From contig NZ_CP114778.1 of NCBI RefSeq assembly GCF_027359395.1, forward strand, positions 806,001 to 870,000: DNA of 64,000 bases, read 5' to 3'. The notes under the pieces were generated by a model that did no database searches, had not been told where the DNA came from, and worked only from the letters and a program-made list of their open reading frames with translations. Shown piece by piece: positions 1 to 64,000 of this stretch (its first letter is position 1; each line of letters starts with the position of its first letter). Origin of the DNA: Prochlorococcus marinus str. MIT 1013. Its GTDB lineage: Bacteria; Cyanobacteriota; Cyanobacteriia; PCC-6307; Cyanobiaceae. Both the position numbers and the translations under genes were made by a program.

Positions 1-150
1 AGAGCTTCATCACCAAAACTTTTTTAGATTTCTAGTTGTTTTTAGTTTTAACAAAAGAAAAAGTAGTTCTTAATCCAGAAGAAATTAACAAGGGTGATTA
101 TTTTTAGGAACAATTAACGATTAGGCTAAAGGGACTTAAATATTTAGATA

Positions 151-1431
151 GTGATAGACCAGCGAATTCTTAGGGAGAATCCTAATTTAATTAAGGAAGG
201 ACTTATATCAAGAGGAATGGATGTTGATTTAGGCCCTCTTCAAAAATTATGCAAAGATCTAAAAGAGCTTGAGGAAAAAAGAAGCACTTTACAAGCACAG
301 GGAAATTCAATAGGCAAAGAGGTTGGACAAAAAATAAAAAAAGGTCTTTCTCCAAATTCTGAAGAGATCTCAAACCTACGAATCAAAGGAAACCAAATAA
401 AAAAACAAGTTTCGGTTATTGAAGAGGAAGAAAAATCTATTTCACAAAGATTAAATGAACAAATACTTTGTTTACCCAACCTTCCAGAGAAAAATGCTAT
501 TAAAGGAAAAAACGAAAAAGATAACAAGGAAATAAGAAGATGGGGTGAACCTTCATCGGGAAATAATCTCAAAGAGCATTGGGAAATTGCTAGTAAATTA
601 AACCTCTGGGATAGTGAGAAATCATCATTAATAGCCAAAAGTCGATTTGTAACCCTTTTCAACCAGGCTGCAAAACTTGAGAGATCACTCATAAACTTCA
701 TGCTTGATTTGCATGTTAAAAAGGGATATTTAGAAGTTCTTCCTCCAGCACTTGTAAACACAGCAAGTCTTACTGGATCAGGACAGTTACCAAAATTTGC
801 AGAAGAAAGTTTTCGATGTGCTGATGATGATTTATGGCTTACTCCTACTGCTGAAGTTCCATTAACGTCTCTTCATAGAGGTGAAATAATCCCTAAAGAT
901 TTGCTCCCATTAAAGTACGTTGCTTATAGTCCCTGCTTCAGAAGAGAAGCTGGGAGTTACGGTAGAGACACTAGAGGCCTAATCAGACTTCATCAATTCA
1001 ATAAAGTAGAACTATATTGGTTCTCTAGTCCTGAAAAGTCTAAAGAAGCTTTAGAACAAATGACTTGTGATGCAGAATCTGTGCTGCAAGAACTAGAACT
1101 TCCTTATAGAGTAATTCAGCTTTGCACAGGAGATTTAGGTTTCTCAGCAAAAAGAACATACGATCTGGAGGTTTGGCTGCCAGGTGCAAATAGCTTTAGA
1201 GAAATATCTAGTTGCAGCAATTGCGGAGACTTTCAAGCTAGAAGATCTTCAATACGAACAAAAGATAACAATAAAAAAAATATACTTTTACATACTTTAA
1301 ATGGTAGTGGACTGGCGATAGGTCGCACTATGGCTGCGATTCTGGAAAATGGTCAACAATCTGATGGAAGTATCAATTTACCAAAAGCCTTAATACCTTA
1401 CTTCGGTTCGGACAAATTACAGCCAGAATAA
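151..1431 (+). CDS. serS: Seryl-tRNA synthetase
   Basis: Class II aminoacyl-tRNA synthetase that charges tRNA-Ser (and tRNA-Sec where present) with serine in the cytoplasm. The N-terminal ~110 residues are the helical, charged tRNA-binding arm. Motif 2 lies near residue 263 (FRREAGSYGRDTRG) and motif 3 near residue 384 (NGSGLAIGRTMAAILE). At 426 residues it has the usual family length. The start is GTG at 151, which gives the standard N-terminus MIDQRILRENP; no upstream ATG is in frame. It is the first gene of a co-directional core run and lies 19 bp before rseP. The 150 bases before it show no other gene. Confidence 0.97.
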   Translation: MIDQRILRENPNLIKEGLISRGMDVDLGPLQKLCKDLKELEEKRSTLQAQGNSIGKEVGQKIKKGLSPNSEEISNLRIKGNQIKKQVSVIEEEEKSISQRLNEQILCLPNLPEKNAIKGKNEKDNKEIRRWGEPSSGNNLKEHWEIASKLNLWDSEKSSLIAKSRFVTLFNQAAKLERSLINFMLDLHVKKGYLEVLPPALVNTASLTGSGQLPKFAEESFRCADDDLWLTPTAEVPLTSLHRGEIIPKDLLPLKYVAYSPCFRREAGSYGRDTRGLIRLHQFNKVELYWFSSPEKSKEALEQMTCDAESVLQELELPYRVIQLCTGDLGFSAKRTYDLEVWLPGANSFREISSCSNCGDFQARRSSIRTKDNNKKNILLHTLNGSGLAIGRTMAAILENGQQSDGSINLPKALIPYFGSDKLQPE

Positions 1432-1450
1432 CTCAATCAAAATCTAATTA

Positions 1451-2533
1451 ATGAACGTTCTCTTATCTATAGCTGTACTTGGCCTTCTTATTTTTTTTCA
1501 TGAGGCTGGTCATTTTTTAGCAGCTGTTATTCAAAAAATTAAAGTTAGTGGGTTTTCAATTGGTTTTGGACCAGCTCTTTTAAAAAAGGAAATAAATGGA
1601 ATTACTTATTCACTTAGATCTCTTCCTTTAGGGGGGTTTGTCTCCTTCCCTGATGAAGAAACAGATTCACTAGTTAAACCCAATGACCCTGATCTTTTAA
1701 AGAATAGGCCAATTCACCAAAGAGCAATAGTTATTTCTGCAGGGGTTGTAGCAAATTTATTACTTGCTTGGATTGTACTTATTGGTCAAGCAAGCTTTGC
1801 AGGGATTCCTACTCAACCTGAGCAAGGTGTCATAATTATGGGAATTCAGCCAGACGAGCCTGCATTTAAATCAGGATTAGTTGCTGGAGACAAAATAATA
1901 AGCGTAAACGGTCAACCATTAGGCAGAGGGAAAGAAGGGATCATAAATTTAGTCAATATTATTCAGACATCCTCAGGGGAAGAATTACTTTTCGAGAGAG
2001 TTAATCAAGATAAAAGTGAAACAGTTTCTATAACCCCCTCTGACAATGAAGGAAGTGGAAGGATAGGAGCTCAATTACAACCCAATCTTCCAAATGAATT
2101 ATCTAAAGCAAAGAATATTAGTGAAATAGTTAATAGTTCAAATTCACAATTTTATGAATTACTAAGTCGAACAGTTATTGGCTATAAAAGTTTGATTACA
2201 AATTTTGCTTCAACTGCTCAACAGTTAAGTGGGCCAGTAAAAATTGTTGAAATTGGTGCTCAGCTTTCTGAACAAGGTGGATCAGGGCTTGTCCTTTTTT
2301 CTGCATTAGTTTCAATTAATCTTGCTGTTCTCAACTCGTTACCATTGCCACTTCTTGATGGTGGACAGCTAGTTCTTCTTATTCTAGAAAGTATCCGTGG
2401 GAAACCAGTGCCTGAGAAAATTCAATTAGCTTTTATGCAATCAGGCTTTGTCTTACTTGTGGGTCTCAGTGTGGTTTTAATAATCCGTGACACAACACAA
2501 TTATCTTTAGTGCAACAATTTGTTCACAGATAA
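1451..2533 (+). CDS. rseP: RseP-type site-2 zinc metalloprotease (M50)
   Basis: Membrane-embedded protease of the S2P family, which cleaves transmembrane anchors such as anti-sigma factors. The zinc site HEAGH is at residues 17-21 inside the first transmembrane helix. A PDZ domain spans about residues 120-190 (GIQPDEPAFKSGLVAGDKI), and the second metal-site segment with the LDGG motif (PLPLLDGGQL) is near residue 300, followed by a last hydrophobic helix. The length of 360 residues is normal for cyanobacterial RseP. It sits between serS and rpsN, an order I recognise from picocyanobacteria. The substrate in this organism cannot be read from the sequence. Confidence 0.93.
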   Translation: MNVLLSIAVLGLLIFFHEAGHFLAAVIQKIKVSGFSIGFGPALLKKEINGITYSLRSLPLGGFVSFPDEETDSLVKPNDPDLLKNRPIHQRAIVISAGVVANLLLAWIVLIGQASFAGIPTQPEQGVIIMGIQPDEPAFKSGLVAGDKIISVNGQPLGRGKEGIINLVNIIQTSSGEELLFERVNQDKSETVSITPSDNEGSGRIGAQLQPNLPNELSKAKNISEIVNSSNSQFYELLSRTVIGYKSLITNFASTAQQLSGPVKIVEIGAQLSEQGGSGLVLFSALVSINLAVLNSLPLPLLDGGQLVLLILESIRGKPVPEKIQLAFMQSGFVLLVGLSVVLIIRDTTQLSLVQQFVHR

Positions 2534-2667
2534 TTATTCTAAAAATATTCTAAAAATATGGATATTTTTTTGTTGTCAAAATATTTTGAAAATAAATTCC
2601 AGGCAATATCTTAAAACAATCAGGCAAGGAGTTAAGATGCTATACAAATGTGCAAAATAAGCTCTTA

Positions 2668-2970
2668 ATGGCCAAAAAGTCGATGATAGCGCGTGATGTA
2701 AAGCGCAAAAAACTCGTAGAAAGATACGCAGCTAAGCGTAAAACACTTATTGATGCTTTCAAATCAGCCAAAGATCCTATGGAGAGACTAGAGATTCATA
2801 GAAAGATTCAAGCTTTACCTAGAAATTGCGCACCAAATAGAATTAGAAATCGTTGTTGGGCTACAGGAAAGCCAAGAGGTGTTTATAGAGATTTTGGCCT
2901 TTGCAGAAATCAACTTAGATCAAGAGCACATAATGGAGAATTGCCTGGAGTAGTTAAATCAAGCTGGTAA
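2668..2970 (+). CDS. rpsN: 30S ribosomal protein S14
   Basis: Small-subunit ribosomal protein uS14, which binds 16S rRNA in the 30S head. I place the start at the ATG at 2668 ([16 protein letters not shown]), giving 100 residues, the normal length. An earlier in-frame start would add six residues not found in the family. It is the zinc-independent form: the C-terminal [19 protein letters not shown] block is present without the CxxC pairs of the zinc form. A hairpin-plus-T-run terminator follows at about 3000, so it probably ends a transcription unit. Confidence 0.97.
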
Positions 2971-2998
2971 AAACTAACAGTAAATTCAATTACACCAA

Positions 2999-3033
2999 GA
3001 AGTGGTAAAGATTAAATCTCCCACTTTTTTTTT
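2999..3033 (+). terminator. Rho-independent terminator after rpsN
   Basis: A nested inverted repeat (AGTGG and AGATT pairing with AATCT and CCACT) is followed by a run of nine T. It lies 30 bases after the rpsN stop codon and separates it from pnp. Confidence 0.75.
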
Positions 3034-3154
3034 AGTTTTAGAGTTTCAGTAATTGTGGTAAATGTTTCCTCAAGGAAACAAATCTATCAAGATTTTTACT
3101 CAATTAGTCCCATTAAGTGTAAGAATGTCTGAAGACAAAAAGCTATAAAGTCAC

Positions 3155-5323
3155 GTGCAAGGTCAGACAAAATCCGTTTCCTTCGATGGTAGAGAGATAA
3201 AGCTCACTACAGGGAGATTTGCTCCACAGGCTGGTGGTTCAGTAATGATTGAATGTGGGGACACCTCCGTTCTAGTAACAGCAACAAAATCTACAGGGCG
3301 AGAAGGGGTAGATTTCCTACCTTTAATGTGTGATTACGAAGAAAGGTTATATGCAGCAGGAAGGATTCCAGGAAGTTTTATGCGACGTGAAGGACGTCCT
3401 CCCGAGCGAGCAACTTTAATATCAAGGCTTATTGATCGCCCGATGAGACCTCTTTTCCCTGGTTGGATGAGAGACGATATACAAATAGTTGCGACATGTC
3501 TCTCCTTAGATGAACGAGTTCCTGCAGATGTTTTGGCTGTAACTGGATCTTCAATGGCAACGTTGATGGCAGGCATCCCTTTCCAAGGTCCTATGGCCGC
3601 TGTTCGAGTTGGTCTATTAGGTGATGACTTCGTTCTTAATCCAAGTTATCGAGAAATCGAAAGAGGTGATCTTGATCTTGTAGTTGCAGGGACTCCAGAT
3701 GGAGTAGTGATGGTTGAAGCAGGTGCTAATCAACTTTCAGAACAAGATGTTATTGAAGCTATTGACTTTGGCTACGAAGCCATAACTGAATTAATCAATG
3801 CTCAAAAGGAAGTTTTAAAAGAAGCAGGAATCAAACAAGAGGTACCAGAAGCGCCTCAAGTAGATGACACAATTTCAAACTATTTAGATAAAAATTGTAC
3901 GAAATCAATTAGTGAAGTTTTGAAAAACTTCGATCAAACAAAAGAGGAGAGAGACAATAAAATTGAAGACATAAAGATAAGTATTTCTTCAAAAATAGAT
4001 GGACTAAAGGATGACAATGCTGTTAAGAAATCTCTTTCTTTAAATAACAAGTTGTTAGAAAATAGTTATAAAGCTTTAACCAAAAAGTTAATGAGAGATC
4101 AGATAATTAAGGAAGGGAAAAGGGTCGATGGAAGAGAATTAAATGAAGTAAGGGAAATTGATGCAGATGCTGCAGTTTTACCCAATAGAGTTCATGGATC
4201 AGCTTTGTTTCAAAGAGGTTTAACTCAAGTTTTATCTACGGCAACATTAGGGACTCCAAGTGATGCACAAGAAATGGATGATTTAAACCCTAATACCGAC
4301 AAGACATACATACATCACTACAACTTCCCACCTTATTCAGTTGGGGAGACTAAACCAATGAGAACTCCTGGCAGAAGAGAAGTTGGTCATGGAGCTTTAG
4401 CAGAAAGAGCCTTGATCCCTGTTCTCCCAGCAAAAGATACTTTCCCTTATGTTCTTAGAGTTGTTAGCGAAGTCTTGAGTTCAAATGGCTCTACTTCAAT
4501 GGCTTCAGTATGTGGGAGTACTTTAGCCTTGATGGATGCTGGAGTTCCTTTAAAAGCTCCTGTTGGTGGAGCTGCAATGGGATTAATTAAAGAAGGAAAA
4601 GAAGTAAGAATTTTAACTGATATTCAAGGGATAGAAGATTTTCTTGGAGATATGGATTTCAAAGTTGCAGGGACAGAGAAAGGAATTACGGCCTTGCAAA
4701 TGGATATGAAGATAACTGGACTTCCAATTGAGACAATTGGTGAGGCTATAAATCAAGCACTTCCTGCAAGGACTCATATATTAGGAAAAATGTTAGAGGC
4801 AATTGAGACACCAAAAGATAATCTTTCTCCTCATGCTCCAAGACTATTAAGTTTTAGAATAGATCCAGAACTTATAGGAACTGTTATTGGACCTGGCGGA
4901 AGAACAATAAAAGGTATCACCGAAAGAACCAACACAAAAATCGATATAGAAGATGGAGGGATAGTAACTATTGCATCCCATGATGGAGCAGCCGCAGAAG
5001 AAGCTCAAAGAATTATTGAAGGTTTAACAAGAAAAGTACATGAAGGTGAGATTTTCTCTGGCTCCATTACTAGAATCATTCCAATCGGCGCCTTTGTAGA
5101 AATCCTTCCTGGCAAAGAAGGAATGATTCATATTTCTCAATTATCTGAAGCACGAGTTGAAAAAGTTGAAGATGTTGTAAAAGTTGGAGACCAAGTCACT
5201 GTAAGAGTAAGAGAGATAGATAATCGAGGACGCATCAATTTAACGTTAAGGGGAGTACCTCAAAATGGTGGGATGAACAATTATCCTGAGCCAACTCCTA
5301 CTCCTGTAGCCCCTCTTACTTAA
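3155..5323 (+). CDS. pnp: Polyribonucleotide nucleotidyltransferase (PNPase)
   Basis: 3'-5' phosphorolytic exoribonuclease of RNA turnover, which also makes RNA tails in cyanobacteria. Two RNase PH domains (about residues 1-220 and 310-540) are joined by a helical linker. A KH domain ([16 protein letters not shown], near residue 575) and an S1 domain (from about residue 630, [20 protein letters not shown]) follow. The start is GTG at 3155, giving [15 protein letters not shown]; total 722 residues, full length. The 180-bp upstream gap begins with the rpsN terminator, so pnp has its own promoter. It converges with cysQ, leaving only 3 bp between stop codons. Confidence 0.97.
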
Positions 5324-5326
5324 TAA

Positions 5327-6241
5327 TTAGACTTTATATTTAGGTTCTTCTAAAGAGAAAAAATCCATAGCTTTTTGACAAATTTTTTGATGAGATTTAC
5401 CATGACTAGCTATTAAGCAACCAGATTGAGAATAATTTGTTTTTTGGTAAGTCAATTTTCCTCCATCTGCATGAGAGAACATTCCACCAGCTGCATCAAT
5501 AAGCGCATGAGGAGCGGCCATATCCCAATCCTTAGGAGAAGTTTTTCCAGATAGAGATATATAAACATCAGCATCTCCTCTTAAAATTGATGCGACTTTA
5601 CAACCGACGCTACCTATCTTTTTCGTCTCAGCAAACGACAAAGTTGATAGAAGATTTAGAAGTTCTGTTTGTTGATGATTTTTGCTTGAGACGAGCACCA
5701 ATTCAGATACATCTAGCCTCTCACTAAAAGAAACCGACTTTTTAGAACCATCACGATTTTCATACCAAGCACCACTTCCAAGGATTCCAAACCATAACTC
5801 CTCTTTTTCAGGAATCAAAACTATCCCAATTTTTGGTTTTTGCTTGTATGCCAAAGCAATATGAACTGCATAATTTTCAGATCCTTGAAGAAAATCCTTT
5901 GTTCCATCAAGTGGATCAATAATCCAGCACCAATCTTTTTTATAATGGCCTCGTTGAAAAGTTTTCTCCTTAGAAGTTTCTTCACTTAAAATATCCCATT
6001 CTTTATAAGTGAGATTATCCTTCAACCCAGAGGTCAATAATTCATTCACTGCCGTATCAGCTGCTGATACTGGGCCATCGCCACCTTCTTCTACAGTCAA
6101 ATGTTTTGGGAAGCCAAAAGGAGGTTCTTGACCTCGCGCATAAGCCATCAAAACATCTGCGGCAGCCCAGCTAAGCTTTCTAAGTTCATCCAATAAAGTC
6201 GTTAAGTCGACCTCTTCTGGCACAACAAGATCAATTGACAT
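5327..6241 (-). CDS. cysQ: 3'(2'),5'-bisphosphate nucleotidase, CysQ/inositol monophosphatase family
   Basis: Mg-dependent phosphatase that removes the 3'-phosphate from PAP, the by-product of PAPS-dependent sulfation. Family motifs are visible: SEE at residues 86-88, DPLDGTKD at 109-116 and the C-terminal metal-binding KDWDMAAPHALIDAAGG. The length of 304 residues is normal. It is divergent from rsmI with a 1-bp gap, so the two start regions overlap and the promoters must lie inside each other's coding sequence. The match to this window's several PAPS-type sulfotransferases is notable, but the gene itself is core and not part of the island. Confidence 0.9.
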   Translation of the reverse strand: MSIDLVVPEEVDLTTLLDELRKLSWAAADVLMAYARGQEPPFGFPKHLTVEEGGDGPVSAADTAVNELLTSGLKDNLTYKEWDILSEETSKEKTFQRGHYKKDWCWIIDPLDGTKDFLQGSENYAVHIALAYKQKPKIGIVLIPEKEELWFGILGSGAWYENRDGSKKSVSFSERLDVSELVLVSSKNHQQTELLNLLSTLSFAETKKIGSVGCKVASILRGDADVYISLSGKTSPKDWDMAAPHALIDAAGGMFSHADGGKLTYQKTNYSQSGCLIASHGKSHQKICQKAMDFFSLEEPKYKV

Positions 6242-6242
6242 A

Positions 6243-7133
6243 ATGGATTTAATTGATGATCAACAGCCTCAACAAGAAAGATCCGAACCTTGTCCAGGTA
6301 CTCTTTACATAGTAGGGACACCAATAGGCAACTTAGGTGATTTGTCTCCAAGGGCAAAGTCGATTCTAAAGAATGTGTCACTAATAGCCTGTGAAGATAG
6401 TCGAAGGAGTGGAAAACTAATGAAAATAATAGAATCTAAAGTACCTCTTCTTAGCTATCACAAACATAATTTCAAAAGTCGACAATCTCAATTACTGGAA
6501 ATTTTAGAAAGTGGTGGAAGTCTTGCATTAATTAGTGATGCTGGATTACCAGGGATAAATGATCCTGGACAAGAGCTTGTTCATGCTGCAAAGTCAAAAA
6601 GTTATGAAGTGATTTGCATCCCTGGTCCATGTGCAGCAATAACAGCACTAGTAATAAGTGGATTACCCTCAGAAAGGTTTTGCTTTGAAGGGTTTCTTCC
6701 AAAAAAACAAAGTATTAGAAAAAAACGTTTGGAAGATATTTCTCAAGAACAAAGAACGTCAGTAATCTATGAATCACCACATCACTTAATAAAACTTTTA
6801 GAAGATTTATCTAATTTATGCGGAAATAAGCGTCCTATTCAAATCGCGAGAGAACTTACAAAAAGATACGAAGAGTCAATAGGAAAGACTATAGAAGAGG
6901 TCCTAAGATATTTTATTGTCAATAAGCCTAAAGGAGAATTTACAATTGTTTTAGGAGGAAATAGTAATAATAATAATAATAATAGAATAAGTGAATCTGA
7001 AGCATTAAATAAGCTCCATGAATTAATTAAGCAAGGAGAAAAATCAAACATCGCAGCTCGAAAAATCGCAGAAGAAACAGGTTATGAAAAAAAATGGCTT
7101 TATTCAAAGTTACATAAGAAACTTGACAAATAG
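6243..7133 (+). CDS. rsmI: 16S rRNA (cytidine1402-2'-O)-methyltransferase RsmI
   Basis: SAM-dependent methyltransferase of the tetrapyrrole-methylase fold that 2'-O-methylates C1402 in the ribosomal P site. The N-terminal GTLYIVGTPIGNLGDLSPRA and the LIACEDSRRS segment are family signatures; SDAGLPGINDPG is the central loop. It has 296 residues. An in-frame AAT microsatellite encodes a run of asparagines near residue 243, between the catalytic domain and the C-terminal helical tail. That position looks tolerant of length change. Confidence 0.95.
   Translation: MDLIDDQQPQQERSEPCPGTLYIVGTPIGNLGDLSPRAKSILKNVSLIACEDSRRSGKLMKIIESKVPLLSYHKHNFKSRQSQLLEILESGGSLALISDAGLPGINDPGQELVHAAKSKSYEVICIPGPCAAITALVISGLPSERFCFEGFLPKKQSIRKKRLEDISQEQRTSVIYESPHHLIKLLEDLSNLCGNKRPIQIARELTKRYEESIGKTIEEVLRYFIVNKPKGEFTIVLGGNSNNNNNNRISESEALNKLHELIKQGEKSNIAARKIAEETGYEKKWLYSKLHKKLDK
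6966..6983. repeat. In-frame (AAT)6 microsatellite inside rsmI
   Basis: Six perfect AAT units encode Asn residues. Unit gain or loss would keep the reading frame. Confidence 0.9.
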
Positions 7134-7185
7134 TAATTTTAGCTTAATGCTGATTAAATATAAACTTTAAATTAAAATATTCTAT

Positions 7186-7416
7186 ATGTTTTTTAAATTA
7201 AAACTTTTAACCTTAAATGTTGCGACATCAATATTACTAATTTTCTTCCTCTGCCTTGGGTCCCAAAACTTAGGTAAGAAATATCGTTTAGATTTTCTCA
7301 TAAATAAAACTGTATCGCTGCCAATTGGTTTCATAATAGGTACATCATTCACTGTAGGATTAATGTCTGGAGGAGTAACTTCAGTATTAATGATTAATAA
7401 TAATGATAAAAATTAA
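7186..7416 (+). CDS. Small two-helix membrane protein, LapA/DUF1049-like
   Basis: 76 residues with two hydrophobic segments (about residues 8-24 and 44-69) separated by a basic loop containing GKKYRLDF. The pattern of a short protein with the second helix opening LPIGFIIGTSFTVGLMSGG resembles the LapA/DUF1049 family of inner-membrane proteins. This is a pattern judgement only. It follows rsmI on the same strand after 52 bp and could share its transcript. Function unknown. Confidence 0.6.
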   Translation: MFFKLKLLTLNVATSILLIFFLCLGSQNLGKKYRLDFLINKTVSLPIGFIIGTSFTVGLMSGGVTSVLMINNNDKN

Positions 7417-7428
7417 TCTTTGAAACAA

Positions 7429-8253
7429 CTAATCATCCAAAGCAATAATTGAATCTTCTAGAATTAAACGAGTAATACCTTTTGAAATTAAATATGACTT
7501 TGAAAGTTTAAAAATACTTGTGTTTGGAACTTTAATAACTCTCTGATTTTTTGAACAAATTCTTTTCGCAGAACGTTGATTAGCAAATAATAAAATTGCA
7601 TTTCTTTCTAATTCTTTTTCGGGCAAAAAACTCCATTCTGGCAAATCAGAAATAAGTTGTAAGTCCAGCTCAACTTTCTTATCAACAATCATATAAACTG
7701 TCTCAGGAAGGCTTTCATAATTAAGTATTTGAAAATCAGATTTTTTCTTCTCTAGATCAAAATCAAAACTAGAGATCAAGGGAACTATCTCCTCAAAATC
7801 TTGATCAAAATTCTGATGATTTTGATTGTGTTGATTATTTTGCATTTTAGAGGTTATATCTTCACCAAAATCATCAGAATCTTCAAGAGCTAAAAAAGCA
7901 ATTTTTTCAAGCTCTGGGAATGGAGATTCTTCATTCACTTTTAAACTTAGGTCTTCTTGATTAACTTTTTCCTTAAATGAAATTGATGAATTTAACTGTT
8001 CTAAATCTTCAATTTTTTCTTTTTCTGTTTCATTGTTAACTAAATTTGTAGTTTTGTTACCGATCTTTGATCTTTTTTTCTTTACAAGTGCATATTCACT
8101 TTCTGACAATAGATTTTTGACCGTTCGATTTATAGTATTGGTAGTACAACTATATTTTTCCGCAAGGACATTGGTATTATCTCCAGCCATATAAGCCTCT
8201 AAAATTTCTTCTTTTTGCGTCTTGGTCAACCTTCTTGAAATCATTTCTATCAT
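7429..8253 (-). CDS. Helix-turn-helix protein with acidic low-complexity middle
   Basis: The N-terminal ~60 residues (RRLTKTQKEEILEAYMAGDNTNVLAEKYSCTTNTINRTVKNLL) form a clear helix-turn-helix of the Hin/transposase-like type. The middle (about 70-160) is acidic and Asn/Gln-rich. The C-terminal ~100 residues (from YESLPETVYMIVDKKVELDLQ) look globular, with RSAKRICSKNQRVIKVPNT. 274 residues. I recognise this as a conserved picocyanobacterial protein of unknown role, probably a DNA-binding regulator. It converges with the small membrane gene. It is the last core gene before the tRNA-Arg island. Met4 is an alternative start. Confidence 0.7.
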   Translation of the reverse strand: MIEMISRRLTKTQKEEILEAYMAGDNTNVLAEKYSCTTNTINRTVKNLLSESEYALVKKKRSKIGNKTTNLVNNETEKEKIEDLEQLNSSISFKEKVNQEDLSLKVNEESPFPELEKIAFLALEDSDDFGEDITSKMQNNQHNQNHQNFDQDFEEIVPLISSFDFDLEKKKSDFQILNYESLPETVYMIVDKKVELDLQLISDLPEWSFLPEKELERNAILLFANQRSAKRICSKNQRVIKVPNTSIFKLSKSYLISKGITRLILEDSIIALDD

Positions 8254-8399
8254 TTCTACTTATCCAAGATAAGACCTAATCACCAGAAGTAGTAAAAAAA
8301 ATTTTTCAACCTATGAAAAACTCTTATAAAAAATTCAGGAATTAAAATAAATTAAATTCATTTTAATTAAAAACATCATCAATACTTGATTTTTAAAAC

Positions 8400-8522
8400 A
8401 TGAAAACTACTCTTCTCTCTTTTAAAAATAATCAATATCAACAAATAATTAATCAAGCTATTGTTGGTCTGCTTAATTCCTCTTGTGGCAAGCCTCGTCA
8501 GTATGTAATCTTAAATAGTTGA
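8400..8522 (+). CDS. Possible small ORF, 40 residues
   Basis: An ATG at 8400 opens a 40-codon frame (MKTTLLSFKNNQYQQIINQA at the N-terminus) in the 319-bp gap between the HTH gene and tRNA-Arg. No convincing ribosome-binding site precedes it and I do not recognise the product. The rest of the gap shows nothing else. Confidence 0.3.
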   Translation: MKTTLLSFKNNQYQQIINQAIVGLLNSSCGKPRQYVILNS

Positions 8523-8572
8523 TTTTTCAGTTCAAAGCGATGTTTATCGTTTTTCTCTAAAGATCCTCTTTA

Positions 8573-8646
<74 letters not shown>

Positions 8647-8924
8647 TTCCAAAAACATACAGATACCAATAGACTTCAGAGATCTTGAAATTCCCTGAGT
8701 CATCTTGATATGTCGTGATACTTGCCTATATAGCACTTCTGCACCAGAATATTCACCTTAAGCATTTAGTTATACCATTCGAAATGGTCGGTTGGATTTG
8801 GATCTAAAAAAATTCAAATAAACTACTCATAATAGTAGAGTAATATGAAAATGAGACTCTCCAAAAGCGATATTAGTTAATCTGCGCCTAGAGAGTTTGT
8901 TCCAATTTTCTATAAAAAATTTGT
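8647..8924. repeat. Left-end leader repeat, copy 1
   Basis: About 278 bp directly after the tRNA, repeated at 17594-17869 with scattered substitutions. Near its end ACTCTC (8856) and GAGAGT (8891) can pair around a 29-nt loop in both copies. In copy 1 a coding region begins 5 bp after the repeat. I see no gene inside it. It may supply the left attachment arm or the cargo leader. Confidence 0.8.
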
Positions 8925-8928
8925 ATCG

Positions 8929-9414
8929 ATGAAGGAAGTTAAGGAATGGAAGAATTTAACGAATATTGAGTTTGAAAATGGTGCAGAAGGAGTAGCCATC
9001 CTATTATCCAAAGGCTATAGAGTAAGTGAATGGGTACAAGATATTTTTGCCAGAGAGCTGAATAAGAAAATCAAGTTCAATTATCCTATTAAATTAGCTA
9101 GAGTGACAGTTGCTTCTCTTGGATTTGACGAACCAACAACACTACTTAAAATTTATGACTCTCTACCAACTCATGAATTAGGACTTGTCTCACCAGAAAT
9201 AGCTTTGGCATGTCGATTGGACTATCCAGAGCAACCTACTGGAGAATGGTTGCGTTTCGCTACACCAATGAAGTCAATGATTGATAGCGATGGAGTCCCT
9301 CATCTTCCAAAACTTGGTAAAGCTCTAGGTCTTTATTTTGTTGAGACTTATTGGGCTTACGAACATGCAATATTTCATCCACACAATGAATTTGTCGTTG
9401 AGTTGAATCATTGA
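8929..9414 (+). CDS. Hypothetical protein, island cargo
   Basis: 161 residues, not recognised. It has no signal peptide or membrane segment and a mixed alpha/beta composition, with a conserved-looking C-terminal part (GLYFVETYWAYEHAIFHPHNEF). The ATG at 8929 comes 5 bp after the leader repeat. It overlaps the oxidoreductase by 4 bp (TTGA), so the two are probably translationally coupled and may act together. The first ~60 residues resemble a small helical domain (VAILLSKGYRVSEWVQDIF), which gives no function. Confidence 0.65.
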   Translation: MKEVKEWKNLTNIEFENGAEGVAILLSKGYRVSEWVQDIFARELNKKIKFNYPIKLARVTVASLGFDEPTTLLKIYDSLPTHELGLVSPEIALACRLDYPEQPTGEWLRFATPMKSMIDSDGVPHLPKLGKALGLYFVETYWAYEHAIFHPHNEFVVELNH

Positions 9415-10484
9415 CAACCAATTTATTTACACCAATAAATCTTTCAGGGCAGTATCTCAAGAATCGATTAGTTGTAGCGCCTATGTGTCAATATTCCTCA
9501 AGTAATGGAGAACCATCAGCTTGGCATCGTCGACATTTAGGAACTTTGGCTCTTTCAGGCGCTGGAATGCTTATGATTGAATCCACTGCAGTTTCAATGA
9601 AAGGGAGGATATCTTCTAAAGACCTTGTCTTGGAAAATGATGATCAAGTTATTGCGTTTTCTAACCTTTTGAAAGAAATAAAAACTTTATCAGATATTCC
9701 AATTTCACTTCAAATTTCTCATGCGGGGAGGAAAGGGTCCGTAAACGTACCATGGGAAAAAAACGGAACATCTCTTGACAAGTATCAGTCTGGATGGGAA
9801 ACAGTATCGGCTTCTTCTATCGCAAGAGATAAAGGTTGGCAAAAACCTCGTCAAATGAATATTGACGAAATAAATAAGACTGTTAATGATTTTGAATTGA
9901 CAACAAAAAAGGCTTGCTTGGCAGGCTTTCAAGGTGTTGAAGTCCATATGGCCCATGGCTACCTTCTCCATCAATTTCTCTCGCCAATATCAAATAAGCG
10001 GAAGGATCAGTTTGGAGGTGACTTTTTAAATAGATGTAGATTCCCTCTTCAGGTTATCGAGAAAGTCAGGGAAGTACTTCCAAGAGAAAAGATTCTTGGT
10101 GTGCGTTTGACAGGGGATGATTGTCTTAATGGGGGGTGGACAATTAACGACTGCATAAGACTTGCTCATAAGTTGAAGACACTTGGTGTGAGCTATTTGT
10201 GTATATCTAGTGGTGGGATTTTGCCAATTACAAAACTAAAATTTGGACCTTGCTATCAGGTTCATCTTGCAGAAAAGGTGAAATCTGCTGTGCAAATCCC
10301 AGTTCGCACAGCGGGAATGATTACAACTCCCAAGCAGGCAAATGATATTATTAAAAATGGTAAGGCCGATATGGTTGCATTGGGTAGACAATTTATCAGA
10401 GATCCATGGTTTGCTATTCGCGCTGCAAATGAGCTCTCAGAAAGATTTATTATGCCTAATCAATACAAAAGATGTCTTCCTTAG
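9411..10484 (+). CDS. NADH:flavin oxidoreductase, old yellow enzyme (YqjM-like)
   Basis: FMN-dependent ene-reductase of the OYE family with a TIM barrel, 357 residues. Cys26 in MCQYSS corresponds to the redox-sensing cysteine of the YqjM subclass, and the substrate-binding HMAH pair lies in VEVHMAHGYLLHQFLSP. FGGDFLNRCRFPLQV and the C-terminal GKADMVALGRQFIRDPWF are family signatures. The start is TTG at 9411, overlapping the upstream stop. These enzymes reduce activated C=C bonds with NAD(P)H; the physiological substrate is unknown. Probably coupled to the preceding hypothetical gene. Confidence 0.88.
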   Translation: MTTNLFTPINLSGQYLKNRLVVAPMCQYSSSNGEPSAWHRRHLGTLALSGAGMLMIESTAVSMKGRISSKDLVLENDDQVIAFSNLLKEIKTLSDIPISLQISHAGRKGSVNVPWEKNGTSLDKYQSGWETVSASSIARDKGWQKPRQMNIDEINKTVNDFELTTKKACLAGFQGVEVHMAHGYLLHQFLSPISNKRKDQFGGDFLNRCRFPLQVIEKVREVLPREKILGVRLTGDDCLNGGWTINDCIRLAHKLKTLGVSYLCISSGGILPITKLKFGPCYQVHLAEKVKSAVQIPVRTAGMITTPKQANDIIKNGKADMVALGRQFIRDPWFAIRAANELSERFIMPNQYKRCLP

Positions 10485-10681
10485 AAAATATTACACTTGA
10501 TAAACTTGATCAATAATCTTAGATTTCAACATTAATAATAGAAAAATATATACTTTATTGAGCAACAATTGTTTTGTTAACTAACGACTTATAAAAACAT
10601 TTTAATGAGACATTCGCGAGCTATATTTTCTAGAATATATAAAAGATCATTTAATTAAATAAAGACTTTTCTAGATTATTT

Positions 10682-11413
10682 ATGACAGTTAAAACTTCCA
10701 TTTTTATTCCTGCAAGATTAATGAGCAAAAGGTTTCCTAGGAAACCTTTTGCTTTAATTGATGGAATTCCTATGGTTATTTATTGTGCAAAGAATGCCAT
10801 AGAAACTGGTTTACCAGTTTATGTATGCACAGACTCAGAAGAGATAAAGTCTTTATGTGAGAGCTATTTTATTAATGTTATTTTAACTCCTGAATGCAAT
10901 TCAGGAACCGATAGGGTCGCTATAGCATCTAGTCAAGTTGAGACAGATTACGTTATTAACCTTCAAGGTGATGAACCGCTTATTAGCTCAAATTCCTTAT
11001 CTCAAATCATCTCAATGGTATCTATTCTAGATAATGAAGAAAATTCTATTATTAGTGGTGTTGAACCTATTAATTCTCAAGAAGCTATGGATATAAATGA
11101 GGCAAAATGTGCATTAGCAAAAGGGAATACCAAGATACAGTATTTATCAAGACAACCAATTATTAACAATGCAGAAGACTTGTCTGATTATATTTATTTC
11201 AAACAATTAGGGCTTTATGCTTTTTCAGTGGAATCATTAAGAAACTTTGCGAGCCTGCCGATGGGGGACTTAGAAAAGGCAGAAGGAATAGAATTGCTTA
11301 GGGGTTTGGAAAATGATTTTACTATATTCTCTTGTATATTAAATGATCAAACCACTTCTGTGGATACCCAGATTGACTTGAATAAGGTTATTAGCAAAAT
11401 AAAAAATAGGTAA
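10682..11413 (+). CDS. kdsB: CMP-KDO synthetase (3-deoxy-manno-octulosonate cytidylyltransferase)
   Basis: Activates KDO with CTP to CMP-KDO, the donor for KDO transfer to lipid A or surface polysaccharide. The N-terminal nucleotide-binding motif is IPARLMSKRFPRKPF (residues 9-23) and the metal-binding NLQGDEP is at 93-99 (Asp97); SGTDRVA is at 74-80. The length of 243 residues is normal. The usual RFPGKP reads RFPRKP here, a Gly-to-Arg change in the substrate loop that may alter activity. A second, more divergent homologue lies at 20537. The gene contains a perfect 30-bp palindrome over the motif. Confidence 0.87.
   Translation: MTVKTSIFIPARLMSKRFPRKPFALIDGIPMVIYCAKNAIETGLPVYVCTDSEEIKSLCESYFINVILTPECNSGTDRVAIASSQVETDYVINLQGDEPLISSNSLSQIISMVSILDNEENSIISGVEPINSQEAMDINEAKCALAKGNTKIQYLSRQPIINNAEDLSDYIYFKQLGLYAFSVESLRNFASLPMGDLEKAEGIELLRGLENDFTIFSCILNDQTTSVDTQIDLNKVISKIKNR
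10724..10753. repeat. Perfect 30-bp palindrome inside kdsB
   Basis: The first arm AGCAAAAGGTTTCCT is followed immediately by its exact reverse complement, with no loop. It encodes the SKRFPRKPFA segment. Confidence 0.95.
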
Positions 11414-11506
11414 ATGATTGCTATTCTTTATTTTATTCCTCTAGAACAAGGTTTTTAATTTCCTGTAGAGTATAAAAATGTTCAGATGAAAAATCATGGG
11501 CTTTAA

Positions 11507-11547
11507 AACCTAGTGATTTCGAATAAATCACACCTCTTGTCTAGGTT
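11507..11547. other. Two-part hairpin after kdsB
   Basis: AACCTAG and TGATTT pair with AAATCA and CTAGGTT, with a 5-nt loop and a 10-nt bulge on the 3' side. It lies 94 bp after the kdsB stop. It could be a 3'-end or processing structure; there is no clean T-run. Apart from this hairpin, the tRNA-Arg relic and the phased repeats, the gap from 11414 to 12124 shows nothing. Confidence 0.4.
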
Positions 11548-11741
11548 AAATTTAAAAATGTGGTGCACTTTTGACGGCTCTTTTTTCATTTAAACGAATA
11601 AGAAATAAAGTGGTAAAATATAGATATAGACTGAATAGTTCCAATTAATCTTTTCATGGATATGGTGCGCACTTTGATGCACATAACTTTTCAACACTTA
11701 GCGCTAAACCTAGTTATAACAATGCTTTACAAGAAAAAAGA

Positions 11742-11789
11742 AACTGCCTTCTAAGCATTGGGCCGCTGGTTCGAATCCAGCAGTGAGCG
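11742..11789 (+). repeat. tRNA-Arg 3' half (attachment-site relic 1)
   Basis: 48 nt matching tRNA-Arg from the anticodon stem to its end, starting AACTGCCTTCTAAGC, with two clear changes (one in the anticodon stem, one in the acceptor stem). The ~100 bp before it (11630-11741) resembles 17441-17545 before the second relic, as expected for the right end of related elements. Confidence 0.9.
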
Positions 11790-11846
11790 TACTCAAACAC
11801 AATTGAAATTACAGTAAATCTACTAAGAGCTACTACATAGCTGGCC

Positions 11847-11876
11847 ATGGCTAGATATGGCTAAATATTGCTAATG
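11847..11876. repeat. 10-bp phased repeats beside the tRNA-Arg relic
   Basis: Three contiguous 10-bp units: ATGGCTAGAT, ATGGCTAAAT, ATTGCTAATG. They start 57 bp after the relic. Similar 10-bp phased arrays stand beside two other attachment relics in this window (57338-57367 and 45452-45488). Confidence 0.7.
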
Positions 11877-12124
11877 TGCGCACATATGCGCATGCTGAAA
11901 CCATTGCAAGCACTTTATGAAAGCTCTCATCTAATCACTTCCCCTCGCGGGCAGATGAGCTACTGCTGAAGTTATGAGTTTTTTTATCGGTAAAAATATT
12001 GAGAGATCTAGGAAATTCAAACAAGCATTTGATTATCAATCAACTTCTATCAAACAAAATCATAGAAATCTAAATTCTTTCAGGTATGGAATATAATTAA
12101 TCATATTATTAATTAACGTTTAAA

Positions 12125-12802
12125 ATGCCAATTTATCAATTGGAAGATAGAGGTGTTGAAAACAAATTAACATTTTTTCATGTTCATATTCCAAAAACTG
12201 CAGGAACAATGTTAGAGCACTTCTTTCACTCAATTGGCTTGCGCCACTACGGAGCTGGACCCGAATATATGTTCGCAAGACCATATCTGAAATGTCCACC
12301 AAATCATTATGATATGAAAATCTTAGAGCAATTATTCTTCTTTGAAAAATTATATTCTTTCGCTATTGTAAGAGAGCCGGTTAAGAGATTCTTTTCCCAA
12401 TACCAATGGGCAATAAGTAATAAATGCAAAGGGCATGCCTATTTTGAGCGAATGACTTTTGAAGACTTTGTTATTGATTCATTTGAAAAATATTCATCTG
12501 ATGAATATTACTTAGCAAATTATATAAAGCCACAACACCATTTCATCCCAGAAAAGGTTAATAGAATATTTAAAATAGAGGATGGATTAGAAAATGCAAT
12601 AAGAACAGTATTTAATGATTTACAAATTAAAATAAAATCCAGAAATAAAGAAACTGATGTGGAGATTTTAGATGATGGTTGGAAATTTCCACGTACTTGG
12701 ACATCCAAACCATATAATAAAGATCTTGTAAATGACAATACGGTAAAATTGATCAAAGAATTTTATAAAGAAGACTATGAAAAATTTGGCTACGAACTTT
12801 AA
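12125..12802 (+). CDS. Sulfotransferase family protein
   Basis: 225 residues of the Sulfotransfer_2-like fold. The PAPS 5'-phosphosulfate loop is HIPKTAGTMLEHFFH (about residues 21-35), and the 3'-phosphate-binding segment AIVREPVKRFFSQYQWA is near residue 81. Enzymes of this family move sulfate from PAPS to sugars or other acceptors. In an island with KDO and glycosyltransferase genes, sulfation of a surface glycan is the likely role (inference). No signal peptide; the protein is probably cytoplasmic. It stands alone between two non-coding stretches. Confidence 0.8.
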   Translation: MPIYQLEDRGVENKLTFFHVHIPKTAGTMLEHFFHSIGLRHYGAGPEYMFARPYLKCPPNHYDMKILEQLFFFEKLYSFAIVREPVKRFFSQYQWAISNKCKGHAYFERMTFEDFVIDSFEKYSSDEYYLANYIKPQHHFIPEKVNRIFKIEDGLENAIRTVFNDLQIKIKSRNKETDVEILDDGWKFPRTWTSKPYNKDLVNDNTVKLIKEFYKEDYEKFGYEL

Positions 12803-12994
12803 CAGACGGTTCATAATAAATATAAATTATTGTTTACATTATTCAGAAGAAAAAAGCTAAAAAAATGCATAATATAGAATTTAATATTATCAACATCTAA
12901 AAGTATTAGATTTCTAAAAGTTTTTCTAGAATAGCCTGAATTTGATTTGCAAATGTAATTTTAGAACTTACAGGAGGCTCTTTTATACAAATAA

Positions 12995-14413
12995 TCAAAC
13001 TATAAAACCCGCTAATGATTTTAAATAATTTATCTGAATAGTATTTAACCTCAGACCTGCTCCCCCTTCACTTACGTATATAAATGTATAAAGAAGATCA
13101 GGATTCCATCCATTATCAATAAGTTGTTTTGCAATAGAGTAAATATGAAACCTATCATTTTTTTTAAATACTACATCAGATAAAATTGGTTGAACATTTC
13201 TAAAGATATTTAAATCTCTTATTATTTCATAAGAATCAGTTATGCAATAGAAATCTTTATTTATATATCTAGCAAGGAATCTTACACCTTCTCCTGTTTT
13301 GCTAATACATACTAAACCTTTTGATATATTCGAGGAGGCTATTAAACTAACACTTCTTGCCATCAAATCTGCTTGACTAAGTTCATTATTATCAATATAT
13401 TCTAAGGGATTCTTATTCCTATCTAGAATATATTTCATTGTCAAATCTATAATTGATCTCATGGTTTCTATAGATTCATATGGATATTTTCCCACAGCTG
13501 TCTCACCTGAAAGCATTAAGCACGAAGCACCATCTAATACAGAATTGGTAATATCATTACACTCTGCTTTTGTTGGATTAATTGATTTTTGCATTGTATG
13601 CAGCATCTCGGTAGCAACAATCACTGGAACACCTAACTTATTTGCTTCAAATAGAATATCCTTTTGAAGAATACCAATACTACTTGTGTTTGTTTCTACA
13701 GATAAATCTCCCCTATCTATCATTATTGCAAATGATATTTTGAGGATTTCTGATAAATTATGAATAGCTGTAGCATTTTCAATTTTAGCAATTGCCTTAG
13801 GTCGCCTATCTCCAATATAGGTTTTAATGTTATTTAAATAATCAGAATTATCAACAAAGCTGATCCCAATAAAGTCGACTTTATGTTGACAGCAAAAGTC
13901 TAAGAAAAATTTATCTTGATCGTTTAAGTTTTTTTCATCGAAGTAACTACCTGGGATATTTATACCTTTGCATTCCTTAAGCAATCCATCACATTTTGTT
14001 ATGAGAGTAATGTATTCGTTACATACTTCTTTAATAATAAATTTGAGTCTGCCATCATCAGCATATATTTCCATGCCTCTCTTTGCGATATCAAACAATC
14101 TATTATTATTTATTTCATAAATAAATCTTGATTCTAGAGGATATTTATCGAATTTATTTGAGACTAAGTATATTATTTGACCTTCCTTAAATTTGTCTTT
14201 ACATACTTTTGAAGTAGTCCTAATCTTCCTTCCTGGAATATCAACAAGAATAGAACTTGATGGTGTAATTTCTCTTATATTATTTATAACATTTATATGC
14301 CATTCAATACTATTGTGAGATAAATTTAACCTGAATATATTTACACCTAAATCGCATAACTTTTTAATTTCATTTTCCGTTGATGGACCAATAGTAGCTA
14401 TTATTTTAGTCAA
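12995..14413 (-). CDS. pyk: Pyruvate kinase, short island copy
   Basis: Converts PEP and ADP to pyruvate and ATP. Core motifs are present: KIIATIGPSTEN at the N-terminus, FRLNLSHNS (residues 27-35), AKIENATAI with the catalytic-site Lys-Ile-Glu, IMIDRGDLSVE, and VIVATEMLHTM followed by the PTKAE and MLSGETAVGKYP segments. It has 472 residues, the length of a one-chain enzyme without the extra C-terminal domain of the usual cyanobacterial form. IMIDRGDL replaces the common MVARGDL. Location inside the tRNA island suggests an acquired second copy. Because KDO synthesis consumes PEP, a link with the kds genes is possible but unproven. Confidence 0.88.
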   Translation of the reverse strand: MTKIIATIGPSTENEIKKLCDLGVNIFRLNLSHNSIEWHINVINNIREITPSSSILVDIPGRKIRTTSKVCKDKFKEGQIIYLVSNKFDKYPLESRFIYEINNNRLFDIAKRGMEIYADDGRLKFIIKEVCNEYITLITKCDGLLKECKGINIPGSYFDEKNLNDQDKFFLDFCCQHKVDFIGISFVDNSDYLNNIKTYIGDRRPKAIAKIENATAIHNLSEILKISFAIMIDRGDLSVETNTSSIGILQKDILFEANKLGVPVIVATEMLHTMQKSINPTKAECNDITNSVLDGASCLMLSGETAVGKYPYESIETMRSIIDLTMKYILDRNKNPLEYIDNNELSQADLMARSVSLIASSNISKGLVCISKTGEGVRFLARYINKDFYCITDSYEIIRDLNIFRNVQPILSDVVFKKNDRFHIYSIAKQLIDNGWNPDLLYTFIYVSEGGAGLRLNTIQINYLKSLAGFIV

Positions 14414-14554
14414 TTTCCTAAATTAGATCTTGTTTTGACAAAATATTAGATACCTGATATCTAATTAACAAATAAGGCACGTTATTTAAATTTCTTATAA
14501 ATATACTAACTATAATAACACTGATTTAGAAATCATGTCTTTACTAGCTCAAAA

Positions 14555-14752
14555 ATGCTTATCAGTAATCACACTAATGCATTCTTTACAGCAAGTCCTA
14601 AGACACCTAAGAGACGTAAAACACCTAAAACACCTGAAAAGAGCCATAAAAAGAAATAAAAATAATAGATATGAATAGATATAAGTAGTAAGTGTTCAAA
14701 AAAACGTGAGTCACCTAAGACACTTTTAATGTCCAACTACTCCACATGCAGT
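14555..14752. other. Possible replication-origin or helicase-end relic
   Basis: Holds CACCTAA/CACCTGA repeats at 14604, 14622, 14631 and 14712, an AT-rich tract, then AACGTGAGTCACCTAAGAC. Its right part (14650-14752) recurs inverted at 48306-48406. The layout resembles 52280-52440 downstream of the intact element's helicase. The repeats are also readable as the 34-residue tail of an ORF ending at 14659 (KTPKRRKTPKTPEK), so they could be coding remains. The rest of the 825-bp gap shows only a 42-codon ORF at 15044-15172. Confidence 0.4.
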
Positions 14753-15043
14753 AGGACATTTCCTCCTAATCGTTTGTTAGCAGTAGTTTTCGGTTGAAAA
14801 GATGTAAAAATTCGCAGAAGCGTTCGTAAAATCAGAAAATAAGGATAAAAAAACGCTTATAAAAAACACTTAAAAAGACGCTGATTTCTTACGTCGAGGT
14901 AGCTATTGGATAGTTAGTTGCGTAAGGAATAAAACTCAAGTCGACATGAGACTTCAAGAGGGGTTAGAAGAGACTAATCCTAGGTCTAGCTGCAAATAGC
15001 ATCCAATAGGAGCAGTAAAAACGTTCAAGCAGAACATCCATTT

Positions 15044-15172
15044 ATGGAAAAACTTTCCTCTTGCGTTGTAGGTGAATATAGTTTTTCTGGTAGGCATGCC
15101 TTAATTGATTCTGGATTAAAACACGCAGAAAACATTACGGCGACTGCTGATGATGCAGAGGCTCAACATTAA
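15044..15172 (+). CDS. Possible small ORF, 42 residues
   Basis: ATG frame (MEKLSSCVVGEYSFSGRHAL at the N-terminus) in the gap before the TPR gene. No recognisable family and no clear ribosome-binding site. It may be a gene fragment. Confidence 0.25.
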   Translation: MEKLSSCVVGEYSFSGRHALIDSGLKHAENITATADDAEAQH

Positions 15173-15199
15173 TTTTTAACTCAAAACTTTAGTGCAAGG

Positions 15200-15205
15200 T
15201 ATAAT
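15200..15205 (+). promoter_or_regulatory. TPR-family promoter -10 box
   Basis: TATAAT in the context AGTGCAAGG-TATAATTCTCAT, 34 bp before the start codon. The same TATAATnCTnAT arrangement precedes the TPR genes at 24847, 57588 and 48050. Confidence 0.6.
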
Positions 15206-15238
15206 TCTCATTGATAGATCCTTTTCAAAACAAATAAT

Positions 15239-17296
15239 TTGACCGAAGGAAAAAGAAATCACAAGCAATCAGGATTTGAAGTAGAAACATTCCCAGTTCC
15301 ATTTGCTTTAGAAGAAACACAAGAGAATTTTACAAGTATCTCACTCACTTCTTTTCAAAAACCTAAAGAACAAATAATTAATCAAGCATTCAAGTTTCAT
15401 TCACAAGGAAATATACCAGAAGCATTAAAGTATTATGAATACTTTATAAATCAAGGATATAAAGATCACAGAGTTTTTTCTAATTATGGAATCATCTTAA
15501 AAACTCTTGGTAAGTTAAAAGAAGCAGAATTATCAATCCGGAAAGCAATTAAACTTAATCCTGATTATGCAGAGGCTTATTTAAATCTTGGAAATGTACT
15601 TAATAATCTGTACAACTTAAAAGGTGCTGAAAAATCCTATCGCAAAGCAATTGAACTTAATCCTAATTTTGCTAAGGCACATTCAAATCTAGGAACCCTT
15701 CTAAAAGATCTTGGTAAATTAGAAGAAGCAGAATTATCAACTCGTAAAGCGATTCAACTTAAACCTAACTTCGCAGAGGCATATTCAAATCTAGGAACCA
15801 TATCTCATACTCTTGGTAAAATATCAGATTCATATAAATATTTGTTATCTGCATCTAAGTATGCCCCAAATAATATTTTTTATTTTATAAATGCGAATCT
15901 AAGACTTTCTACAATAATGAAAAGTAATTCACAAATCGATAAAGAAAGAAGTCAATATAAACAAGCAATCAATCGTTTAAAAAATAAGAAAAATATGTAT
16001 TATCAAGAACCCATGTCATTCATTACTAGTATTTTTTATTTAGCCTACCAAAATAGGGCCGATGACAGAGAGATTCTTGAAGAATTTTCTGACGTAATTT
16101 CAAAGGCAAATGGAATGATATGCAATGGATTTACGCAAGAACAATACTTATTTTCGTCAAGCAAAAGAAAAAATTTTAAAATAGGAGTTTGCTCTATGTT
16201 TCTTTATAAAAATCATAGTGTAGGTAAATGTTTCATTAACGTCTTAAAAGACTTATCAGAGACTGATATTGACATGACATTATATGTTATTCCTAATAAT
16301 CAAAGTAATTATTTAACAAAAGAAAAATATCTAAGAAAAGAAAATTATATAAGAAAAGAACGTAATGCGTATTTTAAAAAAATAATTAATTTACCTAATA
16401 ATCCACAAATGGCATCAAAAAAAATACTTTCAGATCAACTAGATTTGATCTTTTATCCAGATATTGGTATGGACAGTTTTTCATATATTATGGCTTTATC
16501 AAGATTAGCATTAGTGCAAGTTACTAGCTTGGGACATGGCTCTACATCGGGTATTAAAAATATTGATTATTATATAACTCATAGAAATGAACCTGAAAAA
16601 TCAGATTTAGAATATACAGAGACCTTAATAAGATTTAGAAGATTACCTTTCAATTTCGCTGTTCCAGAAATAGATGAAAACAACATTAAACTTAAAAATA
16701 TACTAAATTCAAAAAGTAGATTCTATATTGGCTTAATTCAATCATTAGTTAAAATTCATCCAAATTTTGACGAAATACTTGAGTCAATCTTATCAAAAAT
16801 TGATAACTCATATTTAGTTATAATTACAGATAAGAGTAATTATAACTTCAAAACACTCCAAGATCGATGGAACAAAAAAAATGAATTATTGATAGAAAGA
16901 TCAATTTTTATTAATAGTACTGGGAGAGATGATTTTCTCAACATAACAAGAAGCTGCGATATAATGTTAGATCCTTTCTACTTTGGAGGTGGCGTAACTT
17001 TTTATGAGGCAATGGCTTATGGAATCCCATTTATCACTTACCCTCATAATCAAAAAGTGAGGATAGTCTCAGCAGGTTATGAACAAATGAAAATAAAAAA
17101 TCCACCTATCGCTAAATCTCCAGAGGATTATATTAATTGGTGTATAAAGTATTCTCAAGATAAATTATTATTAGAATCAATAAAAAAAGAATTAAAACAA
17201 CAAGCAGAAAAATATTTATTCAATGACAATGAAATATACAAAGATTACTATGAGTTCTTTACAGATTCTATTAAAAAAGCAAGGGAATATATTTGA
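15239..17296 (+). CDS. TPR protein with GT41 (OGT/SPINDLY-like) glycosyltransferase domain
   Basis: 685 residues. The N-terminal tag (GKRNHKQSGFEVETFPVPFAL) leads into about five TPR units (residues ~40-210), then a linker and a GT-B domain from about residue 313. GT41-like features are KNHSVGKC, the Lys-containing QSLVKIHPNFDE, GHGSTSGIKNIDYYI and the donor-side DPFYFGGGVTFYEAMAYGIP near residue 577. GT41 enzymes add sugars to Ser/Thr of proteins, with the TPR choosing the target; the donor sugar cannot be read here. Start is TTG at 15239, aligned with the GTG starts of the sister genes. It lies at the right edge of segment B. The most divergent GT41 copy in the window. Confidence 0.85.
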   Translation: MTEGKRNHKQSGFEVETFPVPFALEETQENFTSISLTSFQKPKEQIINQAFKFHSQGNIPEALKYYEYFINQGYKDHRVFSNYGIILKTLGKLKEAELSIRKAIKLNPDYAEAYLNLGNVLNNLYNLKGAEKSYRKAIELNPNFAKAHSNLGTLLKDLGKLEEAELSTRKAIQLKPNFAEAYSNLGTISHTLGKISDSYKYLLSASKYAPNNIFYFINANLRLSTIMKSNSQIDKERSQYKQAINRLKNKKNMYYQEPMSFITSIFYLAYQNRADDREILEEFSDVISKANGMICNGFTQEQYLFSSSKRKNFKIGVCSMFLYKNHSVGKCFINVLKDLSETDIDMTLYVIPNNQSNYLTKEKYLRKENYIRKERNAYFKKIINLPNNPQMASKKILSDQLDLIFYPDIGMDSFSYIMALSRLALVQVTSLGHGSTSGIKNIDYYITHRNEPEKSDLEYTETLIRFRRLPFNFAVPEIDENNIKLKNILNSKSRFYIGLIQSLVKIHPNFDEILESILSKIDNSYLVIITDKSNYNFKTLQDRWNKKNELLIERSIFINSTGRDDFLNITRSCDIMLDPFYFGGGVTFYEAMAYGIPFITYPHNQKVRIVSAGYEQMKIKNPPIAKSPEDYINWCIKYSQDKLLLESIKKELKQQAEKYLFNDNEIYKDYYEFFTDSIKKAREYI

Positions 17297-17545
17297 TATT
17301 TATCAAATATTAATTAAATTAATTATCTAAAAATATAATTGATGAGGTTAAACTAATTAAAGACTTTAATAGTCCTATTGAGCTCTTCATTTATTACTTA
17401 AGATCAATTAGATATATAAAGATGCTTGGATATAGTCATCTACTGAATAATTTCAAAAAATATTGCCATGGATATTCTACCCTGCCATTACTTTATAATA
17501 CTTAGTGCTAAACCTTGTTATACCAATCCTTTACAAGAGAAAAGT

Positions 17546-17593
17546 AACTACCTACTAAACAGTGGGGCGCTGGTTCGAATCCAGCAGGGAGCG
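17546..17593 (+). repeat. tRNA-Arg 3' half (attachment-site relic 2)
   Basis: 48 nt matching the tRNA-Arg 3' half with four to five changes, several in the anticodon arm; it ends CCAGCAGGGAGCG. It is followed directly by the second copy of the left leader repeat, so a third element once began here. Confidence 0.88.
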
Positions 17594-17869
17594 TAGGCAA
17601 AATATAGTGATACCAATAGACTTCAAAGATCAGGGATTCTGTGAGTCATCTTGATATGTCGTGATACTTGCCGTTATGGAACTTCAGCACCAAAATATGC
17701 ACCATAAGCATTTATTCATACCATCGAAATGGCCGCTTGTATTTGGATCAAAAAAAATTCAAATAAACAACCCAAGATAGTAGAGTAATATGAAAATGAG
17801 ACTCTCCAAAAGCGATATTAGTTAACCTGCGCCTAGAGAGTTTGTTCCGATTTTCTATAAAAAATTTGT
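17594..17869. repeat. Left-end leader repeat, copy 2
   Basis: Repeat of 8647-8924, including the ACTCTC/GAGAGT inverted pair. It marks the left end of a third island segment carrying the aminotransferase and KDO genes. No matching right end is visible. The remaining bases from 17297 to 17440 and from 17870 to 18058 show no supported gene. Confidence 0.8.
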
Positions 17870-18058
17870 TAAGTAAAACTTCAGTTAATAAATCAAGTAA
17901 ATTTTTGCCTGATTTGAATTTATTTCAGGGAGATATATGCTCTGAAAACATTAAAACAAGTAGTAAATATGTTTTTATTCTGTTAAGTCAGATTTTATGG
18001 TATATCATCGAATCCTTTCCAGTTGTGATTAACAATTGCAATAAGATGCTTAATAAAA

Positions 18059-19183
18059 ATGCAATTTTACAATTCTAATTTAAAGGAAAAATCAGCTTTC
18101 GTAGACTCTAGTGGACCTTGGTTAATAGATAACCAAGGTAATCGTTTTTTCGACAGTTGGTTAGGGTCAGGTACTTTAATATTTGGTCATGAAAAAATTA
18201 AGCATTTAAATATCAATAAAATGCTGCCAGAGGCAAGCATCTCAAATCTTAATGACATTTCTTTAATAAATAACTTAGTTGATTTTGAAATAGGTTCTTT
18301 TGGGATTCAGACCAGTGGTTCTTCTGCAATCACAAGAGCATGCCGGATTGCTAGAGCAGTAACAAATAGAAGACTCATCGCCTTGATTGGAAATTTTTGG
18401 CATGGATCGGAGGATGAATTCCTTTTTAGGCATAACTATGAATTGCTTTCTGATGGTCTTGCTATTTCTCCTGGACAAAATTATGTATGGTTTAAAAATT
18501 TAGAATCGTTTCTGGCTCAAAAAAATTGCCAAGAATTTGCGGCAATACTTATAGAACCAGTCCAAGGGTCAAATCCTCAAGCAAACATACTAAAAGAACT
18601 GATAGATAGTGGTATTAAAGAAAAGATCAGGAAATTTAATATATTGTTGATTTTTGATGAGGTAATAACAGGGTTTAGAAATAATTATGGCTCTTCAAAG
18701 CTTTCAAGAAAATGTGATCCAGATATTGTTGTGTTTGGTAAAGCTATAGGCGGTGGATATCCAATAGGAGTTGTAATAGTCAATAAAAAATGTACAGATA
18801 CAGCCAACTTAAAAAAAATATTTTGGGGTGGAACTTTCTCGGCCAATCCAACACAACTAGAATTAATGATTAATCAATTAAGGAAATTAGAAAGATTAGA
18901 TTTCAATTTAATTAATCATAATTTAGAAAGTATTTGTCATTTTATATTAGAAAATATACCTATAGAAGCATTAGGGTATCATTTAATAAGAGGTAACGGA
19001 TTTGCTAGAATTATAAAACCAAATAAAAAATTTATTCCTAGTAGAGGCTTTTTAGTGAAAAAAACAGAATCAGAAATAGAATTAGATGAAGTTTGTAAAG
19101 AGAAGAATATTTATATTTCTAAAAACCGACTTATTTTTCCATCTATTTTTAATATAGATAATTGTATTAACTTGAAAACGTAA
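18059..19183 (+). CDS. Class-III PLP aminotransferase, glutamate-1-semialdehyde aminomutase-like
   Basis: 374 residues of PLP fold type I. The N-terminal WLIDNQGNRFFDSWLGSGTLIFGH aligns with class-III enzymes; FDEVITGFR holds the PLP-binding Asp, and VFGKAIGGGYPIG carries the Schiff-base Lys near residue 227. FWGGTFSANP is the following signature. Compared with true HemL it is short at the N-terminus and divergent at the C-terminus, so I read it as an amino-sugar or other accessory aminotransferase rather than a tetrapyrrole enzyme. It precedes a radical SAM gene and the KDO genes on the island. The substrate is unknown. Confidence 0.75.
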   Translation: MQFYNSNLKEKSAFVDSSGPWLIDNQGNRFFDSWLGSGTLIFGHEKIKHLNINKMLPEASISNLNDISLINNLVDFEIGSFGIQTSGSSAITRACRIARAVTNRRLIALIGNFWHGSEDEFLFRHNYELLSDGLAISPGQNYVWFKNLESFLAQKNCQEFAAILIEPVQGSNPQANILKELIDSGIKEKIRKFNILLIFDEVITGFRNNYGSSKLSRKCDPDIVVFGKAIGGGYPIGVVIVNKKCTDTANLKKIFWGGTFSANPTQLELMINQLRKLERLDFNLINHNLESICHFILENIPIEALGYHLIRGNGFARIIKPNKKFIPSRGFLVKKTESEIELDEVCKEKNIYISKNRLIFPSIFNIDNCINLKT

Positions 19184-19308
19184 AAGGAAAATTTATAAAG
19201 ACCCAAATTCACAGACCAATTAATAAACTAAAACAAACCTAACATTATAGTTTTAATTCTAGTATATAATCACTATAAATAAAAACTATTATTGAAGTAC
19301 TTTCTTTG

Positions 19309-20169
19309 ATGGAAAAGACTCTGCTTGAGAATTTACAGAGGAAACGTCCAATCATAGATTGCGTTGATTTAACTGAAAATGGTCCAAAGCCTTCTTTTAT
19401 AGATTTGAATACTGGCGAATATTGCAATAGAAAATGTGTTTTCTGTCCCAGGTTTGACTCTAGTCAGTACCCTAATCAACATTTATATATGAAAATAGAC
19501 TTGGCAAAAAAAATATCAAAAGATTTAAAGAGTCTAGGTTTTAATGGGATAATTAATATATGTGGTTATGGTGAACCATTAGCCCATCCTGAGATTTGTG
19601 ATATTGTAGCGATCCTTTCTGATGCGGCTCATGTAGAAATAGTTACCAATGGAGATTTACTTAAATTAGATTTAATTAAAGGTTTATACAAAGCAGGGAT
19701 TTCTCAGCTAGTAATTAGTGCATATGATGGAGCACATCAGATACCTAAATTCGAAAAACTGATGAATGAGTCTGATATCCCAAATAGTTTATTTAATATT
19801 AGAAAAAGGTGGTACAGCAAAGAAGAAGGATATGGAATAAAATTAACAAATAGAGCAGGGTTTTTGAATAATGATAATGAATTAATAGATCAATCCAGAT
19901 CGTGCGCATATCCTCATTACTCTCTTACTATTGATTGGAATGGTGACGTGCTTCTTTGTGTCCAGGATTGGTATAAGAAATTAAAATTTGGTAATATATT
20001 TGCCGATTCAATTGAGGATATATGGTTTAGTAAAAGGATGAATCAATATAGAAAAAATTTAATTAAGGGAAGAAAATGTGCAGGTTTCCCTTGCGAAAAT
20101 TGTGATGCTGATGGACTTGTTTTTGGCAAGTCTCATTTAGAGGCATGGACGAAATATATTAATAATTAA
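19309..20169 (+). CDS. Radical SAM protein with SPASM-type C-terminal cluster site
   Basis: 287 residues at most. The radical SAM cluster motif is CNRKCVFC (Cys39, Cys43, Cys46 counted from the ATG at 19309), with ICGYGEPLAHPEI as the GGE-like SAM-binding segment. The C-terminal cysteines in RSCAYPHYS, LLCVQDW, RKCAGFPCENC fit a SPASM auxiliary iron-sulfur site. Such proteins in polysaccharide islands often modify sugars or peptides. It probably acts with the aminotransferase upstream (126-bp gap). The reaction is not predictable from sequence alone. Confidence 0.8.
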   Translation: MEKTLLENLQRKRPIIDCVDLTENGPKPSFIDLNTGEYCNRKCVFCPRFDSSQYPNQHLYMKIDLAKKISKDLKSLGFNGIINICGYGEPLAHPEICDIVAILSDAAHVEIVTNGDLLKLDLIKGLYKAGISQLVISAYDGAHQIPKFEKLMNESDIPNSLFNIRKRWYSKEEGYGIKLTNRAGFLNNDNELIDQSRSCAYPHYSLTIDWNGDVLLCVQDWYKKLKFGNIFADSIEDIWFSKRMNQYRKNLIKGRKCAGFPCENCDADGLVFGKSHLEAWTKYINN

Positions 20170-20397
20170 TTCATGATATTTAAATATTTAATAATTATAA
20201 ATCAGTTTTAAGATATAACTTCGCTTGTTTTTTTAGCTCATCTTTGTTTATCTAAATAAAGTACATCAATAATTTTTTAAAAGAAAATTAACAGCTTCCT
20301 TAGACTTTTAAAAAATGCGTCTTTTGGACCATTAAAAGATATATTTTATACCACTTAGCATCCAAAAAAGCTTTTTTAGATTTGTTAGTATTTGATA

Positions 20398-20475
20398 TTA
20401 GCCATCAGTCTCTATTGTAACTGTTTGTACCCTTGCTGATCCATCAACATAAATAATTGCGGAATAAAATTTTTG
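20398..20475 (-). pseudogene. Carbamoyltransferase C-terminal fragment
   Basis: On the minus strand this stretch reads AIIYVDGSARVQTVTIETDG and then stops. It matches the VDGTARVQTV segment of the intact carbamoyltransferase at 32266-33963. Only about 25 codons remain. It is the only structure I see in the 367-bp gap from 20170 to 20536. Confidence 0.7.
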
Positions 20476-20536
20476 ATAATTTACTTATTTATTGCTTGAT
20501 GCTTTTCTGTTAGGGTTTTCGTGTAAGCATTAAATC

Positions 20537-21322
20537 ATGTCCAAAAACAAATTTATAATTGCCATCCCTGCTCGATTAAATTCTCATCGACTACCAGGCA
20601 AAGTATTGGAGCGCATTGGAAATAAAACAATGCTCTACCGCGTAATGGAGAATTCTTTAAATATAAAATATATTGAAGAGACATTTCTATGCACAGATAA
20701 TAAATTAATTGCTAATGAGGCTAATGATTTACCTATTAAAGTCATTCTTAAATCTGGTAACTTTTCTTCTGGGACCGATCGGATTTTCTATTCCAACACT
20801 TTAATTCTAAAAAATATTAAATTTAATTATAATATTAGAAACTTATATGTTATAAATATACAAGCAGATCAACCTTTTATAAATAAAAACCTTATTAATA
20901 GATTTATTGAAAATATAAATCTTATGGGTAATCCAGAATTAGTTACTGCTTATTACAAAAAACAATATAGTCTAGAGGAAAACTATGATTTGGTGAAACT
21001 TATAACTTCTAAAAAAAGCAAAAGAGTTTTATATTTCAGCCGATCTGTTATTCCATTTATTAAAAAATTTAATGACAGGCAATTAAAAATATCAGAATCA
21101 ATCTCACTTAAATGTCATATAGGAATCTATGCATATAGGTTTGACATTCTACAGTCTTGGTCAAGTTTACAAAACAGTCAATTAGAAGCAAATGAATCGC
21201 TTGAACAACTTAGATGGCTAGAAAATGATATACCAATATATGCATTTGAATATGACAGAGAAGTTCTCTCTGTTGATAATAATGCACAACTAGATCATGC
21301 TCGAAAAATAGTTAGATTTTAG
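20537..21322 (+). CDS. Second CMP-KDO synthetase-like cytidylyltransferase
   Basis: 261 residues of the KdsB/NeuA nucleotidyltransferase family. IPARLNSHRLPGKVLERIG is the nucleotide-binding motif with the normal PGK, SGTDRIF follows, and INIQADQPFI replaces the usual QGDEP while keeping the metal-binding Asp. These differences and insertions near residues 95-105 suggest either a divergent KdsB or an enzyme for a modified KDO-like sugar. It converges with kdsC with a 22-bp gap, placing it beside the KDO operon. Confidence 0.78.
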   Translation: MSKNKFIIAIPARLNSHRLPGKVLERIGNKTMLYRVMENSLNIKYIEETFLCTDNKLIANEANDLPIKVILKSGNFSSGTDRIFYSNTLILKNIKFNYNIRNLYVINIQADQPFINKNLINRFIENINLMGNPELVTAYYKKQYSLEENYDLVKLITSKKSKRVLYFSRSVIPFIKKFNDRQLKISESISLKCHIGIYAYRFDILQSWSSLQNSQLEANESLEQLRWLENDIPIYAFEYDREVLSVDNNAQLDHARKIVRF

Positions 21323-21344
21323 CTCTAATGAAAGAGTATCAGTA

Positions 21345-21866
21345 TTAATTTCTATTTTTTAAATTAATTAATATATCACATATTTCTCTTAGAACCCCTT
21401 CTCCGCCTTTGGATCTTAACTTTAGATCTGCCTTTATTTTAACTTTATAATTACAATCATTTGGTGCGACAAAAAGACTTACATAAGGTAAAACTTCTAG
21501 ATCATTCACATCATCACCTATATACAAAGTAGACTCAGGAGAAAAACCTAGTCTCTTTTGTATTTCAATTATTTTTAGACCTTTATCTTCTATATTTGTA
21601 TGACACTCTTTAATACATAATGATTTAGCTCTTGCTGATGTAGCATCTGACTCTCCACCACTTATAAAAGCTAGATTTATATCATTTGATTGTAACAACT
21701 TCACAGCCAGACCATCTTTAACATTAAATAATTTAAGACCATTTATCTTATCACTATATCCAATTGAACCATTTGTTAAGACTCCATCTACATCAGTAAC
21801 TATTAATTTAATTTTTATTAATTTCTTTCTTAATGTTCTTCTTAAGAACATGAATTTGAATTCCAT
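21345..21866 (-). CDS. kdsC: KDO-8-phosphate phosphatase
   Basis: HAD-superfamily C0-type phosphatase that releases KDO from KDO-8-phosphate; 173 residues, normal length. LIVTDVDGVLTNGSIGYS contains the nucleophile Asp and the acid/base Asp. FISGGES is motif II, and YIGDDVNDLEVLPYV is motif IV, with a Lys-rich segment between them. It is the last gene of kdsD-kdsA-kdsC, 6 bp after kdsA. Confidence 0.92.
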   Translation of the reverse strand: MEFKFMFLRRTLRKKLIKIKLIVTDVDGVLTNGSIGYSDKINGLKLFNVKDGLAVKLLQSNDINLAFISGGESDATSARAKSLCIKECHTNIEDKGLKIIEIQKRLGFSPESTLYIGDDVNDLEVLPYVSLFVAPNDCNYKVKIKADLKLRSKGGEGVLREICDILINLKNRN

Positions 21867-21872
21867 AATCTA

Positions 21873-22697
21873 TTAAAATTCATTCACTAATTCGTGAATC
21901 CTACTTAATTCATTGATTAATGATTTGAATTGCTGAAGATTAAGCATGTTAGGTCCATCACTTAGTGCATTATCTGGATCTGGATGAATCTCTAGAAACA
22001 CACCATCTACGCCCGCAGCAACTGCTGCTCTTGCTAATAATGGTACTAAATACCTTTTTCCACCTGAACTAGATCCGTTCGCACCAGGCTCTTGCACGGC
22101 ATGCGTGGCATCCATGATGATTGGACAACCTGTCTTTTTTAAATAATATATACCCTTCATATCTACTACTAAATTATTATAACCAAAAGAAGTTCCTCTT
22201 TCAGTCAACCATAGTTGATTCCTTGTTAAATTTGGATTAAAGCACTTAGCCTTTTCAACTACCATTTTACAGTCCCATGGAGCTAAAAACTGACCTTTCT
22301 TTATATTTAATGCTGTTGTAATGTAATTATTATTATCTACAGTTTTTATTGATTTTTCAATTAAGCTTGTTTGTCTACATAGATAAGCTGGTATTTGTAT
22401 TACATCAACTACTTTTGCTACTGAATCAACCTGATATGTTTCATGTACATCTGTTAGGACAGGGATATTAAACTCTTTTCTTATTAAAGATAAAATTGAA
22501 AGACCATTTTCCATCCCATTACCTCTAAAGGAATTTGCAGAGGTTCTATTGGCTTTGTCAAAGCTGCCTTTAAATATGAACTCAATTCCTAATTTTGTTG
22601 TTGCATTAACAGCAAATTCGGCAACTTCCATGCACATGTCTATACATTCAAGACTACATGGTCCAGCTATTATTGTTAACTTGTTAGATTTAAACAT
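21873..22697 (-). CDS. kdsA: KDO-8-phosphate synthase
   Basis: TIM-barrel aldolase that condenses PEP with arabinose-5-phosphate to give KDO-8-phosphate. Family signatures are IIAGPCSLE, FKGSFDKANRTS, VLTDVHE, QIPAYLCRQT, TERGTSFGYNNLVVDM and DATHAVQEPG. The length of 274 residues is normal. It starts directly after the kdsD stop (no gap) and 6 bp before kdsC, so the three form a tight operon. Confidence 0.95.
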   Translation of the reverse strand: MFKSNKLTIIAGPCSLECIDMCMEVAEFAVNATTKLGIEFIFKGSFDKANRTSANSFRGNGMENGLSILSLIRKEFNIPVLTDVHETYQVDSVAKVVDVIQIPAYLCRQTSLIEKSIKTVDNNNYITTALNIKKGQFLAPWDCKMVVEKAKCFNPNLTRNQLWLTERGTSFGYNNLVVDMKGIYYLKKTGCPIIMDATHAVQEPGANGSSSGGKRYLVPLLARAAVAAGVDGVFLEIHPDPDNALSDGPNMLNLQQFKSLINELSRIHELVNEF

Positions 22698-23732
22698 TTA
22701 ATTATTCATTTTCACTACGTCGTTCATAATTATAAATCCTATTAATTCTTTATCAGAAGTTACTCCAAGACATGTAATAGATCCAGGTTTATTCTTTTCC
22801 ATTTTTTTTAAAGCATCAATTAAAGTAGCATTCTTATCTATAGTTCTCGGATTTTTCGTACAAATATTTTCAGCAATTATATTATCCCAATCACCAGAAG
22901 CATTTTCAAAAAGTGCCCTGCGCAGATCTCCATCAGTAATAAGACCCATAAATGAAGTATCTTTTTTATTCTTAACTAAAGTAAATCCAACACCTTTTAT
23001 ATTTTCCTCTATCGAAGTAATTGATAAAACAATAGACCTTAAGTTAGAGCTATTATATACAATGGGAAGGTCACAAATATCTATCATAATATCTTCAACC
23101 TTAAGGGTTAGTCTTTTACCAATGATACCAGCTGGATGATTTATAGCGAAATTTTCATTAGTTATTCCTTTAAAGATAGACCATTGTGCTGCCAAGGCAT
23201 CTCCAAGTGCTAATGACAACGTAGTACTTGTTGTAGGGGCAAGATTAAGAGGGCAAGATTCTCTATCTATATTACATTCAAAATGAACATTTGATTTTTT
23301 AGCTAGAGTAGAGGTTGAATCAGAAGTTATAGAAATTATAGTTTTAATTTTCCTAGTCAGATGAGGTAATAATGAAACAAGCTCTGTAGTTTCTCCACTA
23401 TTAGATATAATTATTGCTGTATCATTATGCATTGCAATTCCTATATCTCCATGAAGAGCATCTGTTGGATTCAAGAATAAAGCGGGGTAGCCAAGAGAAG
23501 TAAATGTTGCGGCGATTTTCCTGGCAACAATTCCACTCTTACCTACGCCCGATAATAACAACTTACCATTATTTTCAAATGTGTAATTCAAAGCAATTAG
23601 AGCATTATCACAAATTTTCTTATCTAGTATCTCAGAGGCTTTTTGCAAAGCACGACTATCATGCAATAGGCAATCTTTCATTACAAAAGGAGTTTTTAAA
23701 ATCAAATCATCATTATTCATTAAATTTACCAT
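22698..23732 (-). CDS. kdsD: Arabinose-5-phosphate isomerase (KpsF/GutQ type)
   Basis: Converts ribulose-5-phosphate to arabinose-5-phosphate, the first step of KDO synthesis. An N-terminal SIS sugar-isomerase domain (LLSGVGKSGIVARKIAATFTS and ISNSGETTELV) is followed by two CBS modules (VEDIMIDICDLPIV and IAENICTKNPRTID). I place the start at the Met at 23732, giving 344 residues; the frame extends upstream to 23846 but those residues are not family-like. SAPTxxT is present as LAPTTSTT. First gene of the kds operon. Confidence 0.9.
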   Translation of the reverse strand: MVNLMNNDDLILKTPFVMKDCLLHDSRALQKASEILDKKICDNALIALNYTFENNGKLLLSGVGKSGIVARKIAATFTSLGYPALFLNPTDALHGDIGIAMHNDTAIIISNSGETTELVSLLPHLTRKIKTIISITSDSTSTLAKKSNVHFECNIDRESCPLNLAPTTSTTLSLALGDALAAQWSIFKGITNENFAINHPAGIIGKRLTLKVEDIMIDICDLPIVYNSSNLRSIVLSITSIEENIKGVGFTLVKNKKDTSFMGLITDGDLRRALFENASGDWDNIIAENICTKNPRTIDKNATLIDALKKMEKNKPGSITCLGVTSDKELIGFIIMNDVVKMNN

Positions 23733-23951
23733 TTTGCTTTTTTCGCGAAAAATAAGCTTAATAAGCTCTAGGAAGTTAGTAAAATCTAATTTATTAAGAA
23801 AACATTTTATACAAAATACAATACTAGCATGACTCAAGCAAATCAAAGTAAAAACAGATAACTGAGAAATTTATTACTTTCTTAATATAATTAATCTTGC
23901 AAACTATCTAATTAATTTATTTTTAATCATATATTATTATATTTTTCAAAC

Positions 23952-24042
23952 TCGATTATTATTGGAGGAATCAGCAGCGAATCCAGCCAGCGAAATTATT
24001 AATCTCGCATATACAGCAACGTCGCTTGATTTGTTATTGATT
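23952..24042 (-). pseudogene. 3' fragment of the 121-aa terminase-small-subunit-like gene
   Basis: The minus strand reads ISLAGFAADSSNNN in the same frame style as LLAGLAADSQYNS in the intact gene at 40753-41118. It is one of four such fragments. It lies head to head with the glycosyltransferase remnant that follows. Confidence 0.6.
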
Positions 24043-24049
24043 AGCGCTT

Positions 24050-24405
24050 TCTTTACCAAAAGGATTTGGTTCAGAACAATTAGATGATTGCTCATTTAAA
24101 AATAAGTTTGTTGGATGCCAACCGGAAATTGATTCCTCTTGGGATTTCTTGAAAATGCCTCCATCATTGAAAATTGCGATTTAATTATTACTTGTAATAC
24201 TTCTATTACTCATTCAGCTGGAGGAATGGACAAGAAAGTTTGGTTAATCTTAAGAAATATCCCTTTTTGGACTTAGGGACTGGAAGGGGACAATACATTT
24301 TGGGATCCATCAATGAAGTTATTCCTTCAAAAAGAACGACATAATTGGAAAGAGGTTATGAGAAGGGTATCAAGCGCACTTAAAGAAGAATTTGTAGGGA
24401 GATAA
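24050..24405 (+). pseudogene. C-terminal remnant of a TPR-linked GT9-like glycosyltransferase
   Basis: Reading across frameshifts gives LPKGFGSEQLDDCSFKNKF, then CDLIITCNTSITHSAGGMDK, KVWLILRNIPFW and GLEGDNTFWDPSMKLFLQKE, ending EEFVGR-stop at 24405. This is the heptosyltransferase-like (GT9) C-terminal domain found at the end of other cyanobacterial TPR proteins. A frameshift near 24175 and a stop near 24276 break it. It is a sixth kind of C-terminal module, now dead. Confidence 0.7.
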
Positions 24406-24567
24406 AACCCTGCCTAATGAAAGGAGCTGAAAATCTTTTTAAAATTTAAATTTCAATACAAGTCATAACTTCAACTAATAGGTTCTAGGTGAAATAAGCA
24501 AAACAGCAATTTTCAGCCGATATGTTGCTATTACATTTCAACTTTGCCTTTCACCAAAACTCATTTA

Positions 24568-24780
24568 ATGCTTAATCCCAGAGAGGAACTCGTATTTCTA
24601 CTTCGAGGATTCTTTGCAACACCACTCCTGACAGCACTTGGGGAAAAAGGTATATTAGATAGTTTTGTTGAAGGTAATGTTGATCTGGCAAATTAGGTGT
24701 CACATACCATGCGAAAGGGATTTGGAGTCCATTTGTATTTAAGATGTCGTTAAGTTGGCTAACGATGCAGGTCATCAATT
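24568..24780 (+). pseudogene. N-terminal fragment resembling a SAM methyltransferase
   Basis: The frame reads LNPREELVFLLRGFFATPLL followed by TALGEKGILDSFVEGNVDLA and a stop at 24694; a shifted frame continues GVTYHAKGIWSPFVFKMS. The first part looks like the winged-helix dimerisation segment of O-methyltransferases. It is interrupted and lies just before the promoter of the next TPR gene. Confidence 0.35.
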
Positions 24781-24810
24781 CATTTTGAAAGTGAAAACTT
24801 TGGTGCAAGG

Positions 24811-24816
24811 TATAAT
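24811..24816 (+). promoter_or_regulatory. TPR-family promoter -10 box
   Basis: TATAAT in GGTGCAAGG-TATAATACTAAT, almost the same as before the gene at 15239. It lies 31 bp before the start codon. Confidence 0.6.
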
Positions 24817-24846
24817 ACTAATTAAAAGAACCTGAAAGTTTTAAAG

Positions 24847-27039
24847 ATGAAAGGTTTAGGAGAGGAGCATAAATCTAAAAAGAAAATCAAACCATCTAAA
24901 GAACAAATAATAAATCAAGCATTTAAATTTCATTCAGAAGGGAACATATCAGAAGCATCAAAATATTATCAATATTTTATTGCACAAGACTATAAAGATC
25001 CAAAAGTTTTTTCTAATTATGGAATGATATTGAAAGGACTTGGTAAATTAAAAGAAGCAGAAGTCTTTTACCGCAAAGCAATTGAACTGAAGCCGGATTA
25101 TGCAATGGCTCATTCCAATCTTGGGAACACATTGAAAGATCTTGGTAAATTAAAAGAAGCAGAATTATCAACTCGAAAAGCAATTCAACTGAAGCCGGAT
25201 TACGCAATTGCTCATTCCAATCTGGGAAATGTATTGAAAGATCTTGGTAAATTAAAAGAAGCAGAATTATCAACTCGAAAAGCAATTCAATTTAATCCTG
25301 ATTTCGCAGAGGCTCATTCCAATCTGGGTAGCATTTTGAGAGATCTTGGTAAATTTAAAGAAGCAGAATTATCAACTCGGAAAGCAATCGAACTCAACCC
25401 TAATATCGCAGAACCATATGCCAATCTAGGAAGCATATTAAAAGATCTTGGTAAATTTAAAGAAGCTGAAATATCAATGCACAAAGCTATTCAACTCAAG
25501 CCTGATTACGCAATGGCGTATTCTAATCTGGGAGGCATATTAAAAGATCTTGGTAAATCAAAAGAAGCGCAAAGTTGTTTTCAAAAATGCCTTGAATTAG
25601 ATCCAGATGATCTAGCTTATAACATACAAGCTAAACTTTTCATATCAAAAATACCCTTAAATCAATTGCAAATAAATCAAGACAGAGAGGAGATAAATAG
25701 ACAAATATCATTAATAGGTAATAACAATAATATAATCTATAAAAATAATAGTTTACCAACAACAATAGACTTTATTTTTTATTTAGCCTATCATAATTGT
25801 TATAATGATAAAGAGATACTCCAAAATATAGCTAATAATTTATCAAAAAAGGATGGGATATTAAATACTAATTTCCGTTTAGACCAGCATATCAAAGAAA
25901 GTCAGGGAAGAAAAAGGATAAGACTCGGAATTTGTTCTAGCTATTTTTTTAATCATTCTGTAACGAAATGTTTTTTAAATTTAATTGAAGATCTTGCTAA
26001 ATCTGGAATTGAAATAATCATATTTAAAGGAGAACTTGATCATACTGATAAAACAACAGATCATATTATTTCATTAGCGAGTGAAATAATAACATTACCA
26101 GATTCCTTAGAAAAATCTTGTCAAAAAGTTCTAAATAGTTCAATTGATATTCTTCTATATCTTGATATTGGAATGTCAGTAAAAACATATTTCATGTCTT
26201 TATCAAGGCTAGCTCTAGTTCAAGTCCTTCATAGTGGACACCCACAAACTTCAGGTTCTCAAAATATGGATTACTACATAACCGCATCGCAAAAAGAAAA
26301 TGAGAATTCTGATAAGTTCTTTTCAGAAAGATTGATAAGAATGACTAGACTTCCAGTAAATTATAGTCTACCTACAATTTTAAATAGTACTATTAAAGCT
26401 TCAGATCTAGATATTTATGAGGATGATTTTATAATTGGACTTCCTCATACTTTATTTAAATACCACCCCGACTTTGATGATATTCTAGACAAAGTACTTG
26501 AGGAAATTCCTCATTCACGTTTATTATTTTTCGAAGGTGTTAGAGAATACAATACAAAGGAATTATTGTCCAGGTGGGAACAAAATAGTAAGTACATTTC
26601 AAGTAGATTAATAATTTGTCCACGTGTTAAATTTGATGATTATTTAACAATTTCAAAAAGATTTGATATCGTACTTGATACTATTTATTTTGGGATGGGT
26701 AATACCTTTTTTCAGGCAATGGCATTGGGTATTCCAGTTGTTACTTTGTTACCTGATAAACCACAAGGTGGATGCGTTTCTGCAGGTTATAAGCAGATGG
26801 GTATTTTAAATCCACCTATAGCAAAGTCAAAGAAAGAATATATTTCAATATGCAAAAAACTAGCATTTGATAATTCATACAGGGAGAATATTAGTAATCA
26901 AATACTTTTAAAAGCAAAAGATAATTTATTTAATGATCAAACAGTTTATAGACAGTATATAGACTTCTTTCAAAAGGCATTGAAAGCTGCATATAAAAAA
27001 GAATTACTTCCAAAAAATTGGGAACCATTTAAATACTAA
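24847..27039 (+). CDS. TPR protein with GT41 (OGT-like) glycosyltransferase domain
   Basis: 730 residues: a short Lys-rich N-terminus without the TFxVPFAL tag, about seven TPR units (residues ~18-250), then a GT-B domain from about residue 356. FNHSVTKCF, GHPQTSGSQNMDYYI, TLFKYHPDFDDI and DTIYFGMGNTFFQAMALGIP (near residue 610) are the GT41-like segments. The last 1816 bp are almost identical to the end of the gene at 60575, while the N-terminal TPR units differ. The likely action is transfer of a sugar to proteins; the donor is unknown. It has its own promoter. Loss of the tag sets it apart from the other members. Confidence 0.85.
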   Translation: MKGLGEEHKSKKKIKPSKEQIINQAFKFHSEGNISEASKYYQYFIAQDYKDPKVFSNYGMILKGLGKLKEAEVFYRKAIELKPDYAMAHSNLGNTLKDLGKLKEAELSTRKAIQLKPDYAIAHSNLGNVLKDLGKLKEAELSTRKAIQFNPDFAEAHSNLGSILRDLGKFKEAELSTRKAIELNPNIAEPYANLGSILKDLGKFKEAEISMHKAIQLKPDYAMAYSNLGGILKDLGKSKEAQSCFQKCLELDPDDLAYNIQAKLFISKIPLNQLQINQDREEINRQISLIGNNNNIIYKNNSLPTTIDFIFYLAYHNCYNDKEILQNIANNLSKKDGILNTNFRLDQHIKESQGRKRIRLGICSSYFFNHSVTKCFLNLIEDLAKSGIEIIIFKGELDHTDKTTDHIISLASEIITLPDSLEKSCQKVLNSSIDILLYLDIGMSVKTYFMSLSRLALVQVLHSGHPQTSGSQNMDYYITASQKENENSDKFFSERLIRMTRLPVNYSLPTILNSTIKASDLDIYEDDFIIGLPHTLFKYHPDFDDILDKVLEEIPHSRLLFFEGVREYNTKELLSRWEQNSKYISSRLIICPRVKFDDYLTISKRFDIVLDTIYFGMGNTFFQAMALGIPVVTLLPDKPQGGCVSAGYKQMGILNPPIAKSKKEYISICKKLAFDNSYRENISNQILLKAKDNLFNDQTVYRQYIDFFQKALKAAYKKELLPKNWEPFKY
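25214..27029. repeat. 1816-bp direct repeat, copy 1 (with 61221-63036)
   Basis: No insertion or deletion and only about four substitutions seen by eye (two change residues: Arg/Lys in SSRLIIC, Glu/Lys in YRENIS). It begins inside a TPR unit and ends within the last codons of the gene. Confidence 0.95.
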
Positions 27040-27098
27040 AAAATATGGAATTATTAATTTTTCCCTACAGAAAAAAAAGCTTTTGAAGATCAATTCTT

Positions 27099-27581
27099 TC
27101 AACTTAAGCCAACTCCTCTAGCCATAAGTGTCGCTATAAAAGGGATAGAGGCAAACCCGACCAATTCGACATTAATTATTATTCTCAATCTAGAAACCAA
27201 ATCCTCAGTTACTTGAGGAAGAGTTCCTTTGCTAAGAGGAATTGCCCATAAAACATAGGTTGTTGTGGGATAAAGAGATAGAGAACCAACTAGAGCAAAA
27301 ATAATAACTTTTGTCCAAAATACAGGATTTTGAGTATAAAATTCTGAACCCTGACCAAATTTGATAACTCTGTAAATCCCACTTACCAAAAGAGCAATCC
27401 CAGCAATTCCATAGATAATGTCGGCAAAAACCATAGATATTGCTTCTTTCCTATTTGGATCAGGCTTCAATGAGATTCGCTCATAAATCAATGCTCCAAA
27501 ACAAATCATAAAGCTGAGATAATGAATATATGCAACTGAGGCTGATTGCAATAAATCAGTTGGTAGAACGAATCCGAACAC
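27099..27581 (-). CDS. DUF2214 membrane protein
   Basis: 160 residues with four hydrophobic segments (about 10-32, 47-68, 88-108 and 132-152), in the style of the DUF2214 family of cyanobacterial integral membrane proteins. SFMICFGALIYERISLKPDP is typical. Function is not established. It looks like a conserved gene rather than island cargo, which suggests that 27.1-28.2 kb is a scrap of core genome between island parts. Confidence 0.75.
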   Translation of the reverse strand: MFGFVLPTDLLQSASVAYIHYLSFMICFGALIYERISLKPDPNRKEAISMVFADIIYGIAGIALLVSGIYRVIKFGQGSEFYTQNPVFWTKVIIFALVGSLSLYPTTTYVLWAIPLSKGTLPQVTEDLVSRLRIIINVELVGFASIPFIATLMARGVGLS

Positions 27582-27836
27582 AGTAATTAGCTTCTATCAA
27601 TTTATACACTAGCAAAAATCATAAATCACAGAGCTTGAAAAAGTTAGCCTCCTTGCCCAGCAACCAAAATTGGGCTTAACAAGAATAAATTATTCTCAAT
27701 CTCAAATCTATTTGGGTGCAAGCCATTTTTTCTGAATATCTTACTTTTTCTGCTCAATGGCATGAAGGCTATTACAAATATTTCAAGAATAGACCTCAAT
27801 GTAATTTATTGGACTAATTTAAAATTTTTAGAATAG

Positions 27837-28235
27837 ATGATGAGTAGAAAACGAAATAAAGTGATTTTGAACCTTTTTGCATTTATCTTTGCAACTTGTT
27901 TTTCACTACTATGTTTTCATACAGAAATCTTATATGCCTCAGAAAGCAATCAACCTGATTTAGTCAAAAAAATCTCACAATCTTATACAAAGAAATTCTG
28001 CAATTCGATTGGATTTGGACTTTCAAAGGAAAGTGCTATGAAATTTTCAATAAAAGAAAATAATCAAGTATTTTACAAAAAAAAAGAGTTTAATAACATT
28101 AATAAAGAATTACTTGCAGAGACAATAGCTATATCAGTTGTTGAGAAATGTGGCTACCCTATCAACTTATCTGGAGAGAAAGGCATTCAAGAATTTAAAA
28201 GTTATTATATATCAAAAGAAAAAGAATACTCATAA
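27837..28235 (+). CDS. Secreted or periplasmic hypothetical protein
   Basis: 132 residues (131 if the second Met is used). A basic start and hydrophobic stretch (residues ~9-30, ending near LYASES) look like a signal peptide. The mature part contains two cysteines (KKFCNSIGFGLSKESAMKFS and VEKCGYPINLSGEKGI) that could form a disulfide. I recognise it as a picocyanobacterial conserved hypothetical. Function unknown. Confidence 0.65.
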   Translation: MMSRKRNKVILNLFAFIFATCFSLLCFHTEILYASESNQPDLVKKISQSYTKKFCNSIGFGLSKESAMKFSIKENNQVFYKKKEFNNINKELLAETIAISVVEKCGYPINLSGEKGIQEFKSYYISKEKEYS

Positions 28236-28312
28236 ACAAAGTATAAAACCAATATTTAGAAATCAATCTATTTTATAAAATAAAATTAAAGTTAATTCTT
28301 TTATTAATAAAT

Positions 28313-29980
28313 TCATATTTGCTCTATCATTCCAAATTTCTTTAACATTGACATGACTAATGGCTGCTTTTCAATAGATATTCCAATCTTAGATAAATCT
28401 TTAGTATCTAAGAATTGATTTTGATATAAATATTCTATTAGATTATCTATAGAAGTTCCAATGATAATCCTTGAAAGAGAATGATGTAACCTATGTCTAA
28501 TAAGATTAGGATTAACACTACTCACCTTTACTTTACTATTTTTTATTTTTATCTCATTAGTTCCATAATCTTTAAATAAATATTTAATAGATGGCATAGA
28601 GGCTCTGTGAGGCTTAGTTGAAATAGCTTTTGTTCTCTCAATATATAATTCTTCCCATAAATCCCGTAATTGTTTTTGTACTATATCCCAGGAAAATCTA
28701 AGTCTCCAATTTGTTTTTGCATTTACACCGATTTCAATTCTTTTTTGTGGATTCTTAGCAAGGAAAATCAGCCTTTCAGCCATTAAATTATAGTCTAAAC
28801 AAGTAGTCATACTTCTCAGACCAATCATATAATCATGATTTAGTAATCCTAATTGATATTGAATATCAATAAAATCTAATGAATTGTCTGTACCTAGGTA
28901 ATAAGTAGTTGGTATTAAATAACCGTTTTCTCCATCTAATACGAAGTCTTTATATCCGTTCCAATCACTAATAATAACTGGTAATTCTGCTGACATTGCT
29001 TCGACAACAGTTATGCCATAAGTTTCTTGAATATTATCAGATGGAGAAACAAAAACATCTGCAGCCATTAATGCCAATTCCTTTTCTTCTTCTGTAGCAT
29101 TTTTAACACCACCAAGCCTCTTTAAATTTAGATTTTTAGTGTTTATTGCTAAATCATTATATGCTTCTTCTGAATATTTATTATTAAAAACGCCACATTC
29201 CAAGAGTATAACATTCTTATCTTGACAGCTCATTGCAGTCTTAGAAACTGCCTGATAAATACTTAATGGATGAGCCTTAGCATGTGCGCATAATCTTCCT
29301 AAATATAAAATTATATAAGAATCCTTAGGTAGTTTTAAAGTATTTCTCGCTTTTATTCTTTTTTCTTGTCTAGTAGTACTGTTATCAGTTATGAAATCTT
29401 TTACTGCTAGAGGAATTATAGGTAATTTAATTGATTTTTTTTTAGGTAAAATCATATCAAATTTTTCTTCTAACGACTCATGATGATAATTTCTTATTCT
29501 TTCAACTACTTTTTTACCAGATGTCGAAGTGCAAATTAAAGCGTCCCAATCTTCGATAATACCTGTAACTGTATTTTGAATACATTGAATTGCTGATGTG
29601 CTACTTAATGTATGTATCATCCCTACAATAGAAAAAATATTGGATTTCATTCCAGATCTTAAAGCATTATATTTTATAATATTTGGATCTTGTATGAATA
29701 ATGTTTGCAGATCATTTCTTGAAAGTGTCGTAATAATATTTATTTTTGATTCTTTAGGTTTAATATCACATAACAATTTTTCTAATTTTTTTTTAGCTAA
29801 ATCGCTATCTGTAAATATATTTAATTGTTCGTTCTCTTTCAAGTTCCCAGTAATTCCTTTTACTACATTTAAACCCGCAACTCTCCTTCCCAATAATTGC
29901 TTGCTTGTTAAATCAAAACTATCCTCAGGTAATAATAATGTTGCCGCATAGTTTTTATAGTTTTTTTGAAAATCTTCCAT
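28313..29980 (-). CDS. Glycosyltransferase family 4 protein
   Basis: 555 residues, GT-B fold. YLGRLCAHAKAHPLSI opens the C-terminal donor domain near residue 215, and the GT4 signature is SPSDNIQETYGITVVEAMSAELPVIISDWNGYKDFV with the paired acidic residues. About 150 extra residues follow the catalytic core and contain no recognisable motif. It probably adds a hexose to a surface polysaccharide. It is a single gene on the minus strand, 330 bp upstream of which an rfbB pseudogene begins on the other strand. Confidence 0.85.
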   Translation of the reverse strand: MEDFQKNYKNYAATLLLPEDSFDLTSKQLLGRRVAGLNVVKGITGNLKENEQLNIFTDSDLAKKKLEKLLCDIKPKESKINIITTLSRNDLQTLFIQDPNIIKYNALRSGMKSNIFSIVGMIHTLSSTSAIQCIQNTVTGIIEDWDALICTSTSGKKVVERIRNYHHESLEEKFDMILPKKKSIKLPIIPLAVKDFITDNSTTRQEKRIKARNTLKLPKDSYIILYLGRLCAHAKAHPLSIYQAVSKTAMSCQDKNVILLECGVFNNKYSEEAYNDLAINTKNLNLKRLGGVKNATEEEKELALMAADVFVSPSDNIQETYGITVVEAMSAELPVIISDWNGYKDFVLDGENGYLIPTTYYLGTDNSLDFIDIQYQLGLLNHDYMIGLRSMTTCLDYNLMAERLIFLAKNPQKRIEIGVNAKTNWRLRFSWDIVQKQLRDLWEELYIERTKAISTKPHRASMPSIKYLFKDYGTNEIKIKNSKVKVSSVNPNLIRHRLHHSLSRIIIGTSIDNLIEYLYQNQFLDTKDLSKIGISIEKQPLVMSMLKKFGMIEQI

Positions 29981-30137
29981 TCTATAATTTATCTAAAGAT
30001 GAGAATAGATTAACCTATTTGGAAGATTTTATGAAATATTATTGATTAATTTTTATAGGAAATTGCCAACAAGAACTTTAATTATTTGGGATGTCAGATA
30101 AAATACACAAACAAATTAAAAAGATGTGTCCTTTTGG

Positions 30138-30535
30138 CTGAAATTCTTGTAACAGGTGGAGCTGGTTTCATATTAAGTCATTTCCTTGAGGTTATCCATA
30201 AAGAACAAGCTCTAAAATAATAGTTATTGATAACTTAAGTTATGCTGCAAATTTAGATAGTGTTCCAAGTAATAAACAAATTGAATTTGAATGGTGTGAT
30301 ATTAATAACGAAGAGCATGTTTATTACATTTTTAAAAAGCATAGGCCAACTAAAGTATATCATTTTGCTGCTGAAAGTCATGTTGATAAATCTCTAAAAA
30401 ATTAGAGGCCTTTTTTAGAGACTAATGTAATTGGAACAATAAATCTTTTAAATGCTTCTCTTTTAGTAGGAATTGAAAAATTTCATTTTATATCTACTGA
30501 CGAAGTTTATGTCTCATCAGATCATAAAGCTACGG
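30138..30535 (+). pseudogene. rfbB: dTDP-glucose 4,6-dehydratase remnant
   Basis: Reads ILVTGGAGFILSHFLE, then after a frameshift VIDNLSYAANLDSVPSNKQI, FHFAAESHVDKS-like YHFAAESHVDKSLKN, an in-frame TAG, and NVIGTINLLNAS and FHFISTDEVYVS. The Rossmann glycine motif and the TDE catalytic region are recognisable. It lost frame and then its last two thirds, and ends at the junction with the terminase-like fragment. An intact homologue stands at 63050. Confidence 0.85.
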
Positions 30536-30585
30536 TTGGATTAGCTGCTGATTCTTCATATAACAATCGAGTAAAAAAAATCTAG
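30536..30585 (+). pseudogene. Terminase-small-subunit-like 3' fragment
   Basis: Reads GLAADSSYNNRVKKI and a stop, like the end of the fragment at 45758. It abuts the 3' end of the next TPR gene with only 3 bp between stop codons. Confidence 0.65.
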
Positions 30586-30588
30586 TAA

Positions 30589-32169
30589 TCAATTTGGCAA
30601 CAGGTCAAATGCCATAACTATTCGATCAGTATCTGTAGAGAAAGGGATAGTTCTATGATGAAGAGAAGAGGGGAACAAAACTATATCCCCTGCTTCTGGA
30701 TGATGAATTAAATTGGGAGAGTTAATATTGGAATAATTCGGACCATTTAAACTAAATTCAATTGCCCCTTCATCCTTCCCTAGTGAAGGAACAACCTTTA
30801 AATAAATAACGCCACTTAGCCATCCAGAAGGATGTATATGTGCCTCTTGATATCCTTGCTTTTTAAGAATTACATGCCACGCCGTTAAATTTCTATTTGA
30901 TGGCCATTTTTGAATATAGGAACAAGATTCTTTTTTAAATTTTAAATAATAAGAATCTAATTCATTTAAAATGATTGATTTAAGATATGAAATATTTTCA
31001 GATGAGTTGGAAAATAAATTTATATGAGTAGGAGTTTGAAAACCATTACGAGTTGCTTTCTTTGATGGCTCCCAAATAGTTTTAATCTCAGCTAGCTCAT
31101 TAATTATTTTTTTTATATATTCATCATAATGTTTTAGATGAGATTTTAGATTTGAAAAATATAAAAATGAAATTGGATTCCTACAAAAATTATTAGATGT
31201 ATCTCTATGTTCCTTTGCTGAAATAAATGAAGCGAATGCAGCTAATCTTATATTTTCATTATCTATTTCTGACGTTTTTTCAATTCTCTTGTAAATCTCA
31301 TCAACCCTTCCAAGTGCATAAAGAGCTTCCAAAGCAAACGCCCTTGAGTTTTTTGTATTACAAGAATCTGAGTCTTTTAAGGCTCGTTCAAATTCTCCTC
31401 TTTCAAAAAGGAATTGCCATCTATTTTTTAATACAGAATATGAATTTGGACTCAAGGTAAGTGCCTTTGAGTAACATGCCTCTACCTCTTCGAATTTACC
31501 AAGATAGTTCAAAATAGATCCAAGATTGTTATAAGCATTAGCTAAATCAGGTTTAAGTTCAATTGCTTTTCGAGTAGATATTTCTGCTTCTTTTAGTCTT
31601 CCAAGATCTTTTAATATGTTTCCAAGATTGTTATGGGCAACAGCGAAATTAGGTTTAAGTTCAATTGCTTTGCGAGTAGATATTTCTGCTTCTTTTAGTC
31701 TTCCAAGATCTTTTAATATGTTTCCAAGATTGGAATAGGCTTTCGCGAAATCAGGATTAAGTTCAATTGCTTTTCGAGTGGATATTTCAGCTTCTTGTAG
31801 GTTTCCTCGATCCCATAATATATCTCCCAAATTATTATGAGCTTCTGGAAAATCAGGATTTAGTTTAATTGCTTTGCGTTGTAACAACTCTGCTTCTTCT
31901 AATTTGCCTAGATCTTTCAATATGACTCCATAATTAGAAAAAACTCTGTGATCAGTGAAACCTTGATTAATGAAATCTTGATAATATTTTGCTGCTTGTG
32001 AAATATTTCCTTGTGAATGAAACTTAAATGCTTGATTAATTATTTGCTTTTTAGACGGCTTCTTGGAGATATCGATAGAAGTAGAAATATTTTCTTTGCT
32101 TTCTTTTAAGGCGAATGGAACTGTGAATGTTTTTACTTCAGAGCCTTCTTGTTTTTGATTTCTTTTCAT
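30589..32169 (-). CDS. TPR protein with 2-oxoglutarate/Fe(II) oxygenase domain
   Basis: 526 residues. The tag VKTFTVPFALKESKENI is followed by about six TPR units (residues ~35-230), a variable middle, and a C-terminal 2OG-Fe(II) dioxygenase-like domain of the Oxy_5 type: HIHPSGWLSGVIYL supplies the first metal ligands, and GDIVLFPSSLHHRTIPF with the distal RIVMAFDL completes the site. Such domains hydroxylate proteins or small molecules. The start is ATG at 32169; the GTG and first codons used by sister genes are missing. It lies 96 bp after the carbamoyltransferase and is probably read from the same transcript. Its first 648 bp duplicate 34634-35281. Confidence 0.85.
   Translation of the reverse strand: MKRNQKQEGSEVKTFTVPFALKESKENISTSIDISKKPSKKQIINQAFKFHSQGNISQAAKYYQDFINQGFTDHRVFSNYGVILKDLGKLEEAELLQRKAIKLNPDFPEAHNNLGDILWDRGNLQEAEISTRKAIELNPDFAKAYSNLGNILKDLGRLKEAEISTRKAIELKPNFAVAHNNLGNILKDLGRLKEAEISTRKAIELKPDLANAYNNLGSILNYLGKFEEVEACYSKALTLSPNSYSVLKNRWQFLFERGEFERALKDSDSCNTKNSRAFALEALYALGRVDEIYKRIEKTSEIDNENIRLAAFASFISAKEHRDTSNNFCRNPISFLYFSNLKSHLKHYDEYIKKIINELAEIKTIWEPSKKATRNGFQTPTHINLFSNSSENISYLKSIILNELDSYYLKFKKESCSYIQKWPSNRNLTAWHVILKKQGYQEAHIHPSGWLSGVIYLKVVPSLGKDEGAIEFSLNGPNYSNINSPNLIHHPEAGDIVLFPSSLHHRTIPFSTDTDRIVMAFDLLPN
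31520..32167. repeat. 648-bp direct repeat, copy 1 (with 34634-35281)
   Basis: Encodes the tag and first five to six TPR units of two neighbouring genes; one mismatch seen. The copies are 3114 bp apart, an exact number of codons. Confidence 0.95.
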
Positions 32170-32265
32170 TAGTTTATAAACTTGAATAAAGCTTTAAACT
32201 TTCCATTCCTTGAGATTAAAATCTTGAGCAAAGATAAATTAAATAATTGATTTGGAATATTCATC

Positions 32266-33963
32266 TTAATCACGTGAAATTAAAATATTTCCTATGAATA
32301 AGCAGTCCAAGAACCCTAAGGAAAAAGAATGCAAGGCATCATTTGGCGATTCAACAATAGGCTCACCTGGTCGATTAAATGATGTATTTAATAAAATAGG
32401 AACACCTATAGTTTTTTCTACCTCTAAAAGCAAACAATACAAAATCTTATTCTGCTTTTTATTTACAGTTTGAACTCGCGCTGTTCCATCCACATGTTTA
32501 ATTGATAACAGTCTTTTATCCAAGACTTTTACATTTCTCATCATAACTGGCGAACTATCATTAATATCAAAAAACTGATTGGCTTGCTCTTCAATGACAA
32601 CTGGAGCATATGGTCGATATCTATCTCGACACTTCATTAATTGATCTAATAGATATTTGGTGGAAGTACTAAAAGGATTAGCGAAGATGCTTCTATTGCC
32701 TAGTGCTCTTGGACCAAATTCACTTCTGCCTTGAAACCATCCAAAGACTTTTTCTTGTTTAATCATTTCTGCAGCTCTGATATATAATTCATTTTGAGGA
32801 AGAACTTTATAACATAAATTGGATTTTAATACTTCCTCCATAATCTCGTCCTTATCATAAAGTCGACCATAATAATCTTTTATTATTGAAAATTTTCTAT
32901 CTAAACCCATATTTAAATTGGCTGCTATTCCCGCACCAATAGCTGTTCCATTATCTTCAACAGAACCATTTAGAATTATATTTTTAAAATAGTTACTTTG
33001 TTTAATACGTTCATTTGCTACTACGTTTAATGCAACTCCACCAGAAAGATATAAAGTATCAGTTGGAAATTCCTTCTTAAGTATATCTAGTAACTTTAAA
33101 ATTACATTTTCCGTTTCAACTTGTACTTTATGAGCTAGATTCTGATGGTGTTTGCTATTTGATAAATCTACACGGAAAATATTTGCCTTTTTATAAAGAT
33201 TATTAATTTTATTGAAGTCTAAATTAATTTCCCCATTCCCATTAATTGTCAGAAGATTGCCTTTATTAGATTTATCTTCTTTCCCAAATGCTGCTAAACC
33301 CATTACTTTCCCAGCTGAATTTCTTGATCCACAACAATATAAAGAAGCCCATTCCCAGTAATGGCCAATACTTTGTAGAAAGCCTTTTGAATTACAATTG
33401 TAATCATCAAGAGCAGACTGTGATGGACTAAATCGATAAATCAGGTAAACTTCTGACCCATCAAACCAATATGCAGAAATAACTTCCTTTCCAGAAAATT
33501 TCGTATGATTAATTATTTGTGAGTGATTTTTTTCATGTATATTGAATAGTGATCTATCTTCTTCTAATGATCCACTTCCATCAATTACCAATACTATTCC
33601 TGGCTTCTTATTCCCATAGTGAATAATATATTCCATATGAGCTAAATGATGTGGTACATAGAATGTGCCAAGAAAATTTTCTGGTACTCCACCTATATAT
33701 TGAAATAACTTCTCATTACTAATCTTCTGTACTTTCCATGGTGTTGAAAGAGCAATTGCATTTACATCTTTATATTTAAGACCTGAAGAGTTTAAACAGT
33801 ACTGTACGCATTTATGTGTTAACTCTATTTCTTTACCTAAAGGTAGGCTTTGACGTTTCTTGCGGGAAATACGTTCTGCTTGTATTGCTGCTTTCACTTC
33901 ACCATCACATATTAATGCGACACTCCCATTGTGGGTATTGCTAAAACCAAGAATTATGCTCAT
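32266..33963 (-). CDS. Carbamoyltransferase, NodU/CmcH family
   Basis: 565 residues. Transfers a carbamoyl group from carbamoyl phosphate to a hydroxyl, via carbamoyl-AMP. The N-terminal Kae1-like domain has NTHNGSVALI and the metal-site VPHHLAHMEY with VIDGSGS; the C-terminal YrdC-like domain has GWFQGRSEFGPRALGNRSI and LNTSFNRPGEPIVESPNDA. Full length. It sits between two TPR genes on the minus strand, 9 bp after the first and 96 bp before the second. The likely role is O-carbamoylation of a sugar in a surface glycan. A dead fragment of a relative lies at 20398. Confidence 0.93.
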   Translation of the reverse strand: MSIILGFSNTHNGSVALICDGEVKAAIQAERISRKKRQSLPLGKEIELTHKCVQYCLNSSGLKYKDVNAIALSTPWKVQKISNEKLFQYIGGVPENFLGTFYVPHHLAHMEYIIHYGNKKPGIVLVIDGSGSLEEDRSLFNIHEKNHSQIINHTKFSGKEVISAYWFDGSEVYLIYRFSPSQSALDDYNCNSKGFLQSIGHYWEWASLYCCGSRNSAGKVMGLAAFGKEDKSNKGNLLTINGNGEINLDFNKINNLYKKANIFRVDLSNSKHHQNLAHKVQVETENVILKLLDILKKEFPTDTLYLSGGVALNVVANERIKQSNYFKNIILNGSVEDNGTAIGAGIAANLNMGLDRKFSIIKDYYGRLYDKDEIMEEVLKSNLCYKVLPQNELYIRAAEMIKQEKVFGWFQGRSEFGPRALGNRSIFANPFSTSTKYLLDQLMKCRDRYRPYAPVVIEEQANQFFDINDSSPVMMRNVKVLDKRLLSIKHVDGTARVQTVNKKQNKILYCLLLEVEKTIGVPILLNTSFNRPGEPIVESPNDALHSFSLGFLDCLFIGNILISRD

Positions 33964-33972
33964 GATCTTATG

Positions 33973-35292
33973 CTATAAATTATTTATAAGGTTCATTAAA
34001 TTGCTTCTAGCTAAGTCTTTCTGATTGAATAATACAAGGCTTCTTCGAATAACAAGCCAACCAAGATCTTCTGTTGCATTATCTTTTAATAGGATCTTGG
34101 ATGCCTGAATGTTATGTGAGGCTAAATCTTCTATCTCTGAAAACTCTCTTTTTAAGAATTTATACTCGCAGAAACCTAACGTTAGTAATATTTTATCCTT
34201 ACTAACAGCTGATTCTAAAACCTCATGTAAATCATAGCTGTCAAATACATACTTAATTAATTTATTTATGTCATTATTCCTTTCCTTTATTATTAATAAA
34301 TTTAAAAAGATTGACAGCAGCTTATGTAGAGAATTCTGATTAACTAGTTCCATACTAAAATTACACCAAAGTTTAATAAATTCATTTACATTGTCTGTAG
34401 TAAATTTAGGAGAATTATTGCAAATTTCTTCTAATAAAATCTTTGATTTTTCCCAATCGCAATCATTTATACTTTCCATTAAGATTTTATTTTTTATCAA
34501 AGGATATCTATAAAAATCTGATATTTCAAGACCTGCTTTAATACGATATCCTGCGTTTTTGGGGTCAATCTTATATGCTTTATTATAACTTATAGTCGCT
34601 TCATTATACCTTCTAAGATCTATCAATATATTTCCAAGATTGTTATAAGCATTAGCTAAATCAGGTTTAAGTTCAATTGCTTTTCGAGTAGATATTTCTG
34701 CTTCTTTTAGTCTTCCAAGATCTTTTAATATGTTTCCAAGATTGTTATGGGCAACAGCGAAATTAGGTTTAAGTTCAATTGCTTTGCGAGTAGATATTTC
34801 TGCTTCTTTTAGTCTTCCAAGATCTTTTAATATGTTTCCAAGATTGGAATAGGCTTTCGCGAAATCAGGATTAAGTTCAATTGCTTTTCGAGTGGATATT
34901 TCAGCTTCTTGTAGGTTTCCTCGATCCCATAATATATCTCCCAAATTATTATGAGCTTCTGGAAAATCAGGATTTAGTTTAATTGCTTTGCGTTGTAACA
35001 ACTCTGCTTCTTCTAATTTGCCTAGATCTTTCAATATGACTCCATAATTAGAAAAAACTCTGTGATCAGTGAAACCTTGATTAATGAAATCTTGATAATA
35101 TTTTGCTGCTTGTGAAATATTTCCTTGTGAATGAAACTTAAATGCTTGATTAATTATTTGCTTTTTAGACGGCTTCTTGGAGATATCGATAGAAGTAGAA
35201 ATATTTTCTTTGCTTTCTTTTAAGGCGAATGGAACTGTGAATGTTTTTACTTCAGAGCCTTCTTGTTTTTGATTCCTTTTCCCCTCAGTCAC
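33973..35292 (-). CDS. TPR protein with unknown helical C-terminus
   Basis: 439 residues. GTG start at 35292 gives the full tag (MTEGKRNQKQEGSEVKTF). Six to seven TPR units (residues ~38-250) are followed by ~190 residues of unknown type, with DCDWEKSKILLEEICNN and a C-terminal LGWLVIRRSLVLFNQKDLAR. The end looks helical and TPR-like, so it may be an adaptor without an enzyme domain. It is first in a probable operon with the carbamoyltransferase and the TPR-oxygenase. The first 648 bp are duplicated in the last of these. Promoter at 35326. Confidence 0.8.
   Translation of the reverse strand: MTEGKRNQKQEGSEVKTFTVPFALKESKENISTSIDISKKPSKKQIINQAFKFHSQGNISQAAKYYQDFINQGFTDHRVFSNYGVILKDLGKLEEAELLQRKAIKLNPDFPEAHNNLGDILWDRGNLQEAEISTRKAIELNPDFAKAYSNLGNILKDLGRLKEAEISTRKAIELKPNFAVAHNNLGNILKDLGRLKEAEISTRKAIELKPDLANAYNNLGNILIDLRRYNEATISYNKAYKIDPKNAGYRIKAGLEISDFYRYPLIKNKILMESINDCDWEKSKILLEEICNNSPKFTTDNVNEFIKLWCNFSMELVNQNSLHKLLSIFLNLLIIKERNNDINKLIKYVFDSYDLHEVLESAVSKDKILLTLGFCEYKFLKREFSEIEDLASHNIQASKILLKDNATEDLGWLVIRRSLVLFNQKDLARSNLMNLINNL
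34634..35281. repeat. 648-bp direct repeat, copy 2 (with 31520-32167)
   Basis: See copy 1. Recombination with copy 1 would delete 3114 bp and join this gene's promoter and start to the oxygenase domain in frame. Confidence 0.95.
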
Positions 35293-35325
35293 ATCTATTG
35301 TTTTATAAAGAATTTATTTATTAGG

Positions 35326-35331
35326 ATTATA
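35326..35331 (-). promoter_or_regulatory. TPR-family promoter -10 box
   Basis: TATAAT on the minus strand in CATATAATCCTAATAAATAA, 33 bp before the GTG start. Confidence 0.55.
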
Positions 35332-35421
35332 TGTCTGATTAGGGTTTTTAGTTTTCAACTACAAAAAGAAATTCACCCGTTGTAAAAAGCATGAGAAAAT
35401 ATCTTTTTTGAAGGAAAGTAA

Positions 35422-35583
35422 TTAGTCCAGACCTATTGAAAATAAGAGCGTTTGGTAATTACCTACCGCTTTTTCTTCGGCTAAAACTTCTTCCCCTTCG
35501 TTAATAGTGTCGGGAACTTTATCAACTTTAGGTAGTGAAGTATAATGCTTAGGTTGCCTGAGATTGATTGCGATCACTTTCAT
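35422..35583 (-). CDS. Possible small ORF in the TPR leader
   Basis: 53 residues, N-terminus MKVIAINLRQPKHYTSLPK. The same start recurs in the other leader copies (minus strand before 40190 and 45540, plus strand from 60285), but their ends differ by frameshifts or a sequence junction, so it may be a decaying gene once divergent from tRNA-Ala. It contains the tRNA promoter on the opposite strand. Confidence 0.3.
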   Translation of the reverse strand: MKVIAINLRQPKHYTSLPKVDKVPDTINEGEEVLAEEKAVGNYQTLLFSIGLD

Positions 35584-35594
35584 GTTAACGATTT

Positions 35595-35645
35595 GGAGCC
35601 ATAGCTCAGCTGGTAGAGCACCTGCATGGCTGCAGACCCTGAAAA
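35595..35645 (+). repeat. tRNA-Ala 5' half, relic 1
   Basis: GGAGCCATAGCTCAGCTGG and onward to the anticodon arm, with one base lost in the anticodon loop; the 3' half is absent. It is preceded by the same 60-bp promoter segment (TATAAT 45-50 bp upstream) as the other relics. The gap to 35944 shows nothing else apart from two TGCGCA boxes at 35698 and 35710. Confidence 0.9.
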
Positions 35646-35944
35646 CCGCTAAAAGCATTGAAGTGAGTGGGATATTAGAACACTGAAAAACAAATAATGC
35701 GCATAACGTTGCGCAATTATAATATAGTATTTAGCTCTAATAAATGTAACATATCCTTTGTTCTGACTTGAGATTTGCCTCTTTTTATTTATATCTTAAT
35801 CACTAATTGACAGATAGAAGAGCCTCAAATGCATATCCAACATCGAAAATTAAAACTAATTCTCTCTTAAACACCAGCAGGCAATCTCAGCTTTTCTTAT
35901 TTTACGCGGTGTTTAGTTCTAAATATATTGTTTTTGTTGATTAT

Positions 35945-37801
35945 TTATGAAATCAGGTCTCGATATTTTTTAGTTTGAATAAGAATTTTAATAGCAGGTT
36001 TCATCATCTCTTTGTAGTTCTTCCATCCACCAACAGATTTTGAATTAATAGGGAAACGAACTTGAACAGTGCTTGCTGTAGAAACAGAACGTGGATTTAA
36101 ATGAGGCGATAGATATAAATCATCCCAATGCCAACCTAACCAAGAGATCAAAGATTTAATTTCTTTATTAGGATTGCTGACTAATAAATCATAATCTAAG
36201 TCGTATATTTTTGATCTGAATCTATTCTTATATTCTGTCATTATTTCATCTTGATATAAATAAACTCTTGTGCAATCGACTAAGGAAGAAGAATATTCAT
36301 TTCCTCTGGCAAAATGTGCTCGATAAATTGAAAGAATATTATCTAAAGGATTTCTAAAACAATGAATGATTTTTGCGTTTGGTATTTTCTTAGCAATGAT
36401 ACCTGTGTATTGATAATTAAATAGATTTTTATTAGTTGTAATATTGGCTTTTTTCCTAAGATCTTTAATTTTTTTCCAATACACTTCAGCAAGAGTTAAT
36501 TCTTGATCAACTTTTTTACTCTCTAGGAAAGATTCCTCAAGGTTCATTCTTTCCCCCAAATCATTCACGCTAGTATTCATACTAAGAATTGATTCCAATA
36601 ATGTAGAACCACTTCTAAACATACCCACAATAAAAATACTCTCAGGGAATTTCGCGTGTTCTTGTTGATTAATTTCCAGCTTATCAGATTCAATAAGTAA
36701 AGCTTTAGATTTATTAAATATCATCTCAGGTTTAGATGGTTTTACCTCCAGTTTAAGGTTATTTGCTAATTGAAGGTATTTTGAACTTTCTTCGTATTTT
36801 TTTTCTTTATGAAGAATATTTGCTCTTGCAAAGTAAATATCAATTTGATCTTTTTGTGATTGATTTTTTAAGATACTTTCAGAAAATAGTTTATCCTTCC
36901 ATAATGTATTTTTATTGGAGTATTTAAGATCCGAAAGAGATAAATATGGTGCAGCAAAATCAGGATTAAGTTCAATTGCTTTGCGAAGGAATACTTCTGC
37001 TTCTTCTAAACTGCCCTTCTCTTTTAACATTCCTCCTAGATTATTATGCGCTTTTGCGTGAGTAGGATTGAGTTCAATTGCTTTGCGAGTTGAAAATTCT
37101 GCCTCTTTTAATTTGCCTCGAGTATTCAATATGATTCCCAAATTGTAATGCGCTTCAGTTAAATCAGGATTAAGTTCAATTGCTTTGCGTTGTGATAATT
37201 CTGCCTCTTTTAATTTGCCACGAGCATTCAATATGTTACCCAAATTGTAATGCGCCAAAGCTAAATCAGGATTGAGTTCAATTGCTTTGCGTTGGGATAA
37301 TTCTGCTTCTTTTAACTTGCCAAGATCATTCAATATGCTTCCAAGATTGGAATGCGCTTCAGCAGAATTAGGATTAAGTTCAATTGCTTTGCGTTGGGAT
37401 AATTCTGCTTCTTTTAACTTGCCAAGACCTCTCAAGATGTTTCCAAGATTAGAATGCGCTTTTTCATAATCAGGATTGAATTCAATCGCTTTACGGTAAA
37501 AAACTTCTGCTTCTTTTAATTTACCAAGTCCGTTCAATATCATTCCATAATTAGAAAAAACCTTATGATTATTACATCCTTGATTTATTATCTGTTGATA
37601 TAATTTTGCTGCTTCTGCAATATTTCCTTGTGAATGAAGCTTAATTGCTTGATTAATTAGTTCCTCTTTGCAAGGTTTAGATGGCGTGTTTGTATTAATA
37701 GTAAGATTTTCTTGGTTTCCTCTTAAAGGAAATGGCACTGGGAATGTAATTAATTCATAGACTTTCGTTTTCCATTGGTCTTTTTTTCTAGATTGGTCCA
37801 T
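35945..37801 (-). CDS. TPR protein with C-terminal sulfotransferase domain
   Basis: 618 residues. The tag is a variant (VYELITFPVPFPL). About eight TPR units (residues ~42-310) and a linker lead to a PAPS-dependent sulfotransferase domain. The phosphosulfate loop is FIVGMFRSGSTLLESILS near residue 387, and the 3'-phosphate-binding segment is IIHCFRNPLDNILSIYRAHF; a C-terminal RFPINSKSVGGWKNY completes the fold. This resembles tyrosylprotein-type sulfotransferases, so a protein or glycan target chosen by the TPR is plausible. ATG start at 37801. It is separated from the next TPR gene upstream by a 271-bp gap with no gene. Confidence 0.86.
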   Translation of the reverse strand: MDQSRKKDQWKTKVYELITFPVPFPLRGNQENLTINTNTPSKPCKEELINQAIKLHSQGNIAEAAKLYQQIINQGCNNHKVFSNYGMILNGLGKLKEAEVFYRKAIEFNPDYEKAHSNLGNILRGLGKLKEAELSQRKAIELNPNSAEAHSNLGSILNDLGKLKEAELSQRKAIELNPDLALAHYNLGNILNARGKLKEAELSQRKAIELNPDLTEAHYNLGIILNTRGKLKEAEFSTRKAIELNPTHAKAHNNLGGMLKEKGSLEEAEVFLRKAIELNPDFAAPYLSLSDLKYSNKNTLWKDKLFSESILKNQSQKDQIDIYFARANILHKEKKYEESSKYLQLANNLKLEVKPSKPEMIFNKSKALLIESDKLEINQQEHAKFPESIFIVGMFRSGSTLLESILSMNTSVNDLGERMNLEESFLESKKVDQELTLAEVYWKKIKDLRKKANITTNKNLFNYQYTGIIAKKIPNAKIIHCFRNPLDNILSIYRAHFARGNEYSSSLVDCTRVYLYQDEIMTEYKNRFRSKIYDLDYDLLVSNPNKEIKSLISWLGWHWDDLYLSPHLNPRSVSTASTVQVRFPINSKSVGGWKNYKEMMKPAIKILIQTKKYRDLIS

Positions 37802-38072
37802 TTATACTTTTCTATCTTTTGATACTTCGCATTTTACTACTAATACTGCAATCATTGTTATTTAATTATGCGTGTCATAAAGTAGCATCCTTTTCAATTA
37901 TTCCCTACGATATCTCTAAGATAATGCCGTCTTCGATAATCTTGAGTTTTTAATCATTTTTATTAATTTCATACGAGTTTCATACAAGATTTCAACATTA
38001 TAAAATACCAGATTTATTCAGTTATAATATTGCATCCTGGCCTTTCTATATTTAGAGTTATATTGAGTGGAA

Positions 38073-39896
38073 TTAAATTGTTGTTTTCTGGTTTTGATTA
38101 GAATGAAAACCTCTATTCAAATAATTCAATATTTTTGGACCTTTTATTTGTTCATTAGTAATTTTATTTACACTTTGATCTCCTATCTTTTGCGCATATG
38201 CGATCCAGTTTCGGATTACAAGAAAGTTATTTAAATTAAACCCCTCAATACTTTTGGTTGATTTACCCCAATTTTTATTACCTTGATCGATTTCTTTTTC
38301 GATGCTTCTCCAATTTTCATTATAATTCATTGGTTGATCTCCAGATATATTTATTTCTTTGTATTTTGGGAATTCTAGTGGATATTCAGAACAACCTCTT
38401 TTTACTTTGGATATTAAATCAATTCTAATATTATTTTGAATATGAAGATTCAACTCTTTAGATATTTCTAATGCCTCACTTAGGCCTAAGCAATATATCA
38501 ATCCTTTATAGAATCCAGAAACATTAGTTCTTAACTCGACCATACATTTTCTAGTATTGTAATTCTTAAGTTCTAGTGTGTTGAAAACTAGAAATAGTTT
38601 GATTAATTCAATTATTGAATTTACTTCAACTTGTACTTTATAACATCCAAAGCAAAATTCAGGAATTATTTTATGCTGTTTAAAAATTAGCATATGCCTT
38701 TTACAATTTAAATTTATTTCATTACATTTATATACTTGTGACAAAGATGTTTCTAGATCCAAATTATATCTTCTATAAATTTCTAGTCCATCCTTATAAA
38801 GTTGTATTGCTTCTAAATCAGTTATAAGATAGTTATCTTGTTTGCGAAGAATGAGATCTCTAAATTCTTTGTCTATTATATATAATGGATTTGAATTAAT
38901 GTTTTTTACTTCGTATATAGTTAGTAAATTTAGTAAATTAACTTTAATATTTTGATTGTCAGGATCGAGTTGAATTGCTTTGCGTTGTGATAATTCGGCC
39001 TCTTTTAATTTGCCAAGATCTCTCAATATGCTTCCAAGATTAGAATGCGCCATTGCGAAATCAGGTTTGATTTCAATCGCTTTAAGAGTAGATAATTCTG
39101 CTTCTTCTAATCTTCCAAGATCTCTCAATATGCTTCCCAGATTAGAATGCGCCATTGCGTAATCAGGATTGAGTTCAATTGCTCTGCGTTGTGATAATTC
39201 TGCCTCTTCTAATTTGCCAAGATCTCTCAATATGTTGCCTAAATTGTAATGCGCTTCAGTTAAATTAGGATTCAGTATAATTGCTTTGCGTTGTGATAAT
39301 TCTGCCTCTTTTAATTTGCCAAGATCTCTCAATATGTTGCCTAAATTGTAATGCGCTTCAGTTAAATTAGGATTGAGTTCAATTGCTTTGCGTTGGGATA
39401 ATTCTGCCTCTTTTAATCTACCAAGATCATTCAAAATGCTTCCAAGATTAGAATGCGCCATTGCGAATTCAGGATTGAGTTCAATTGCTTTGCGTTGGGA
39501 TAATTCTGCCTCTTTTAATCTGCCAAGATCTCTCAATATGTTTCCCAGATTGGAATGTGCTTTTGGGTAATCAGGATTCAGTTTAATTGCTTTACGATAT
39601 AAGATTTCTGCTTCTTCTGATTTGCCTAGATTTTTTAATATTGCTCCATAATTAGTAAAAACTCTGTGATCATTAAACCCTTTATCAATAAAATATTGAT
39701 AAAGTTTTGCTGCTTTTTGAATATTTCCTTGTGAATGAAACTTAAATGCTTGATCAATTATTTGTTCTTTAGAAGGTTTAGTTTTGCTATTGCTAGGAAT
39801 AGAAATATTCTCTTTTATTTCTCCTAAAGCAAATGGAACTCGAAATGTTTTTACTTCAGATCCTTCTTGCTTTTGATTCCTTTTCCCCTCAGTCAC
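38073..39896 (-). CDS. TPR protein with unknown Cys-containing C-terminal domain
   Basis: 607 residues, GTG start at 39896. The tag (SEVKTFRVPFALGEIKENI) and about nine TPR units (to residue ~325) are followed by a ~270-residue domain I cannot assign. Visible marks are LNCKRHMLIFKQH, IPEFCFGCYKVQVEV, ELRTNVSGFYKGLIYCLGLS and VKRGCSEYPLEFPKYKEI. The CxxC next to a Cys/His pair could bind a metal. I have the impression that this domain recurs in other picocyanobacterial TPR proteins, but cannot verify it. Its leader and first ~240 bp match the gene at 60575. Confidence 0.8.
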   Translation of the reverse strand: MTEGKRNQKQEGSEVKTFRVPFALGEIKENISIPSNSKTKPSKEQIIDQAFKFHSQGNIQKAAKLYQYFIDKGFNDHRVFTNYGAILKNLGKSEEAEILYRKAIKLNPDYPKAHSNLGNILRDLGRLKEAELSQRKAIELNPEFAMAHSNLGSILNDLGRLKEAELSQRKAIELNPNLTEAHYNLGNILRDLGKLKEAELSQRKAIILNPNLTEAHYNLGNILRDLGKLEEAELSQRRAIELNPDYAMAHSNLGSILRDLGRLEEAELSTLKAIEIKPDFAMAHSNLGSILRDLGKLKEAELSQRKAIQLDPDNQNIKVNLLNLLTIYEVKNINSNPLYIIDKEFRDLILRKQDNYLITDLEAIQLYKDGLEIYRRYNLDLETSLSQVYKCNEINLNCKRHMLIFKQHKIIPEFCFGCYKVQVEVNSIIELIKLFLVFNTLELKNYNTRKCMVELRTNVSGFYKGLIYCLGLSEALEISKELNLHIQNNIRIDLISKVKRGCSEYPLEFPKYKEINISGDQPMNYNENWRSIEKEIDQGNKNWGKSTKSIEGFNLNNFLVIRNWIAYAQKIGDQSVNKITNEQIKGPKILNYLNRGFHSNQNQKTTI

Positions 39897-39929
39897 ATCT
39901 ATTGTTTTATAAAGAATCTATTTATTTGG

Positions 39930-39935
39930 ATTATA
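39930..39935 (-). promoter_or_regulatory. TPR-family promoter -10 box
   Basis: TATAAT in CATATAATCCAAATAAATAG on the minus strand, 33 bp before the GTG start; identical to the copy at 60536. Confidence 0.55.
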
Positions 39936-40197
39936 TGTCTGATTAGGGTTTTTAGTTTTTAACTTCAGAAAGAAATTCACTCGCTGTAAATAAGCATGAG
40001 TTGATTTCTCTTTGAAGGGAAGTAATTAGTCCAGACCTATTGAAAATAAAAGCATTTGCTAATTACCCACCGCTTTTTCTTCGGGAAAACTTTTTCCCCT
40101 TCGTTAATAGTGTCGGGAACTTTATCAACTTTAGGTAGTGAAGTATAATGCTTAGGTTGCCTGAGATTGATTGCGATCACTTTCATGTTAACGATTT

Positions 40198-40239
40198 GGA
40201 GCCATAGCTCAGCTGGTAGAGCACCTGCATGGCATGCAG
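40198..40239 (+). repeat. tRNA-Ala 5' half, relic 2
   Basis: 42 nt from the tRNA start to the anticodon stem, ending GGCATGCAG, then unrelated sequence. A TATAAT box at 40144 belongs to the original tRNA promoter. Confidence 0.9.
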
Positions 40240-40577
40240 AACATCAAACCCTTGAAAATCATTGCAATCACTAAGTTCTCTTGTTAAGTAATAGATAATT
40301 ACCGCACAATTTACCGCATAACTCTAAAAACTTGTTATCTAAGTTTATTCGGTCTATACCTTTGGTTGTAGCAGTTTTTGGCTTTAATAACTAACCACTA
40401 AATAATATAGAAAAGAGCTACTAAAGGGAGTCTAAATCATAAATAAAACCCAATCAAAAGGTGTACTTCAATTGAAATCAATATGTTTTTAAGCTACTTT
40501 TGTTGTTACTTTGGTTTCTTATATGGTTAATCAGATTTATAAGCTCATGCTAAATAGCAACGCCTAGAAAATCTCAA

Positions 40578-40769
40578 ATGACTAAAGTCATTCACTCTGA
40601 TTTTTTAACTGTCGCAGAAGCAATGACTTCCGCCTTTTCAACAATAGAAAATAATCAAGCGTGGGATCTAATGCCTTCTTTGGTTCCTGAGTTGGCATTT
40701 TGTTTTCACATGCTCCAGAGGGAATTGAATCTACATTGTATCGAGCTGGAATATGAAAAAAGCCAATAA
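40578..40769 (+). CDS. Small hypothetical protein, relic-element gene
   Basis: 63 residues, not recognised (FLTVAEAMTSAFSTIENNQA). It overlaps the next gene by 17 bp, so the pair is an operon. The location after a tRNA-Ala relic and the phage-like partner suggest a leftover of an integrated element. Confidence 0.55.
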   Translation: MTKVIHSDFLTVAEAMTSAFSTIENNQAWDLMPSLVPELAFCFHMLQRELNLHCIELEYEKSQ

Positions 40770-41118
40770 ACAAGAGATGGAATTAAGGGCAGGTTTTGCT
40801 GCTGACTTACTTGCGCAAGGTCATAGTTGCACCGTAGTAACGACCCGAGTGACCGAAGAATATGCATTAAGTAGAAGGCAAGCTAGAAGAATTACAGCCA
40901 AGGCAATGGATTTGATCGTTCAAGACTTTGAAGAGATCAATATTGAGAGGCCGCAAATGGTGGCGAAATTGCTCGTAAATCTAGAACAAGGTATGCAAAA
41001 AGGACTCACCAATAACCAATCAAGTGGCGTTGCTGCCTGTGCAAGACAAATAATTTTACTAGCTGGATTAGCTGCCGATTCTCAATACAACTCAAGAGGA
41101 AGGAGAACTTTTCAATAG
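40753..41118 (+). CDS. Terminase-small-subunit-like DNA-binding protein
   Basis: 121 residues, all helical by composition. LSRRQARRITAKAMDLIV resembles the DNA-binding helix pair of phage small terminase subunits, and the C-terminal part (GVAACARQIILLAGLAADS) the oligomerisation helices. This is a weak, pattern-level assignment; a regulator is also possible. It is the only intact copy of a sequence whose 3' end occurs as fragments at 23952, 30536, 45587 and 60063. A terminator follows directly. Confidence 0.5.
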   Translation: MKKANKQEMELRAGFAADLLAQGHSCTVVTTRVTEEYALSRRQARRITAKAMDLIVQDFEEINIERPQMVAKLLVNLEQGMQKGLTNNQSSGVAACARQIILLAGLAADSQYNSRGRRTFQ

Positions 41119-41151
41119 AGTGCTGATTATGAATTAAGCACTTTTATTTTT
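41119..41151 (+). terminator. Rho-independent terminator
   Basis: AGTGCT pairs with AGCACT around a 12-nt loop and is followed by TTTATTTTT, immediately after the stop codon of the 121-aa gene. Confidence 0.7.
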
Positions 41152-42085
41152 GGCTGAAACCTTTCAGTCTTAAGTTCGTGAAAATGTCGCCTCAACTTGA
41201 GCAAATACTTTATCTAGTTCATCAGAGACTGATTTCATTTCACCTCTTTGCAATGATTTTTGAAGTTAAAGGGGTATATATAAATAAATAAGTAAAAGTC
41301 AAGTTAAAGAAAGCCCAAAATGCACTTAAAGATAAAAAGAGGATGAATAAACCTGTACTTGATTCAATATTCAAAAAATCAGCAGCCTTTATTAGTTCGT
41401 TTCCAGTAAAAACCATAAATAATAATTTAACTTACTATAAAATAATCATTTGAAAAGTATTCCATGAGAAATATATGTCGCTAGTCCAACAATTATTCAA
41501 AAAAAGATTATTAATGTTTCCAAGCATTTTATTTAAAATTGGACAATAACTTAACAATTTTGTTTTTGATGTCTCTTATTTTTATATAAGTATTGATATT
41601 AAAAGCAAGAAAATAGTTCATTTAATCCTGGGTTTACCATTATTTGTAACACGGTAGTCTAAACAAAACTTACAAACTTGATATAGAAATGATTTCATAA
41701 CAAGTTAGCAATGACATCTATGTAGATTTTTATCATTTTGTCTTATACTAAGGTCATTAGTTGTTGATTCTTTTTAAAGAGTAAATGAATATCTTTAATA
41801 GGTTTGATGTCTCATGATTTTATTAACTTTATAACTTACAAAATCTGGGGATCCGAATGAATTTGTAATTCTTCTAATACTCTTTCTTGGCTGAACTAGT
41901 TCAACTCATCTTCTTTCTGTATGCAAAGTAAGTTTTTTATTGTTTATACAAACTAGCAAATACAAGAGACATGTATGCAGCTATATTGTCTAAAATATGA
42001 ACTAAATAAGAGGTTAGTTAAATTATAATTAGTATATTTTTCAGCAATTTATATTATTTGTAAAACACTGTTTATGGATTTTGTT
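41152..42085. other. 934 bp without a supported gene
   Basis: Very AT-rich. On the minus strand 41238-41170 is a 22-codon frame (MKSVSDELDKVFAQVEATFS) with a good ribosome-binding site (AAAGAGGTG) and no continuation, likely the truncated start of a lost gene. Nothing else is supported. Confidence 0.5.
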
Positions 42086-42322
42086 TTATTGCGACTTGGT
42101 TTCTTTCTTTTTTGATGATTTTTTCCTAGTTTTATTTAATAGATTTTTTATAAAATTAATTGATTTAAGAATAACTGAAGAAAAAAAAGCAAGAATTACA
42201 GTTAATATAACTATTAAAATACCAATTGACGAGCCTGGTCCTGCATATGCATGAGCAGGTAACTGTATTAATGATAAAAACAATGCAATACCTAAGTATT
42301 TAACTTTATTTCTTATAATCAT
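42086..42322 (-). CDS. Small membrane protein with signal peptide
   Basis: 78 residues. A signal-peptide-like N-terminus ending LPAHAYAG is followed by one strong transmembrane helix (IGILIVILTVILAFFSSVIL) and a Lys-rich tail. The AYAGPGSSIG segment is a pattern I associate with small proteins near surface-polysaccharide genes. Divergent from the arylsulfotransferase-like gene, 75 bp away. Function unknown. Confidence 0.6.
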   Translation of the reverse strand: MIIRNKVKYLGIALFLSLIQLPAHAYAGPGSSIGILIVILTVILAFFSSVILKSINFIKNLLNKTRKKSSKKKETKSQ

Positions 42323-42397
42323 GTATGAACTGAAATAATTTAATGATTATATACTATTTAGTTTTTCTAGTGATACAATGTTTAAAAAATTAAATTT

Positions 42398-43855
42398 ATG
42401 CAAATCAAGATAATGATTAGAACCTTTATCAAATCAATTTCATATATTGGTGCATTAGTTTTAGTATCTTGGGGTGTACAAGAATTAGCAAATAGGAAAG
42501 ATGCTTGTATTAATGATCAAAATACACTTTTAAAATTGATATGCTTTTCCCAAAAAGTTAACTCTAAAATAAATACAGAAATAAATATATTTATAAAATC
42601 TTTAAAACCTTTGGTTGAAGAGGGGGAAATAAATCCAAGGGGTTCAGATTTACTTTCTAAAGAAAGATTTAAAAATTACAATGAAGGATTTAGTTTTTCT
42701 TATCTAAAATCAAATGGAACAGAACGTGGCTTCTTATTATTATCAAGAATTGATCCAAATTTTATGGTCCCAAAAATTGAATTGTGGGATCTTACTCAGC
42801 AAAAAATAATACATAAATGGGAAATAAATTTAGACAATTTAATTCAAGAGATAAATATAAATAATAAAGACAAGAAGGTCTTAAGATTTTTACATCCATT
42901 ATTATTAAAGGATGGTTCAATAATTACTCACATTCAACCCGAACATAGAAATACAGAACTTCTGAAATTTGATTACTGTGGTAACCTTACAAAAATTAGA
43001 GCTGATAATTTAGGGTATCATCATTCAATTGAAAAAGATGATGAAGGTAATATATTTGTTCCTATTGCAAGAGTACCTAAACCTTCAAAATATTATTCAA
43101 ACTATGAAAAGTTCTCTGAAGAATACCGTAATGAAGGTATAGCAATATTAAATAGTGAGTTAGAAATTAAAGAAATAATTGCCTTAGATAAACTATTTGA
43201 TTCTATTGGTTTACTTAGACATATAAATAGTAGTCCCAATTCTATAAATGACCCTTATCATTTAAATGATGTTCATCCTTTTAAAGATAAAAAAAATAAT
43301 TTAAATCTTCTATTAAGTTTGAGAAATTTTGGTTTAATTTCTTATAACCATAACAATAAAAAGGTTAATTGGGTCTCATATGGATTAACTGATTTTCAAC
43401 ATGACATTAGTCCATATCTTGACAGTCAGAGTGTTTTTACAATTTTTGATAATGGAGATAGTACTAATCAATCTTTAAATCAACATGAAGGTAACACAAT
43501 AATAAAATTGGATTTTACTAAATTAATTGATAATAATGAAAAAACTATAGTTATTTTTGGGAAATCACCTAATTTAACAAGCGTTGATATTACAAGAATT
43601 AATTTTAAGAATTTAGATGATAATCTTATACCTAATTCTAGATACGAGGGTAGAGGTAGATTTATAGATCAATCTAGAATATATATTGAGGAGACAAATT
43701 TTGGTAGGGCATTTGTTTATAATATAGATACAAAAAAACTTGATTGGTCTTATTACAATAAAGGATTAGATGGATATTCTAGATTTCTAAGTTGGTCACG
43801 TCACCTAGAAAACGTACCACAAATATTTAAAAAAGAAAATATATGCCAAAAATAA
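42398..43855 (+). CDS. Arylsulfotransferase (ASST)-like beta-propeller protein
   Basis: 485 residues with an N-terminal membrane anchor (residues ~12-28). The body has the repeated beta-blade signature of the arylsulfotransferase family: HPLLLKDGSIITH, GYHHSIEKDDEGNIFVP, LNDVHPFKDKKNNLNLLLS and FQHDISPYLDSQSVFTIFDN. Classical ASST enzymes move sulfate between phenols in the periplasm without PAPS. The role of this subfamily in picocyanobacteria is not known; the His residues in GYHHS and DFQHD are candidates for the active site. Confidence 0.75.
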   Translation: MQIKIMIRTFIKSISYIGALVLVSWGVQELANRKDACINDQNTLLKLICFSQKVNSKINTEINIFIKSLKPLVEEGEINPRGSDLLSKERFKNYNEGFSFSYLKSNGTERGFLLLSRIDPNFMVPKIELWDLTQQKIIHKWEINLDNLIQEININNKDKKVLRFLHPLLLKDGSIITHIQPEHRNTELLKFDYCGNLTKIRADNLGYHHSIEKDDEGNIFVPIARVPKPSKYYSNYEKFSEEYRNEGIAILNSELEIKEIIALDKLFDSIGLLRHINSSPNSINDPYHLNDVHPFKDKKNNLNLLLSLRNFGLISYNHNNKKVNWVSYGLTDFQHDISPYLDSQSVFTIFDNGDSTNQSLNQHEGNTIIKLDFTKLIDNNEKTIVIFGKSPNLTSVDITRINFKNLDDNLIPNSRYEGRGRFIDQSRIYIEETNFGRAFVYNIDTKKLDWSYYNKGLDGYSRFLSWSRHLENVPQIFKKENICQK

Positions 43856-43928
43856 TTTTTATAAAAACTTTTTAATTTTTTTACATAATTTAGTCTAAAC
43901 TAAATTAGTTTTTCAGCTTATAAACAAG

Positions 43929-44972
43929 TCAATCTAATTCTGTAAGACTTTCATAGATTTCATACGCTTGATTAAGTAATATTTTATCAATTTTATGGGA
44001 ATCTGGAATATTAATATTTTTATTTTTTAAAATATTATTTTTAATAGGGTTCAATTTTATTCTGTCAAAGATTTCATATATTTTTTTACGATTGTCATTG
44101 CAAAGCTCTTCATATGAAACCACTATTAAATTCTTAGGCTTATTACATCTTATAAATTTATAAATCCAAGAGTAGGCATTAATCCAGGACTTAATCCAAT
44201 AATTAGATTTTTCTTGACTATCAAAAATAGTCTCATTTTGGCTCTCTTTATTATTGTAATTAAAAGGCATTTGATTTAGACCAAATTCTCTATGGCCTAT
44301 TAAATTCATATACTCTAAGATAAAGGGATCTTTAGTTTGTTCATTACATATCGTCTCGTGGCTTTTACTTAAAGAAAAAGAATGAGAAATAGGATCTCTA
44401 AATAAGATGATAAATAAATCATTTTTAAAGAAATTGAAAAGTTGAGGTAAACGCAAATGGTTATTATTATTTTTAATTAAAATACGAGTTTTATTTTGAG
44501 ATAAAGCATGTTTACTTAGGAAGTTATTATAAAAGTAAAGAGTTTTTTCGTTATATATTCTTTTTGAACTTAAAGCTTCAGAATAATATTTCTGATTTTC
44601 TTTGATCCAGAATGGCTCATCAAGACATTCTGGCGAATCAAAAGATATCTTTATTCCATCTTTATGCATTCTTTCTTTATATTCTGAATTCTTTTTGCTT
44701 GAAATACTTGAAAATATATTAGACAATGTAGGATTAAGTATAAACGGCATATGAGAATATTTTAAAGAAGCAAATTCGTTTGAAATATAAAGTTGATTTA
44801 AGAGCGCAGTCGTACCAGATCTAGCTAATCCAGATATAAATACCTTGCGAATTTGTTTCTTTGGTAGTTCATATTTTTTTATTCTATTAAAAAGAAAGTG
44901 AGATATTTCTGTATTACCAAGAAATTGTTTGTGTAAATACTTTTCCAAATAAGAGTAATTAAAAGCACTCAT
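43929..44972 (-). CDS. Sulfotransferase family protein
   Basis: 347 residues. The PAPS loop is KVFISGLARSGTTALLNQLY (residues ~43-62), and the 3'-phosphate segment is IILFRDPISHSFSLSKSH. Sulfotransfer_3-like. It overlaps the upstream membrane gene by 4 bp (ATGA), so the two are translationally coupled and probably act together, for example as a membrane-associated sulfotransferase pair. Acceptor unknown. Confidence 0.82.
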   Translation of the reverse strand: MSAFNYSYLEKYLHKQFLGNTEISHFLFNRIKKYELPKKQIRKVFISGLARSGTTALLNQLYISNEFASLKYSHMPFILNPTLSNIFSSISSKKNSEYKERMHKDGIKISFDSPECLDEPFWIKENQKYYSEALSSKRIYNEKTLYFYNNFLSKHALSQNKTRILIKNNNNHLRLPQLFNFFKNDLFIILFRDPISHSFSLSKSHETICNEQTKDPFILEYMNLIGHREFGLNQMPFNYNNKESQNETIFDSQEKSNYWIKSWINAYSWIYKFIRCNKPKNLIVVSYEELCNDNRKKIYEIFDRIKLNPIKNNILKNKNINIPDSHKIDKILLNQAYEIYESLTELD

Positions 44973-45292
44973 TTCTTTTTCTTGAAAAATAATGGAATGA
45001 ATATTATTGAAGAAAGTAATATAGATACAGTATAATTAAAAGTTAAGTAAAAGATAAAATGATAAGCAATATAGTATGGAACCAAACATAGACATAAAGA
45101 AACTATCAATAAAAGTCCACTTGAAGCTAAACCATCAAGATCCTTACTTGTTATATTTGTCAGAGAAGATGTTACTTTAAATAAATTATCTTTGTAAATT
45201 TTAAAGTTATTCTTTATTTTTATTTTTCCCCAAATATAAATAAGTATATATGAAGATGAGGAAATTATTATTGCAAAAAAAAGTGTTTTCAT
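44969..45292 (-). CDS. Small membrane protein coupled to a sulfotransferase
   Basis: 107 residues with an N-terminal helix (residues 3-20) and two C-terminal helices (about 58-102), ending in a Lys cluster. First gene of a two-gene operon. Not recognised. The pairing suggests a membrane partner for the sulfotransferase. Confidence 0.65.
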   Translation of the reverse strand: MKTLFFAIIISSSSYILIYIWGKIKIKNNFKIYKDNLFKVTSSLTNITSKDLDGLASSGLLLIVSLCLCLVPYYIAYHFIFYLTFNYTVSILLSSIIFIPLFFKKKK

Positions 45293-45416
45293 TAGTTCTT
45301 ACTTATGAATTTAAATGATAAAAACCACATTGGTACCAATATGACCATCCTCTTTAAGGTTTTGCCGCAGATTCATTACCCATTTATCCATAAACCCTGT
45401 TGCCTATTGCAAAGAG

Positions 45417-45488
45417 TTTACCGCAGATTTACCGCAGAATCTACCGCACATTGGGTATATCTGGGTGTATTTGGGTATATTTGAGTGG
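45417..45488. repeat. Two tandem-repeat sets beside a tRNA-Ala relic
   Basis: Set 1: TTTACCGCAGA twice and TCTACCGCACA, also found twice near 40302-40318. Set 2: 10-bp phased units TGGGTATATC (45452), TGGGTGTATT (45462), TGGGTATATT (45472) and a partial TGAGTGG. They have the look of integrase or excisionase arm sites of lost elements. Confidence 0.7.
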
Positions 45489-45547
45489 TGAAGTATAATG
45501 GTTATGTTGCCTGAGATTGATTGCAATCACTTTCATGTTAACGATTT

Positions 45548-45586
45548 GGAGCCATAGCTCAGCTGGTAGAGCACCTGCATGGCATG
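45548..45586 (+). repeat. tRNA-Ala 5' half, relic 3
   Basis: 39 nt to the anticodon loop (ending CATGGCATG), then fused to the terminase-like fragment. Confidence 0.9.
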
Positions 45587-45758
45587 AAGCACTTCAAATC
45601 ACCGCAAAGCTACTCGTAAATCTTGAACAAGGTTATGCAACAAAAACTGGTTCATAACCAATCAAGTGGTGTTGCTTGCTGCCTGCGCTAGACAAATAAT
45701 TTCACTGGCTGGATTAGCTGCTGATTCTTCATATGACAATCGAGTGAGAAAAATCTAG
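45587..45758 (+). pseudogene. Terminase-small-subunit-like 3' fragment
   Basis: Reads, with frameshifts, like the last ~55 codons of the gene at 40753 (AKLLVNLEQG, NQSSGVA, ARQIISLAGLAADSSYDNR) and ends at a TAG at 45758. It is directly fused to the tRNA relic and points at the 3' end of the TPR gene. Confidence 0.8.
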
Positions 45759-45806
45759 TAATAATTCTATTTACCAAAAATAATAGTTTTATAAAATCAC
45801 TTTGGA

Positions 45807-48050
45807 TTAAATTTTGCTTGAAGTAAAGGGTTTCCAATTATCTTCAAGAAATTCTCCCTGTCTTGCTATTTTTACAGCCTCAGTAAAAAATGTATAATAT
45901 TCTTTGTATATTTCATTATCATTAAATAGATATTTCTGAGCTCTTTCTTTTAATTCATCTTTTGTATTTTTAAGAAGCAAACTGTTATTTGCATATTTTT
46001 TACACCAATTTATATAATCTTCAGGTGATGAAGCAATAGGAGGATTTTTTACGCCCATTTGTTTATACCCTGAAGCAACTAAACTACCTCTTTGACTGAA
46101 TGGATAAGTAATAAATGGTATACCAAAAGCCATTGCTTCGTAAAAAGTATTTCCGCTTCCAAAGTAGAATGGATCAAGCATTATATGACAGTTTTTTGTT
46201 GTATTAATAAAATCATCTTTAGACATTCTATCTAAAAAGATTGATCTTTCTAGCAGTAAACTACTTTGCTTTTTCCATCTATTTTTTAATTTTTCTGTTG
46301 TATATTCATGTTTATCTTTTATAAGTATTAAACATGCATTCTTTATCTCATCTAATATTGATTCTAGTACTTTATCAAAATCAGGATGAAGCTTAAATAA
46401 CGACTGCGTAAGTCCAATTATAAAATTATCATCAGAATTTATTATATTTTTATTAGACAAGTTTGATTCATTGATTTTTGGAGTTGGATAATTGAAAGGC
46501 AATCTACTGAATTTTATTAAGCGTTCTGTATAACTAGATGATGGATGGTGAGGCACTATTTCGTTAGTAATAAAATAATCTATATTCTTAATTCCAGAGG
46601 TATTTGGATGACCTAAGCTGGTAGCTTGAACCAATGCTAATCTTGATAATGCAAGAATGTATGTATAGTTAGACATACCAATATCTGGGTAAAATAAGAC
46701 ATCTAGGTCGTCTGAGAATATTAACCTGCTTGCTTTATCTATTGACTTTGGAAGATAGATCACTCTTTTGAAGATATTTTCAACTAGATCTTTATCTGAA
46801 TGACTGATTTTATTTGGTGGAATATAAATATTAATTTCAATACCAGCTTTTAATAAATCTAATATAACTTTTGTATATAATTTACCAATGGTATGACTAT
46901 TTCTAAGAAACTCAGAGCAAATACCTACTTTCAAGTTAGTTCTTTTTGATGAAATTGCTAGATATTTCCTCCTAGAAAAATCTTTAAATATTACTCCTTT
47001 AACTTTGGATATTGTATCACTCAGTTCCTCAAGAATATACTTATCATCTAATCTGTTTTGATATGCAAAGTAAAAAATATTTGTATTAAAAGTTTGTGTG
47101 CCTTCATAAAACATATTTTTATTATTCTTTAATATTTCTAGTTGTCTTTTATATTGTTCACGCTCAGTATCTATTTGTTCAATATTATTCAATATTGGTG
47201 ATAATCTTAATTTGGAGTTTATATAAAAACAAATATTATTTGGTTGATTTTCTAAAGCATAAGAGAAGTGTTTTTTAGCATCTTTTTCTTTATCTAGACA
47301 TATCAATATGTTTCCCAGATTGGAATGAGCCTCTGCGAAATCAGGTTTGATTTCAATCGCTTTACGGTATGACAATTCTGCTTCTTCTGATTTGCCGAGA
47401 TCTCTTAATATATTTCCCAAATTCAAATAGGCATCAGCAAAATCAGGATTCAGCTCAATTGCTTTACGAGTCGATGATTCTGCTTCTTGTAAATTTCCAA
47501 GATCTCTCAATATGATTCCCAGATTGTAATGAGAAAGTGTAAAGTTAGGGTTCAGTTCAATTGCTTTATGAGTTGATAATTCTGCTTCTTTTAATCTGCC
47601 AAGATCTTGCAATATGATTCCCAAATTGGAATGCGCCATAGCGGAATCAGGTTTGATTTCAATCGCTTTGCGAGTTGATAATTCTGCTTCTTGTAATTTG
47701 CCAAAATCTTTCAATATGATTCCCAGATTTAAATAAGCATCAGGGAAATTAGGATTAATTTCAATTGCTTTTCGAGTTGATAATTCTGCTTCTTTTAAGT
47801 TGCCAAGACCTCTCAATATGTCTCCATAATTAGTAAAAACTCTGTGATCATTAAACCCTTTATCAATAAAATATTGATAATATTTTGCTGCTTCTGCAAT
47901 ATTTCCTTGTGAATGAAACTTAAATGCTTGATTGATTATTTGTTCTTTAGAAGGTTTAGAAGTAGTATTAGTGATGTTTTCTTTAATCTTTTCTAAAGCA
48001 AATGGAACTTGGAATGTTTTGACTTCAGAGTCTTCTTTTTTTTGATTCAT
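45807..48050 (-). CDS. TPR protein with GT41 (OGT-like) glycosyltransferase domain
   Basis: 747 residues. The tag SEVKTFQVPFALEKIKENI is followed by about seven TPR units (residues ~30-270) and a GT-B domain from about residue 372: RNSHTIGKLY, GHPNTSGIKNIDYFI, QSLFKLHPDFDKV and DPFYFGSGNTFYEAMAFGIP near residue 625. From the last TPR unit to the end the protein is identical to that at 57588. ATG start at 48050: the ancestral GTG upstream is out of frame because a run of four G became five. GGGGG then serves as a ribosome-binding site 5 bp before the ATG. Promoter at 48101. Confidence 0.87.
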   Translation of the reverse strand: MNQKKEDSEVKTFQVPFALEKIKENITNTTSKPSKEQIINQAFKFHSQGNIAEAAKYYQYFIDKGFNDHRVFTNYGDILRGLGNLKEAELSTRKAIEINPNFPDAYLNLGIILKDFGKLQEAELSTRKAIEIKPDSAMAHSNLGIILQDLGRLKEAELSTHKAIELNPNFTLSHYNLGIILRDLGNLQEAESSTRKAIELNPDFADAYLNLGNILRDLGKSEEAELSYRKAIEIKPDFAEAHSNLGNILICLDKEKDAKKHFSYALENQPNNICFYINSKLRLSPILNNIEQIDTEREQYKRQLEILKNNKNMFYEGTQTFNTNIFYFAYQNRLDDKYILEELSDTISKVKGVIFKDFSRRKYLAISSKRTNLKVGICSEFLRNSHTIGKLYTKVILDLLKAGIEINIYIPPNKISHSDKDLVENIFKRVIYLPKSIDKASRLIFSDDLDVLFYPDIGMSNYTYILALSRLALVQATSLGHPNTSGIKNIDYFITNEIVPHHPSSSYTERLIKFSRLPFNYPTPKINESNLSNKNIINSDDNFIIGLTQSLFKLHPDFDKVLESILDEIKNACLILIKDKHEYTTEKLKNRWKKQSSLLLERSIFLDRMSKDDFINTTKNCHIMLDPFYFGSGNTFYEAMAFGIPFITYPFSQRGSLVASGYKQMGVKNPPIASSPEDYINWCKKYANNSLLLKNTKDELKERAQKYLFNDNEIYKEYYTFFTEAVKIARQGEFLEDNWKPFTSSKI

Positions 48051-48100
48051 TTTTCCCCCTCAGTCACATTTATTTGTCTATAAAGGATCTAATGATTAGC

Positions 48101-48106
48101 ATTATA
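48101..48106 (-). promoter_or_regulatory. TPR-family promoter -10 box
   Basis: TATAAT in AGTTATAATGCTAATCATTA on the minus strand, about 50 bp before the ATG. Confidence 0.6.
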
Positions 48107-48305
48107 ACTTGCTTGAAGTTTTAACTTTTAAAAGATATTGCCCATTTCAAATAAGCATGAGGTTGTCTTCCCTCAAGGAGAAGTAATTAGTTCAGATCCT
48201 TTGTGCCTTAAGCGTTCTATCACAATATGCGTACGTTTATGCGCTGCTTCTCCAAATTTTTATATCTAAATCCTCTATTTACGACCGATTCAAAGGAATT
48301 GCACC

Positions 48306-48406
48306 ACTGCATACGGAGTAGTTGGACATCAAAAGTGTCTTAGTTGTCTTACGTCCTTTTGAACACTTACTACCTATTTATACATATCTATTATTTTTTA
48401 TTTTTT
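48306..48406. repeat. Inverted copy of the 14650-14752 relic
   Basis: The minus strand reads AATAATAGATATGTATAAAT, then ACTAAGACACTTTTGATGTC, parallel to the 14.7-kb locus with a 2-bp length difference. The remaining bases between the TPR leader and tRNA-Ala show no gene. Confidence 0.8.
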
Positions 48407-48581
48407 TAGAAAAGGGAAGAGACATAAGACATTTGCCGTAAAGCCATTGTCATTACTAGGCCGCTTTGGCGGGATTCGTGGCGGGATCTTGCTATATATT
48501 AATATTAAGCGGTATCAAGCAATATCACCGATTTACCAGAACCCCTCAAATTGCTTGGTATAACTAGTAAAACTGACACAT

Positions 48582-48654
48582 GGGGCCATAGCTCAGCTGG
48601 TAGAGCACCTGCATGGCATGCAGGGGGTCAGCGGTTCGAGTCCGCTTGGCTCCA
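48582..48654 (+). tRNA. tRNA-Ala (anticodon GGC)
   Basis: 73-nt cloverleaf; acceptor GGGGCCA pairs with TGGCTCC (one G-U) with discriminator A; anticodon loop ATGGCAT; T-loop GGTTCGAGTCC. CCA is not encoded. Its 3' part is the left attachment site of the element that follows. The four 5'-half relics have GGAGCC instead of GGGGCC and a different upstream sequence. Confidence 0.97.
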
Positions 48655-48658
48655 TTAG
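48613..48658 (+). other. attL core
   Basis: 46 bp starting ATGGCATGCAGGGGGTCAGC inside tRNA-Ala, identical to 57235-57280. It starts in the anticodon loop and runs 4 bp past the tRNA end. Confidence 0.95.
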
Positions 48659-48685
48659 GTTTTAAAGGATCAGGAAAGAGAAACT

Positions 48686-48707
48686 GGTGTGTTTAGGCGG
48701 TGTGTTC
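48686..48707 (+). repeat. Integrase arm-type site pair, left
   Basis: GGTGTGTTT at 48686 and GGTGTGTTC at 48699, 13 bp apart, 28 bp inside attL. The same pair with the same spacing stands near the right end. Confidence 0.75.
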
Positions 48708-48837
48708 CTGCTCGTTACGGAATACCCCATTGTTGCTATTGCAAATAGTGCTAAAGTCTGAGCACTAGAAGGACTGACCGTTCAAATTAACGGGTTAAAT
48801 CGGGTGATAGCTAGGGAAATATATTTAAAGGATTGGT

Positions 48838-49323
48838 ATGACTAGAAAAAATGACAAGAGAGAGGGAATCCCTCCTCAATATCGACATTTCGATAAAGCC
48901 AAGGGGAAGGCAATTGATCATGGTTCCACTGAAGATTTTGTTACTCGTCTTGAGTGGCGTTACTTCAAGTACCTAAGTGATATTTTTTCCTATGCAACTT
49001 GGAATGGTGAAAATTGGGTAAAGCCTAATATTGATAATTTCCCTAATCCAATTGAACAGGATTTTCCTAATTTAATTGCAGACAATCTTGAGGTTAGAGA
49101 TACTCTTATTAGCAAAAAATGGATTTTTCAATCAACTGACCAATATTGGATTGAAGCTCTTAAGTATCATGTTTATTTAGAAAATGGCGGGAAAGATAAA
49201 TCTCTGCCTAACCCTAATATTCATAAAACTGAGTGGATTGAGAATCCAGAGGCAAAGCCAATCAAAGTCTTATTTAATAATCAGACAGGTGAGGTTTCTC
49301 TAGCACCAGTAGAAGAGCAGTAG
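48838..49323 (+). CDS. Hypothetical protein, first gene of the element
   Basis: 161 residues, soluble, not recognised. Tryptophan-rich (YATWNGENWVKP, DQYWIEALKYHVYL), acidic. ATG at 48838. It lies 6 bp before the HTH gene and opens a tightly packed run of six genes to the helicase, so it belongs to the early replication/regulation module. The 180 bp before it should contain the promoter and the integrase arm sites. Confidence 0.65.
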   Translation: MTRKNDKREGIPPQYRHFDKAKGKAIDHGSTEDFVTRLEWRYFKYLSDIFSYATWNGENWVKPNIDNFPNPIEQDFPNLIADNLEVRDTLISKKWIFQSTDQYWIEALKYHVYLENGGKDKSLPNPNIHKTEWIENPEAKPIKVLFNNQTGEVSLAPVEEQ

Positions 49324-49329
49324 AAATAA

Positions 49330-49569
49330 ATGAAAAATACTACGGATTTAATGCTTCGGACCTCCGAGGCTGCTCTTGCTTTGGGTTGTTCTACAGACAC
49401 GCTCAAAAGGAAACGTGAATCACAAGGAGGATTCCTAGAGGCTGGCTTTCATTATTTTTATGGTGATTGCACAAATTCTCCAATTATTTGGAATGTTCAG
49501 AGATGCCGAGAAGCATTTCATAAAAGAGGCGTTACAGCTCGTAAGGCTTTAGAGGAGGCGAAAAAATGA
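49330..49569 (+). CDS. Excisionase/AlpA-like HTH protein
   Basis: 79 residues. LRTSEAALALGCSTDTLKRK is a winged helix-turn-helix of the MerR/excisionase type. The rest (GFHYFYGDCTNSPIIWNVQR) fits the wing. Such small proteins direct excision or regulate the element. It overlaps the next gene by 4 bp (ATGA). Confidence 0.7.
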   Translation: MKNTTDLMLRTSEAALALGCSTDTLKRKRESQGGFLEAGFHYFYGDCTNSPIIWNVQRCREAFHKRGVTARKALEEAKK

Positions 49570-49874
49570 CTCTTGATTTTGAATGCGACTCCAAAGATAT
49601 GGATCAAAGAACCGCTGGTTTATTAGAGGCTGCTTCTTCGATTTATCACCTAGTTATTGAATGGTCTCCAGACCTCCAAGAAAGAGACGAAGTTACAAAG
49701 CAAGCCCTGATTAATGCTGCATTTATTAAAGGGGTCAATGTTCTCCAGATAATTACTGGTGTTGATCACAAAGATGCAGTCGAATGTCTTATTGAAGCTT
49801 GTGACCGAGAGACAAAAAGCAGAGTCAATATTGAATACATCAAAAGACAAATGGGATGGGAGGAAAATGACTGA
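49566..49874 (+). CDS. Small hypothetical element protein
   Basis: 102 residues, acidic and helical (AASSIYHLVIEWSPDLQERD; VECLIEACDRETKSR). Overlaps its neighbours on both sides (4 and 8 bp). Not recognised. Confidence 0.6.
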   Translation: MTLDFECDSKDMDQRTAGLLEAASSIYHLVIEWSPDLQERDEVTKQALINAAFIKGVNVLQIITGVDHKDAVECLIEACDRETKSRVNIEYIKRQMGWEEND

Positions 49875-50256
49875 GCAGAAAAAAAGCCCCGATGCTAACG
49901 AGGCTCCTAAAAAAACTATCAAAAAGATCTTAATTGATTTAGCGAATGATTATTTTCAATGCTGGCTGCCAGCTTTAAAAGGAGATAGTTCTAAGTTTTT
50001 AGGAAGACGACTTGCCATAGCTCAGGCAGAAATCACTCGGATTGTTAACGACAACGAAATTCTTGTTGCGGCTAATAAGCATTTGCTTGAGCGAGTTGCT
50101 CAATTGGAAATCGGTTATTCACAACTATGTGATGCCCATGACGAGAACAAACGATTACACCATGAGATTGGAGTCAGGCAAAAAAAGCACATTGAAACAT
50201 GTGATAAAAATTTCCTGAATCTCAAGGGTGCAATCGAAGAGTTGAGGGGTTCTTGA
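49867..50256 (+). CDS. Small coiled-coil-like element protein
   Basis: 129 residues from the ATG at 49867, which overlaps the previous stop by 8 bp; a longer upstream frame to 49759 lies inside the previous gene and is unlikely. The second half (ILVAANKHLLERVAQLEIGY; DENKRLHHEIGVRQKKH) has heptad-like leucines and looks like a coiled coil. It sits 1 bp before the primase gene. Function unknown; could be a primase or capsid partner. Confidence 0.6.
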   Translation: MTEQKKSPDANEAPKKTIKKILIDLANDYFQCWLPALKGDSSKFLGRRLAIAQAEITRIVNDNEILVAANKHLLERVAQLEIGYSQLCDAHDENKRLHHEIGVRQKKHIETCDKNFLNLKGAIEELRGS

Positions 50257-50257
50257 A

Positions 50258-51118
50258 ATGGATTCCTCAAAAACTTGGAAAGAGCAAGCCCTAAGGCTTA
50301 AACCCTTTGATGGGCATTTAATCCCTGTCAGACCAAACGGCTACAGAATTGATGGACCTGTAAAAGATCACAATTTTACAGTTGAACAAATCCTTGATTA
50401 TCCAAATCTAAGAGCCATTGAGTTAAGGACTTCAAGCGCGCTTATGTGCATTGATTTTGACTCAGAGAAAGCTTTTGTATTTGCAGAAAGTAAGGGCTTT
50501 AACTGGGCTGAAAATCTCACATGGATTATTCAAAGAGATAACCAATTCTCCAGAATGAAAGTTCTTTTTAAGAGAACACTTGAGCAACAAAAACTTGGAG
50601 AGTTCTATCTACCCGTCCCTGAACATGATCTAGAAGTATTTTCTAGAAGTACTAAACCTGTAACTGTTCTTGGACATCACAGGGAAAGCGGCATTTATAG
50701 ATGGTTTGGAACAGGGCCAGAAACATTAATTGATTGCCCCAATAAAGTCTGGAATTTTGTTGTTGGATTAAAGGAGGAAGACGACAAAAAGAAAACTATT
50801 AAAACCACTTCGATCAGTAAAAGTTCAAGTGGAAGTTGGAAGCCAATTAGACCGTGCCCAATTTGCAATCGACAAAAAGACGATGATTGCTCAATCAATG
50901 TTTTAGGTGATTTTGTTCAATGCCATCACGGCAAAACTAATCATCCACCCCATTTAAAAATGGGAGAAACTATCCATTTATCTGGAGAGGATTGGGCATT
51001 TTGTGGCTTTGGTTCAAATGCAATAGGTGAGTTTTCAAAGTTCAAAATTCATAAGCCAACAAATTTACAACTAATCAATAAACAATTACTTGAGAGGGCA
51101 AATGTTCAAACTCTCTAA
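50258..51118 (+). CDS. Primase-polymerase-like protein with zinc site
   Basis: 286 residues. The first ~170 residues resemble bifunctional primase-polymerase (PrimPol) domains: LKPFDGHLIPVRPNGYR, an acidic CIDFDSEKA, and FSRSTKPVTVLGHHRESGIYRW. After a Lys/Ser-rich linker a zinc-binding segment follows (RPCPICNRQK and DFVQCHHGKTNH). It overlaps the helicase start by 17 bp. Together they would start replication of the excised element. Confidence 0.72.
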   Translation: MDSSKTWKEQALRLKPFDGHLIPVRPNGYRIDGPVKDHNFTVEQILDYPNLRAIELRTSSALMCIDFDSEKAFVFAESKGFNWAENLTWIIQRDNQFSRMKVLFKRTLEQQKLGEFYLPVPEHDLEVFSRSTKPVTVLGHHRESGIYRWFGTGPETLIDCPNKVWNFVVGLKEEDDKKKTIKTTSISKSSSGSWKPIRPCPICNRQKDDDCSINVLGDFVQCHHGKTNHPPHLKMGETIHLSGEDWAFCGFGSNAIGEFSKFKIHKPTNLQLINKQLLERANVQTL

Positions 51119-52295
51119 TGGATTTAAAACAAAAAATGGTGAGATAAAGGCTCAATCAGTCAATCCTGGGCAATTAACCATGCTCCTAGAAAATGAGTTA
51201 GGCAAGGATCTTAAGCTCAATCTTTTAATAAATGAACCAGAATATAAAGGGAAAAAATTGGATAACTATTTTGTAGAAAATTTTTATATCCCCTTAAGTG
51301 AAAGGGGTTATGAGATAAGAAAAACTGCTGCTACTGATGCACTAATATTTGCCGCTAGTAAAAATAGTTATCACCCTGTTGTAGATGATTTAAAACGCAT
51401 TGAACAAGATCAATCAATTCAACCAATTGAACTTGAGAAAGTAGCTACTAATTATTTAAAAACGAATGACAAACTTTATGATGCAATGTTTTCAGTTTGG
51501 CTAATTGCTGCGGTTGCTAGAGCTTTTGATAATGGCTGCAAATTTGATAATTGCCTTGTACTTCAAGGGAGGGAAGGTATTAGGAAAAGTACGCTTTTTC
51601 AAGCTTTAGCAGGTGATCGAGATTTCTTTTGCGATACATGGCAAACAAATCAGCAAAGGCTATACATGGCTATTGATCAATGCTGGATTTATGAATTAGC
51701 AGAGTTAGATCGTATGACTAGAAAAAATGATCAGGAAACATTAAAGGCAATATTTGGAAGTGCATTTGATTCTTATCCACCACCTTATGCAAGGTCAATT
51801 GGTAAATTTCCTAGACCGAGTGTTTTTGCAGCTACATCAAATCGGTTTGATTTTCTAAGTGATCCATCCGCAGATCACAGAAGATATTGGGTTATTCCAC
51901 TAAAACTTAATCCAGATAAAGAGGAATATATAGATGTAGAAAAAGTAGAAGCTGATCGAGATGCAATTTTAAAAGCCGCGATTATTGAATACAGGAAAGG
52001 CACCAAACCTAAGTTGCCTCAGAAGCTGCAAACTGAATCAAATAATAGGAATAGTGACTTCTTAGCCGAACATCCTTTCATGGATTCATTAGCTGAATGG
52101 GTTATAGGTGAATATGTGTTTACTACTGCGGATGCACTTATAGGTGCAGGTCTTAGAGAAAAGGGAAAAGTCTCAGACTATGACTTAAAGAAAGCCTCTG
52201 AGTGCTTACAAGCTTTGGGGTATGAAAAAGATAAGCATCAAACATCTGGAGCGGCTGGAAAGAAAAGATATTGGAGAAAGCCTGAGGAAGCCTGA
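51102..52295 (+). CDS. VirE-like P-loop ATPase/helicase
   Basis: 397 residues from the ATG at 51102 (GAGAGGG just before it); a TTG 12 bp upstream is a less likely start. Virulence-associated-E-type domain: Walker A-like VLQGREGIRKSTLFQALAG, ELAELDRMTRKN as Walker B region, and PPYARSIGKFPRPSVFAATS with DHRRYWVIPL as sensor/arginine segments. The loop has Arg where the last Gly of GxGKS is expected. Phage satellites use this family as replicative helicase. The C-terminal ~80 residues are a winged-helix-like region. Confidence 0.85.
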   Translation: MFKLSNGFKTKNGEIKAQSVNPGQLTMLLENELGKDLKLNLLINEPEYKGKKLDNYFVENFYIPLSERGYEIRKTAATDALIFAASKNSYHPVVDDLKRIEQDQSIQPIELEKVATNYLKTNDKLYDAMFSVWLIAAVARAFDNGCKFDNCLVLQGREGIRKSTLFQALAGDRDFFCDTWQTNQQRLYMAIDQCWIYELAELDRMTRKNDQETLKAIFGSAFDSYPPPYARSIGKFPRPSVFAATSNRFDFLSDPSADHRRYWVIPLKLNPDKEEYIDVEKVEADRDAILKAAIIEYRKGTKPKLPQKLQTESNNRNSDFLAEHPFMDSLAEWVIGEYVFTTADALIGAGLREKGKVSDYDLKKASECLQALGYEKDKHQTSGAAGKKRYWRKPEEA

Positions 52296-52611
52296 GTCAC
52301 GAAAACCCACTAGGCAACTAAAAAGTGATTGATTATCCTCATGTATCATCTTTTTTATAAAAGAAAAAGAATAAATATAAGTAATTAGTGGAAACATTTT
52401 CGTAAAAAACGTGAGGTACCTGAGGATGCTTCACTTTGTTGTGAAATTTAATTATTTAGTTTTCTTTTTTAGTTGTATTAAAGACGAATTAACTGAAAAT
52501 AAGAGACATTTATTAAAGAATTAGCGATAAATAAGAGCAAATAAGAAAAACAAGAAAAAACCCCAGTATTTGCAACCTGCCTCAGGCTTTATCTTTCCTA
52601 AAGTCTGCTAT
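52296..52611. other. Non-coding region after the helicase, possible origin
   Basis: CCTGAGG/CCTGAGT copies at the gene end, an AT-rich tract with AAAAGAAAAAGAATAAATAT, then AAAACGTGAGGTACCTGAGG. The same order (AT tract, AACGTGAG, CCTnAG) is seen at 14.65 and 48.35 kb. No gene of useful size. Confidence 0.45.
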
Positions 52612-52764
52612 ATGAGAAATCCAATTCTAGCCAAATATAGAACGGACGACGATCTGCCAAAGGTTCCTGACCCCTCGGAAGACGCTCTCACCTCGGCACA
52701 ATTTCGCCGTTATCAAAAATCATTATTAGAGGATTCACCTAATGACTACGGCTTCAGCGATTGA
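52612..52764 (+). CDS. Small head-region protein
   Basis: 50 residues from the ATG at 52612 (MRNPILAKYRTDDDLPKVPD), acidic and proline-rich. It overlaps the protease-capsid gene by 23 bp. Position and coupling suggest a head-assembly helper; the sequence itself is not recognised. Confidence 0.5.
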   Translation: MRNPILAKYRTDDDLPKVPDPSEDALTSAQFRRYQKSLLEDSPNDYGFSD

Positions 52765-54373
52765 GCAAAAAACTTATAGAAGGTTTCTTGAATTAGAAAA
52801 GACAGAATTAGAAAATGACACTCTTGAATTGAGCTTTAGTTCAGAGACTCCAGTTCAAAGAGCCTTTGGTTCAGAAGTGCTATCACATGAACCAGACGCA
52901 GCAAATCTCACTCGATTAAATGACTCAGCTCCAGTTCTTTGGGCACATGATCCAACTCTGCAAATAGGAGTTGTGCAAAGAGCATGGATTGAAGGCGGTA
53001 AGGGAAGAGCAATTATCAAATGGGGTAATTCACAACTAGCTCAGGAGAAAAGAGCAGATGTTGAAAGCGGTGTAATTCGCAATGTGAGCATTGGATATTC
53101 AATAGACCAAATGGACGAGAACGAAAAAGGGGAGATGGTCGCTACACGGTGGACGGGCTTGGAGATTTCTCTGGTCAGTGTCGCCAGTGATCCCCATGTC
53201 GGCATTGGCCGCAGTCATCCGACTTACTCAACTCCTAAAGAGGAAACTTCAAAAATGTCTAACTATGTAACCGCTTATTCAGAGCCTCAACAAACAAGAG
53301 GCGAATTTGAAGAAGAAGCTTCTCAGTTTTCAATTGTTAAAGCGATCCAAGCACAAGCCTCTGGCAACTGGTCAGACGCTGGAAGAGAGCGCGAAGTTCA
53401 TCAAGAACTAGCTGGTAAATATGGTCAGCGTTCAGCAAATGGTGTTCTAGTTCCTAACCAGTCTTGGCAAAAAAGAACATTCGTTGCGGGCACAGCCTCA
53501 GCAGGTGGAAACCTAGTGGCCACAGACGTTTTGGCTGATTCATTCGTGGACGCTTTAAGGCCAACTTCTGTAGTAATGCAAGCGGGTGCAACAGTCCTCG
53601 GAAACCTTCAAGGCAATGTTTCAATACCTAAGAGAACAGGATCATCTACTGCTGCATGGTTTGGTGCTGACGATAGCGACGCTCTCTCAGAATCTGTCGG
53701 AACTTTCGGAGCTATTGCATTAAGTCCAAAAACTGTTGGCTCATACAGCAAGTACAGCAGATTGATGAAATTGCAGGCCACACCTGATATTGAGAACCTA
53801 ATTCGCCAAGACATGTTGGAGAAAATTGGAACTCAAATAGACATTGCAGCAATCGCAGGAACTGGAAGTTCTTCACAACCGACTGGAATTTTATCTGCTT
53901 CAGATACAACAGTTACAGCCCTTGCCACTAACGGCGCGGCGGCTTCAATTGACACTCTGATCACATTGAAAAAATCTGTATCTGCTGCAAATGCTGATGA
54001 TGGTTCATGCTGCTATTTGATTAATTCAAAAGTTGAATCAGCACTATCTCAGTTGAAAGATTCCAATGGTGCTTACTTCCTAAATCCTTTTGGTGGTGAA
54101 TTGGGAGCTGCTCGTTTCGCAGGTCGTCGCATGTTGGTATCTAACAATGTTCCTTCCAACTTGACCAAAGGTTCAGGTTCAAACTTGAGCGCGATCATCT
54201 ACGGAAGATTTAGTGACGTTATCGTGGCTACATGGTCAGGAATTGAAATAGATGTTGATCCATTTACCGATTTCGCCAAAGGCTCAGTGGGCGTAAGGGC
54301 TTTGACCTCTTTAGATGTTGGCGTTCGTCACGGCGAAAGCTTCGGTTTGGTTAAGGATGCTGTAGCTGCGTAA
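52742..54373 (+). CDS. HK97-type prohead protease fused to major capsid protein
   Basis: 543 residues. Residues ~10-160 are a S78-type prohead protease: APVLWAHDP with His69, and RNVSIGYS with Ser116, the expected catalytic pair. From Met172 the HK97-fold capsid follows: a helical scaffold-like delta region, NLVATDVLADSFVDALRPTS, IPKRTGSSTAAWF, TVGSYSKYSRLMKLQATPDI and the C-terminal FGRFS-like IIYGRFSDVIVATW. ATG 53255 has its own ribosome-binding site (AAAGAGGAAAC), so a 372-residue capsid protein could also be made separately. No portal or terminase lies nearby. Confidence 0.92.
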   Translation: MTTASAIEQKTYRRFLELEKTELENDTLELSFSSETPVQRAFGSEVLSHEPDAANLTRLNDSAPVLWAHDPTLQIGVVQRAWIEGGKGRAIIKWGNSQLAQEKRADVESGVIRNVSIGYSIDQMDENEKGEMVATRWTGLEISLVSVASDPHVGIGRSHPTYSTPKEETSKMSNYVTAYSEPQQTRGEFEEEASQFSIVKAIQAQASGNWSDAGREREVHQELAGKYGQRSANGVLVPNQSWQKRTFVAGTASAGGNLVATDVLADSFVDALRPTSVVMQAGATVLGNLQGNVSIPKRTGSSTAAWFGADDSDALSESVGTFGAIALSPKTVGSYSKYSRLMKLQATPDIENLIRQDMLEKIGTQIDIAAIAGTGSSSQPTGILSASDTTVTALATNGAAASIDTLITLKKSVSAANADDGSCCYLINSKVESALSQLKDSNGAYFLNPFGGELGAARFAGRRMLVSNNVPSNLTKGSGSNLSAIIYGRFSDVIVATWSGIEIDVDPFTDFAKGSVGVRALTSLDVGVRHGESFGLVKDAVAA

Positions 54374-54394
54374 TAAAAGAGGGATGATCCGACT

Positions 54395-54574
54395 TTGCCT
54401 TGTCGTTATAAGTCGGGAGAGATTATTACTGTTCTCTCTGGTGGTGCTGTCATCCCTCAACTAATTGGGGGGAAGTCTTTTACAAGTGGGCGGTCAACTA
54501 CTTGGGTTTGTGATCCCTCCAATACCACTAGGCATTCAATAGTTTTAATCACGGGCTATAGATGTAAGTCCTAA
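54395..54574 (+). CDS. Possible 59-residue ORF after the capsid gene
   Basis: In the same frame as the capsid gene and separated from it by tandem stops (TAATAA). No ATG; TTG at 54395 is the first possible start. It reads like a real beta-rich protein (YKSGEIITVLSGGAVIPQL; SGRSTTWVCDPSNTTRHSIV). It could be a capsid decoration protein, or a tail lost by nonsense mutation. Confidence 0.4.
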   Translation: MPCRYKSGEIITVLSGGAVIPQLIGGKSFTSGRSTTWVCDPSNTTRHSIVLITGYRCKS

Positions 54575-54630
54575 TTCTTTTTCCAAAGTGCTCAGGGGTC
54601 CTATCTAGCAATACTTTGAGGGTATATTCG

Positions 54631-54647
54631 AACCGCGGTTTTTTTCT
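54631..54647. other. Palindrome with T-run
   Basis: AACCGCGGTT, a perfect 10-bp palindrome with no loop, followed by TTTTT. It may be a weak terminator or an operator. The remaining bases to 54667 show nothing. Confidence 0.4.
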
Positions 54648-54667
54648 AGCGTCACCCCTGAAAACTG

Positions 54668-55075
54668 TGGACACCTTAACTAATCCAATTTCCTCTAAGG
54701 CCAATTAGAGAGTGATAGAGAAGCTTTTAGGCTTTTAGCTATGGACACTTAAGTTAACCAATGGTTTTCAATTATGGCAATTGCAACTTTTACAGAAGCA
54801 TCAAATTTGCTCGGCTACAAAAGCAGATCAACCTTGTACAAGCTTAAAAAGGATGGTTTGCTTGATGACTATTTAATCGAAATCAAAGGAAGATCTCACC
54901 TGATATTAAAACCAGTAGGAAAGCCCAGATTGGAGGATTATTTACTTCAAATTCTGCAATGGAGACCCAATGGTGTCTTGTGTAAGCATTACTAAAAGTA
55001 TGGACACGCTATAGCCCCTATTGACAAATTAACCGCTCTAATTGACTGCTATAACTGCCTATTAACCAGTGTCCA
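54668..55075. repeat. TGGACAC boxes around the small HTH gene
   Basis: TGGACAC at 54668, 54742 and 55001, and inverted at 55069. Two lie before and two after the HTH gene at 54774, the second only 26 bp before its start. They are good candidates for operators of that protein. Confidence 0.55.
54774..54995 (+). CDS. Small HTH DNA-binding protein
   Basis: 73 residues. TFTEASNLLGYKSRSTLYKL is a helix-turn-helix of the phage regulator or small-terminase type, followed by a basic wing (IEIKGRSHLILKPVG). Surrounded by TGGACAC boxes, which suggests self-regulation. Could also recognise a packaging site. Monocistronic in a noncoding stretch. Confidence 0.6.
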   Translation: MAIATFTEASNLLGYKSRSTLYKLKKDGLLDDYLIEIKGRSHLILKPVGKPRLEDYLLQILQWRPNGVLCKHY

Positions 55076-55147
55076 CAACTATTTTGGTTGACGCTACATA
55101 GACTCCGAGCCCTTCGGATGACCCATTCAGGCAGCCCCAGAAAGAAC

Positions 55148-55375
55148 CTATTTACCTTTTAGACAAATTGCACTTATGCCCCAAGCATCGCCATCCCAAT
55201 TTTTCTTGTTGCGAACAATATCTTTTTGCTCATCACATTCCTCTTCTGAACTGGTTGGAATCTGCCAAGCTGGAGAATCTGTACCTCCATTAACCAATAG
55301 CCACCAAGTCTCAGCTTTTGCAACAGTAGGAATAAGAAGCGATGCAAAAAGGGTTACGAATAAAAAGCGGCGCAT
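55148..55375 (-). CDS. Small secreted protein
   Basis: 75 residues from the Met at 55375. A clear signal peptide (MRRFLFVTLFASLLIPTVAKAE) is followed by ETWWLLVNGGTDSPAWQIP and a two-cysteine body (EEECDEQKD, AICLKG). The ETWWLL protein type recurs in Prochlorococcus islands as I remember it. Probably periplasmic; function unknown. Unusual cargo in a replication/capsid element. Confidence 0.65.
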   Translation of the reverse strand: MRRFLFVTLFASLLIPTVAKAETWWLLVNGGTDSPAWQIPTSSEEECDEQKDIVRNKKNWDGDAWGISAICLKGK

Positions 55376-55441
55376 AAGATAAACAAGTCGAAAGCGTAGG
55401 GCGTGTGTCCTCCATCGACATATAAGCATTTCTAAAAACTA

Positions 55442-55633
55442 ATGACATCTATTACATGCGCTTTGGCGTGGCTTTGTGCCGTGCTGATGGTTCCTCTAAT
55501 GCTGTTTATCTGGGCGTTAGATACCAAGAAAACAAGAATTAACAGGTATAGAAGTTATGGGTGGAGCTGGAAAAAGATCGGCTCTATTTATAACGTCAGT
55601 CCTAGCACTGTTAGGAGATGGTCAATGCAGTGA
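55442..55633 (+). CDS. Membrane-anchored HTH protein
   Basis: 63 residues. One transmembrane helix (residues ~4-26) is followed by a helix-turn-helix (YRSYGWSWKKIGSIYNVSPS) ending in TVRRWSMQ. It could be a membrane-bound regulator. The 3' end overlaps the integrase 3' end by 23 bp in convergent orientation. Confidence 0.5.
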   Translation: MTSITCALAWLCAVLMVPLMLFIWALDTKKTRINRYRSYGWSWKKIGSIYNVSPSTVRRWSMQ

Positions 55634-56918
55634 TTCTCTTTACAGTTTCAGCAGTGTCTGCCTCTTCAGTCCATTTTCCATAATGCTTTTGATGAGTTAC
55701 AGGATCATGTCCCATTAGTGCGGCTAAGTCTCTTAAAGGAATAGATCTTGAATAATATTTGGCCCCTCTCCATGCGTAACCATGCCGCAGACCGTATGGA
55801 GTTAAGCCACTCCTAGCTTTTAGTAGAGATTGCCAGTAAGGGTGTCTATCCAAATATTGTTTGAATCTCTGGCCGCACTCTTTATATGGGCTAAGTGGTG
55901 TTTTATCTTTTTTTGCTCTTTCTTGATTCTTTGCTTTCATTGCTTTTTCATCCTGCAAGGTAAGAATTGCTTTTGGAAGTTTTACTAATCCGCTTGCATA
56001 TTGTGCAATTACTTTCTGGCCTTCATTTGGTAATTCTTTTAGATCTAAAGCCATCACTCTCCGTTCTTTTTGATCCTCATCATTAGTATTTGCATTTCGT
56101 TTAACTGGGCCAACATATAGATTTCCATCTTCAACTTTTAAAGTCATCAACTCTGAGGGTCTTAGTCCGAATAATCCAACAAGTGCTACTGCGAGTTTTA
56201 ATTCTGGATTGTCATATAAAGAATCCAATAAACCAAATAATTCATCTGGCCTAACAGGAATAGTTGACTTTTTACTATTGGCTTTTGTTCTTTTTCCAAT
56301 AAGTGATTTTATTTCATCCTTTTCAGGTGGAAGCCATTTTGTATCTGCCCCACATTTTTTGACTGCAAATTCTAAAAATCTTTTTAAGTCTCCAAATGTT
56401 GTTACTCTTCCTCTTCCTCCAGATGGAACATCTTTTAAAAACTCAGAATTATATTTTTCAATAACTTGCTTGCCGTCATGTGCGGCATTTTTATTTGCAT
56501 TTATAAGGCTTATAACTCTTTCAATTTTGTATTTTTCATTAGTGCCATAATTACTTTCTTTTACCTCTCCAGATTTAATTCTTGCTTTTTTATATTCCTC
56601 AGAAACTTTTAACCAATCAATCTCATTTGAATTTTCTTTTTTAGGTGTTTTGGCAACTAATAAATAAGCAGCGGCTAAATCTAAATTCAATTCATCCATC
56701 TTTGATTTGATGGAATTAACCAAAGCAATCATTTGAGAAACACTGCTTTTTCTAAAAGGTATTTGTGTTCTTACTGTGGGCCTTCTTGCTCCCTTCCTTG
56801 GACCATCAATCTTTTGAATTTTAAATCTATCTTTATCACCCTCTAACACCCAACCAGCTCCATGCTCACTCCTTACTAGAGATCTCAGGTCTTTTAGCCA
56901 AGTTGGTGCTTTTGCCAA
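55611..56918 (-). CDS. Tyrosine recombinase/integrase
   Basis: 435 residues. The catalytic domain has the first Arg in GLFGLRPSELMTLKVED (near residue 255), then TPYGLRHGYAWRG, the His in LAALMGHDPVTHQKHYGKW and the nucleophile Tyr in the same segment. In the HxxR box the His is replaced by Tyr (YGLR). An SAM-like core-binding domain precedes it (about residues 90-200). It would catalyse integration and excision at the tRNA-Ala att sites. It lies at the right end, reading inward, 316 bp from attR, with arm sites between. Confidence 0.93.
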   Translation of the reverse strand: MAKAPTWLKDLRSLVRSEHGAGWVLEGDKDRFKIQKIDGPRKGARRPTVRTQIPFRKSSVSQMIALVNSIKSKMDELNLDLAAAYLLVAKTPKKENSNEIDWLKVSEEYKKARIKSGEVKESNYGTNEKYKIERVISLINANKNAAHDGKQVIEKYNSEFLKDVPSGGRGRVTTFGDLKRFLEFAVKKCGADTKWLPPEKDEIKSLIGKRTKANSKKSTIPVRPDELFGLLDSLYDNPELKLAVALVGLFGLRPSELMTLKVEDGNLYVGPVKRNANTNDEDQKERRVMALDLKELPNEGQKVIAQYASGLVKLPKAILTLQDEKAMKAKNQERAKKDKTPLSPYKECGQRFKQYLDRHPYWQSLLKARSGLTPYGLRHGYAWRGAKYYSRSIPLRDLAALMGHDPVTHQKHYGKWTEEADTAETVKRITALTIS

Positions 56919-56934
56919 GGGTGGTGTTTCTTGT

Positions 56935-57118
56935 GGTGTGTTTTTTAGATGCCTGTTGTAGCAGGGCTTTTAAGGATTCTTAATCCATTTTTTCTGATAC
57001 CCTGCCTGTTATGCAGGTGGTCAATGGATTTATGCAGGTGGTCAAGTTTTAAATCCCCTGAATTGTTGTCAGGGGGTCAAATTTGTAAAAAATAGTGGTG
57101 TGTTTATCTGGTGTGTTT
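56935..57118 (+). repeat. Integrase arm-type sites, right
   Basis: GGTGTGTTT at 56935, 57097 and 57110. The last two are 13 bp apart, as in the left pair at 48686/48699. Confidence 0.75.
57010..57045 (+). repeat. Core-like direct repeats before attR
   Basis: TATGCAGGTGGTCAA at 57010 and again at 57031 (21-bp period), with a third partial copy at 57068 (GTCAGGGGGTCAAA). They differ by one base from ATGCAGGGGGTCA in the att core, so the recombinase or excisionase may bind them. Confidence 0.6.
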
Positions 57119-57234
57119 TATAGCATTATTTGCCCTAGAAAGCTATAGCAAGTTAAGCAATACTTTTGTAACTCCTTAGTATTACTAGGCTTTTTCGCTG
57201 CAACTAAAAGGATCTCAAATATTGATTTCCCTGA

Positions 57235-57280
57235 ATGGCATGCAGGGGGTCAGCGGTTCGAGTCCGCTTGGCTCCATTAG
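57235..57280 (+). other. attR core (tRNA-Ala 3' half)
   Basis: 46 bp identical to attL, from the anticodon loop to 4 bp beyond the tRNA. It marks the right boundary of the element. Confidence 0.95.
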
Positions 57281-57337
57281 ATTTTCTCAGTCACAGCAAT
57301 AGATTTCAGGGAATTTACGGTAGCGCGTGAATAATAC

Positions 57338-57367
57338 GATATTGCTTGATATAGCTAGATATATCTA
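57338..57367. repeat. 10-bp phased repeats after attR
   Basis: GATATTGCTT, GATATAGCTA, GATATATCTA in direct succession, 57 bp after attR. They are like the array at 11847 in period and position, suggesting the remains of another element's end. Nothing else is seen to 57548. Confidence 0.6.
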
Positions 57368-57548
57368 TTATGCGCTCATTTTTAGCTCTGTAATCCTATG
57401 CGGGAACAATGGTTTCAACTATTAAGGAAGCAACTTAAATCTGAGCCTGGAAAAGCTGGGATTTGCACGCAATAGTTGAAATAAAAAGCAGTTCAATTCA
57501 GTTAAGTCTTCAATACGCGCATCAGGAGCTTGAGTAGGCCTTACAAGT

Positions 57549-57554
57549 TATAAT
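57549..57554 (+). promoter_or_regulatory. TPR-family promoter -10 box
   Basis: TATAAT in AAGTTATAATCCTAATAAAT, 33 bp before the GTG start. Confidence 0.6.
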
Positions 57555-57587
57555 CCTAATAAATAGATTCTTTATAAAACAATAGAT

Positions 57588-60014
57588 GTGACTGAGGGGA
57601 AAAGGAATCAAAAACAAGAAGGCTCTGAAGTAAAAACATTCACAGTTCCATTCGCCTTAAAAGAAAGCAAAGAAAATATATTCAATAAGGCAAGAAAGTT
57701 ACATCAAAAAGGAAATATTCCAGAAGCAGTCAAACATTATCAACAGATAATAAATCAAGGATGTAATGATCACAGAGTTTTTTCTAATTATGGAGTGATA
57801 TTGAGAGGTCTTGGTAAATTAAAAGAAGCAGAATTAGTAACTCGAAAAGCAATTGAACTGAATCCTGATTTTGCAGATTTGCATTCTAATCTGGGAATCA
57901 TTTTGAGAGATCTAGGTAAATTAGAAGAAGCAGAGTTATCCACTCGTAAGGCAATTGAACTCAATCCTGATTTCACAAATGCTTATGCAAATTTAGGGGA
58001 AATATTGAGTAATCTTGGCAACTTAAAAGAAGCAGAATTATCAACTCGAAAAGCAATTGAAATCAAACCTGATTCCGCTATGGCGCATTCCAATTTGGGA
58101 ATCATATTGCAAGATCTCGGCAAATCAGAAGAAGCAGAATTGTCCACTCGAAAAGCAATTGAAATTAAATCTGATTACGCAGAAGCACATTACAACCTGG
58201 GAAATATATTAAGAGATCTTGGTAAATCACAAAAAGCAGAATTGTCCTACCGCAAAGCAATTGAAATCAAACCTGATTACGCAGATGCATATTGCAATTT
58301 GGGAAATATATTAAGAGATTTTGGTAAATCACAAGAAGCAGAATTGTCCTACCGCAAAGCAATTAAAATCAAACCTGATTTCGCTATTGCTCTTTCTAAT
58401 TTGGGAGGTCTATTGATAGATCTCGGCAAATCAGAAGAAGCAGAATTGTCATACCGTAAAGCGATTGAAATCAAACCTGATTTCGCAGAGGCTCATTCCA
58501 ATCTGGGAAACATATTGATATGTCTAGATAAAGAAAAAGATGCTAAAAAACACTTCTCTTATGCTTTAGAAAATCAACCAAATAATATTTGTTTTTATAT
58601 AAACTCCAAATTAAGATTATCACCAATATTGAATAATATTGAACAAATAGATACTGAGCGTGAACAATACAAAAGACAACTAGAAATATTAAAGAATAAT
58701 AAAAATATGTTTTATGAAGGCACACAAACTTTTAATACAAATATTTTTTACTTTGCATATCAAAACAGATTAGATGATAAGTATATTCTTGAGGAACTGA
58801 GTGATACAATATCCAAAGTTAAAGGAGTAATATTTAAAGATTTTTCTAGGAGGAAATATCTAGCAATTTCATCAAAAAGAACTAACTTGAAAGTAGGTAT
58901 TTGCTCTGAGTTTCTTAGAAATAGTCATACCATTGGTAAATTATATACAAAAGTTATATTAGATTTATTAAAAGCTGGTATTGAAATTAATATTTATATT
59001 CCACCAAATAAAATCAGTCATTCAGATAAAGATCTAGTTGAAAATATCTTCAAAAGAGTGATCTATCTTCCAAAGTCAATAGATAAAGCAAGCAGGTTAA
59101 TATTCTCAGACGACCTAGATGTCTTATTTTACCCAGATATTGGTATGTCTAACTATACATACATTCTTGCATTATCAAGATTAGCATTGGTTCAAGCTAC
59201 CAGCTTAGGTCATCCAAATACCTCTGGAATTAAGAATATAGATTATTTTATTACTAACGAAATAGTGCCTCACCATCCATCATCTAGTTATACAGAACGC
59301 TTAATAAAATTCAGTAGATTGCCTTTCAATTATCCAACTCCAAAAATCAATGAATCAAACTTGTCTAATAAAAATATAATAAATTCTGATGATAATTTTA
59401 TAATTGGACTTACGCAGTCGTTATTTAAGCTTCATCCTGATTTTGATAAAGTACTAGAATCAATATTAGATGAGATAAAGAATGCATGTTTAATACTTAT
59501 AAAAGATAAACATGAATATACAACAGAAAAATTAAAAAATAGATGGAAAAAGCAAAGTAGTTTACTGCTAGAAAGATCAATCTTTTTAGATAGAATGTCT
59601 AAAGATGATTTTATTAATACAACAAAAAACTGTCATATAATGCTTGATCCATTCTACTTTGGAAGCGGAAATACTTTTTACGAAGCAATGGCTTTTGGTA
59701 TACCATTTATTACTTATCCATTCAGTCAAAGAGGTAGTTTAGTTGCTTCAGGGTATAAACAAATGGGCGTAAAAAATCCTCCTATTGCTTCATCACCTGA
59801 AGATTATATAAATTGGTGTAAAAAATATGCAAATAACAGTTTGCTTCTTAAAAATACAAAAGATGAATTAAAAGAAAGAGCTCAGAAATATCTATTTAAT
59901 GATAATGAAATATACAAAGAATATTATACATTTTTTACTGAGGCTGTAAAAATAGCAAGACAGGGAGAATTTCTTGAAGATAATTGGAAACCCTTTACTT
60001 CAAGCAAAATTTAA
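57588..60014 (+). CDS. TPR protein with GT41 (OGT-like) glycosyltransferase domain
   Basis: 808 residues; GTG start. The tag and first 31 codons match the gene at 33973 (VKTFTVPFALKESKENI), then the sequence changes (FNKARKLHQKGNIPEAVKHY). About nine TPR units (residues ~30-325) precede a GT-B domain from about residue 433 that is identical to that of 45807-48050; donor-site DPFYFGSGNTFYEAMAFGIP is near residue 686. So it is a hybrid: start from one family member, its own TPR array, catalytic end from another. It begins 307 bp after attR of the satellite. Confidence 0.87.
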   Translation: MTEGKRNQKQEGSEVKTFTVPFALKESKENIFNKARKLHQKGNIPEAVKHYQQIINQGCNDHRVFSNYGVILRGLGKLKEAELVTRKAIELNPDFADLHSNLGIILRDLGKLEEAELSTRKAIELNPDFTNAYANLGEILSNLGNLKEAELSTRKAIEIKPDSAMAHSNLGIILQDLGKSEEAELSTRKAIEIKSDYAEAHYNLGNILRDLGKSQKAELSYRKAIEIKPDYADAYCNLGNILRDFGKSQEAELSYRKAIKIKPDFAIALSNLGGLLIDLGKSEEAELSYRKAIEIKPDFAEAHSNLGNILICLDKEKDAKKHFSYALENQPNNICFYINSKLRLSPILNNIEQIDTEREQYKRQLEILKNNKNMFYEGTQTFNTNIFYFAYQNRLDDKYILEELSDTISKVKGVIFKDFSRRKYLAISSKRTNLKVGICSEFLRNSHTIGKLYTKVILDLLKAGIEINIYIPPNKISHSDKDLVENIFKRVIYLPKSIDKASRLIFSDDLDVLFYPDIGMSNYTYILALSRLALVQATSLGHPNTSGIKNIDYFITNEIVPHHPSSSYTERLIKFSRLPFNYPTPKINESNLSNKNIINSDDNFIIGLTQSLFKLHPDFDKVLESILDEIKNACLILIKDKHEYTTEKLKNRWKKQSSLLLERSIFLDRMSKDDFINTTKNCHIMLDPFYFGSGNTFYEAMAFGIPFITYPFSQRGSLVASGYKQMGVKNPPIASSPEDYINWCKKYANNSLLLKNTKDELKERAQKYLFNDNEIYKEYYTFFTEAVKIARQGEFLEDNWKPFTSSKI

Positions 60015-60062
60015 TCCAAAGTGATTTTATAAAACTATTATTTTTGGTAAATAGAATTATTA

Positions 60063-60234
60063 CTAGATTTTTCTCACTCGATTGTCATATGAAGAATCAG
60101 CAGCTAATCCAGCCAGTGAAATTATTTGTCTAGCGCAGGCAGCAAGCAACACCACTTGATTGGTTATGAACCAGTTTTTGTTGCATAACCTTGTTCAAGA
60201 TTTACGAGTAGCTTTGCGGTGATTTGAAGTGCTT
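60063..60234 (-). pseudogene. Terminase-small-subunit-like 3' fragment
   Basis: Part of the inverted repeat, same content as 45587-45758. Confidence 0.8.
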
Positions 60235-60273
60235 CATGCCATGCAGGTGCTCTACCAGCTGAGCTATGGCTCC
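60235..60273 (-). repeat. tRNA-Ala 5' half, relic 4
   Basis: Reverse-strand copy of relic 3. It is followed by a switch from the 45.5-kb-type to the 40.1-kb-type upstream sequence inside GTGAAGTATAAT, a recombination junction. A small start MKVIAINLRQ is again present at 60285. Confidence 0.9.
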
Positions 60274-60320
60274 AAATCGTTAACATGAAAGTGATTGCAA
60301 TCAATCTCAGGCAACATAAC

Positions 60321-60815
60321 CATTATACTTCACTACCTAAAGTTGATAAAGTTCCCGACACTATTAACGAAGGGGAAAAAGTTTTCCCGAAGAAAAAGCG
60401 GTGGGTAATTAGCAAATGCTTTTATTTTCAATAGGTCTGGACTAATTACTTCCCTTCAAAGAGAAATCAACTCATGCTTATTTACAGCGAGTGAATTTCT
60501 TTCTGAAGTTAAAAACTAAAAACCCTAATCAGACATATAATCCAAATAAATAGATTCTTTATAAAACAATAGATGTGACTGAGGGGAAAAGGAATCAAAA
60601 GCAAGAAGGATCTGAAGTAAAAACATTTCGAGTTCCATTTGCTTTAGGAGAAATAAAAGAGAATATTTCTATTCCTAGCAATAGCAAAACTAAACCTTCT
60701 AAAGAACAAATAATTGATCAAGCATTTAAGTTTCATTCACAAGGAAATATTCAAAAAGCAGCAAAACTTTATCAATATTTTATTGATAAAGGGTTTAATG
60801 ATCACAGAGTTTTTT
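60321..60815. repeat. 495-bp inverted repeat (with 39656-40150)
   Basis: Covers the leader, promoter, tag and first TPR unit. It ends at AGAGTTTTT inside the second TPR unit, where the match passes to the sequence type of the genes at 33973 and 30589. Confidence 0.9.
60536..60541 (+). promoter_or_regulatory. TPR-family promoter -10 box
   Basis: TATAAT in CATATAATCCAAATAAATAG, same as the copy at 39930. Confidence 0.55.
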
Positions 60816-63043
60816 CTAATTATGGAGTCATATTGAAAGATCTTGGCAAATTAGAAGAAGCAGAGTTGTTACAACGCAAAGCAATTAAACTAAATCCTGA
60901 TTTTAGTAATGGTCATTCTAATTTAGGAATGATATTGAAAAATCTTGGCAAGTTAAAAGAAGCAGAATTATCCCAACGCAAAGCAATTGAACTCAATCCT
61001 AATTTCACAGAGGCGCATTATAATCTGGCAAGTATATTGATAGATCTTGGCAGATTAGAAGAAGCAGAATTAGCTATTCGCAAAGCAATTAAACTAAATC
61101 CTAATTTTGCTGAAGCTTATTCTACTCTTGGATGCATATTGAGAGATCTTGGCAGATTAAAAGAATCAGAATTATCACAACGCACAGCGATTGGACTTAA
61201 ATCTGATTTCGCTGAAGCATATTCCAATCTGGGAAATGTATTGAAAGATCTTGGTAAATTAAAAGAAGCAGAATTATCAACTCGAAAAGCAATTCAATTT
61301 AATCCTGATTTCGCAGAGGCTCATTCCAATCTGGGTAGCATTTTGAGAGATCTTGGTAAATTTAAAGAAGCAGAATTATCAACTCGGAAAGCAATCGAAC
61401 TCAACCCTAATATCGCAGAACCATATGCCAATCTAGGAAGCATATTAAAAGATCTTGGTAAATTTAAAGAAGCTGAAATATCAATGCACAAAGCTATTCA
61501 ACTCAAGCCTGATTACGCAATGGCGTATTCTAATCTGGGAGGCATATTAAAAGATCTTGGTAAATCAAAAGAAGCGCAAAGTTGTTTTCAAAAATGCCTT
61601 GAATTAGATCCAGATGATCTAGCTTATAACATACAAGCTAAACTTTTCATATCAAAAATACCCTTAAATCAATTGCAAATAAATCAAGACAGAGAGGAGA
61701 TAAATAGACAAATATCATTAATAGGTAATAACAATAATATAATCTATAAAAATAATAGTTTACCAACAACAATAGACTTTATTTTTTATTTAGCCTATCA
61801 TAATTGTTATAATGATAAAGAGATACTCCAAAATATAGCTAATAATTTATCAAAAAAGGATGGGATATTAAATACTAATTTCCGTTTAGACCAGCATATC
61901 AAAGAAAGTCAGGGAAGAAAAAGGATAAGACTCGGAATTTGTTCTAGCTATTTTTTTAATCATTCTGTAACGAAATGTTTTTTAAATTTAATTGAAGATC
62001 TTGCTAAATCTGGAATTGAAATAATCATATTTAAAGGAGAACTTGATCATACTGATAAAACAACAGATCATATTATTTCATTAGCGAGTGAAATAATAAC
62101 ATTACCAGATTCCTTAGAAAAATCTTGTCAAAAAGTTCTAAATAGTTCAATTGATATTCTTCTATATCTTGATATTGGAATGTCAGTAAAAACATATTTC
62201 ATGTCTTTATCAAGGCTAGCTCTAGTTCAAGTCCTTCATAGTGGACACCCACAAACTTCAGGTTCTCAAAATATGGATTACTACATAACCGCATCGCAAA
62301 AAGAAAATGAGAATTCTGATAAGTTCTTTTCAGAAAGATTGATAAGAATGACTAGACTTCCAGTAAATTATAGTCTACCTACAATTTTAAATAGTACTAT
62401 TAAAGCTTCAGATCTAGATATTTATGAGGATGATTTTATAATTGGACTTCCTCATACTTTATTTAAATACCACCCCGACTTTGATGATATTCTAGACAAA
62501 GTACTTGAGGAAATTCCTCATTCACGTTTATTGTTTTTCGAAGGTGTTAGAGAATACAATACAAAGGAATTATTGTCCAGGTGGGAACAAAATAGTAAGT
62601 ACATTTCAAGTAAATTAATAATTTGTCCACGTGTTAAATTTGATGATTATTTAACAATTTCAAAAAGATTTGATATCGTACTTGATACTATTTATTTTGG
62701 GATGGGTAATACCTTTTTTCAGGCAATGGCATTGGGTATTCCAGTTGTTACTTTGTTACCTGATAAACCACAAGGTGGATGCGTTTCTGCAGGTTATAAG
62801 CAGATGGGTATTTTAAATCCACCTATAGCAAAGTCAAAGAAAGAATATATTTCAATATGCAAAAAACTAGCATTTGATAATTCATACAGGAAAAATATTA
62901 GTAATCAAATACTTTTAAAAGCAAAAGATAATTTATTTAATGATCAAACAGTTTATAGACAATATATAGACTTCTTTCAAAAGGCATTGAAAGCTGCATA
63001 TAAAAAAGAATTACTTCCAAAAAATTGGGAACCATTAGAATAA
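60575..63043 (+). CDS. TPR protein with GT41 (OGT-like) domain, mosaic gene
   Basis: 822 residues; GTG start. The tag SEVKTFRVPFALGEIKENI and first TPR unit match the gene at 38073; the second unit matches those at 33973/30589 (VFSNYGVILKDLGKLEEAEL); units 3-5 are its own; units 6-9 and the GT-B domain (from about residue 449, donor site DTIYFGMGNTFFQAMALGIP near 703) match 24847-27039. All joints are in frame. Likely a protein or glycan glycosyltransferase. Converges with rfbB, 6 bp apart. Confidence 0.87.
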   Translation: MTEGKRNQKQEGSEVKTFRVPFALGEIKENISIPSNSKTKPSKEQIIDQAFKFHSQGNIQKAAKLYQYFIDKGFNDHRVFSNYGVILKDLGKLEEAELLQRKAIKLNPDFSNGHSNLGMILKNLGKLKEAELSQRKAIELNPNFTEAHYNLASILIDLGRLEEAELAIRKAIKLNPNFAEAYSTLGCILRDLGRLKESELSQRTAIGLKSDFAEAYSNLGNVLKDLGKLKEAELSTRKAIQFNPDFAEAHSNLGSILRDLGKFKEAELSTRKAIELNPNIAEPYANLGSILKDLGKFKEAEISMHKAIQLKPDYAMAYSNLGGILKDLGKSKEAQSCFQKCLELDPDDLAYNIQAKLFISKIPLNQLQINQDREEINRQISLIGNNNNIIYKNNSLPTTIDFIFYLAYHNCYNDKEILQNIANNLSKKDGILNTNFRLDQHIKESQGRKRIRLGICSSYFFNHSVTKCFLNLIEDLAKSGIEIIIFKGELDHTDKTTDHIISLASEIITLPDSLEKSCQKVLNSSIDILLYLDIGMSVKTYFMSLSRLALVQVLHSGHPQTSGSQNMDYYITASQKENENSDKFFSERLIRMTRLPVNYSLPTILNSTIKASDLDIYEDDFIIGLPHTLFKYHPDFDDILDKVLEEIPHSRLLFFEGVREYNTKELLSRWEQNSKYISSKLIICPRVKFDDYLTISKRFDIVLDTIYFGMGNTFFQAMALGIPVVTLLPDKPQGGCVSAGYKQMGILNPPIAKSKKEYISICKKLAFDNSYRKNISNQILLKAKDNLFNDQTVYRQYIDFFQKALKAAYKKELLPKNWEPLE
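61221..63036. repeat. 1816-bp direct repeat, copy 2 (with 25214-27029)
   Basis: Same as copy 1, constant offset 36007 bp. Confidence 0.95.
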
Positions 63044-63049
63044 AACAGA

Positions 63050-64000
63050 TTAAAGGTTTTTATTGGTGTTATCTTTCGAGAATTTATTACACCAATTTAC
63101 ATTTTTTAAATACCATTCAACAGTAAGTTCCATTGCATTTTCAAAATTATATTTAGGTTTCCATTTTAAATCTTCTGAAATTTTTTTATAGTTAATAGCA
63201 TATCTCCTATCGTGCCCTGGTCTATCTTTTATATAAGATTTAAACCGATTATGTGGTGCATTAAAAGTATTTTTTTTGTCAAGTAAATTACAAATTAATT
63301 CTACTATATCATTATTCGATTTTTGTACTCCAGCCCCAATACAATATGACTCTCCTACGCTACCTCGCAATATGACTCTTAATAAGGCATCTATATGATC
63401 TTCGACATATATCCAATCGCGTACATTTTTTCCATCACCGTAAATTGGAATCTTTTTATTATTTATAGCATTATTAATAATCACTGGAATAAGTTTTTCA
63501 GGAAATTGTCCAGGTCCAAAATTATTACTACAGTTTGTAATTAAGATAGGGATCCCATAAGTTTTATTCCAAGCTTTGACAAGATGATCACTTGCTGCCT
63601 TTGTAGCAGAGTATGGACTTCTTGGATCATACGAACTATTTTCAGAAAAAAAGCCTTCGGGTCCAAGTGATCCATAAACCTCATCTGTACTTACATGAAG
63701 AAGTTTAAAATTTTTCTTTCTAGGCAATGACAATGATTGCCAATGAGAACTTAATGCTTCTAATAAATTAAAAGTTCCAATTATATTACTTTCTAAAAAT
63801 ATTCTAGGACCTAGAATAGATCTATCTACATGACTTTCAGCTGCTAGATGAAAAACTATATCTGGATTACTAAAATCTATTGCATTTTTAGTATTATCTG
63901 AATTAGAAAGATCAATCTTTAATGTTTCTAATCTTTTAGAATCAAAATTCAAATTTAGAATATCTAAATCGCTTTCTTCGCCACATTTATCCAAATTAAA
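63050..64000 (-). CDS. rfbB: dTDP-glucose 4,6-dehydratase, N-terminus beyond window
   Basis: Makes dTDP-4-keto-6-deoxyglucose from dTDP-glucose for rhamnose and other deoxysugars. At least 316 residues are visible; the frame stays open to the window edge (FNLDKCGEE), so the Rossmann glycine motif lies outside. FHLAAESHVDRSI, HVSTDEVYGSLG, the YxxxK pair in SPYSATKAASDHLVKAW, TNCSNNFGPGQFPEKLIP and KNVRDWIYVEDH are extended-SDR signatures. The C-terminal KDRPGHDRRYAIN is the substrate-binding end. Intact counterpart of the pseudogene at 30138. Confidence 0.95.
   Translation of the reverse strand, partial: FNLDKCGEESDLDILNLNFDSKRLETLKIDLSNSDNTKNAIDFSNPDIVFHLAAESHVDRSILGPRIFLESNIIGTFNLLEALSSHWQSLSLPRKKNFKLLHVSTDEVYGSLGPEGFFSENSSYDPRSPYSATKAASDHLVKAWNKTYGIPILITNCSNNFGPGQFPEKLIPVIINNAINNKKIPIYGDGKNVRDWIYVEDHIDALLRVILRGSVGESYCIGAGVQKSNNDIVELICNLLDKKNTFNAPHNRFKSYIKDRPGHDRRYAINYKKISEDLKWKPKYNFENAMELTVEWYLKNVNWCNKFSKDNTNKNL

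Follow-up and report, generated by a model that had tools for sequence, protein, structure and literature searches.

The swapping of C-terminal ends is best known from toxins. In Salmonella, fusion of the rhs main gene with its orphan has been proposed to proceed through 522 bp of 95% identity, as described in the available part of the source (PMC3967940). MafB of Neisseria is encoded in islands of many alternative C-ends, and genome comparisons support the replacement of these ends by recombination, according to the portion of the paper considered (PMC4287609). Outside the toxins, FlmG carries a TPR domain beside a catalytic end, and this domain has been tested for flagellin binding (PMC7591256, in part). 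TPR proteins are described as enriched in low-light Prochlorococcus (PMC11357015) and TPR genes as frequent accessory genes (PMC7779031); the available parts of these sources note the abundance of TPR genes and deal with photosystem II assembly or annotation only, unlike the present analysis, with no mention there of a common leader, of exchanged C-ends or of tracts of conversion. An account of C-end exchange in Prochlorococcus TPR genes did not appear among the literature matches listed, a weak negative result based on titles and abstract openings with few subscription papers covered.

Prochlorococcus is among the most abundant photosynthetic organisms on Earth. The window analysed here, a stretch of 64,000 nucleotides with 32% G+C, covers positions 806001-870000 of a one-contig Prochlorococcus genome of 2.05 Mb (labelled G000). 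Two of its TPR genes resemble the Rhs pair in their constant front, alternative downstream C-end, direct near-identity on the scale of about 0.5 kb and possible fusion through homologous recombination (PMC3967940, available part). The family to which they belong is built of a leader, a TPR array and a variable C-end, and some members have GT41 ends, so that a TPR array stands beside a catalytic C-end as in FlmG and the OGT-type TPR-GT41 enzymes (PMC7591256, in part).

The repeat pair and the trio of genes

The two TPR genes flank a carbamoyltransferase gene, and the three are referred to below as the trio. The features are as follows:

33973-35292, minus strand: gene 1, GTG start; leader, five TPR units and an all-helical C-end of unknown function
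32266-33963, minus strand: NodU/CmcH-type O-carbamoyltransferase between both TPR genes; PF02543 and PF16861 above cut-off
30589-32169, minus strand: gene 2, ATG start; the same leader/TPR block as gene 1 and a 2OG-Fe(II) oxygenase end
34634-35281, minus strand: repeat copy in gene 1, covering the leader, TPR 1-4 and the start of TPR 5; 649 bp including 34633
31520-32167, minus strand: repeat copy in gene 2, from the offset comparison; one mismatch at 32161

An earlier note on this DNA had described two direct repeats of 648 bp with about one mismatch, 3114 bp apart. Direct comparison of 31519-32167 with 34633-35281 at this offset confirmed them, with a length of 648 bp (649 bp with 34633 counted) and an identity of 99.8%; the single mismatch, at 32161, is AGA against AGG and silent, coding for Arg either way. 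The sequences bordering the two copies are unlike on both sides and the edges are sharp, only 17 of 30 bases being equal in 31491-31520 (two of them block bases) and 8 of 30 in 32181-32210. Since the best further match to the repeat in a search of the whole genome is only 80% identical, the likeness of the two copies lies far above the family background. The block starts 11 nt inside the coding sequence of gene 1 and 2 nt inside that of gene 2. The hypothetical deletion product of crossing-over, joined by script, forms a single frame of 1590 bases and 529 aa with the final stop only, in agreement with the in-frame fusion that the earlier note had predicted. An offset divisible by three was considered as a requirement and found irrelevant; it is the common reading frame of both copies that matters, because the corresponding repeat of the genome G006 has an offset of 3281, not a multiple of three, and is nevertheless in phase.

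Domain analysis of gene 2 revealed PF13759 at its oxygenase end (76.9 bits against a cut-off of 27). The carbamoyltransferase holds both NodU/CmcH domains, PF02543 and PF16861, and scores under the NodU equivalog cut-off (125 against 1000 bits). The GT41 domain PF13844 is listed for paralogues and for neither of the two genes, and the C-end of gene 1 has no Pfam match. The structural model of gene 1, built from a shallow alignment of 4 sequences, has a mean pLDDT of 85.9 and is helical throughout, including the C-end, behind a disordered leader of 38 residues; TPR superhelices, among them OGT and SPINDLY, make up most of the 50 matches listed when the protein was searched by fold over its full length. 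On the basis of this model, the product of gene 1 may be a scaffold beside the oxygenase of gene 2.

A conserved 28-base element was identified upstream of gene 1 and of four paralogues of the window:

35304-35331, minus strand: 5' element TATAAT...TTCTTTATA, 11 nt ahead of gene 1
39908-39935, minus strand: 5' element before the paralogue 38073-39896
48079-48106, minus strand: 5' element with 3 mismatches, before the paralogue 45807-48050
57549-57576, plus strand: 5' element before the paralogue 57588-60014
60536-60563, plus strand: 5' element before the paralogue 60575-63043

These five matches compare with 0.01 expected in shuffled sequence, the pattern having been derived from the same genes. 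A general promoter scan was set aside as uninformative (17 sites against 27 in shuffles). The element is absent before gene 2, which agrees with the part of the earlier note that saw this gene as lacking its own promoter. Gene 2 is a complete ORF of 526 aa with its own ATG and the leader/TPR block.

The order gene-1-type end, carbamoyltransferase, oxygenase end is found in G000, in G006 and in L069 (Hyphomicrobiales), while G012 and L070 (Pelagibacteraceae) have the gene-1-type end and the carbamoyltransferase with no oxygenase after them; the gene-1-type C-end of L070 shows 31% identity. The recurrence of the order in two other organisms suggests that all three genes are used together. Together with the completeness of its ORF, the cohesion of the trio speaks against gene 2 being the downstream cassette of the earlier note in the sense of a silent spare. 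Elsewhere in the genus the oxygenase end occurs at 14 places in 13 other genomes, with 63-83% identity, besides an additional broken and partial copy in G014. One of these places (G006) is a trio, 10 have no carbamoyltransferase in the stretch read, and three lie at a contig edge with their upstream part unseen (G035, G040 and G020:C23). No feature of the flanks, as far as they were read, marks any of the 14 as a deleted form. Three pilin-like genes lie near the trio of G006; pilins were considered as an acceptor and dropped, as one motif search found none in the G000 stretches.

The leader/TPR block common to both TPR genes of a trio measures 649 bp at 99.8% identity in G000, 406 bp at 94.8% in G006 and 362 bp at 88.4% in L069. 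In G006 it begins about 50-60 codons into the genes, the extreme 5' ends being different, and in L069 18 nt ahead of the first codon. Compared as proteins, the two TPR genes of a trio agree in their front parts at 95% in G000, 67% in G006 and 79% in L069; between organisms the front parts reach 35-49%, the gene 1 C-ends 43-56%, the oxygenase ends 62-67% and the carbamoyltransferases 68-71%. From these sequence comparisons we infer that the likeness of the blocks was renewed separately in each organism while the trio was held together. One ancestral duplication could have given rise to the trio, but the likeness within each genome is too high for duplication alone.

Near-identical tracts and mosaic genes of the TPR family

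An 88-position profile of the leader and first TPR has 39 matches in G000 and matches 38 of the 41 genus genomes, with 1 to 44 matches apiece. In a family-level sample of 201 genomes, 31 have matches; 10 of these belong to the genus, and the remaining 21 have 1-5 each. The scanned C-ends of members are GT41, sulfotransferase or 2OG oxygenase ends, or give nothing above cut-off, and no toxin end was recognised among them. Family genes were taken from fetched stretches, and four closed genomes (G000, G004, G005 and G006) were analysed in detail. The other members and the near-identical tracts of the window are:

24847-27039, plus strand: paralogue with a GT41-type end; leader unlike the others
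25214-27029, plus strand: 1816-bp tract in direct orientation, matching 61221-63036 at 99.7% over a distance of 36 kb
35945-37801, minus strand: paralogue with a sulfotransferase end, PF13469
38073-39896, minus strand: paralogue with a C-end of unknown kind
45488-47403, minus strand: partner of the 1916-bp tract, 99.95%
45807-48050, minus strand: paralogue with a C-end in the class containing GT41 ends
57588-60014, plus strand: mosaic paralogue, combining a 5' end that matches gene 1 at 99% over 131 bp with a C-end like that of 45807-48050
58418-60333, plus strand: 1916-bp tract, 99.95% identical to 45488-47403, inverted, 13 kb
60575-63043, plus strand: mosaic paralogue; 5' end like 38073-39896, GT41-type C-end like 24847-27039
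61221-63036, plus strand: partner of the 1816-bp tract, 99.7%

Further tracts of G000 comprise 1021 bp (99.8%, direct, 7.8 kb), 630 bp (98.4%, inverted, 21 kb), 524 bp in neighbouring members (98.7%, direct, 1.8 kb) and about 1.5 kb (98-99%, inverted, 135 kb apart), the last covering one member's end, a small ORF and the next member's start. Such member-to-member tracts are present in all four closed genomes, in both orientations in G000, G004 and G005 and as one direct tract in G006, with start-to-start distances from 1.8 to about 650 kb; G001 and G031, of which fragments only were read, gave none. Ten tracts with a length of 150 bp or more and an identity of 97% or more include a leader wholly or in part (hand count). 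Six of them connect genes that lie within about 4 kb of each other, five being direct (two in G000, one each in G004, G005 and G006) and one inverted (G004), and four connect genes farther apart. Direct near-identical leader/TPR blocks also link adjacent genes in G004 (1035 bp), G005 (1008 bp) and G006 (752 bp). In three successive genes of G004 (803800, 806460 and 809389) the middle one shares its front with the third (1035 bp, 100%) and its C-end with the first (1260 bp, 97.8%).

Paralogues within a genome are closer than orthologues between genomes, in tracts that end abruptly, which is the pattern looked for in gene conversion. In G005 the C-ends match perfectly over short patches, a typical signature of conversion. 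TPR arrays were considered as general seams of exchange: in G000, these arrays contain 8 of the 9 tract ends located within family ORFs (3.5 expected, p 0.002), and when all four genomes are pooled the figure is 14 of 46 (16.9 expected), so the general claim was abandoned. As the pooled ends show no enrichment, TPR arrays are not the sole exchange points.

Genomic place of 5' ends and C-ends

In G000, 39 ORFs were picked by hand, of which 34 entered the first 5' test (five without the regex leader were excluded) and 35 the leader test (three with short C-ends and one without a leader were left out). The later test took 33 of 39 profile-chosen ORFs in G000 and, in both G004 and G005, 36 of 40, excluding C-ends under 100 aa and genes short of upstream sequence; G006, with 13 ORFs, was too small for a comparison of 5' ends and C-ends. 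Judged by the 170 nt before the leader motif, the nearest relative lies in the same island for 23 of 33 genes in G000 (8.3 by chance), 26 of 36 in G004 (10.4) and 24 of 36 in G005 (11.6), with p at most 0.0007 across the three genomes. This nearest relative is also of the same C-class in 7, 13 and 5 cases, respectively, which exceeds chance in G004 only (13 of 36 against 5.2 expected, p 0.005). C-ends themselves track place in G004 (23 of 33 against 9.5 expected, p 0.0002) and more weakly in G000 (12 of 27 against 6.8, p 0.06) and G005 (15 of 31 against 10.0, p 0.08).

Between genomes, C-end best-hit pairs of at least 60% aa identity also share their best 5' end in 6 of 59 cases (2/19, 2/17 and 2/23 by genome pair). 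The 5' ends of one island tend to find their best match in a single island of another genome: those of G000I4 all do so (6 of 6 in G004I3, 6 of 6 in G005I4) and those of G000I1 largely (10 of 15 in G004I1, 8 of 15 in G005I1), though those of G000I2 map mostly to the same islands as G000I4. Similarity of the whole leader was dropped as an island marker, the 5' 170 nt alone being clear in all three genomes. With the first codons included, the whole leader placed the nearest relative in the same island for 13 of 35 G000 genes (8.3 expected, p 0.07); without them, the values were 7 of 33 in G000 (8.2 expected), 23 of 36 in G004 (10.3, p 0.0005) and 19 of 36 in G005 (11.6, p 0.018).

In the three closed genomes compared, the 5' end follows genomic place, with C-ends largely uncoupled from it and partially coupled in G004. 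Tracts, mosaics and this uncoupling bear out the general idea of the earlier note that front parts and C-ends of the family recombine. The family-wide exchange is regarded as the main finding, and the repeat looks like one of many recent copy-overs among about 40 genes.

Origin of the repeat and comparison with known systems

The repeat is probably the product of a recent ectopic gene conversion in a multigene family, within a three-gene cluster that has been kept. Homologous recombination would have transferred a copy of the leader/TPR block from gene 1 to gene 2 or in the opposite direction. Such recombination would be mostly non-reciprocal, because the tracts include inverted and distant pairs besides direct ones. 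With its period of 102 bp, or 34 codons, the TPR unit would allow unit-to-unit exchange to stay in frame. Over time, the 5' ends (promoter region and first codons) would stay bound to their place and the C-ends would move among them. The TPR genes of the trio would have been kept alike repeatedly, either through their proximity or through a requirement of both proteins for one common docking part; the latter is possibly the case, by analogy with FlmG. Deletion to an in-frame fusion would be a possible by-product and not the main function, and a deleted form, while possible, was not recognised among the genomes searched. Tandem duplication or the import of ready-made mosaics would leave traces similar to those of conversion.

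The earlier note had seen in the repeats a recombination switch: crossing-over would take out 3.1 kb and place the gene 1 promoter and start before the oxygenase end. On this reading, part of the population would carry the fused form. The geometry of the repeat, the fit of the frames, the missing 5' element of gene 2, the direct neighbour blocks of G004, G005, G006 and G000 (the 524 bp pair) and the fusion proposed for rhs in Salmonella (PMC3967940, available part) are all in keeping with a switch. It is nonetheless distinctly unlikely, as gene 2 is complete, the trio is kept in three organisms and the loss of the carbamoyltransferase and of the gene 1 C-end would be irreversible except through a duplicate or import; moreover, no recombinase was found among the 7 neighbouring proteins scanned, no inverted repeat of at least 40 nt, the limit of the scan, in 28000-38000, and no deleted form at the 14 oxygenase-end places. 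Tracts just as recent occur elsewhere in inverted orientation or at long distances, and copying explains them better than deletion does. Unequal crossing-over or tandem duplication, followed by the replacement of one C-end, would give the layout seen in the three successive genes of G004. There, however, the front is 100% and the C-end 97.8% identical, which means unequal ages, and a single event is insufficient; in the window the unlike flanks on both sides would demand further precise replacements. This origin is unlikely.

Mosaics might also have formed in other cells and been imported by horizontal transfer and homologous recombination, with little exchange inside the chromosome. The occurrence across phyla, with the trio in Hyphomicrobiales and the carbamoyltransferase and gene-1-type C-end in Pelagibacteraceae, is what import would leave, but the tracts of 99.7-100% identity within one genome point to copying in the cell or from very near kin. 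Viral carriage was considered and rejected, since no relative of the leader profile was seen among 47 pattern matches in IMG/VR viral contigs. Import as the main source is therefore unlikely. An assembly artefact, in which reads from one gene were merged into the other, is a general risk with long identical repeats; it is hardly credible here, as the genome is a single contig, the copies have unlike flanks and one difference, and the same kind of repeat recurs in G004, G005 and G006. Gene conversion within the family is accordingly the reading retained here.

If it is right, orthology assigned to these TPR genes as wholes is misleading, and the richest genomes devote dozens of genes to modular enzymes whose C-ends are exchanged more freely than their promoters. 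This would be a testable way in which modified proteins or the cell surface could change rapidly. A more tentative and rather doubtful extension is that up to about 40 place-bound 5' sockets per genome, each a promoter region with the first codons, are continually refitted with enzyme ends such as GT41, sulfotransferase and 2OG oxygenase, often through the TPR arrays, for combinatorial modification of proteins or surface; deletion might then also join neighbours with direct repeats in individual cells, and foreign gene clusters might be domesticated when local TPR fronts overwrite their own.

As in the Rhs, Maf and Cdi types, a conserved N-terminal part is combined with interchangeable C-ends. 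The Rhs orphan is a fragment without a start, whereas gene 2 is a full ORF rather than a downstream C-end fragment lacking a translation start; Rhs ends are toxins with immunity genes, whereas the Pfam-matched ends are modifying enzymes and the trio recurs (PMC3967940, available part), and no toxin end appears among the C-ends scanned for domains. The family differs from MafB in that a genome can have as many as 44 profile matches, spread over several islands, and in that its members are ORFs each equipped with a leader and a TPR array of its own; unlike in FlmG or OGT, its leader/TPR block is joined to sulfotransferase, 2OG oxygenase, GT41 and unknown ends, which are exchanged. As far as the available parts of the sources describe them, the system works like the C-end replacement of Rhs and Maf, yet two of its defining features, the start-less orphan and the toxin with its immunity gene, are not seen here (PMC3967940, PMC4287609). 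What is unusual in this family is that 5' ends are bound to their place whereas enzyme ends are more mobile.

Further young tracts and the start of the oxygenase gene

Within the window, an inverted pair of 1916 bp with one mismatch (45488-47403 and 58418-60333), extending beyond the stop codon, is a second, longer young tract, that is, a near-identical stretch joining two members of the TPR gene family. A direct pair of 1816 bp (25214-27029 and 61221-63036) is also present at a spacing of 36 kb, all of which would be lost on crossing-over between its copies. Ahead of the oxygenase gene of the trio, one element was spotted by eye:

32171-32182: 12-base palindrome, AGTTTATAAACT

It lies one base before the ATG and may be a chance occurrence.

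Genes near related loci

Pilin-like genes with a GFSLIEL start flank the G006 trio on both sides (record L052):

3607-4518: pilin-like gene
13186-14892: pilin-like gene
15514-16500: pilin-like gene

All three are possible acceptors of modification. Outside the window, an ORF adjoining another TPR island of the same genome (G000:C1:1178379-1179172) is built of ~72 bp tandem repeats, about 98-100% identical.

Family members in other closed genomes

Three members stand in succession in G004 (C1:803800-811083); the middle one carries the third member's front block and the first member's C-end, an arrangement expected from unequal crossing-over. In G005 (C1:1402772-1420862 and 770475-772136), several members have C-ends in common as short perfect patches interrupted by unlike bits, a patchiness typical of conversion.
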